Below, one piece after another: positions 1 to 34,154 of a DNA stretch of 34,154 bases. Every line of letters starts with the position of its first letter. Positions within the stretch are counted from its first letter, which is position 1. Under the pieces are notes generated by a model. That model made no database searches. It had not been told where the DNA came from and saw nothing but the letters and a program-made list of their open reading frames with translations. The DNA is from Candidatus Kapaibacterium sp. GTDB taxonomy: Bacteria; Bacteroidota; Ignavibacteria; Kapaibacteriales; UBA2268. The position numbers were made by a program, and so were the translations under genes. The stretch spans positions 115,978 to 150,131 of the forward strand of contig JAOABA010000040.1 of assembly GCA_026418625.1 (NCBI GenBank). Direction: 5' to 3'.

Positions 1-44
1 GATATCAATAAATTCTTGAATCCCGAAAAATCAAATTAAGCAAC

Positions 45-809
45 TTATAATTCTATCACCAAGCCATCATAAGCAAGGAAAATATCCTTAGGAAGATTCG
101 GTTCGCATTCCTCGTGCTTTATTTGATGAGCAATATGAGTTAAGTAGGTTTTCTTTGCCCCGATATTTTTAGCTGCCTCTATACTTTCTTCTAAATTAAA
201 ATGAGTTGTATGCTTTGTGTATCGAAGAGCGTCAAGGACTAAGACATCCAAATTTTTAAGTTTTTTCACTGATTCTTGTGGTATAAAATTCGTATCAGTG
301 CAATATGCAAAATCATTGATTCTAAATCCTAATACTTCAAGTTTCCCGTGCAGAAGCTTTATTGGCTCAAAGACAATATCTCCAATCTGAAATTTATCTG
401 AGTCAATAATATTGATATCAATAAGAGGAATTCCACCACCAAGTTGCTCAATTTCTTCAAAAGCATAAAAAAAAGTTCTTTTGAGCTTTGCTAATGTAAT
501 TTCTGTTAAATAAATGGGAACAGATTTTCTGCTGGTGTAATTGAAAGCTCTTATGTCGTCAAATCCGCCGATGTGGTCAAAATGATGATGAGTAAAAATC
601 ACACCATCCAATTTGCTAACCTTATATTTTAGCATTTGTTGGCGGAAATCGGGTGAGGTATCTATTATGACAGTAGTAGTTTTTGATTCAACTAAAAGAG
701 AAGTTCTTAATCTTTTATCTTTAACGTCATCTGATGTGCAAGTTGGACAGTTACAACTTATAGTCGGAACACCAGAAGATGTGCCAGTTCCAAGTAAAGT
801 GAACCTCAT
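45..809 (-). CDS. MBL-fold metallo-hydrolase, PhnP-like
   Basis: This is a 254-aa cytoplasmic metallo-beta-lactamase-fold hydrolase. The signature THHHFDH gives H74, H76, D78 and H79 as metal ligands. H154, D172 (in CTDTN) and H225 are plausible remaining ligands. The N-terminus carries LGTGTSSGVP followed by a C-x-C-x2-C cluster (C19, C21, C24). That cluster is typical of the PhnP/phosphoribosyl cyclic phosphodiesterase-like branch, where it binds a structural zinc. The family hydrolyses phosphodiester or cyclic phosphate bonds, but no phosphonate genes lie nearby, so the substrate is unknown. The length is normal for the family. It starts 12 bp after the lipA stop on the same strand, so the two genes are probably co-transcribed. 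The fold is seen directly in the motifs; the PhnP subgroup is inferred. Confidence 0.88.
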   Translation of the reverse strand: MRFTLLGTGTSSGVPTISCNCPTCTSDDVKDKRLRTSLLVESKTTTVIIDTSPDFRQQMLKYKVSKLDGVIFTHHHFDHIGGFDDIRAFNYTSRKSVPIYLTEITLAKLKRTFFYAFEEIEQLGGGIPLIDINIIDSDKFQIGDIVFEPIKLLHGKLEVLGFRINDFAYCTDTNFIPQESVKKLKNLDVLVLDALRYTKHTTHFNLEESIEAAKNIGAKKTYLTHIAHQIKHEECEPNLPKDIFLAYDGLVIEL

Positions 810-821
810 CAGTTATCAAAA

Positions 822-1712
822 TTAAATATGTTTCTCTGCATGATATGAACTTCTAACTAAGGGTCCGGATTCAACGTGAGCAAACCCCATTTCAATACCT
901 ATTTTTCTGTATTCTGCAAACTCTTCTGGATGAACAAATCTATCGACTGCTAAGTGTTCTTTGGTCGGTTGCAAATACTGCCCAATTGTCATAATATCAA
1001 CATCAATTGCCCTCAAATCCTTCATAACCTCAATAACCTCCTCGAATTTTTCACCGATACCAACCATTATACCTGTTTTTGTTCTAAATCCTTTAAGCTT
1101 GGAATATTCCAAAACTTTTAAAGACCTATCATATTTAGCTTGAGGTCTGACTATTTTATATAATCTTGGGACTGTTTCAACATTATGATTCAATATATCA
1201 GGTTTGGCATCGAGCACTCTTTGTAAGCATTCGAGATCTCCCTTGAAATCGGGTATTAAAACTTCAATAGAGGTTTCTGGATTTAATTCTCTTACCTTTA
1301 AAATGGTCTGAGCCCAGATATTAGAACCTTGATCGGGAAGTTCATCGCGATTGACTGATGTTATTACAGCGTGTTTAACACCCATTTGTTTGACGGAGTG
1401 AGCTACTTTCAAAGGCTCAAGTGGGTCATAATCTCCGGGGCGTCCGGTTTTAATAGCACAGAAACCACAGGAACGGGTGCAGGTATCCCCCAAAATCAAA
1501 AAAGTTGCAGTTCCACTGTGCCAACATTCTCCAATGTTAGGGCAATGGGCTTCCTCACAAACAGTATGAAGAGATTTTGATCTCATCATACTCTTTATCT
1601 TGGTGTAATTTTCGCCGGCTGGGGCTTTTACTTTTAACCAATGAGGTCTGCTTGACTTTTGTTCATTTTCTCTATTCGCAAAATTGTCAGCAGGGTAATC
1701 AATTTTATGCAT
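822..1712 (-). CDS. lipA: Lipoyl synthase (radical SAM)
   Basis: LipA inserts two sulfur atoms into protein-bound octanoyl groups to make the lipoyl cofactor of 2-oxoacid dehydrogenases and the glycine cleavage system. Both iron-sulfur clusters are visible. The auxiliary cluster has C52, C57 and C63 (C-x4-C-x5-C), and the radical-SAM cluster has C78, C82 and C85 (C-x3-C-x2-C). The C-terminal RSSYHA motif (287-292) supplies the serine that ligates the auxiliary cluster in characterised LipA. The 296-aa length is complete. The ATG is preceded by AAGGAA a few bases upstream on the minus strand. It lies 24 bp after the sigma factor gene and 12 bp before the MBL hydrolase. No lipB is present in the window. 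Confidence 0.97.
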
Positions 1713-1736
1713 AAATTCCTTTTTTTTCTTGATAAT

Positions 1737-2597
1737 TTACCCAAGATAAGCCCTTAGAGCCTTTGAGCGAGAAGCGTGTCGCAGCCTTCTGATTGCCTTT
1801 TCTTTAATTTGCCTAACTCTTTCACGAGTTAAATTAAACTTTTCCCCAATTTCTTCGAGAGTGAGGCAAGTTCCATCCAAACCAAAGTAAAGTTTGATTA
1901 CTTCGGCTTCTCTTTGGGACAGAGTTGTAAGGACTTGTTGAACTTCAACCCTTAGAGATTCTCTGATAAGTTCAGCATCAGGTGGTGGCTGTTGCTCGTT
2001 TGGAAGAACATCAAGTAATCTGTTGTCCTCGCCCTGAACGAAAGGAGCATCAACGGATAGGTGTCTTCCAGAAATTTTTATGGTTTCAGCTATCTCGGGA
2101 ACGGACATTTCGAGCTGTTCGGCTAATTCGGCAGCAGTGGGTTCGCGTTCGAATTTTTGCTCTAATTCGCTGAATTTTTTTCCAATCTTATTTAATGCAC
2201 CAACCCTATTTAAAGGCAGCCTAACAATTCTGGACTGTTCGGCAAGAGCTTGTAGAATTGATTGGCGAATCCACCAGACAGCATAGGAAATAAATTTAAA
2301 TCCACGGGTTTCATCGAACCTTTTTGCTGCTTTAATCAAACCTAAATTGCCTTCATTTATTAAATCACCAAGGGAAAGACCTTGATTTTGATACTGCTTT
2401 GCAACTGAAACAACAAATCTAAGATTAGCTTTGACGAGTCTCTCGAGGGCTTTTGTGCCTTCGTAACCACCTTTTTTAATTATTTTTGCTAATTCAATTT
2501 CGTCATCGGATTCGAGCAATTCAACACGCCCGATTTCCTGAAGATATTTGTCTAATGATTGACTTTCTCGATTTGTGTATTGTTTCGTTATCCTCAT
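1737..2597 (-). CDS. rpoD: Primary RNA polymerase sigma factor (RpoD/SigA family)
   Basis: This sigma-70 factor directs core RNA polymerase to housekeeping promoters. With the ATG at 2597 it is 286 aa. An in-frame TTG at 2609 would add four residues, but [15 protein letters not shown] matches the usual Bacteroidota RpoD N-terminus, so the ATG is preferred. Region 1.1 is absent, as is normal for Bacteroidota primary sigma factors. Region 1.2 spans about 13-45. Region 2 spans about 51-121, with the -10 recognition helix [11 protein letters not shown] at 104-114. Region 3 spans about 130-205. Region 4 spans about 218-280, with the -35 helix-turn-helix [18 protein letters not shown] at 256-273. 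The 115-bp AT-rich gap upstream, after the S41 protease gene, is the longest in this run and probably holds its own promoter. Confidence 0.95.
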
Positions 2598-2712
2598 ACA
2601 CAATTCCAATTGTTAATAAATACTAAAAAAACTTAATTTGCAACGTATTTTTTCTTTTTTTATTGTCATTTTTGAGCAATCTAACTAATAATCCGATTAA
2701 AATTCCTTATAT

Positions 2713-4344
2713 CTATTGATTGTTTTTTATGTTAAGTATTTTGTTATAATTCTTTTTATCTAAAAGGTTTATTGCTGTTTTTATAATCAAATCATCATTC
2801 AATTGCTCTTTCGAAATTTGTTCTTCCGAAACAAATCTTGAACGTAACTCTTTAATCAATATTTTTGTTAATTCTTCAGAATTCTCTGAAATGATATCCT
2901 TTCTATCTTTTTTAATTTTTAATGTTAAATCCCTCAAATCTTTTTGCAATTTTTTATTGATATTCTCTTTGGAAGCAATTAAAAATAGTGAATCTAAACG
3001 TGCATCCAATTCAGACTGATAGGTGTAATTTATTGAATTTAAATACTCTCTAAATGATTTGAGTAACTTATCTTTATTGATTTCAGGAGATTTATCATAA
3101 GATGAAGAGTAGAAATTCGCAAATTTGAAAACAATATTCTTTGCAATCAAGTCCGCTATAAATAAATTCTGTTCATTTTGTTTGATAATACTATCTGGAA
3201 TGATACCGTTTGATTCGAGAACAGGTCTGCCATTTCTGGTATAATAAACAGAGTCATAATGTAAGTTTAAGCCTTTATTCTTACCTTTTTGGAAATTTAA
3301 TTTTTGAATACAACGACCTGAGGGGATGTAGTATTTGGAAGTTGTAATCTTTAACGCTGAATTATAAGGCATATTAAAAACAGATTGAACCAAGCCCTTT
3401 CCAAATGATTTTTGACCGATGATTATACCACGGTCCAAGTCCTGAATTGCGCCGGCAACAATTTCGCTCGCACTCGCACTACCTTCGTTAATTAAGACAG
3501 CCATCGGAATAGTAGTATCAACAGGTTGAATGATTGTTCTGTAAGTTCTGATTTCTGATTCGTTTCTTCCTTTGGTTGAAACAATGACGTTGTTTTGAGG
3601 TATGAAAATTTCGCAAGTGCTTATAGCAGCCTCAAGTAAGCCGCCCGGATTATCCCTCAAATCAAGAATCAAGGATTTTAAATTCTTATTTTGTTTTAAT
3701 TCATATAGGGCAGTCCTGATTTCCTGATCAGTGAATCTTGAAAATCTATCAACTTTGATATAACCGATGCTATCAGATAAAATCGTGGCAATAGTAACAT
3801 TTTTTACCTTTATTTCCTGACGTTCAATTCTGAAGCGTAAGGTATCCTTAAGCCCGTCACGAAGAACTCTTAAATCGAGATAAGTTCCCGGTTTTCCTTT
3901 TGTATATTTTCTAAATTCGTCAGAAGTTTTGTTGAGGACTATGGCAGTGTCAGCCATATAAATTCTGTCGCCTATTCTAAGTCCGGCTTTTTGAGCTGAA
4001 TAACCATCACGAATCCCTGTAACAGTCAACATACTATCCATAAAACTGATAGTTATACCAATGCCCACATAGGAACCGTCAGTAATAATATCAATGTCGT
4101 CAGTTTCAGACTCAGAATAAAAAGATGTGTATGGATCGAGCCCATAAAGCATTCCCTGAATTCCGTCTTCCATTAATAATTCAGGGTCAAGCTCCATTAC
4201 ATAATTTTCAGAGAGTTTGCGATAGACCTCTCCGAATATTTCGAATGATTTGTTTAATTTCAGGTAGTAGTCATCGTTCAATCTTGCTTCTAATAGAATT
4301 GACGAAACGATGAAAATCAATGTTATATATGTTAATCTTTTCAT
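2713..4344 (-). CDS. S41 family C-terminal processing peptidase (CtpA/Prc-like)
   Basis: This is a 543-aa exported serine protease of the CtpA/tail-specific family, which cleaves unfolded or C-terminally tagged envelope proteins. An N-terminal signal peptide spans about 1-20. A PDZ domain follows at about 85-175 (GYSAQKAGLRIGDRI around 114-128). The S41 catalytic domain runs from about 190 to 390. NEGSASASEI and GQKSFGKGLVQ give the Ser-Lys dyad as S291 and K316, a spacing of 25 residues as in the characterised plant and algal enzymes. A charged, helical tail of about 130 residues follows. The gene starts three bases after the stop of the methyltransferase gene, so translation may be coupled. 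The family assignment is firm; the physiological substrate is unknown. Confidence 0.93.
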   Translation of the reverse strand: MKRLTYITLIFIVSSILLEARLNDDYYLKLNKSFEIFGEVYRKLSENYVMELDPELLMEDGIQGMLYGLDPYTSFYSESETDDIDIITDGSYVGIGITISFMDSMLTVTGIRDGYSAQKAGLRIGDRIYMADTAIVLNKTSDEFRKYTKGKPGTYLDLRVLRDGLKDTLRFRIERQEIKVKNVTIATILSDSIGYIKVDRFSRFTDQEIRTALYELKQNKNLKSLILDLRDNPGGLLEAAISTCEIFIPQNNVIVSTKGRNESEIRTYRTIIQPVDTTIPMAVLINEGSASASEIVAGAIQDLDRGIIIGQKSFGKGLVQSVFNMPYNSALKITTSKYYIPSGRCIQKLNFQKGKNKGLNLHYDSVYYTRNGRPVLESNGIIPDSIIKQNEQNLFIADLIAKNIVFKFANFYSSSYDKSPEINKDKLLKSFREYLNSINYTYQSELDARLDSLFLIASKENINKKLQKDLRDLTLKIKKDRKDIISENSEELTKILIKELRSRFVSEEQISKEQLNDDLIIKTAINLLDKKNYNKILNIKNNQ

Positions 4345-4347
4345 ATC

Positions 4348-5319
4348 TTAATTTTTGATAATCCAAAATGAGCCCGGTTCTTTGTTGGGATATTCGTTTA
4401 AAACGGGCAAATAATTTTTAATATTATCCCAATAATTGTTTTTTAAAAAATTTAAACTACAAACTACTTTATAATCTTTGTTATGGCTCAAAAAGGCTTC
4501 AAGAAGATATTGTTCATTCCAAAATAATAATTTCTCCCTTATCCAATGCTGTGGATAATCCCAAGGTGAAAAAATATCGTGAAAATGAATAAAAACGCCT
4601 GATTTCAAAACTGGTAAAATATCCATAAAAATATATAATAAATCGCCCTTCGGCTTGATAATATGAGACGAGTCAACAAATAAAATATCGTTGCTTTCAA
4701 GTGTTTTAAAAACATCTAATTCAACATTTTCTACCAATGACTCTATGAAATTTACATTTTTGTTCTTAAGCCATTTAAATTCATAAGGCTCTATGCAAGT
4801 TAATTGACAGTTGTAAGCGTTGTTTTCGATTTGATTAATTTTGATGGCTTCGAGGGCTAAAAGTGTGGAAAAACCCGAACCAACTTCAATGATTCTCTTC
4901 GGTTTTAGATATCTTATCAAAGAGTAGTAATAATCAGCGTCACCTGCGGTAAAATTGTCATTATTATAAAAATAGATATCTTTATTTATTTGCTCTCTTG
5001 GTAATTTTAATAGTTCATCCTGAAAATGAAAATTTTTAATTAGTTCAAGTTGCTCTTCGATATTGTAATCAATTGGTTTTATCTCCCTCTTTTCATTTTT
5101 GTATGTTTTTGTTTTTTCTCTACTGAACGGCTCATAATAATAGTCGATTATTGGTAAAACCCCTGATAAGAAAAATAATTTTTTTGTGAATTTGAAATTT
5201 TCATAACCAGCTAATCTCATTACACGAAAAAATATTAATGTTAGCAGAAAAATCGGAGAAAAAATAAATTGAATTAATTTCAAAAGAAAAATCACTACTT
5301 TTTTCAAAATCGTTGTCAT
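4348..5319 (-). CDS. Membrane-anchored SAM-dependent methyltransferase (Methyltransf_24-like)
   Basis: The 323-aa protein has a hydrophobic N-terminal segment at about 7-32, likely a membrane anchor with the catalytic part in the cytoplasm. The class I methyltransferase core begins near 140. RIIEVGSGFSTLLALEA (142-158) is motif I, which binds SAM. LFVDSSHIIKPKGD (213-226) and FIHFHDIFSP (243-252) match the DSSH and HxHD segments of Methyltransf_24-type enzymes, which often modify sugars or surface polymers. The start ATG is 16 bp after the stop of the upstream multi-spanning membrane protein, and the stop is 3 bp before the S41 protease. That context suggests an envelope or glycan-modification role, but the substrate cannot be read from the sequence. 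Confidence 0.8.
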   Translation of the reverse strand: MTTILKKVVIFLLKLIQFIFSPIFLLTLIFFRVMRLAGYENFKFTKKLFFLSGVLPIIDYYYEPFSREKTKTYKNEKREIKPIDYNIEEQLELIKNFHFQDELLKLPREQINKDIYFYNNDNFTAGDADYYYSLIRYLKPKRIIEVGSGFSTLLALEAIKINQIENNAYNCQLTCIEPYEFKWLKNKNVNFIESLVENVELDVFKTLESNDILFVDSSHIIKPKGDLLYIFMDILPVLKSGVFIHFHDIFSPWDYPQHWIREKLLFWNEQYLLEAFLSHNKDYKVVCSLNFLKNNYWDNIKNYLPVLNEYPNKEPGSFWIIKN

Positions 5320-5335
5320 TTTTTAATCGAGAGAT

Positions 5336-6397
5336 TTAAAAGATTTTCATTTCAGCAATTTTTTGTCCTAACTGATAAACTGAAAGAACAATAGAAAAGA
5401 GAAAAAGTATAATGACTGCTATCCTTGAATTGAAAGACTTGATATAAAAATCTTTGAGCAAAACACCGCTTGGTATGAGGAGAACAGCTACCAAGTAAAC
5501 AACATTTGAACTTAATAAATCAATTTTAGAAAACAAAATTGATAAAATTATTAACGGAATTGCTGTAAGCCAAAGAGTCATTAATATATTTTTGCTTGAT
5601 TGACTGAATAAAAAAACTCTATTAAGCTGAACCATAATCAAGAGTATCAAAGGAATAGAAATTTCCTGTAAAATTCTCAGGAAATGACTCATAAAACCAA
5701 TTGAGAACATATCTCTTCCCGAAAAGTAACCCATAATCTGGTTATTAATATTTTGAAAAAATCCAAAATAATAAGTTAATACTAAAACAAAAGTTAAAAC
5801 TATTGTTAATAGATACTTACGAACATCAATTATGAGCAACATTATTAAAAAGGGAAGGACAAACGCAATAAAATAATTTGTTATTACCGATAGAAATAGA
5901 AATAAAGCAGTCATTATTGAGTATAATAAAAATGATTTTTTTTCTTTATTGATGCTAAACAAGAAATAAAGAAAACATAGAAAAAAAACGAAGGACAAAA
6001 TAACAGGATTTATAATTTTTCCAAAAAAAACAGCACTTGCCTGAATTGAGAAAATTGCCGTTGAGAATAATGAGGACAAATAATCATCCGTAATTTTTTT
6101 TGATATTAAATAGAATATCAGAACTGATATAATACCCAAAAAGATTGTTATGACTCTGTTGATAACAGAATTAAAATTTGAGTCAATAAATTTTACAGAG
6201 ACATAAGTAAAACCGTTTGAAAGTGCTAAATTAGAATAAGGAAAATCAAAAAGGCTATTTGTCGTTTTGGACAAACCCAAGAAACCTTTCTCTAACATTG
6301 TTAAATCAGTTGTAATCGTGTTAGTTCTTAGCCATAATGAGGCTAAGAAAGCAATAATAATAATCGGGAGTATTTTAAGGCTCAAAGATAATTTCAT
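5336..6397 (-). CDS. Multi-spanning membrane protein, possible GT-C-like glycosyltransferase
   Basis: A 353-aa integral membrane protein with about ten hydrophobic segments across nearly its whole length and few charged residues. The layout is a first transmembrane segment, a loop of about 45 residues and then a helix bundle. That resembles the membrane part of GT-C enzymes (ArnT/PMT-like lipid-linked sugar transferases). At 353 aa it is shorter than most of those, and I cannot point to a convincing catalytic acidic pair in the first periplasmic loop; D31 or E36 in TTDLTMLEKG is only a candidate. It starts 10 bp after the stop of the OmpA-family gene and is followed 16 bp later by a methyltransferase. 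The membrane topology is seen; the glycosyltransferase role is a guess. Confidence 0.55.
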   Translation of the reverse strand: MKLSLSLKILPIIIIAFLASLWLRTNTITTDLTMLEKGFLGLSKTTNSLFDFPYSNLALSNGFTYVSVKFIDSNFNSVINRVITIFLGIISVLIFYLISKKITDDYLSSLFSTAIFSIQASAVFFGKIINPVILSFVFFLCFLYFLFSINKEKKSFLLYSIMTALFLFLSVITNYFIAFVLPFLIMLLIIDVRKYLLTIVLTFVLVLTYYFGFFQNINNQIMGYFSGRDMFSIGFMSHFLRILQEISIPLILLIMVQLNRVFLFSQSSKNILMTLWLTAIPLIILSILFSKIDLLSSNVVYLVAVLLIPSGVLLKDFYIKSFNSRIAVIILFLFSIVLSVYQLGQKIAEMKIF

Positions 6398-6407
6398 AAT
6401 TAACTTA

Positions 6408-8438
6408 TTATTTATTTAACGGAGTTTTAACTTCTATCAAAACAGTCCTGCAATAAAATCTGCCTTCAGGAATATTATTGTCATAAGGCAAAATTGAAGG
6501 ACCAATACCAGTAACCTCAGTAATTTTTGCAGCAGAATTTATTGATTGAATATAATTTCTGACTGAATTAGCTCTATCAGAAGATAATCTAAAGTTGTAT
6601 TTTAATTCACCAAGCCTATCGGTAGAGCCTGTAATAGCTACTGTGGAGTTCTCTTTGATAGAATTTTTAAGAAAATCATTAATCATAATTTTATTTTGCT
6701 GGGAAATATCAAATCTGTCAAAATCAAATACTATAAGGTTCAATCTTCCGATTTCAAAACTATTCAATTCTTTGGAAATATTAATATCAATTTCCTTTTC
6801 TTCCTGATTTCCATCAGAGGTATTAACCATAAGCTTGGCTTTCATTGGGCTTTTCGCCTCAATTTTAGCTCCGATATGATTAATAATTTCTTTGGTCAAG
6901 GGAAATGAAATTTTTACGGAAGCACCCTTTTCATTATTAATCTGACCTTGGGATTTAATCAGTCCATCGAATGCTGAAAAATTCCAATCGGACAGCTCTA
7001 ATTCCTTATTCAAATCAAAATTGAAATAAATATCATCTTGTGTTGATGTGTATTCAAAAAATTTCGAATGAACTACAGGTTTTAATATTGCAGGATTTTC
7101 GCTTGTTATTTCTACCCTACGGTTTTCCTGATAGCCTTCCTGATATTCTCTACTTGTCGGTAATTTCGGGAAATCGAGGGCTTCGATAATTATCCTGTCT
7201 TTGTTTATTTTCCAGCGATTTATGATATAATCTGCAACATTCTTTGCTCTTGCTTCAGCTAATTTTAATCTTTCTTTTTGATTTGTTAATTCTTCCCCGT
7301 CTGTAACTCCTGTAACCTTGATTTTGGCATTAGGATTTGCTATCAATCTGCTTCCGATTATATCAAATAAATTATAGTAAATACTCAGAGTTTCTTTTGG
7401 TAAATTTTCCTCGCTGAAGGAGTTAATATCCTTATTTTGTAAATATTTTTCTTTTATATCGGTTGAAGCACTATCGAAAAAGACATAATTCAAAAGGGGG
7501 TATGTTTGAGTAACCACTGTTTCAAGTATATTTATCGGTTCTGATTTGAAATATTGAACAATTATCGGCTTCTCTTTCTCGATAGGTGGTTCTGGTTTTG
7601 GTGGTTCTGGAAGATATATAGTTTTGGTTTTAATAATCTTTTGCTTTTCTCCAATGTCGAACTTCCTGCTAATTTGCACTCCAAATCTTAAAATGTTGGT
7701 ATGCCATTCATAATCAGACATTACGGAATTCAAAGCATATCTAAATCTTACTTCAGGTTTGAGATAAAAACCATTGTTTAATAAAAACTCTGTTCCAACA
7801 CCAAGAGAGGCACCATACGAGCTACCTGCATTAGTTATATTGCCCTTTTCCACTGTTCTTTTTCTTTTCATTTCAGGAAATAGAATTGTTTCGGGCTTTA
7901 TTATTTCTTCGCTGTTTTCAAACTCTGCTCCAAATATTGGATGACCAGCGTCAGCAGTTAATTTTAACTCAATTGGAAATTTAATAGGAAGTTTATAGGA
8001 AATACCACCCTCAATTACTAAATAATCAAGAAATCCATCGTAATTATGCCCTCGGATTAAAGGGACATAGTTATTAGTCAGTTCATCATAACCTTCAAAA
8101 GAACTGGTTGTTTGTCTTAAAGTAACTGGTCTATGGTCGAATAAAAATCGAAGAATAAAATTTAGCTGATTCGGTAAAAATTCATACTCACCATCGAGAC
8201 CTAAATAATAACCGAAATCAGTCCCATTCGAGAAAGAGCCACAATCAGAACCACCCGGCAATATTGGCAGTTTTGTTTCATTCCAGATATGATTTAACCC
8301 ACCAGTCAGACCAACATTTATAAATTTGGATTTTAATGGCAAACCAGTTATTGTATCAGCAATCTGGATTTTGGTTTGAGCCTCAGCTGAACCAATGTAA
8401 ATGAAAAATAAAAAAAATAGTGTATATATTTTATGCAT
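6408..8438 (-). CDS. Outer-membrane beta-barrel protein with two OmpA-like domains
   Basis: Starting at the ATG at 8438 gives 676 aa beginning MHKIYTLFFLFFIYIGSAEA, a clear signal peptide with GGAAA-like GGAAAT just upstream. A longer frame to 8537 only adds a basic stretch that would bury the signal peptide, so it was not used. Residues about 30-270 look like an outer-membrane barrel with alternating hydrophobic strands. A Pro-rich linker (PEPPKPEPP) follows near 275-290. A first OmpA-like domain spans about 314-445, ending ENRRVEITS. A second diverged OmpA-like domain spans about 564-672 (ITGSTDRLGELKYNFRLSSD). OmpA domains normally bind peptidoglycan. In the second copy the usual terminal NRRV is replaced by CRTV, so binding may be altered. 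It heads the minus-strand run and is divergent from the FG-GAP gene. Confidence 0.85.
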   Translation of the reverse strand: MHKIYTLFFLFFIYIGSAEAQTKIQIADTITGLPLKSKFINVGLTGGLNHIWNETKLPILPGGSDCGSFSNGTDFGYYLGLDGEYEFLPNQLNFILRFLFDHRPVTLRQTTSSFEGYDELTNNYVPLIRGHNYDGFLDYLVIEGGISYKLPIKFPIELKLTADAGHPIFGAEFENSEEIIKPETILFPEMKRKRTVEKGNITNAGSSYGASLGVGTEFLLNNGFYLKPEVRFRYALNSVMSDYEWHTNILRFGVQISRKFDIGEKQKIIKTKTIYLPEPPKPEPPIEKEKPIIVQYFKSEPINILETVVTQTYPLLNYVFFDSASTDIKEKYLQNKDINSFSEENLPKETLSIYYNLFDIIGSRLIANPNAKIKVTGVTDGEELTNQKERLKLAEARAKNVADYIINRWKINKDRIIIEALDFPKLPTSREYQEGYQENRRVEITSENPAILKPVVHSKFFEYTSTQDDIYFNFDLNKELELSDWNFSAFDGLIKSQGQINNEKGASVKISFPLTKEIINHIGAKIEAKSPMKAKLMVNTSDGNQEEKEIDINISKELNSFEIGRLNLIVFDFDRFDISQQNKIMINDFLKNSIKENSTVAITGSTDRLGELKYNFRLSSDRANSVRNYIQSINSAAKITEVTGIGPSILPYDNNIPEGRFYCRTVLIEVKTPLNK

Positions 8439-8583
8439 TAATTTCCAAAAATTAATTAAAAACAAATAAAGAAATACTTGAATTTTTATTTTAGTTACAC
8501 TTAATTTTCGGCAATTATAGATATTTTTAAATCTCATAGTATTTTTTTATTTTTAAAAGTTAATTTTTCTCAAAGAGGATAAA
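8439..8583. promoter_or_regulatory. Divergent intergenic region, likely two promoters
   Basis: This 145-bp AT-rich gap separates two genes transcribed away from each other, so promoters for both must lie in it or overlap the gene starts. AGAGGAT at 8574-8580 is the ribosome-binding site of the rightward gene. I could not pick convincing -33/-7 boxes for either strand. Confidence 0.45.
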
Positions 8584-11256
8584 ATGAAGAAAACTTTACT
8601 ACTATTAACCTTAATTATATCTCTTAGCCAATTATTAGCTGCAGAATTTGTTGTTAAAAATGATAACGGAAATGCTAAATCAGCTTATACAGCCGCACAA
8701 TTCAAAAGATGGGAAGAATCCGTTATGTTGCAGCCAAACGGACCCTGTAAGATTTTGAAAATTCAGGTCTATTTTTCGGGGACACAGACTAATGAGGACT
8801 CTTTGCTGATAGTTGCTGATGCTGCCGAAGGGAGCATTCCACCTACTGAATTTGTCTGGCATTATGCCTTACTTACTCCACCAATTAAGTTCACTTACGA
8901 TGGTGTTCCCGGATGGAAAGAATTTGACATAAGCGATAGAAACCTTAGGGCTGAGGGACTTGACAGAATTGTTATCCAACATATAATAAGCGATAAAGGA
9001 CCATATTTCACTTATGATAGCGATGGAACAAGCACTCCCTTGCGTTCATTCCTTTGTGATGCATTAACTCCAAATCCTGATTTTTATAATATTAAAGGAA
9101 CAAAATTTTTCAGAGCTGACGGCGATTTTATGGTCAGGCTTGTTGTGGAATTTGATAATCCGGGCGAAAACGGCTCAGCAAAAGCACCTTTTCCAGTTTT
9201 ACTGGATATTTCATCCGAAGCTGGCCTTGTTGTGAATGCTCAAAAAATTGCTTCGGCACTTGTTACGGTAGCTGATTGGAATAAAGATGGTTTTGATGAT
9301 ATAGCAATTGGCTCAAATTTCTTTGAAAATAAAAAAGACGGGAAGTTTGAAAATGTAAGTTCAAGATTCAATTTTGGAGGTTCTGGAACTGTATTCGGAG
9401 ATTATAACAACGATGGCATTCTCGATGCTTTTGTTGTTAAAGGTATGGGGAATGATCAATTAATGATGGGTCAAAACGATGGAACTTACAGCGACGAAAC
9501 AGATGTAACAATTGCCCCAAAATCGCCAACGGTTACCCCGATGTGGCTCGATTATGATGCCGATGGCAGGCTTGATCTTTTTGTTGCTTATGGCAGAACC
9601 GAAGTTTCTGGTCAGGAAACATATTTTCCCGATCAATTATACAGAAATTTGGGTAATGGCTCTTTTAAAAATGTAACTTCTGAAAGCAAAATTTCACTTG
9701 GCGAACCATCTCCTTACTATGATTGCTGGGGAGCAAGTATTTGTGATTATAATGTGGACGGGAAACCTGATGTTTTTGTAGCGACTTATCGCCTTGCTCC
9801 TGATAGATTATATAAAAATAACGGCAACGGAACATTCTCCGAAGTAAGCACAGTTGTTGGAGTCCACGGTGTTCCAACAAAGTCATCGGGATATTTTGGT
9901 CACGGAATGGGTTCAAGTTGGGGTGATTTCAATAATGATTTATTGCCAGACCTTGCAGTTGGAAATCTTGGTCATCCTGACGGACGTGGAGAAAGCTCAA
10001 ATCCTTCATTAATATTCAAAAATGAGGGACCACCGACATTTAAATTTTCAGAAGTAGGTCAGCAAATGGGTTTGAAATTCTTCGAAATGAATGCTGGAAT
10101 TCAATGGGTGGATATCAATCTCGATGGCTATCTTGACCTTGTTCATTGTCAATATTCTTATGATAATATTAGCACTGGAAGAACCCGTTATTCAAGGGTT
10201 TATATCAATCAAGGACCTGAGCAGAATTATCGCCTGAAGGATATGACTTGGCTTTATGGAGCTATAATTCACGGTGCCTGGTCGCCTGTTGCTCTTGATT
10301 TCGATAATGATGGAGATATGGATATTATCATAGCAAGTAGTAATGAGTATGTTAAGCTTTTCAGAAATGACATTCCAAGAGAAAACAATTGGGTTTCTTT
10401 CAGATTAATTGGAAGTCCTCAAAATAATGTCAATATGGATGCTTACGGCAGTTCAATTACGCTTGAATTAAGTAACGGGCAAAAAATTTACAGAGACCTG
10501 CCCGGCTCAATTATGACAGCCAGAGCATCACAAAGCACAAATGAATTGAATTTCGGGCTTGGAAAAAATACAATTAAAGAGATTAAGGTTAAGTTCTCTG
10601 ATGGCAAGCAACTTACTTTCAAAGACATAATCCACAACAGAAAATACAAAATTTACTGGGAGGGAAAAATTGAAGATATGGGACTTGCAGCACCGGGTTT
10701 GATTAGTCCAATGAATAAAGCTGTTTTTTCTAACCCAAAAGTTGAATTAAAATGGTCCACTTGTGGCGGTGCAACAAGTTACAACCTTGAATATGATGAG
10801 AATATGAATTTTGAGGAATCAACTATTATAAACACTCCTTCGAATTTTGAAACTATGGTTTTAGAGCCCGGCAAAACTTATTATTGGAGAGTAACTTCAG
10901 TTAAAGGCAGCGAAGAAAGCACTCCATCAACTGTCTGGAGCTTTACGATTGACAAAGGAGCCGGAAATGATGAATCTGAGAATCAAAATCCAGTCTTAAC
11001 ATTAAGTCATAATTTCCCAAATCCTGCTTTCGATAAAACACAATTTGATTTTTATGTTGAAAAAGATGGTTATGTAAAAGTAACACTGATTGATAATAGT
11101 GGCAAACTGATATCCGAACTGCTATCTGAGTATTTAATTCAGGGGAATTATTCTATAACGATTGATACCGACTCGTTACCGGCTGGAACATATTTTTATC
11201 AACTACAAACAAAGGAAAAAAATCTGACAAAAAAACTAATTGTTCTGAAAAGATAA
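8584..11256 (+). CDS. T9SS cargo protein with FG-GAP/VCBS repeats and UnbV/ASPIC domain
   Basis: An 890-aa secreted protein. A signal peptide spans about 1-20, and AGAGGAT precedes the ATG. Residues about 228-590 hold seven calcium-binding-like D-x-[DN]-x-D-G loops, for example DWNKDGFDDIAIG, DYNNDGILDAFV, DYDADGRLDLFVAYG and DFDNDGDMDIII. This is the pattern of an integrin-alpha-like FG-GAP propeller. A UnbV/ASPIC domain follows at about 617-686, then an Fn3-like domain at about 705-790 (GKTYYWRVTS). The last 85 residues are a type A T9SS sorting domain (NFPNPAFDKTQF ... LPAGTYFYQL ... KKLIVLKR). Proteins of this architecture are exported across the outer membrane and displayed or released; the ligand is unknown. 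It is convergent with the lipoprotein gene at 11329. Confidence 0.92.
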   Translation: MKKTLLLLTLIISLSQLLAAEFVVKNDNGNAKSAYTAAQFKRWEESVMLQPNGPCKILKIQVYFSGTQTNEDSLLIVADAAEGSIPPTEFVWHYALLTPPIKFTYDGVPGWKEFDISDRNLRAEGLDRIVIQHIISDKGPYFTYDSDGTSTPLRSFLCDALTPNPDFYNIKGTKFFRADGDFMVRLVVEFDNPGENGSAKAPFPVLLDISSEAGLVVNAQKIASALVTVADWNKDGFDDIAIGSNFFENKKDGKFENVSSRFNFGGSGTVFGDYNNDGILDAFVVKGMGNDQLMMGQNDGTYSDETDVTIAPKSPTVTPMWLDYDADGRLDLFVAYGRTEVSGQETYFPDQLYRNLGNGSFKNVTSESKISLGEPSPYYDCWGASICDYNVDGKPDVFVATYRLAPDRLYKNNGNGTFSEVSTVVGVHGVPTKSSGYFGHGMGSSWGDFNNDLLPDLAVGNLGHPDGRGESSNPSLIFKNEGPPTFKFSEVGQQMGLKFFEMNAGIQWVDINLDGYLDLVHCQYSYDNISTGRTRYSRVYINQGPEQNYRLKDMTWLYGAIIHGAWSPVALDFDNDGDMDIIIASSNEYVKLFRNDIPRENNWVSFRLIGSPQNNVNMDAYGSSITLELSNGQKIYRDLPGSIMTARASQSTNELNFGLGKNTIKEIKVKFSDGKQLTFKDIIHNRKYKIYWEGKIEDMGLAAPGLISPMNKAVFSNPKVELKWSTCGGATSYNLEYDENMNFEESTIINTPSNFETMVLEPGKTYYWRVTSVKGSEESTPSTVWSFTIDKGAGNDESENQNPVLTLSHNFPNPAFDKTQFDFYVEKDGYVKVTLIDNSGKLISELLSEYLIQGNYSITIDTDSLPAGTYFYQLQTKEKNLTKKLIVLKR

Positions 11257-11328
11257 TAATCGAATCTTAAAGAACTTATTTAAGCACTATTTATTCAGTA
11301 GAAATTGATTTCTTTATAGAATAGTAAT

Positions 11329-12039
11329 TTACTTTTTTAAAGCTTTGATTGACTTTTGTATTGCGTTGTCAATATCATTAGCATTCCTAGGGTCACTTGG
11401 ATCAATTATATCCCCAGATTTTTTGAAAAATTCGTTAGGATCAATTTGTAATGATATCGTGGTCTTGGAATCTTCTGTTAAATTTAAGCTTGGACTGAAT
11501 TTTAAGAGCAAATTTGCTGTTGTAGTGGCTCGATAAGTAAAATTAGTCGGAGTATCTGACTTATAGCTCACTCCATCAATTATTACAGAATATCTATCAT
11601 CAGTTGCAAAGTCTTTGAAAACAGGGTGATTCAAGAATTGAGCTGCCTCGGTTGAACTGAATCTGTGGAATTCAAATTTTATTTTATCATAAATTCCAAC
11701 AGGAATTGATGCTTCTGCTAATACAAACATATTTCCCGAAGCGGTTACTTCGTAAATGAAAGGACCGGCTTTTATTTCTCTTCCTTGATTTGTGTCTTCT
11801 TTATCGAGAAAGAGTTTTAATCTTGACATTAGAATTCTTATCCTTGAAATCTTTATTGAATCTACCTGATTTGCGGTAATTACATCAAAATCAATATCTT
11901 TCAGAATCTTTTTGACAGTAGGTGTTGATAGTTCAGAAACAATAGTAACTTGAGCATTTTTTGATGGTGTAGTAGATTCGGAGCAGGAGAATACTGTAAA
12001 TATAATTGCAAAAAAAGTTAAAACAAAAATCCTTTTCAT
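11329..12039 (-). CDS. DUF4382-like lipoprotein
   Basis: A 236-aa predicted lipoprotein. The signal MKRIFVLTFFAIIFTVFSC ends in a lipobox-like VFSC, so the lipidated cysteine is C19. An in-frame ATG four codons upstream (12051) is possible, but GAGG lies six bases before the ATG at 12039, which decides for the shorter form. The middle (KISRIRILMSRLKLFL ... AGPFIYEVTASGNMFV ... IPVGIYDKIKFEFHR) has the layout of DUF4382-type beta-rich domains found in FCB lipoproteins. The rest has no recognised motif, and the function is unknown. It is divergent from the T9SS cargo gene at 12185 and convergent with the one ending at 11256. The two genes may share regulatory DNA. Confidence 0.75.
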   Translation of the reverse strand: MKRIFVLTFFAIIFTVFSCSESTTPSKNAQVTIVSELSTPTVKKILKDIDFDVITANQVDSIKISRIRILMSRLKLFLDKEDTNQGREIKAGPFIYEVTASGNMFVLAEASIPVGIYDKIKFEFHRFSSTEAAQFLNHPVFKDFATDDRYSVIIDGVSYKSDTPTNFTYRATTTANLLLKFSPSLNLTEDSKTTISLQIDPNEFFKKSGDIIDPSDPRNANDIDNAIQKSIKALKK

Positions 12040-12170
12040 TCTTAACCTCATTATAAAAATGTTAATAATTTGTTAAGACAAAGAAAAATATTATTTATTT
12101 TGCTGTAACATTTTTTCTCATTCTGAATTTATATAGTCAATGAAAGGTAATTTTGTTTATCAATTTTTTT

Positions 12171-12175
12171 GGAGG
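12171..12175 (+). promoter_or_regulatory. Ribosome-binding site that decides the start at 12185
   Basis: GGAGG lies nine bases before the ATG at 12185 and downstream of the alternative in-frame codon at 12140, which excludes the longer reading. Confidence 0.8.
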
Positions 12176-12184
12176 TATAAAATA

Positions 12185-14692
12185 ATGAAGAAATTTTACT
12201 TGGCTTCAATGATGGTTTTGGCTCTTTTTCTGGTGATGAGCTTAAAATCATTTTCACAGCAACCACCTTATACACCCTTAAATTTTATGGCTGTTCAAGT
12301 AGAAACAGATAAGGGCAACAAGATTAAGTTATCTTGGAATAAGAATCCAGAAGGTCCTGCAGTAGAATTTTTCAGAATTTTCAGAGCTGAGGGTCAAACA
12401 GATGATTTATCACGTTTCAAAAAAATAGCTGATGTTAAAGCCGAAGAAAGTATTAGTGAATATGATTATACTGACTATCCCGGTGCAAATGGAAAATATA
12501 CCTATTATATTGTTGCAGTAAATATTTTCAATGAAGAGCTTTATTTCAGCGAAAGGACCGACTTTAAATTCATAAATTTCATCGGTTCTTATGTGATAAA
12601 AATTGTCTCCAAACCTAAAGAAACAGCGACAGTCGGGAAAGAATATGTTTATGAAATTGTTGCAGAAACTAATTTAACGGATAATTGCCCATTGAGATAT
12701 GAACTATATGGAGATTATCCTGATGGTATGACAATTAACAAACAAACTGGGAGGCTATCTTGGATTCCCAAAAAGGATGGGCGTTACACTATAAAAGTCA
12801 AAGTTTACGCTGACTGCGATAAAAATGTTGAACCCGCATATCAACAGTTTACTATTGTTGTTGGAACAGGTGTGAGCGGAAAAATTAAATTTGTAACTGA
12901 ACCAAATACAAAAGGTGAAATCGGAGTTCAATGGAGCTATAAATTCAAAGCTGAATCAGATGTAGACTGCCCAATTATTTATGTAGTTAATGCAGAAATT
13001 GATGGTCTCAACTGGGATAAGGAAACAAATACACTCACTTTCACTCCTCAGAAAAGTGGATATTATATTTTTAGAATAAAAGCATATCTGAAATGCGATG
13101 AGAGTGTCTATGCTGTCCAGGAATTTAAGGTTACAGTAGGAAACGTAGATGGTTACTGTGCTAAAATAGTTGGAACTGTTAAAGATGCAGAAGGAGAATC
13201 AATTGCATCTGGGACTGTCAGAGCTTGGTTAATTACAGATAATAACAAAGAAACACCAGTATATAAAACATCCATTGAGAGAGGTTTCTTTACTCTCAAA
13301 TTAAACGAAGGAAAATATATTATTGATGTTGATGGGGAGTTATTCTATCACGAGTGGTATGAGGATGCTGATGAAATGGCTGACGCTAAAAGAATAGATG
13401 TAAAATGCAAAGATGAACTCGAAATTCACATTGTTGTTGAAAGAAAACCAGAACCAAAATATTATGTTGTTTCTGGAAAAGTTCTCTCAGAGTCTGATAA
13501 CGAGCCAGTTTATTCAAAAGTTGAATTTATTATCGTTGAATTATTCAAAAACGAAGGTAAATATGAGAGTTTTGTAACTAAAACCAGAGACAATGGTGAA
13601 TATGAAATCAAACTACCCGATAAATGGACTTACAAAGTTAGAGCTGTTCCACTTGTCGACGGTTTTGCCGAGCAATACTATGATGGCGTTACATCAATTT
13701 ATGAAGCTGATATGATTGAACTGACACAGAATGTTGACGGAATTAATTTTAAATTGAAAAAACTCAACTCATATTCAAATGGATTGACAGGTAAAATGGT
13801 TGCTGATGCTACCGGGAACTTCATAAGAGGTCTTGTAACAGCTTATCTGGTTAGTGCAAGCGATGGAAATGAATATAAATTCTCAAAAGTTGCAGAAACC
13901 GATGCAGAAGGTAAATTTAAATTTACAAACCTTATTCCCGGCGATTATGTCTTAATGTCAGTTCCATTTTCAAACTCCTATGTCCCCGGTTATTATAAGC
14001 AAAACTCAGTTGCTGCTTTAAAATGGAGAGAAGCAACAAAAATCACCGTTGGTAATTCTATGCTCGACGAAGTATTTACCATTAGGCATAAGCTACGCAA
14101 TGGTTACAAGGGTATAATTAGGGTTAAAGGAAACGTAATTGATATTACATCAAACTTTGGTAAGGGTTCTGACAACAGCCAAGGCTCGAAACCAGTTGCC
14201 GGTGCTTATGTTTATGTTATTGATGAAAATGGAAACATTTCAGATTTCACATTCAGCAGCACAACAGGTTCATACGAAATGGTTCAATTAGGTTCAGGAA
14301 AATATACAGTCTATGTTGATAAAGTTGGGTATGGATCTTATTCTAAGCAAATTAATACTGATTACTCTCAAAACTATGATCTTACAGTTGATTTGCCAAT
14401 AATTCTTGAAGAACCTGCTTCGGTTGATGATAATCAGATTTTATCCGGAATGAACGTCTATCCATCTCCTGCAAGTGATTTCATTAATCTTGAATTAATC
14501 GGAGAATCGGGAATGCTGAATATTGGAATTTTTGATTTAACAGGAAATGAAATAATGACTGAGTCATTAGCAATCAGTCAGGGTGCTAATATTATTAAAA
14601 TACCTGTCAATAATCTATCAGCAGGGATTTATCTCATTAATGTAAGAGACGGAAAGCAGTTTAGAGCAAGTAAATTTAGTGTAATCAGATAA
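12185..14692 (+). CDS. T9SS cargo protein with Fn3, Ig-like and carboxypeptidase-regulatory-like repeats
   Basis: The start is set by GGAGG at 12171-12175 and by the signal peptide MKKFYLASMMVLALFLVMSL, giving 835 aa. The in-frame codon at 12140 lies before the ribosome-binding site and was rejected. In order I see: an Fn3-like domain (about 29-125); two putative Ig/cadherin-like domains (about 138-227, with YPDGMTINKQTGRLSWIP, and about 233-320); four carboxypeptidase-regulatory-like beta-sandwiches (about 325-415, 425-530, 540-640 and 650-735, each with a G-x-V...A-x-V pattern and a TD-x-x-G-x-[FY] turn); and a type A T9SS sorting domain in the last 80 residues (MNVYPSPASDFINLEL ... LSAGIYLINV). 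No catalytic motif is visible, so a structural or adhesive surface role is inferred. A strong terminator follows. Confidence 0.9.
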   Translation: MKKFYLASMMVLALFLVMSLKSFSQQPPYTPLNFMAVQVETDKGNKIKLSWNKNPEGPAVEFFRIFRAEGQTDDLSRFKKIADVKAEESISEYDYTDYPGANGKYTYYIVAVNIFNEELYFSERTDFKFINFIGSYVIKIVSKPKETATVGKEYVYEIVAETNLTDNCPLRYELYGDYPDGMTINKQTGRLSWIPKKDGRYTIKVKVYADCDKNVEPAYQQFTIVVGTGVSGKIKFVTEPNTKGEIGVQWSYKFKAESDVDCPIIYVVNAEIDGLNWDKETNTLTFTPQKSGYYIFRIKAYLKCDESVYAVQEFKVTVGNVDGYCAKIVGTVKDAEGESIASGTVRAWLITDNNKETPVYKTSIERGFFTLKLNEGKYIIDVDGELFYHEWYEDADEMADAKRIDVKCKDELEIHIVVERKPEPKYYVVSGKVLSESDNEPVYSKVEFIIVELFKNEGKYESFVTKTRDNGEYEIKLPDKWTYKVRAVPLVDGFAEQYYDGVTSIYEADMIELTQNVDGINFKLKKLNSYSNGLTGKMVADATGNFIRGLVTAYLVSASDGNEYKFSKVAETDAEGKFKFTNLIPGDYVLMSVPFSNSYVPGYYKQNSVAALKWREATKITVGNSMLDEVFTIRHKLRNGYKGIIRVKGNVIDITSNFGKGSDNSQGSKPVAGAYVYVIDENGNISDFTFSSTTGSYEMVQLGSGKYTVYVDKVGYGSYSKQINTDYSQNYDLTVDLPIILEEPASVDDNQILSGMNVYPSPASDFINLELIGESGMLNIGIFDLTGNEIMTESLAISQGANIIKIPVNNLSAGIYLINVRDGKQFRASKFSVIR

Positions 14693-14715
14693 AAAAATAG
14701 TCTGATGAATAAATT

Positions 14716-14748
14716 GGGCTTCTCACTTAGGTGGGAAGCCCTTTTTTT
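14716..14748 (+). terminator. Rho-independent terminator after the 12185-14692 gene
   Basis: An 11-bp stem, GGGCTTCTCAC pairing with GTGGGAAGCCC (one T-G wobble), closes a four-base loop and is followed by seven T residues. It lies 24 bp after the stop codon. Confidence 0.9.
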
Positions 14749-15020
14749 ATCCCAAATTATCTATGAGAAATTGAATTGAAAAGGTGTGATTTGTTATTTA
14801 AAGGTCATTCTGACAAAGAAAGTTTTGAGAAATCCATTTTGTTTATTAATGAATACTTCGGATTCAGCTCAATATAATTTTCGTTTAGAAATCCAAGAAT
14901 TACTACGTTTTTTTTTAAATGCCATAATATGATTTCACAAAAGCAACAAGCTTAAGTAACAAAGGGTGAAAACTAACAAGTCATTAACAAAAAATCCTAA
15001 CTACAAGAAAACAATAGCGA
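14749..15020. other. Non-coding spacer between two terminators
   Basis: No ORF, tRNA or strong hairpin is seen. At 14803-14834 there is GTCATTCTGAC followed by AAAGAA and a GAGAAATCC-like stretch. At about 14851-14875 there is GAATACTTCGGATTCAGCTC. Together these look like a decayed copy of the common dispersed family whose arms read GTCATTCTGA and TCTTCGG...GCTCAGAATGA. The spacer lies between two units that transcribe towards it, so neither promoter is expected here. Confidence 0.4.
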
Positions 15021-15055
15021 AACAAAAATAAAAAAGCCCTTTGGAAAAGGGCTTT
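15021..15055 (-). terminator. Rho-independent terminator after the DUF1573 lipoprotein gene
   Basis: On the minus strand, AAAGCCCTTT and AAAGGGCTTT form a perfect 10-bp stem around a three-base loop, followed by a T-rich run (TTTTTTATTTTTG). It lies about 70 bp downstream of the stop at 15123. Confidence 0.85.
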
Positions 15056-15122
15056 AATAGTGTATTTTAATTGTTTTTTATATTCTAATAATTTCATTCT
15101 TTACAGTTAATAAATAGAAATG

Positions 15123-15833
15123 TTATTTATTGTTAAATAAAGGTGATTCTTTAATTTGTCCAAAGCCAGTAATAACAACTTCTGGCATATCAGGAGTATC
15201 AGTCTTAATTTTCAGAGTGCAATTGAAATAACCACTTTTCTTAGGAGTGGTTCTTGCAGTAATATCAATTTCTTCTCCGGGCTTTAATGTTCTCTCGCCT
15301 TTTAGGTTTACGAAAACATCATCAGGGGTCATTTCTATATTAGAGAGTTTAACTGGTTTATCAGTGTTATTCTTTAATTTTAAAGTTGATGTAGATTCTT
15401 TGCCAACGGTCATTTCGTTAAAAGGAAAATAGGTTGTTGGAGAAACCTCAATCGGTTGAAAAACAGTAGCTTTCAAGAACAAAATTTTATTTGGATTGTT
15501 TGGATCATTAGATGAAATTCGAATGCTCTTCATAACATCATGCTGACCGGGACTAACTCTTAATGTAACATCAAGGTTAGCAACCTCTCCGGGCTTCAAC
15601 TCGGATTTATCAAGTGGAGCAGTTGTGCAGCCACAGCCGGGTTTAACTTCATTTATTATAAGCTTTTCAGTTCCAGCATTTTTAATTTGTATTTTCGCTT
15701 TCAAGGGATTTTCACTGATTGATACTTTCTTCCAGTCATATGTGTCTCCACCAACAATTTCAATTTTTGGTTGGGATTTGCAAGAAAGAACAAAAGCAAA
15801 GACTAAAGTCAAGACAACAAGTAGATTTCTCAT
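15123..15833 (-). CDS. DUF1573 lipoprotein (ASH/MSP-like beta-sandwich domains)
   Basis: A 236-aa lipoprotein. The signal MRNLLVVLTLVFAFVLSC ends in a lipobox-like VLSC, with C18 as the lipidated residue. The first domain holds the DUF1573 signature: IKNAGTEKLIINEVKPGCGC followed by TTAPLDKSELKPGE, with SIRISSNDPNNP near its end. A second, related immunoglobulin-like domain covers about 128-228 (LKLKNNTDKPVKLSNIEM ... LKPGEEIDI). DUF1573 proteins are common in Bacteroidota periplasm or surface, but their function is unknown. It is divergent from the gene at 16036, whose repeats have the same ASH-like pattern, so a shared surface role is possible. It has its own terminator. Confidence 0.9.
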   Translation of the reverse strand: MRNLLVVLTLVFAFVLSCKSQPKIEIVGGDTYDWKKVSISENPLKAKIQIKNAGTEKLIINEVKPGCGCTTAPLDKSELKPGEVANLDVTLRVSPGQHDVMKSIRISSNDPNNPNKILFLKATVFQPIEVSPTTYFPFNEMTVGKESTSTLKLKNNTDKPVKLSNIEMTPDDVFVNLKGERTLKPGEEIDITARTTPKKSGYFNCTLKIKTDTPDMPEVVITGFGQIKESPLFNNK

Positions 15834-15991
15834 AGTTTCACCACAAATAGTAATTGATATAAAACAAAATTTTTGACGTTATTATTATTTTAATAGTGTT
15901 AAAGTAACAAATTAATATTTTTTTTGTTATTACTTACTCAATCAAGCTAAGAAGTCAAAATAAATTCTGTAATAATCTAAACTGAATTTCG

Positions 15992-15999
15992 TAAATTTG
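15992..15999 (+). promoter_or_regulatory. Candidate Bacteroidota-type -7 box (TAAATTTG)
   Basis: TAAATTTG matches the Bacteroidota -7 consensus TAnnTTTG. A TCTG (close to the -33 TTTG) lies at 15966-15969, 22 bases upstream. Transcription would begin near 16005, about 30 bases before the ATG at 16036. A TTG that extends the reading frame lies inside this box, which argues against that longer start. In AT-rich DNA such matches can arise by chance. Confidence 0.35.
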
Positions 16000-16035
16000 A
16001 TTGATTTAATTGCGTTGAAAAGCGATTTGTCTTAT

Positions 16036-18339
16036 ATGAAAAAAAATAAATTCAAATATCTACTGCTTTGTTTAGTATCAATCGCTTTGCTGTTTTTTTA
16101 TTCCAAACTAAATTGCCAACCATCTTCATTAATTTTCAACGATAAAACACCATCGGATACTGTTGATATGGGTTTGACCTTGAATGGTGTTCCTGTTATT
16201 ACAACATTTAATATATTTAATACTGGAACAACAGATTTAAGATTGTGGCCTACAAATATTTATTCGTTCGCTATAACTCCAACAAATATACCGGGGCATT
16301 CCGAAGATCATTTTGAGTTCGATCCTGTTACAGCACCCGATTTTTTAATCAAGTCTGGAGAAAGTAGAAAATTCTCTATTAGATATAATTCAACTCAATC
16401 GCCTGTTTTCCCTGCCGGGAAAAAATATGCACGTGCAAGAATTGGTTTAGCCGAGAATTTGCCCCTAAGCGATAATGACTTAGCAAAGGGTTATCGTGAT
16501 TTCATACTGATTGTTCGAAAAACAAATAAGTTCATAGATGGTTATGAAAAATTTATTAGTTTCGATTCAGTTTATATCCATCCTGTTGATACAATCAGAA
16601 AAATATGGAAGGTTCAGAATAATGTTAAAGAGGATTTAAACATTGAAAATGTAATATTTAATAGAATTCTACCTCGGACTAATCCACATCTATTTCAAAG
16701 TATCATAGAAACTCCATATACATTAACACCAGAAAACAGAACCGTTGATTTTATTATTAGATATTATCCTATTGAGCTTGGGTTAGATTCGGCATTTACA
16801 ACAATTGAATTTAAGCCTTATCCAAAAACTGATCCTGAAACAAAGGATAGTTGTTTTGTCAGCGTTTCAGGGGTAGGTGTTGAACAAAAATTATTCATCT
16901 TGAACGCAATAAATGCAAGCGTAAAAAGAGATACAATTGATATTGGCAATGTCAGGGTTAAAGATAACAAGGATATTGAACTTGTTTTTTTGAATAATGG
17001 AAATATTCCATTCGGAGCCATAAAACAAGAAATATTGGAAATTGGCTCAGAGGTTAGAGCTGACGGTTTTACTTTAACAAAAAAATTGAGCGATGTAACT
17101 CATCTTCAGCCTTCCAGAACTGATACAGTTAAAATAAGCTTTACACCACCTGAAAGAAAGAACTACCTTGTAAGATATATTATTGAAAGTGATATTTCCA
17201 AAAGAAAAATCTATGGTTACCCTGATTCGGTAAAAAAAATAATCTTCTATATCAAAGGAACTGGAGTCGAGCCATTTCCAATTATACAAGATACGATTGA
17301 TTTCGGCAGCATTGTTATGAATCGTGGTGACTGTCCGGCTCGAAGAGACACTTTATTGCCAATTTATAATCAAGGTAATCTAATTCTTGAAATCAAGAAA
17401 CTCGAAATTAAGCCTGAATTTCCCAACACTCCTTTCAGAATTTTAACAGAAAATATAAATATTCCGGCAAGGTCTGTCGACACTTTAAGAATTATTTTTG
17501 ATGCCCTTGACAGCCCACCAGATGATTATCAGGCAATTTTATGGATCTATTCAAATTCCACTAAACCCCTTGATACGATTAAAATAATCCTTAAAGCAAA
17601 GGGCGTAAAGCCAGATCCGATTAATATTTCGTTGCCTATGGAAATTAGAGCAAAACCCGGTAGCAGAATTGAAATCCCAATTTTAGTTGAAAAAGATAAA
17701 GTTTCACTGGCAAAAAGCTATACCGACACACTTGATTACGAACATACCCTTTTAAAATATATAGGTTATGAAAAAATAGGAACTGCTTCTGAGTTGGTTC
17801 AATTCACTAACTCCTTTATAAAAGAAGATGAAAAAGGGGGAAGGCTTTTCATTCAATTGAATGACAATAAATATCTTTTACCGAATGACACTTTGATAAA
17901 ATTGCGTTTTACTACTTTTTTAGGTGAAAAAATCTCAACACCTATTAATTTACTTAATCCAAAATTCGGCGATGGAATCTGCACAAACATTCTGACACCT
18001 CAAATTTCACGAGCTTTTTTCTCGCTTGACTCTGTTTGTGGTCTCGAATTCAAAGTCGGACCGAGGCAAAGTCAATTTATTTTCAGTCTTGATGATATTT
18101 ATCCTAACCCAACAAGCGAAAAAATTGAACTGAAATACAACATAGCATTTGAAACCGATGTTCAATTTGCAATCTATAATAGTTTCGGTGAATTGGTTTA
18201 TAATCATACTATTACCGGTCATCAATCAGGAGAATTTTCAAAGCTTATATCAACAGATAATTTTTCAAGGGGGCTTTATATTTTCGAGATGAGAGCCGGT
18301 ATATTCAGACAAACAAAGAATTTTTTATTGATTAGGTGA
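16036..18339 (+). CDS. T9SS cargo protein with ASH-like repeats and a cohesin-like domain
   Basis: With the ATG at 16036 the protein is 767 aa and begins MKKNKFKYLLLCLVSIALLF, a signal peptide. The TTG at 15997 would add 13 residues that hide the signal and overlap a candidate promoter box. Residues about 30-520 contain several ASH/HYDIN-like ('choice-of-anchor D') immunoglobulin folds. Each has DxGxV...I.N.G...L..................D.V.I.F.P spacing, for example DTIDIGNVRVKDNKDIELVF and DTIDFGSIVMNRGDCPARRD. Residues about 529-665 resemble a cohesin-like sandwich (RAKPGSRIEIPILVEKD). The last 85 residues are a type A T9SS sorting domain (DDIYPNPTSEKIELKY ... FSRGLYIFEM). No enzymatic motif is seen. 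The outer-membrane barrel gene follows 15 bp later, so the two are probably co-transcribed. Confidence 0.88.
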   Translation: MKKNKFKYLLLCLVSIALLFFYSKLNCQPSSLIFNDKTPSDTVDMGLTLNGVPVITTFNIFNTGTTDLRLWPTNIYSFAITPTNIPGHSEDHFEFDPVTAPDFLIKSGESRKFSIRYNSTQSPVFPAGKKYARARIGLAENLPLSDNDLAKGYRDFILIVRKTNKFIDGYEKFISFDSVYIHPVDTIRKIWKVQNNVKEDLNIENVIFNRILPRTNPHLFQSIIETPYTLTPENRTVDFIIRYYPIELGLDSAFTTIEFKPYPKTDPETKDSCFVSVSGVGVEQKLFILNAINASVKRDTIDIGNVRVKDNKDIELVFLNNGNIPFGAIKQEILEIGSEVRADGFTLTKKLSDVTHLQPSRTDTVKISFTPPERKNYLVRYIIESDISKRKIYGYPDSVKKIIFYIKGTGVEPFPIIQDTIDFGSIVMNRGDCPARRDTLLPIYNQGNLILEIKKLEIKPEFPNTPFRILTENINIPARSVDTLRIIFDALDSPPDDYQAILWIYSNSTKPLDTIKIILKAKGVKPDPINISLPMEIRAKPGSRIEIPILVEKDKVSLAKSYTDTLDYEHTLLKYIGYEKIGTASELVQFTNSFIKEDEKGGRLFIQLNDNKYLLPNDTLIKLRFTTFLGEKISTPINLLNPKFGDGICTNILTPQISRAFFSLDSVCGLEFKVGPRQSQFIFSLDDIYPNPTSEKIELKYNIAFETDVQFAIYNSFGELVYNHTITGHQSGEFSKLISTDNFSRGLYIFEMRAGIFRQTKNFLLIR

Positions 18340-18354
18340 TTCTGAGGTCTTAGA

Positions 18355-19116
18355 TTGAAAAAAATATTTACAATCGTTATTTTGTTATTTTTTTTGATAA
18401 ATCTCCAGTATAAACTTTCTGGACAAGGATTTGATTGGCAGTATTCACCCCGATTACCTTTCGAAACACCAACTTTTTTTGTCGGCTTGAACGGGAATTT
18501 AGCTTATTATTTGCATAATGGTTCGATTGATTTCAGGGAGATATACAAATGCTGCACCTTTACTTATGGGGCTGGTTTTGGATCTATTTTCGGAATCAAT
18601 GCCGAATATTGGCAAACTGCAACAATTGCCCTTAGCGGTTCTTTGTCTTATATGACTGTAACTGGGGATTTTGAAGCAGATGGCGAAGCTCTTCCAGTTT
18701 ATCCCTCTGGTCTTTTCTACTATAAAAACGAATTTAACACAAAGCTTTCATATATCACAGTTGAAATGGATGCCAAATACAGGCTATTTTTAACCCATTT
18801 CTTTGCTGGAGTTGGTATTAGATTAGGATTTTTAGTATCAAATAAAAGCGAGTTCTTTGAAAAAATTGTTTCACCTCCTGAAGCAAGATTCAACGATGGC
18901 AGTCAAAAAAGAACTATTGCTAATGGGATTATCTCTGACATACAACCAATTTTCTTCACACCAAAACTAAATTTAGGCTATGATTTGAATTTAGGTTTGG
19001 GAACTTATTCTACTATTTCACTATCCGCAGGACTTCCAATCATCAACATTTCAAAAGATTCCGAATGGTTAAGCTGGATTTTTCAGCTTAACATAAAAAT
19101 TTTTAGAGGCTGGTAA
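18355..19116 (+). CDS. Outer-membrane beta-barrel protein (TTG start)
   Basis: A 253-aa predicted outer-membrane protein. It starts at TTG: GAGG at 18344-18347 sits seven bases upstream, and the translation from this codon begins with a textbook signal peptide (MKKIFTIVILLFFLINLQ). No in-frame ATG would keep that signal. The mature part shows alternating hydrophobic and aromatic strands with Gly-rich turns (FFVGLNGNLAYYL, ALSGSLSYMTVTG, HFFAGVGIRLGFLV, LNLGYDLNLGLGTYSTISLS). It ends in an aromatic residue, as barrel proteins often do. It follows the ASH/cohesin-like T9SS protein by 15 bp and may help anchor or export it. No named family is recognised. Confidence 0.8.
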   Translation: MKKIFTIVILLFFLINLQYKLSGQGFDWQYSPRLPFETPTFFVGLNGNLAYYLHNGSIDFREIYKCCTFTYGAGFGSIFGINAEYWQTATIALSGSLSYMTVTGDFEADGEALPVYPSGLFYYKNEFNTKLSYITVEMDAKYRLFLTHFFAGVGIRLGFLVSNKSEFFEKIVSPPEARFNDGSQKRTIANGIISDIQPIFFTPKLNLGYDLNLGLGTYSTISLSAGLPIINISKDSEWLSWIFQLNIKIFRGW

Positions 19117-19163
19117 AAAAAATTTGAAGGAAAAAAGAAGTTTTTTTTTGTAGAAAGTTTAAT

Positions 19164-19257
19164 TATATTTGTATTGATTATGCTCTTAATTAAAAATGTT
19201 TTGATTAAATTATTAATGTTCTTTGCCTAAAATTTTTGTTTTCTTAATATAATTTTG
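19164..19257 (+). promoter_or_regulatory. Two candidate -7 boxes upstream of the IgGFc-like gene
   Basis: TATATTTG at 19164-19171 and TAATTTTG at 19250-19257 both match TAnnTTTG exactly. For the second, TTTG lies at 19222-19225, 24 bases upstream, slightly longer than the usual spacing. It would give a leader of about 75 bases. The region is otherwise AT-rich and without an ORF. Confidence 0.3.
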
Positions 19258-19325
19258 TAGCAAGAAAGCATAAAAATTGGGCTGATAATAGAAAATATCC
19301 TATATAATTCATTAATTTCAAAATA

Positions 19326-19331
19326 AAGGAG
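19326..19331 (+). promoter_or_regulatory. Ribosome-binding site of the IgGFc-like gene
   Basis: AAGGAG lies seven bases before the ATG at 19339, a good match in spacing and sequence. Confidence 0.75.
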
Positions 19332-19338
19332 TCGCCCT

Positions 19339-22044
19339 ATGTTCTTTAAAAAGCTACGAAATTATTTTACAGCAGTGATTTTTACAATCCTGTTAAGCCT
19401 CAATTTGAAGGCACTTGATAATTCCGGTCCTGAGTTTATACTCGCGTTTCTGCCAAATTATACTGGAACAAGCACAGTTCAACTCCATTTAACTAGCGAT
19501 GTCGTTACAAATGTAACAGTTGAGTATCCAGTCAATTCTCCAACATTTACTCAAACAGTTGCTGTTTCTCCCGGTGCCGTTACAATAGTGAATTTACCAA
19601 ATTCAGCACAAAGCAATTGGTTGGATTTAAAGAATATAGCTGGAGCAAACAATTCAGTTAGAGCTTATTCCACTGATGGAAGAAATTTTGTTTGCTATAT
19701 GATTAATATTCAACCATTTACAAGCGATGCAGCACTTGGTTTACCTGTTATTGCATTGAATACCGATTATATAATTGCTTCATATAGACCTATATTTTCA
19801 GATGGAAGTTCATTTGTGATAACAGCAGTATATGATAATACAAATATTACAATAACCCCATCAGTAAATCTTAATGGAGGTAGAACAGCAGGAGTGCCAT
19901 TCAATATTACTTTAAATCGTGGTCAAGGGTATTTCAATACAGGGACAACTAATTCTCAAGCTGGGGACGTAACTGGGACTATTATTACTTCTGACAAGCC
20001 AATTCAAGTAACGAATGGAGAAAGATGTACTAATATCCCACCAGGATACTATGCATGCGACCATATCTTTGAGGTAGCCCATCCTATTCAATCGTGGGGA
20101 CTATCTACGCCTGTTGCTAATCTTCCTTTTAGATCGAGTGGCACAGTTTATAGAATATTAGCATCTCAGGATAATACAACAATAAGAAGAAATGGAACTG
20201 TTATTGCAAATATAAATCGAGGACAATATTTTGAACCTGCTCCACTAACAGGGAATCATCTATTTGAAGCAGACAAACCCATATTTGTTGTTCAATATAT
20301 GTCAGGGCAGGATTTTGGTGGAAGTGGAACAGGTGATCCAGCTATGGGTAATATGATCCCATCTGACCAATATAAATTGGGCTATACTTTTTCAACTGTT
20401 GGAGGAAGTCAATTTTCTCAAAACTTTGTTTCGGTTTACGCACAAAATTCTGATATAGGAACATCAATGAGCATAAATGGTGTCCTTGTTCCTCCAGCTT
20501 CTTTCACCCCAATACCCGGAACAACTTTATCAGCAGCTACAGTTCCTCTTACATCAGGGAGCCATACTACACGTTCTGCTAACAAACACGGAATTACAGT
20601 TGAAGGATACAACAACTATGATTCTTACCTTTATCCCGGTGGAGCTTCATTTACCTTCATAAATATTTTTGGCGACACAATCCCACCACAATGCTCTGCC
20701 ACAAGGGTTGGCGATGAATTTCAAGGTGTAGCAAGAGATACTTATGATATTGACAAAGGTATTTACTTTGTCCAGCTTGCACCCGGAAGCGTCAATCTTC
20801 AATTAACAGTAACACCATTTACTATTGGTGATAAGACTGTTACATTTACAGTAACAAGAATTGATCCTAATCTTGATGCCTCTGGGGAAGTAGTAGTTAC
20901 TGATGGTGCAGGTAATACCTGCTCAAGCCCAATAGTCTTTACAAATGCATTACCACCAACCGTTGTTACACTGGGTGTTAACAGCTTAGGAGGAACGTTT
21001 GCCGATGTTGGTGGAGACGTTACTGACGATGGAGGTGATCCAGTAACTGAGAGAGGTATTGCTTGGAGCATAACAAATTCCAATCCTACTATTGCAGATA
21101 ATGTAATTACCTCAGGTAGTGGTGTTGGTTCATTCAATGCTATGATTTCATCATTACCACCGGGAACTACTGTTTACTATAGAGCTTATGCAATAAACAA
21201 CGGTGGAACTGGTTATGGAGATGTCCTTACATTTACAACACCCTCGGCTGGCAATATTGTCATTTCACTCTCTACTAAAGTTGTTTGCGAAGATCAACCT
21301 GTTGATCTCGGTTCACCTGACGCGATTACTGGAGGATCTGGTTCTTATCAAATCAGATGGATTCCAAATGTTGGTTTATTAAATGCAAACACAATGAATC
21401 CAACCTTGACAAAAGCAAAATTCAGCGGATATTACATTCTTGAAGTTACTGATTATGTTACTGGCGAATATGCCCAATCTGTTATGCTTCTAATGGTTAA
21501 AGAGAAACCTGATGTTTCTTTCCCAACAACCAAATACACTATTACAAGAGGACAATTTGTTAATATTGGTGATGGTATGGCAATCAGGAACGGTAAAGAG
21601 CCTTATACATTCAGATGGACCGACAAAATGGGCTTCAATTCTACTTTGCAAAACCCAAGAGTTAACCCATCTGTCACTACAAGATATTTCTTGATTGTTA
21701 CAGATGCTGATGGATGCCCCTCGAGTGAATATACAATTATTGTCCAAGTTTTAAGAAGAAAAGCAGCAGATGAAGATAAACTAGTTAAATTCAATTTTGG
21801 TGATGTTGCTGTTTACCCAAATCCTGTTAACGGGCAGTTTACAATCAACGCTGACTTTGGAGTTGAAACTGACTTTGAATTGAAGCTAACAAATCTTCTT
21901 GGGCAGGAATTCTTAAGATATTCTGAAGCAAGGATGTCTGTTGTTGAGCAAACATTTAATGTTGAGACATTACCAGCTGGTGTTTATATGTTACATTTCA
22001 AAGCTAATGATGAAACAAAAGTATTTAAATTAATAAAAAATTAA
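19339..22044 (+). CDS. T9SS cargo protein with IgGFc-binding-like domain, Fn3 and PKD-like modules
   Basis: A 901-aa secreted protein. A signal peptide ends near residue 25 (LSLNLKA). Residues about 30-440 resemble the IgGFc-binding N-terminal domain: a Ser/Thr/Asn-rich beta fold with repeated phrases such as LNTDYIIASYRP, ITSDKPIQVTNGE and ADKPIFVVQYM, and a GDPAMGNMIPSDQY segment. After a linker come an Fn3-like domain (about 539-634), two PKD/Ig-like domains (about 637-720 and 723-806) and a type A T9SS sorting domain (819-901, VYPNPVNGQFTINADF ... LPAGVYMLHF). The part from the Fn3-like domain to the end is strongly similar to the end of the next gene. In animals the IgGFc domain is a mucin-like fold; in bacteria it is associated with adhesins, so adhesion is an inference only. 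Confidence 0.88.
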   Translation: MFFKKLRNYFTAVIFTILLSLNLKALDNSGPEFILAFLPNYTGTSTVQLHLTSDVVTNVTVEYPVNSPTFTQTVAVSPGAVTIVNLPNSAQSNWLDLKNIAGANNSVRAYSTDGRNFVCYMINIQPFTSDAALGLPVIALNTDYIIASYRPIFSDGSSFVITAVYDNTNITITPSVNLNGGRTAGVPFNITLNRGQGYFNTGTTNSQAGDVTGTIITSDKPIQVTNGERCTNIPPGYYACDHIFEVAHPIQSWGLSTPVANLPFRSSGTVYRILASQDNTTIRRNGTVIANINRGQYFEPAPLTGNHLFEADKPIFVVQYMSGQDFGGSGTGDPAMGNMIPSDQYKLGYTFSTVGGSQFSQNFVSVYAQNSDIGTSMSINGVLVPPASFTPIPGTTLSAATVPLTSGSHTTRSANKHGITVEGYNNYDSYLYPGGASFTFINIFGDTIPPQCSATRVGDEFQGVARDTYDIDKGIYFVQLAPGSVNLQLTVTPFTIGDKTVTFTVTRIDPNLDASGEVVVTDGAGNTCSSPIVFTNALPPTVVTLGVNSLGGTFADVGGDVTDDGGDPVTERGIAWSITNSNPTIADNVITSGSGVGSFNAMISSLPPGTTVYYRAYAINNGGTGYGDVLTFTTPSAGNIVISLSTKVVCEDQPVDLGSPDAITGGSGSYQIRWIPNVGLLNANTMNPTLTKAKFSGYYILEVTDYVTGEYAQSVMLLMVKEKPDVSFPTTKYTITRGQFVNIGDGMAIRNGKEPYTFRWTDKMGFNSTLQNPRVNPSVTTRYFLIVTDADGCPSSEYTIIVQVLRRKAADEDKLVKFNFGDVAVYPNPVNGQFTINADFGVETDFELKLTNLLGQEFLRYSEARMSVVEQTFNVETLPAGVYMLHFKANDETKVFKLIKN
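20955..22044 (+). repeat. C-terminal module, copy 1 (shared with 25966-27056)
   Basis: About 360 codons encoding Fn3-like, two PKD-like and T9SS sorting domains align nearly end to end with the tail of the following gene. Shared phrases include SPDAITGGSG, FSGYYILEVTDY, TGEYAQSVMLL, PTTKYTI and TIIVQVLRRKA. The similarity also shows at the DNA level over parts of the module. Confidence 0.9.
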
Positions 22045-22069
22045 TTCTGTAAAATCGATGTTGTTCCTT

Positions 22070-22102
22070 GAGGCTGTCTTGTTAGACAGCCTCTTTTTTT
22101 TT
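22070..22102 (+). terminator. Rho-independent terminator after the IgGFc-like gene
   Basis: GAGGCTGTC and GACAGCCTC form a perfect 9-bp stem around a six-base loop, followed by nine T residues, 25 bp after the stop codon. Confidence 0.92.
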
Positions 22103-22181
22103 CTGTTAAACAAAATTAATAAATAATTATTAGGTAATATACAATAATATTTTTAAATTCCATTTTAAAAATAACCTATTT

Positions 22182-22185
22182 GAGG
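22182..22185 (+). promoter_or_regulatory. Ribosome-binding site of the SBBP-repeat gene
   Basis: GAGG lies five bases before the ATG at 22191. This supports that start, which is also where the signal peptide begins. Confidence 0.65.
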
Positions 22186-22190
22186 TTCCT

Positions 22191-25100
22191 ATGAAATTAA
22201 AATTGTTACTCTGTAGCTTAATCCTTGTAGTTATATTACCAAAATGTTTAATATCAAGGACTAATTTTACAAAAAATGAAATTAGTTTCATTGAAAACAA
22301 AGGTCAGATAATTGACCAGAGCGGAAAAATCAACAAAGAGGTACTATTTATAGCAGAAGTCAGCGGCGGAAGCATATTAGTTAAGCCAAGCGGGATCTCC
22401 TTTACTCAGATAAAGACAGATGGCTCACAAAAAAGTTCAAATCGTGATAAGAGATTATCATTATCTAACGGAAAAAATGATATTCTTCAGACATCACAGA
22501 TAGAAAAAGAAACTAAATTTGATTTCTATCGGGTTGATATGGAGTTTAAAAGCTCTAACAAACAAACTGATATTAAAGGTCTTGAATTGCTACAGGATTA
22601 TAACAATTATTATCTTTCTCAATGTCCTGAAGGCATTACACACGTCAGAAAATTCAAGAAAGTGCGTTACGAAAATGTATATGACAAAATTGACTTTGTT
22701 CTTTATGTAAATTCTTCTGGCAAAGTTCAATATGACTTTATTGTTAAACCCGGAGCTAATCCCCAAAACATAAATTTTGCTTTTCAGGGTGCTGAAAGCA
22801 TAAAAATCAAGGATGATGGAAGTTTAATTGTCAAGACACCCTTCGGAGATATTGAGCAAGGGAAACCTCATTCTTATCAGGATAGTCCTGTTCAATCTGA
22901 ATTTATTTTAAACAAAGATAATTCAATATCATTCAAGGTTGGAGATTATGATCAAAATAAGACTCTTACAATAGACCCTCCGACAAGGATCTGGGGAACT
23001 TATTATCAGGGTAATAATTACGAAACCGGGACATCAGTAGCAGTTGATAGTTATGGTAATGTTTATATGGCTGGAGAAGCATTTACAACATATAATATAG
23101 CAACTACTGGTGCCCATCAAAGCAGCTCTGGAGGCTATCGAGATGGTTATATCGTAAAATTCAATAGCGACGGAGAGAGACAATGGGGAACTTACTATGG
23201 TGGTTCACAATATGATCAATTTAATGATATTATTATTGATGCTTCAAATAATATCTATGCTGTTGGACAGACTTCTTCAAACTCGGCAATAGCAACTCCG
23301 GGTTCACACCAATCAACATGGAATGAAACAACTGAAGGATTTATTGTAAAATTTAATACATCTGGGGTAAGGCAATGGGGGACTTATTATGGTGGTTATG
23401 ATTGGGATTGGTGTAGCTCTATTGATGTTGATGCGTCTGGTAACATATATGTTACAGGGACTACTATGTCAAACAATGGTATTGCAACTGCTGGATCGCA
23501 CCAAAGCACTTATGGAGGTGATTATGCTGATGCTTTTCTTGTTAAATTTAACAGTTCGGGTGTAAGACAATGGGGAACGTATTATGGTCAATCTGGTGAT
23601 GGTGAATGGGTTGAACCGGGCTCTGAAGAGGGCATATCAGTTAGTGTTGATCCGAGTGGCTATGTTTATTTAGGTGGACATACTTATTCTCAAGGTATGG
23701 CAACAGCTGGAAGTTATCAATCATCATTAGCTGGCGGATCGGATGTTTTTCTTGTAAAATTTAATAGTTCCGGTGTTAGGCAATGGGCTACTTATTACGG
23801 GGGTTCAGGAGAAGAATTTTGCAATAGAATTGATAATGATTCTTACGGGAATATTTATATAAGTGGAATAACATTATCAACAAATGGTATCGCTACAACA
23901 GGTGCACATCAAACAACGCATGCTGGTGGGGATTTAGATGGATTCTTGGTGAAGCTTAATTCCTCAGGTTCAAGACAATGGGCTACTTATTATGGTGGTG
24001 ATGATTATGAAGGTAATGCCAAAGTCTTTGTTGAAAGCGATAACAAAATACATCTTGTTGGTTCGTCCTATTCCACTAATCAGATAGCAACAACAGGTTC
24101 TCACCAATCTACTTACGGTGGTGGATGGGGTGATGGCTTCTGGGCGGAATTTAATTCCTCAGGAGTTAGACAATGGGGCTCATATTATGGTGGCTATGGA
24201 GAGGATAAATTGAACGGTATCTGTGTTGACAACAATGGTGATTATTTTTTAAGTGGAAGTACAACATCTTATACTGGTATTGCAACTGAAGATGCCCATC
24301 AAACAGAGGTTGGTATGGGAGAAATTGCTGCCTTTCTAGTAAAATTTGGCGGAGAGGAAGGCGAACCTCCACCAACAATAACAATCACTAATGTAAGTAA
24401 ATCTGCTGTTTGCTGTGGTGATGATATACAAGTAACTTTTACAACATCAAGCTCATTTGGTGATGGAAATATTTTTGATATTGAAATATCAAATCCCGAG
24501 GGTAATTTTCTTATTTCTCCTCTCATTTTAGGTTCTTTCGAGGCTACTGAAGGTGGGACTTTCACTGTAACAGTCGCATGTTCAACTGATATTGGAGATG
24601 GACATAGGATTAGAATAGTAAGCACATTTCCTGAAGTTGTTAGTGCTGATAACGGTTCTGACATAAAAATTGTCGAATATCCAACACCCCAAATTACTGG
24701 TGAATTCTTTGTTTGTCCATTTAATTCATACATTTATAGAGCAAATGAAATCAATGGGACATACAAATGGTTAGTTGAAAATGGAACAATTATCGGCTCC
24801 TCAACAAATCAACAGGTGGAAGTAGTTTGGAATAACCCAAATTATAACGGAACGATAAAACTAATAGAAACTAATGAAGGAGAATGCACAGATAGTATTT
24901 CAAATACTGTTATTGTCTTTGATCTTCCTAAACCTACTGTGTATGGGGACGAAGAATTATGCTTAAATCAAGAAGGAGACTATTTTGCTTACATATCAAG
25001 TGGTGAATTTTTCGCATTTAAACAAAATGATACGCATACATTTAAATGGGTTGCCGATGATGGCGGAACAATTATTGGACCTTCAAACGAGGAGGATGTT

Positions 25101-27056
25101 AAAGTCCTTTGGCATAAAGCAGGCTTAAGAACCATTAAGGTTATAGTTACAGATTTATGGGGCTGCGCTGACTCAGTTGAATTCGAAGTTTTAGTTCATA
25201 GCTTACCAGAAAAGCCCGAAATTACCTCAAGCCTTGATATGTTGATGTCTAATTGCACTGATATTAATCAATGGTATCTTAATGGAAATCCTATTTCAGG
25301 AGCAAATAATTATATTTATTTCCCAACACAAACTGGATATTATCAAGTTCAATGTATGGACGAAAATGGATGTGAGTCAGAACTTTCTGATGTATATTTC
25401 TATCAGATTGCTTCGAATTCAATAACAATTACAAGCGTATCAGGAACAAGCTTCTGCACGGGTAATAATTTGAGTGTAACAATTGAAACAACAGGATCTT
25501 TTACAACAGGTAATGTGTTCTCGTTGCAACTGTCAGATAGGTTTGGAAGCTTTTTAAATCCAACAGTTCTTGCCACGATGAATGGTCCATTAGTTAACTC
25601 AATGAATGCAACACTTCCCCATACATTACTCTCTGGAAATGCATACAGATTAAGAGTCATTTCAACTAATCCTGCTGTTACTGGGACTGACAACGGTAGT
25701 AACATTACAATCGGTCAAACACCAACTCCACAATTTACTGGAAATACACAAGTTTGTATAAATCAGACTATTCAATACAGTGCAAATCAGTTCGATGGAT
25801 CCTATCAATGGCAGGTTACCGGCGGAACAATTCAAGGATCATCAACAAGCGATAAAGTAACAGTAAAATGGGGAAATACACCTCCTGCAAGTATCACATT
25901 AATAGAAACATCATCATTTGGCAATTGTCAGACTATTGTTTCAACGCCAGTTCAATTTGTATGTTTCCCGCCTGATGTTCTCACTGTTGGAGTCTTAAAT
26001 TTAAGCGGAACTAATGCCAATCTCGCTGGAAATGTAACAGATGATAACGGTTCACCCGTCACTCAGAGAGGTATTTGTTGGAGTATTTATAACTCTAATC
26101 CAACGATTGATGATTATATCACATCAGAAGGCACCGGTTTAGGTGAATTTAACAGCATAATATCTAACCTACCTCCCGGAACAACTATTTTCTTCAGAGC
26201 TTATGGAATTAACGAAGCCGGAATTGGTTATGGAGATGTTCTAACATTAACCACGCCAAGTCTGAATATGATTGAGATTAACTTAAGTCCAAAGGTTGTT
26301 TGTGAAGATCAGCCTGCAGATCTTGGTTCGCCCGATGCCATTACTGGAGGCTCTGGAGAATACAATATTAGGTGGATTCCAAGGACAGGTTTGATAAATG
26401 AATTCACAATGAATCCAACTTTACTAAGAGCCAGATTCAGTGGATATTATATACTTGAAGTTACTGATTATCAAACCGGTGAATATGCACAGTCAGTAAT
26501 GTTGCTTCTCGTCAAACAGAAACCGGATATTTCGCTCCCAACTACCAAATATACCATTAAAAGAGGGGAATCGGTTAATTTGGGAGACGGATTGGAACTG
26601 AGGAATGGAACACCTCCCTTCACTTATCTTTGGACCGATAAAATAAATTTCCGCTCAGAGGAAGCCAACCCAAGGGTAACACCACAAGTTACAACAAGAT
26701 ACTTCCTTACTGTAACTGACGTTGATGGGTGTTTTTCTGATGAATGGACAATAATTGTTCAGGTCCTAAGAAGAAAAGCATCAGAGGGTTCAGCTTTAGT
26801 AATTGGTAGTGGAACCATTCAAATTTATCCTAATCCGGCAACTTCTTCATTTGTTGTAAATGCTAATTTCGACGAAGATAGTGATATCGACTTGAAATTA
26901 TTTGACATCTTAGGAAGGGAAACTATTAGTTACAATAGAAATAATGTTACTGAAATTGAAGAAAGCTTCAATATTGAAGGTTTAACATCAGGAATATATC
27001 TGATTAAACTGAGAATTAACGGTGAAGAAATGATTTACAAGCTCATTAAACCATAA
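22191..27056 (+). CDS. Giant T9SS cargo protein with SBBP beta-propeller, Ig/PKD modules
   Basis: A 1621-aa secreted protein, the largest here. A signal peptide spans about 1-22. An N-terminal conserved domain runs from about 30 to 260, opening with FIENKGQIIDQSGKINKEVL (the DUF7948-type start seen before SBBP repeats). Residues 267-720 hold seven repeats of about 65 aa, each with W[GA][TS]YYGG, a D.xGN[IV]Y..G strand, GIAT.G.HQS and F[LI]VKFNSSGVRQ. That number fits one seven-bladed propeller. Next come Ig-like and PKD-like domains, including an internally duplicated pair (about 729-909 and 1077-1256). The tail (1259-1621) holds an Fn3-like domain, two PKD-like domains and a type A T9SS sorting domain (IYPNPATSSFVVNANF ... 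LTSGIYLIKL), shared with the previous gene. A surface or adhesive role is inferred; no enzyme motif was found. Confidence 0.92.
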   Translation: MKLKLLLCSLILVVILPKCLISRTNFTKNEISFIENKGQIIDQSGKINKEVLFIAEVSGGSILVKPSGISFTQIKTDGSQKSSNRDKRLSLSNGKNDILQTSQIEKETKFDFYRVDMEFKSSNKQTDIKGLELLQDYNNYYLSQCPEGITHVRKFKKVRYENVYDKIDFVLYVNSSGKVQYDFIVKPGANPQNINFAFQGAESIKIKDDGSLIVKTPFGDIEQGKPHSYQDSPVQSEFILNKDNSISFKVGDYDQNKTLTIDPPTRIWGTYYQGNNYETGTSVAVDSYGNVYMAGEAFTTYNIATTGAHQSSSGGYRDGYIVKFNSDGERQWGTYYGGSQYDQFNDIIIDASNNIYAVGQTSSNSAIATPGSHQSTWNETTEGFIVKFNTSGVRQWGTYYGGYDWDWCSSIDVDASGNIYVTGTTMSNNGIATAGSHQSTYGGDYADAFLVKFNSSGVRQWGTYYGQSGDGEWVEPGSEEGISVSVDPSGYVYLGGHTYSQGMATAGSYQSSLAGGSDVFLVKFNSSGVRQWATYYGGSGEEFCNRIDNDSYGNIYISGITLSTNGIATTGAHQTTHAGGDLDGFLVKLNSSGSRQWATYYGGDDYEGNAKVFVESDNKIHLVGSSYSTNQIATTGSHQSTYGGGWGDGFWAEFNSSGVRQWGSYYGGYGEDKLNGICVDNNGDYFLSGSTTSYTGIATEDAHQTEVGMGEIAAFLVKFGGEEGEPPPTITITNVSKSAVCCGDDIQVTFTTSSSFGDGNIFDIEISNPEGNFLISPLILGSFEATEGGTFTVTVACSTDIGDGHRIRIVSTFPEVVSADNGSDIKIVEYPTPQITGEFFVCPFNSYIYRANEINGTYKWLVENGTIIGSSTNQQVEVVWNNPNYNGTIKLIETNEGECTDSISNTVIVFDLPKPTVYGDEELCLNQEGDYFAYISSGEFFAFKQNDTHTFKWVADDGGTIIGPSNEEDVKVLWHKAGLRTIKVIVTDLWGCADSVEFEVLVHSLPEKPEITSSLDMLMSNCTDINQWYLNGNPISGANNYIYFPTQTGYYQVQCMDENGCESELSDVYFYQIASNSITITSVSGTSFCTGNNLSVTIETTGSFTTGNVFSLQLSDRFGSFLNPTVLATMNGPLVNSMNATLPHTLLSGNAYRLRVISTNPAVTGTDNGSNITIGQTPTPQFTGNTQVCINQTIQYSANQFDGSYQWQVTGGTIQGSSTSDKVTVKWGNTPPASITLIETSSFGNCQTIVSTPVQFVCFPPDVLTVGVLNLSGTNANLAGNVTDDNGSPVTQRGICWSIYNSNPTIDDYITSEGTGLGEFNSIISNLPPGTTIFFRAYGINEAGIGYGDVLTLTTPSLNMIEINLSPKVVCEDQPADLGSPDAITGGSGEYNIRWIPRTGLINEFTMNPTLLRARFSGYYILEVTDYQTGEYAQSVMLLLVKQKPDISLPTTKYTIKRGESVNLGDGLELRNGTPPFTYLWTDKINFRSEEANPRVTPQVTTRYFLTVTDVDGCFSDEWTIIVQVLRRKASEGSALVIGSGTIQIYPNPATSSFVVNANFDEDSDIDLKLFDILGRETISYNRNNVTEIEESFNIEGLTSGIYLIKLRINGEEMIYKLIKP
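22989..24352 (+). repeat. Seven tandem SBBP repeats
   Basis: Seven in-frame units of about 195 bp encode the propeller blades. The junction phrase SSGVRQWGTYYGG or a close variant recurs at each boundary. Units 3, 5 and 6 are the most alike; unit 4 carries an extra six to eight residues (GDGEWVEPGSEEG), and unit 7 is the most diverged. Confidence 0.9.
24375..24920 (+). repeat. Internal Ig+PKD module, copy A
   Basis: It encodes TITITNVSKSAVCCGDD through the end of a PKD-like domain. It matches copy B at 25419-25960 in order and phrase: TITxxS/C start, DNGSDIKI against DNGSNITI, PTPQITG against PTPQFTG, GTIIGSST against GTIQGSST, and LIET. Confidence 0.8.
25419..25960 (+). repeat. Internal Ig+PKD module, copy B
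   Basis: Second copy of the two-domain module at 24375-24920. About 500 bp of other PKD/Ig-like sequence separates the copies. Divergence is high enough to show the duplication is not recent. Confidence 0.8.
25966..27056 (+). repeat. C-terminal module, copy 2 (shared with 20955-22044)
   Basis: Fn3-like, two PKD-like and sorting domains collinear with the tail of the previous gene, with few gaps. The next terminator hairpin also shares the AGGCTGTCT start with that gene's terminator. Confidence 0.9.
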
Positions 27057-27075
27057 ATCAATCAAACTATCATTC

Positions 27076-27106
27076 AAAAAGGCTGTCTCACAAGGGCAGC
27101 CTTTTT
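27076..27106 (+). terminator. Rho-independent terminator after the SBBP-repeat gene
   Basis: AAAAAGGCTG and CAGCCTTTTT form a 10-bp stem, extendable by a wobble pair. The loop is about 11 bases, and the descending arm ends in the T run. It lies 19 bp after the stop and isolates dnaE from the surface block. Confidence 0.85.
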
Positions 27107-27180
27107 AATTCAAATTTGTTCAAAGAGTATATAAAAAAATTTATATTTTGCACCTGCTTTTGTTTGTAGAAGGGGGAAAA

Positions 27181-30100
27181 ATGGCAGATTTTGTTCATCT
27201 GCATAATCATACACACTATTCTTTATTAGATGCAGCTTGCACAGTTGATACATTAGTAAAAGCCGCAGTCGAAGATGGACAAAAAGCATTGGCGCTGACA
27301 GACCACGGAGTTATGTTCGGCTGTCTTGAATTTTACGATAAAGCAAAGAAAAAAGGCATTAAACCAATTCTTGGATTCGAAGCTTATGTCGCTAATGGTA
27401 GCAGATTCGATAAAACAGCTGGTAAAAAGGACACAAAAAAGAAAAATTATTTCCATTTGCTTCTCTTAGCAAAAAATCTTCAAGGTTATAAAAATCTTAT
27501 CAAGCTTACTACTTTAGCCCATACCGAAGGCTATTATTATAAGCCTCGAATTGATGAGGAGTTGCTCGAAAAATATCACGAAGGAATAATTGCCTGTTCA
27601 GGTTGTATTAATGGAGTTGTTAATGCTCATTTAGTTTCAGGCGATTACAAACTTGCTAATGAAAAAGCTAAATATTATCAGCAACTTTTTGGTGATGATT
27701 TTTATTTAGAACTTCAGCACCACCATCTTTCCGAGGATGAAGTAATTTTAAAGGAAATACCCAAAATTGCTCAAGATTTGAATATTAAAATGGTTGCATC
27801 CAATGATGTTCATTATATAAAGCAAGAACACGCCATCGCTCATAATGTCTATCTTTTTATCAAAGATGCCACCGCTTCAAATTCTGGTCAGATGGACATA
27901 CGGCAGCTCAGATACAGAACCCCTGAAATGTATTTCAAGTCAAGCGAGCAAATGATTGAGATTTTCAAAGATTTTCCGGAAGCTATTTCCAACACAATAG
28001 AAATAGCAGAAAAATGTGAGCTGGAATTCGAGAAAAAGAATTTTATGCCTGCTTTTCCTCTGCCAGAAAAAGATAAACACCTATCTCCTGATGAATATCT
28101 AAAAAAACTTACTTATGAAGGATTAAAACAGCGTTTCAAGGAGATAACCCCGGAAATTCAGGAACGAGTTGATTACGAACTTAGCGTTATAAAAAATATG
28201 CAATTCCCCGGATATTTTCTTATTGTGCAGGATTTCATCAAAGCTGCAAAGGATATGGGAATAAGAGTTGGTCCGGGGCGTGGTTCTGCTGCAGGTAGTC
28301 TTGTTGCTTATGCACTGGGCATAACAAATATAGACCCGTTAAAATATAATCTTCTTTTCGAAAGATTTTTGAATCCCGACAGAATCTCAATGCCCGATAT
28401 AGATATTGATTTCTGCGATGTCAAAAGAGATAAAATCATAGAGTATGTTAAACAAAAATATGGGCAATCAAGTGTTGCCCAAATTATTACTTTTGGTCAA
28501 CTATCGAGCAGATTAGTCCTTAAAGATGTTGGCAGAGTATTAGGGGTTCATCATAGCGAAATCAATAAAATTACTTCTAAAATACCTGTCGTTCTTGGCA
28601 AGGTAACCCCACTTGAATCAGCTCTTGAACTTCCCGATTTACAGGACTTAAAAAATACCTCTGATAGAAAATTACAAGAATTGATAGAATATTCAAAACT
28701 TCTCGAAGGTCTTTATAGAAATACATCTACCCATGCAGCCGGAATAGTCATTACTCCCGGAGATGTTGATGAATTTGTTCCTCTTTATAAACCATCTTCC
28801 CAAAAAAATAACGGAAATGAAGTTGCCACTCAATATAGTATGAAAGACCTTGAAAAGGCTGGTCTTTTGAAAATGGACTTCCTTGGCTTGAAAACTCTCT
28901 CTGTGATTGATAGAACCCTTGAACTAATAAAAAAAGATTTCGATATTGATATTGATATTGATAATATTGACCTCGAGGATGAACTTACTTATGATTTATT
29001 CTCTAGAGGAGAAACAAAAGGGGTATTCCAGTTTGAATCAACTGGTATGCAGGAATATTTAAGGCAATTGAAGCCAAGAAACATTGAAGAAATTGCTGCT
29101 ATGAATGCTCTTTATCGTCCCGGACCGATGAAAAACATACCCGAATATATCGAGAGGAAGTTTGGCAGAAAGAAGATTGAATATCTTCATCCGGTGATGG
29201 AAAAATCCCTCAAAAGCACTTATGGAATAATAGTCTATCAAGAACAGGTAATGCAGATATCAGTTGATTTTGCAGGTTTCACCCTTGCCCAAGCTGACAA
29301 CTTAAGAAAAGCTATGGGCAAAAAAGACCATAATGCAATGGACAAGATGAAACCTCTATTTATAGAAGGTGCTATCGCAAAAGGACACGACAAAAAATCA
29401 GCCGAGGAACTTTTCGAACTCTTTCGTAAATTCGCTGATTACGGCTTCAACAAGGCACATTCAATAGCATATTCTGTTCTGGCTTTCCAAACTGCTTGGT
29501 TAAAAGCTCATTATCCTGCTCAGTTTTTGGCAGCATATATGTCGAGCGAAATGGGAAATCTTGATAAAATTGTGATTTTTATGGAAGAAGCCAAGAATTT
29601 AGGCATTCCAGTCCTTCCCCCCGACGTGAATAGGTCTGAAGCAACTTTTACTACTTATAATAACACTATACTCTTTGGTTTAGCTGCCATAAAAAATGTT
29701 GGCTTAAATGCAGTTGAAAGCATTATCGAAGCAAGAAAAGAAAAGCCTTTCAGCTCTTTTTTTGATTTTGTTGCCAGAGTTGACACAAAATTAATCAACA
29801 AAAGAACCCTTGAATCACTCGTTTGTGCTGGGGCTTTTGATTCTTTGATGAAAAATGGAAGAGCAACCTTGTTTGCTGCAATTGAGTCTGCCCTTGAATT
29901 TGGCAGAGCAGTTCAGGAGAAAAAATCAATAAATATGGATAGTTTATTTATGAGTAGTGGTGACGCTCTCCCAATATCCGAACCAAAATTGAACATTATT
30001 CCTGAATGGGAGCAAAAGAAGATTTTAGAAAAAGAAAAGGAATTTCTTAATTTTTATATCAGCGGTAATCCATTATATCAATACCAACCTCTTATTAATT

Positions 30101-30654
30101 CTTTATCAACTGTATCCTTGAGTGATTTTGAAACAAATTTAAATGGTGAAATTGTCAGGGTCTGTGGTTTAATAACTAATGTAAGAACTGGTATTGATAA
30201 AAATCAAAAACAAATTGCTTTTGTTAAACTCGAGGACATAACAGGTTATGCCGAATGTATTTTCTGGAGCGATAATTACCTGAAATATAGAGATTTATTG
30301 ATAGAAAATACATTAATTATTGTAATCGGAAAGCTTGATACCGATGGAAAAACAATGAAGATAGTAGTTAACGAAGTTCTTCAACCTGATGAGGCAGTAA
30401 AAAAATACACTAAGGGTATTAATATCAATATTTTTGCCGAGCAATTTGAAGCTGATAACCTTTATAAATTTCAATCAATTTGCAATGATTCTAATTCAAA
30501 TATTAAAATTACATTCAACACTTTTTTCGACCAAGAAAAAACTAAATTCTCAGTATATGTAGCAGAAAAAATTAATCTACCAATAAACGAGCATAGCATT
30601 AGCATAATGACATCAATTTTTGGTAGAAATAATATTAAATTTGAGCCCAAATAA
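27181..30654 (+). CDS. dnaE: DNA polymerase III subunit alpha
   Basis: This is the replicative polymerase subunit, 1157 aa from the ATG at 27181. AGGGGG sits just upstream, and a TTG at 27148 that would add 11 residues was rejected because the family starts at ADFVHLHNHT. The PHP domain opens with HLHNHTHYSLLDA. The catalytic aspartates are D406 and D408 in SMPDIDIDFCDVKRDK and D566 in KMDFLGL. The GPGRGSAAGSLVAYALGITN loop and the palm/fingers core follow, then the tandem helix-hairpin-helix region. An OB-fold domain lies near 990-1080 (VRVCGLITNV ... GYAECIFWSDNY). The length fits a DnaE1-type enzyme. A short GATATT microsatellite encodes DI repeats in a variable linker. It heads a tightly spaced plus-strand run. 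Confidence 0.97.
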   Translation: MADFVHLHNHTHYSLLDAACTVDTLVKAAVEDGQKALALTDHGVMFGCLEFYDKAKKKGIKPILGFEAYVANGSRFDKTAGKKDTKKKNYFHLLLLAKNLQGYKNLIKLTTLAHTEGYYYKPRIDEELLEKYHEGIIACSGCINGVVNAHLVSGDYKLANEKAKYYQQLFGDDFYLELQHHHLSEDEVILKEIPKIAQDLNIKMVASNDVHYIKQEHAIAHNVYLFIKDATASNSGQMDIRQLRYRTPEMYFKSSEQMIEIFKDFPEAISNTIEIAEKCELEFEKKNFMPAFPLPEKDKHLSPDEYLKKLTYEGLKQRFKEITPEIQERVDYELSVIKNMQFPGYFLIVQDFIKAAKDMGIRVGPGRGSAAGSLVAYALGITNIDPLKYNLLFERFLNPDRISMPDIDIDFCDVKRDKIIEYVKQKYGQSSVAQIITFGQLSSRLVLKDVGRVLGVHHSEINKITSKIPVVLGKVTPLESALELPDLQDLKNTSDRKLQELIEYSKLLEGLYRNTSTHAAGIVITPGDVDEFVPLYKPSSQKNNGNEVATQYSMKDLEKAGLLKMDFLGLKTLSVIDRTLELIKKDFDIDIDIDNIDLEDELTYDLFSRGETKGVFQFESTGMQEYLRQLKPRNIEEIAAMNALYRPGPMKNIPEYIERKFGRKKIEYLHPVMEKSLKSTYGIIVYQEQVMQISVDFAGFTLAQADNLRKAMGKKDHNAMDKMKPLFIEGAIAKGHDKKSAEELFELFRKFADYGFNKAHSIAYSVLAFQTAWLKAHYPAQFLAAYMSSEMGNLDKIVIFMEEAKNLGIPVLPPDVNRSEATFTTYNNTILFGLAAIKNVGLNAVESIIEARKEKPFSSFFDFVARVDTKLINKRTLESLVCAGAFDSLMKNGRATLFAAIESALEFGRAVQEKKSINMDSLFMSSGDALPISEPKLNIIPEWEQKKILEKEKEFLNFYISGNPLYQYQPLINSLSTVSLSDFETNLNGEIVRVCGLITNVRTGIDKNQKQIAFVKLEDITGYAECIFWSDNYLKYRDLLIENTLIIVIGKLDTDGKTMKIVVNEVLQPDEAVKKYTKGININIFAEQFEADNLYKFQSICNDSNSNIKITFNTFFDQEKTKFSVYVAEKINLPINEHSISIMTSIFGRNNIKFEPK
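28942..28965 (+). repeat. GATATT hexanucleotide microsatellite inside dnaE
   Basis: Three perfect GATATT units and one GATAAT encode alternating Asp-Ile just after DFLGLKTLSVIDRTLELIKK. The repeat is in frame, so copy-number changes would add or remove two residues. Confidence 0.7.
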
Positions 30655-30710
30655 AAAAACACTTATAATTATTATTTTTCGTAATTATATGAATAAATTT
30701 AGGATTACAT

Positions 30711-30896
30711 ATGGAATTATTCAAAACAATACTTTCGGCAATAATTGCTATTGTAATAGCTTTTATGATTATGATATTTATATTCTCAGCAATTGGAGCA
30801 GCTATAAAAATTATGTTTAATTTGATGTATCTCATTTTGGTTGCATTCATTGCACTTCCTTTCTTTGTGATAATTAAGAAAAAACTTTTAAAATAA
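30711..30896 (+). CDS. Small hydrophobic membrane protein
   Basis: A 61-aa ORF whose product is almost entirely hydrophobic. It has two likely transmembrane helices (about 5-25 and 34-54) and a basic end (KKKLLK) that would face the cytoplasm. AGGA lies seven bases before the ATG. It starts 56 bp after the dnaE stop and ends 18 bp before the next gene on the same strand, which fits a small operon member. A longer ORF on the opposite strand covers the same bases but has no supporting context. No family is recognised. Confidence 0.55.
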   Translation: MELFKTILSAIIAIVIAFMIMIFIFSAIGAAIKIMFNLMYLILVAFIALPFFVIIKKKLLK

Positions 30897-30914
30897 TTTA
30901 ATACCAAACAGATA

Positions 30915-32255
30915 ATGAAAAATTTAAAAATCACTTTAATACTAATTCTGTTTTTTTGTTCCTATTTTTCAAGTTTTGCACAGGCTGTTTATCAAAGAGC
31001 AAGTGATTATACAATAAATTTAGCAAGGTCATTCGGGCGTGAATTGTTCGAAATGAACGGAGTGCCATATCTTCAGCCACTTGTTGAAACAATTAATTCA
31101 ACCTCGAATTCTGGTTTTTTTAATAGGGCTTATGTTCCAAAAAGCGTTGAAAAACCATATTTCAGAGTTGGTCTTAAAGGAATGCTTGGCTTTGTCAGAG
31201 ATGATATGAAAAGTTATGAACCAAATATGCCTAATGAACCTCTTGACCTTTCAAAATTATCAAAATACATAAATTATTCAATTGATTATACTGACCCACG
31301 TAATCCAAAGTTTGTTGTAACTGGAATACCAGACACAGCTGCTTTAATTTTATATGCTTTTAAAGTTTATGCTCATCGAGGACTGGAAACAGATTTAATT
31401 AAATTACCCAAAAGCGCACCAACAATTTTAGGATACGATGAAAAAGCTATTTATATACCAAGATATGTCCTTGACAGCCTCGTTAAAAATTATCCGCTTA
31501 TTCCAATAATTAATAAACCACTTTTTGAGGTTCTGCCTGATTCATTAAAATCTACAATATTGACAGCAGTCGGACAATTTCCCGAGTATTTTACCCTTCC
31601 CAAGGGTGGAAATATTAATACTATTCTTGCAGGAATACCTCAATTTGAAATTGGTTCACTTTATGGCACAGAATTACTTTTAAGATTTATTCCTCCAGTT
31701 TATATGGGGGAAAATATCGGCAATTTTGCTTTCTGGGGGTTGGGATTAAAACACAGCCTGTCCCAATATTTTGAAAGCCCGATAGATATTGCTTTCCAGA
31801 CAGTGTATCAGGGGACATATTTATTGAATAAAGTTGGGGTAACCAATGCTGAATTAAAAGCCTATGCTACCATTTGGGATTTCAATCTTGAGTTTGGTAA
31901 GCGGATAGAAAATGTATTAGATTTCTACGCTGGTTTTTCTTATGAGTTGCTTTCGATTGAATCTGACTTTACTTATTATTTACCGATTGAAACTCAAGCC
32001 CAGTTAGGATTGCTCGAGATGATAAAAATAGGGGAAACACCAAATGGACAGCCTATTTATAAAATTTTACCACCAGACCCAGCAAGAGGCTTTCCTGGCG
32101 ATACAAATCCACAAAAAACAAAAGTTAATATAAATGATCAAAACTATAAATTTATCCTTGGCTTGTCAAGAACATTTGGACCTGTTACGGTTTTCCTTGA
32201 TTATAGCTTTAGTAAATTTAATATCTTGTCCGGTGGAATAGAATTTAAGTTTTAA
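30915..32255 (+). CDS. Outer-membrane protein, DUF6588-like
   Basis: A 446-aa exported protein. A signal peptide ends near residue 23 (SYFSSFAQA). The N-terminal part reads LQPLVETINSTSNSGFFNRA and VGLKGMLGFV. The latter half (GTELLLRFIPPVY ... GNFAFWGLGLKHSLSQYFES then PIDIAFQTVYQ) has the order of features I associate with the Bacteroidota DUF6588 family of outer-membrane proteins. It ends GGIEFKF, with a C-terminal aromatic typical of barrels recognised by the Bam machinery. An insert of about 90 residues (about 155-245) makes it longer than usual. It lies 18 bp after the small membrane protein gene and 16 bp before folD. The function is unknown. Confidence 0.7.
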   Translation: MKNLKITLILILFFCSYFSSFAQAVYQRASDYTINLARSFGRELFEMNGVPYLQPLVETINSTSNSGFFNRAYVPKSVEKPYFRVGLKGMLGFVRDDMKSYEPNMPNEPLDLSKLSKYINYSIDYTDPRNPKFVVTGIPDTAALILYAFKVYAHRGLETDLIKLPKSAPTILGYDEKAIYIPRYVLDSLVKNYPLIPIINKPLFEVLPDSLKSTILTAVGQFPEYFTLPKGGNINTILAGIPQFEIGSLYGTELLLRFIPPVYMGENIGNFAFWGLGLKHSLSQYFESPIDIAFQTVYQGTYLLNKVGVTNAELKAYATIWDFNLEFGKRIENVLDFYAGFSYELLSIESDFTYYLPIETQAQLGLLEMIKIGETPNGQPIYKILPPDPARGFPGDTNPQKTKVNINDQNYKFILGLSRTFGPVTVFLDYSFSKFNILSGGIEFKF

Positions 32256-32271
32256 TATAAATAGGGATTAT

Positions 32272-33156
32272 ATGCCAATTTTAATTGATGGAAAAATAGT
32301 TTCAACCCAGATAAAAAATGAATTGAAACAAAAGACAGAAAGTCTTTTTCAAGATAAAGGAATTATTCCCGGTCTGGCTCTTATGTTAGTAGGAGACGAT
32401 CCTGCTTCGAAAATATATGTTTCTTCGAAAGAAAAAGCTTGTGCAGAAATCGGCTTCAAATCTATCGTAAAAAGAGTTCCAGCTGATACACCAGAATCTG
32501 ATGTCCTTAAGCAAATTGATGAATGGAATCAAGACTCTTCGATTCACGGAATTTTGGTTCAGGCTCCGCTACCAAAACATATAGATTCAAACAAAGTAAT
32601 AATGCGAATTAGACCAGATAAAGATGTAGATGGATTCCATCCGGAAAATATGGGTAGGCTTGTAATAGGACTTCCGGGTTTTCTATCCTGCACTCCAGCT
32701 GGAATTATGGAACTTCTCAAAAGATATGAAATAGACACTCAGGGAAAACATACAGTTGTTTTAGGGCGTAGCAATATTGTTGGTAAACCTATAGCCAATC
32801 TATTATATCAAAAAAATAAATATGCTAATTCTATTGTTACTATATGTCACACTGGGACTAAAGATTTTGCTTATTATACAAAACAAGCTGACATTCTTAT
32901 TGCTGCAATGGGAGTCCCCGAATTAATCAAAGCAGAGCACGTTAAAGAAGGAGTGGTTATCATTGATGTTGGAATCAATAGGGTTGAAGACCCTTCCAAT
33001 CCGAAAGGATATAGATTAACCGGTGATGTTGATTTCAATAGCGTTTATGAAAAAGCACAAGCTATAACACCTGTACCGGGAGGAGTAGGACCGATGACAA
33101 TCGCTATGTTACTTCAAAATACATATTTCTCTGCAGCAGGATTAGTTAAATTTTAG
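32272..33156 (+). CDS. folD: Bifunctional methylene-THF dehydrogenase/cyclohydrolase
   Basis: FolD interconverts 5,10-methylene-, methenyl- and 10-formyl-tetrahydrofolate in the cytoplasm, feeding purine and formyl-methionine synthesis. The 294-aa protein is full length. Motifs visible in order: GDDPASKIYVSSKEKA (Y49 and K53 match the catalytic Tyr and Lys of E. coli FolD), GILVQAPLPKHID (93-105), PDKDVDGFHPENMGRL (115-130), CTPAGIMELL, the NAD(P)-binding VVLGRSNIVGKPIANLL, and TPVPGGVGPMTIAMLLQNT near the end. GGGA precedes the ATG. It lies between an outer-membrane protein gene and a pseudouridine synthase gene with gaps of 16 and 6 bp, so it is probably in one transcript with them. Confidence 0.97.
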   Translation: MPILIDGKIVSTQIKNELKQKTESLFQDKGIIPGLALMLVGDDPASKIYVSSKEKACAEIGFKSIVKRVPADTPESDVLKQIDEWNQDSSIHGILVQAPLPKHIDSNKVIMRIRPDKDVDGFHPENMGRLVIGLPGFLSCTPAGIMELLKRYEIDTQGKHTVVLGRSNIVGKPIANLLYQKNKYANSIVTICHTGTKDFAYYTKQADILIAAMGVPELIKAEHVKEGVVIIDVGINRVEDPSNPKGYRLTGDVDFNSVYEKAQAITPVPGGVGPMTIAMLLQNTYFSAAGLVKF

Positions 33157-33162
33157 AGATTT

Positions 33163-33894
33163 ATGACATCTATTATACCTATTATTTTCGAAGATGATTA
33201 TCTTTTGGTTTTATCAAAACCGGCTGGTTTTTTGACCTTACCAGACAGATACGATAAATCTGCCCCAAATTTGAAAAACTATCTCGAAAAAATATATGAT
33301 GAAATTTTTGTTGTTCATAGATTGGACAAAGATACCTCTGGCATTATAGTTTTTGCTAAAGATTCAGAGACTCATAAAGCTTTGAACCAACAATTTGAAC
33401 AAAATCAGGTAACAAAAATCTACCACGTCGTTGTTTCAGGTGTTATTATTGATGATGAAATAAAAATTGATATTCCGATTTCTCAGGATTTAAGAAAACC
33501 CGGTCGGTCGAAACCATCTGCAACAGGAAAGGATTCTTTAACCATACTTCGTGTTTTAGAAAGATTTAGAAATACTACTTTAGTCGAATGCAATCTTGTT
33601 ACAGGAAGGCATCATCAAATTAGGGTCCATTGCTCAGCCATCGGACATCCTCTCCTTGTTGATGATTTCTATGGTAAAAGTGATTCCTTCTTTTTATCCT
33701 CTATTAAAAGAAAATATAAATACAAAAAAGATGTAGTTGAACGACCCATTATTTCAAGAGTTACTATGCATTCATATTCAATTGAATTTCTTCATCCTGT
33801 GACCAAAGAAAGAATTTTTTTAGAGGCTTACTATCCAAAGGATTTCGAAGCTCTGTTAAAGATGCTCAGAAAATATAATAAAATATCAGTTTAA
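33163..33894 (+). CDS. RluA-family pseudouridine synthase
   Basis: It converts uridine to pseudouridine in rRNA or tRNA. The 243-aa protein has the RluA catalytic motif HRLDKDTSG at 52-60, with D55 as the nucleophilic aspartate, and the later GRHHQIRVH motif. There is no N-terminal S4 domain, which places it nearer the short RluA/RluC-catalytic-type proteins than full RluD. The substrate position cannot be told from the sequence. The ATG is 6 bp after the folD stop, so co-translation is likely. No terminator is obvious after it. Confidence 0.92.
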   Translation: MTSIIPIIFEDDYLLVLSKPAGFLTLPDRYDKSAPNLKNYLEKIYDEIFVVHRLDKDTSGIIVFAKDSETHKALNQQFEQNQVTKIYHVVVSGVIIDDEIKIDIPISQDLRKPGRSKPSATGKDSLTILRVLERFRNTTLVECNLVTGRHHQIRVHCSAIGHPLLVDDFYGKSDSFFLSSIKRKYKYKKDVVERPIISRVTMHSYSIEFLHPVTKERIFLEAYYPKDFEALLKMLRKYNKISV

Positions 33895-33948
33895 TCCATT
33901 AAAAGCAATAGGAGTTTAAGAATTATTCTCGATACTTATAGTAGATGT

Positions 33949-34014
33949 CATTCTAAAGAATGAGATTGTGTAAAAAACATTCATTCTGAAGAATGAGATT
34001 GTGTAAAAAACATT
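33949..34014. repeat. Two tandem 33-bp repeats with internal palindromes
   Basis: Units at 33949-33981 and 33982-34014 are 32/33 identical, differing only at the seventh base. Each holds CATTCT-(AA/GA)-AGAATG, a 6-bp inverted repeat. A third unit starts at 34015 (CATTCTGAGG) and then diverges. The CATTCTGA core matches the dispersed intergenic repeats common in many bacteria. There are no spacers, so it is not a CRISPR. Confidence 0.75.
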
Positions 34015-34154
34015 CATTCTGAGGCGACATTAAAAGCGAAGCGCTTTAACTAAAAAGAAGATGAACAGGAGAAGAAACGAAAGAATATATTAATTTTGTA
34101 AAGCCGTAAGAAAGTAATCGGCGTCCAATTGGAGTAAAATACCCGTTTCTGAGG
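34015..34154. other. Non-coding tail of the window
   Basis: This follows the tandem repeats and has no ORF of note. AAAGCG-AAG-CGCTTT at 34033-34047 is a 6-bp inverted repeat. GCCG/CGGC around 34103-34122 could form a weak hairpin. TAATTTTG at 34091-34098 matches a -7 box by sequence only. The edge of the window prevents a firm reading. Confidence 0.4.

Follow-up and report, generated by a model that had tools for sequence, protein, structure and literature searches.

Two neighbouring genes of Candidatus Kapaibacterium sp., here called A and B, carry unrelated heads on a common C-terminal tail, and we consider it likely (probability of roughly 0.7) that a 3' block comprising the stalk, the sorting domain of the type IX secretion system (T9SS) and probably the terminator was copied between them before the two genomes of this genus split. 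Four observations argue for such a copy: a collinear tail with an edge, the presence of no more than two full copies in the genome, sorting domains that are nearest relatives, and a rare terminator stem. In the course of events we propose, the 3' block of one gene (an Fn3-like part, two stalk parts, the sorting domain and probably the terminator) would have been copied onto the end of its neighbour and joined there to an unrelated head, presumably in the direction B to A, after which the copies would have drifted apart, further in the sorting domains than in the stalk. With one export signal and one stalk in common through the tail, the two heads would be displayed alike.

The two genes and their heads

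The window analysed here is a stretch of 34,154 nucleotides on contig 41 of a draft genome of 3,303,346 bases in 58 contigs. Open reading frames and Pfam matches place gene A (901 aa) at 19339..22044 and gene B (1621 aa) at 22191..27056, both on the forward strand. Gene A consists of an IgGFc_binding head (PF17517, residues 130-422, E 3e-64, 217.5 bits versus a gathering score of 25.6), the shared tail and a T9SS sorting domain; a match to this family by sequence carries no implication that the protein binds IgG. Gene B begins with a head made of DUF7948 (PF25778, residues 33-263, E 4e-56, 190.8 bits versus a gathering score of 27) and a propeller of SBBP repeats (PF06739, 61.1 bits versus 20.5), followed by a stalk region, the shared tail and its own T9SS sorting domain. 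The middle of B (24288-25187) has 39-53% identity to its orthologue as against 62-92% in the other windows of B, and is by this comparison a fast-changing stalk region. The next gene downstream (27148..30654, forward strand), which we take to be dnaE, also adjoins the orthologue of B in the congener and so anchors the position of B.

Both proteins have N-termini that are hydrophobic as judged by eye, and the type IX secretion system is predicted to export them to the cell surface. The T9SS sorting domain also ends three upstream genes (8584-11256, 12140-14692 and 15997-18339), which together with A and B makes five such genes close together on one strand.

A preliminary description of this DNA had called the N-terminal parts of A and B unrelated, and the Pfam assignments bear this out: the heads belong to different families, each with relatives elsewhere. 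Vertical homology of the whole genes, with heads that diverged past recognition, has next to no probability in our estimation: nothing was found in its favour, and each head is assigned to a curated family of its own with an E value of 1e-56 or better.

The shared tail, its sorting domains and its terminators

By protein and DNA alignment the shared tail spans residues 539-901 of A (20953..22041, forward strand) and residues 1260-1620 of B (25968..27053, forward strand). The two copies are collinear over about 362 residues, with 61% protein identity over residues 1-361 of a 362-residue query that started at A residue 540. In the DNA comparison of the two genes a single block was found (69% over 790 columns, E 2.5e-87), covering 20986..21770 in A and 26001..26785 in B, both on the forward strand, and stopping in A at the linker before the sorting domain; no second significant match between the genes lay outside it. 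The earlier claim that the last 360 or so codons are collinear homologues holds. Identity varies along the tail, from 61/97 (63%) in the Fn3-like part to 70/90 (78%) in the next part and 57/86 (66%) in the one that follows, then 3/10 in the linker and 29/79 (37%) in the sorting domain.

Mapping the edges of similarity, as the preliminary description had suggested, put the left edge at A 539. This edge is fairly sharp, with 2 of 7 aligned positions agreeing just before it, and it lies close to where the relatives of A's head stop aligning with full-length A (no later than residue 535 in 17 of 20, at 548-562 in the other 3), which places it at a domain boundary. Default blastp begins the A-B alignment at A 529 (60%), and without composition correction the alignment extends at low similarity to A 350 (46% over 558 overall).

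The tail had been described as Fn3-like, PKD, PKD and sorting domain. Of these labels only the last rises above Pfam cut-offs within the tail, and no PKD or fn3 model matched A or B with an E value of 0.1 or below. Sub-threshold partial matches to PF16656 (E 0.068) and NF049889 (E 7e-7, 28 bits versus a cut-off of 600) were obtained for the Fn3-like part of A, and the tail may be a remote member of the PKD or Fn3 families. A structure model of the tail built from a three-sequence alignment reached a mean pLDDT of 45, an unusable fold, and a sequence search of solved structures gave four hits with an E value of 1 or below, each confined to the sorting domain.

The T9SS type A sorting domain (PF18962, TIGR04183) is C-terminal in both proteins, at residues 825-901 of A (21811..22041, forward strand; 50.9 bits) and residues 1545-1620 of B (26823..27050, forward strand; 41.5 bits), the TIGR04183 cut-off being 23. 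This family has 150 matches in the genome. When A's sorting domain was searched against the genome and its congener, congener B scored 74.9 bits and B 69.9, the next match falling to 39.7 (32 matches in the own genome); with B's sorting domain the order was congener B at 154.7 bits, A at 69.1 and then 57.0. By these scores, and leaving congener B aside, A and B have each other's sorting domain as nearest relative, though the two have diverged. A separate origin of the two domains, which their 37% identity had brought into consideration, is rejected on these bit scores.

Each gene is followed by a hairpin. That of A, AGGCTGTCTTGTTAGACAGCCT at 22071-22092 followed by a T run (hairpin feature 22070..22093, forward strand), was recovered by pattern, terminator scan and folding (-18.6 kcal/mol, z -6.3), and that of B, AGGCTGTCTCACAAGGGCAGCCT followed by TTTTT (27080-27102, forward strand), by pattern and folding (-17.5 kcal/mol, z -6.1) while being absent from the terminator scan. 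The strict stem AGGCTGYCY/GRCAGCCT occurs at 3 places in the 3,303,346 bases, the A and B terminators among them (control 0), and the looser stem AGGCTG/CAGCCT at 9 (reversed-pattern control 3). Of the strict sites, the remaining one (C15:47318) lies about 1.6 kb from the nearest T9SS ORF found, which ends at C15:48912, and one of the loose sites (C48:11683-11706) follows a T9SS ORF ending at 11731. A similar hairpin was seen in another genus, where it follows a subtilase gene whose tail is a distant one (L094). The terminators of A and B, described earlier as sharing sequence, have in common a stem type that is rare in the genome; the stretches between stop codon and hairpin showed no likeness by eye. 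Since the hairpin likeness had been picked out after it was seen, we count it as support, short of proof. The terminator between A and B also suggests that B would have a promoter of its own.

Age, direction and later history of the proposed copy

Among the 54 genomes searched one belongs to the same genus (G004, the congener). Its orthologue of B adjoins dnaE, is cut by the contig start at B residue 106 and has 71% identity over 1518 positions. The tail of congener B has 58% identity to A and 80-90% to B depending on the part, and the tail tree takes the form ((B, congener B), A) with supports of 0.996 and 1.000. The copy is not a recent one, since B is more similar to congener B (86%) than to A. 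We read this as a tail copied before the split of the two genomes of this genus, with the caveat that, owing to a gap in the congener where A would lie, the early origin rests on one tree. The proposal of a 3' module duplicated between neighbours is accordingly retained in part: the duplication stands, whereas a recent or demonstrably continuing exchange does not, A falling outside B and its orthologue.

The head of A had no close match in the congener, the best reaching 31%. The congener's orthologue of the ORF at 18355 (86%) ends 326 bases before a contig end, so A could fall in the gap that follows. At this contig end (L073 7202-7233, G004:C325) an inverted repeat whose two 15-base arms match perfectly was noticed by eye; lying near where A would begin, it would fit both the end of a mobile element and a terminator. 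The congener does have another gene with an IgGFc head (L173, 344-4801, G004:C265; 1486 aa), containing stretches 30-33% like the stalk of the A and B tails, so that such a stalk on an IgGFc head may predate the A/B event.

With regard to direction, B lies upstream of dnaE in both genomes and would for this reason be the likelier donor or older resident. The arrangement is not one of the family at large: neither A nor B was found, at E 1e-5, in 20 stretches upstream of dnaE from other genomes, six of which are short and end at contig ends. One of the dnaE regions (L135) holds a propeller-like stretch on the reverse strand with 27-29% identity to the head of B.

The sorting domains of A and B share 37% of their residues versus 84% between the orthologues, and the block may for that reason lack a single history. 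We regard as a serious if doubtful alternative an older duplication followed by repeated gene conversion between the A and B stalk cores in the own lineage, which would keep the stalks alike as the sorting domains drifted. Identity between A and B is 69% in the core and 36% in the sorting part, while between B and its orthologue it is 86% and 83%, and the ratio dAB/dBG is 2.6 in the core versus 5.5 in the sorting part (bootstrap 0.009, permutation p 0.029). Core sites where A equals B and not the congener exceed the reverse (18:7 residues, 39:23 synonymous codons, and 85:52 nucleotides with p 0.006, these last being non-independent sites), as gene conversion would have it, and two other surface genes have equal lineage rates (33:31 and 10:9). 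In the sorting part the counts of A=B versus A=congener are 4:6 residues and 2:3 synonymous codons. At synonymous codons B and its orthologue agree in the core at 0.456, no better than random (0.428), but at 0.71 in the sorting part and 0.54 in dnaE (random 0.465). However, the core ratio of 18:7 does not differ significantly from the 43:40 of the other genes (Fisher p 0.11), and the N-terminus of dnaE, in which the congener has more private changes (4:0, 1:0, 2:0, 3:1 and 3:1 against five outgroups), leans the same way as the core. No significant converted tract was found in the core either (p 0.19 for the longest run and 0.20 for the best window). On these weak tests, the greater likeness of the stalk core would be a hint of later A-B exchange.

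Tails among neighbouring genes and related genomes

For the own genome we surveyed 140 T9SS ORFs in 959,187 bases around most of its listed sorting domains, counting genes as adjacent at a gap of at most 1500 bases (46 adjacent and 9684 other pairs). Five of the 46 adjacent pairs shared the tail only, 12 were whole or partial duplicates and 29 neither. Tail-only sharing was found in 55 of the 9684 other pairs (Fisher p 8e-6), the class being a crude one, since the match in one of its non-adjacent pairs extends over about 1600 residues. Label shuffles gave 0.29 expected adjacent tail-only pairs and at least five in 0 of 5000, and gap limits of 500 and 3000 or a 100-bit limit still returned 5 pairs and 0 of 5000 shuffles. 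The strongest of the five pairs is A/B (470 bits), followed by two on C53 (251 and 196), a pair on C33 (247) and, with a weak match, one on C15 (26%, 102 bits). Those on C53 belong to a triple of adjacent T9SS genes (L153 693-8278, G000:C53) with tails of about 350-430 residues at 35-37%, in which one head has a laminin-G-like match, another a beta-helix match and the third no match.

This enrichment among neighbours argues that the adjacency of A and B is no coincidence, and the genome points the same way in that 18 tail matches were found there, of which only A and B are covered in full, the others being partial. The preliminary description had named a widespread tail as the finding that would make adjacency coincidental, and neither result favours it.

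The 12 whole or partial duplicates do lend some weight to a tandem duplication of the entire gene with later replacement of the head in one copy, which sequence separates only partly from copying of the 3' block. We hold it to be unlikely, as no significant trace of B's head or of the region before its tail was detected in A, and the relatives of A's head carry other tails.

The C33 pair (L150 768-7106, G000:C33:113767-120105) pairs the same two kinds of head, a DUF7948-SBBP gene being followed by an IgGFc gene. In both, the sorting domain is preceded by an L-type lectin domain (41% over 351 residues), and in the congener the first gene's end (78%) lies beside the beginning of the second (85% over 488 residues), so the junction is conserved up to the contig end that precedes the second gene's tail (L179). 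Scans of 14 genomes gave 45 DUF7948 and 138 IgGFc matches (137 used), and the two occurred within 10 kb on one contig twice, both times in the own genome and both times with matching tails, in a count that leaves out the congener's split pair. The probability of at least two of five by chance is 7e-4, assuming 2800 genes and in a test made after the pairs had been seen. One might read this as IgGFc-head and DUF7948/SBBP-head proteins being surface partners that work together and are kept on the same stalk so as to sit in one place, a pair that would swap its tail as a set, with the tail as an address for co-display and more than a spacer. We consider this reading rather improbable, given that the other 43 DUF7948 matches, some of them at contig ends, have no IgGFc neighbour and that the C33 IgGFc-lectin protein scores higher with an unlinked gene than with its neighbour; if it were true, physical partners would be predicted among proteins of unknown function. 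The idea that the C33 lectin pair arose by recent exchange between neighbours finds no support, as this score is 290 bits with the unlinked lectin gene on C39 versus 247 with the neighbour and a full-length IgGFc-lectin relative is present in G001 (45%). An unlinked DUF7948-SBBP-lectin gene (L181, G000:C39:67336-70503) has 37% identity to the C33 gene over nearly its full length.

Across the genomes searched, some tail match was obtained in 54 of 54, many of the matches listed being to the Fn3-like part alone. Twenty proteins were fetched and 14 of them scanned with Pfam, and the heads on their distant tails were of the types subtilase, sortilin/BNR, choice-of-anchor I, DUF7948-SBBP, fn3 or PKD arrays and Ig_7. 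Two very long open frames with Fn3-like copies or a distant tail were also observed (G031:C98 and G017:C75, the latter L079; 8400 and 5276 residues). It had been asked whether the same tail sits on other heads in relatives: distant versions do, at 27-35% among the long matches listed other than B and congener B, and the only close one among them is that of congener B. Such varied heads on distant tails would suit an independent uptake of a common tail from a large pool by A and B, with their adjacency a coincidence, which we judge very unlikely, because the A and B tails resemble each other far more than either resembles any further tail found, and because of the enrichment among neighbours.

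In a tree of 23 tails most group by head type, such as the subtilases L076, L077, L080 and L082 (0.939), a BNR group (0.997) and the fn3 arrays (0.971). Three head types turn up at further places in the tree as well, namely a subtilase (L094), a DUF7948-SBBP protein apart from B (L093) and one with a weak sortilin match (L078). The head of L094 has 36% identity to that of L077 and its tail lies apart, so the histories of head and tail differ there. The expectation that trees of heads and tails would disagree is matched by L094 and runs against the grouping of most tails by head type. As far as these trees go, tails have moved within the family, rarely as far as seen, and for the most part keep to one type of head.

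In T9SS type A CTD proteins it is normal for one kind of sorting domain to carry many different heads, and A and B both end in such a domain above curated cut-offs; what they share in addition is a stalk of about 270 residues, whose close likeness is limited to the two neighbours. In Porphyromonas gingivalis, rgpA, kgp and hagA have common C-terminal adhesin blocks at unlinked loci with very similar copies. These genes resemble A and B in joining different heads to shared C-terminal blocks in T9SS substrates, whereas the A and B loci are adjacent and their copies old (69% DNA). Partial (3') tandem gene duplication and domain shuffling are known in bacterial surface proteins, and A and B, with homology confined to one gene end, an edge, neighbouring positions and a full tail found nowhere else in the genome, belong to the same class of mechanism; they differ from the general case in probably including a rare-stem terminator and in the recurrence among neighbours of the same genome. 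The event is thus of a known kind, in which T9SS proteins are changed by partial gene duplication and domain shuffling. Among the papers listed by the literature searches, mostly freely accessible ones, no title or abstract opening dealt with tails common to adjacent T9SS genes.

What we observe is one local event and an enrichment in one genome; the fitting of new heads to a tail as a strategy could be read into them. A and B give a local, roughly dated example of how T9SS bacteria may make new surface proteins, with a neighbour's stalk-and-export end being copied onto an unrelated head, and, to judge from the enrichment in this genome, proximity on the chromosome may be one way by which T9SS substrates are assembled.
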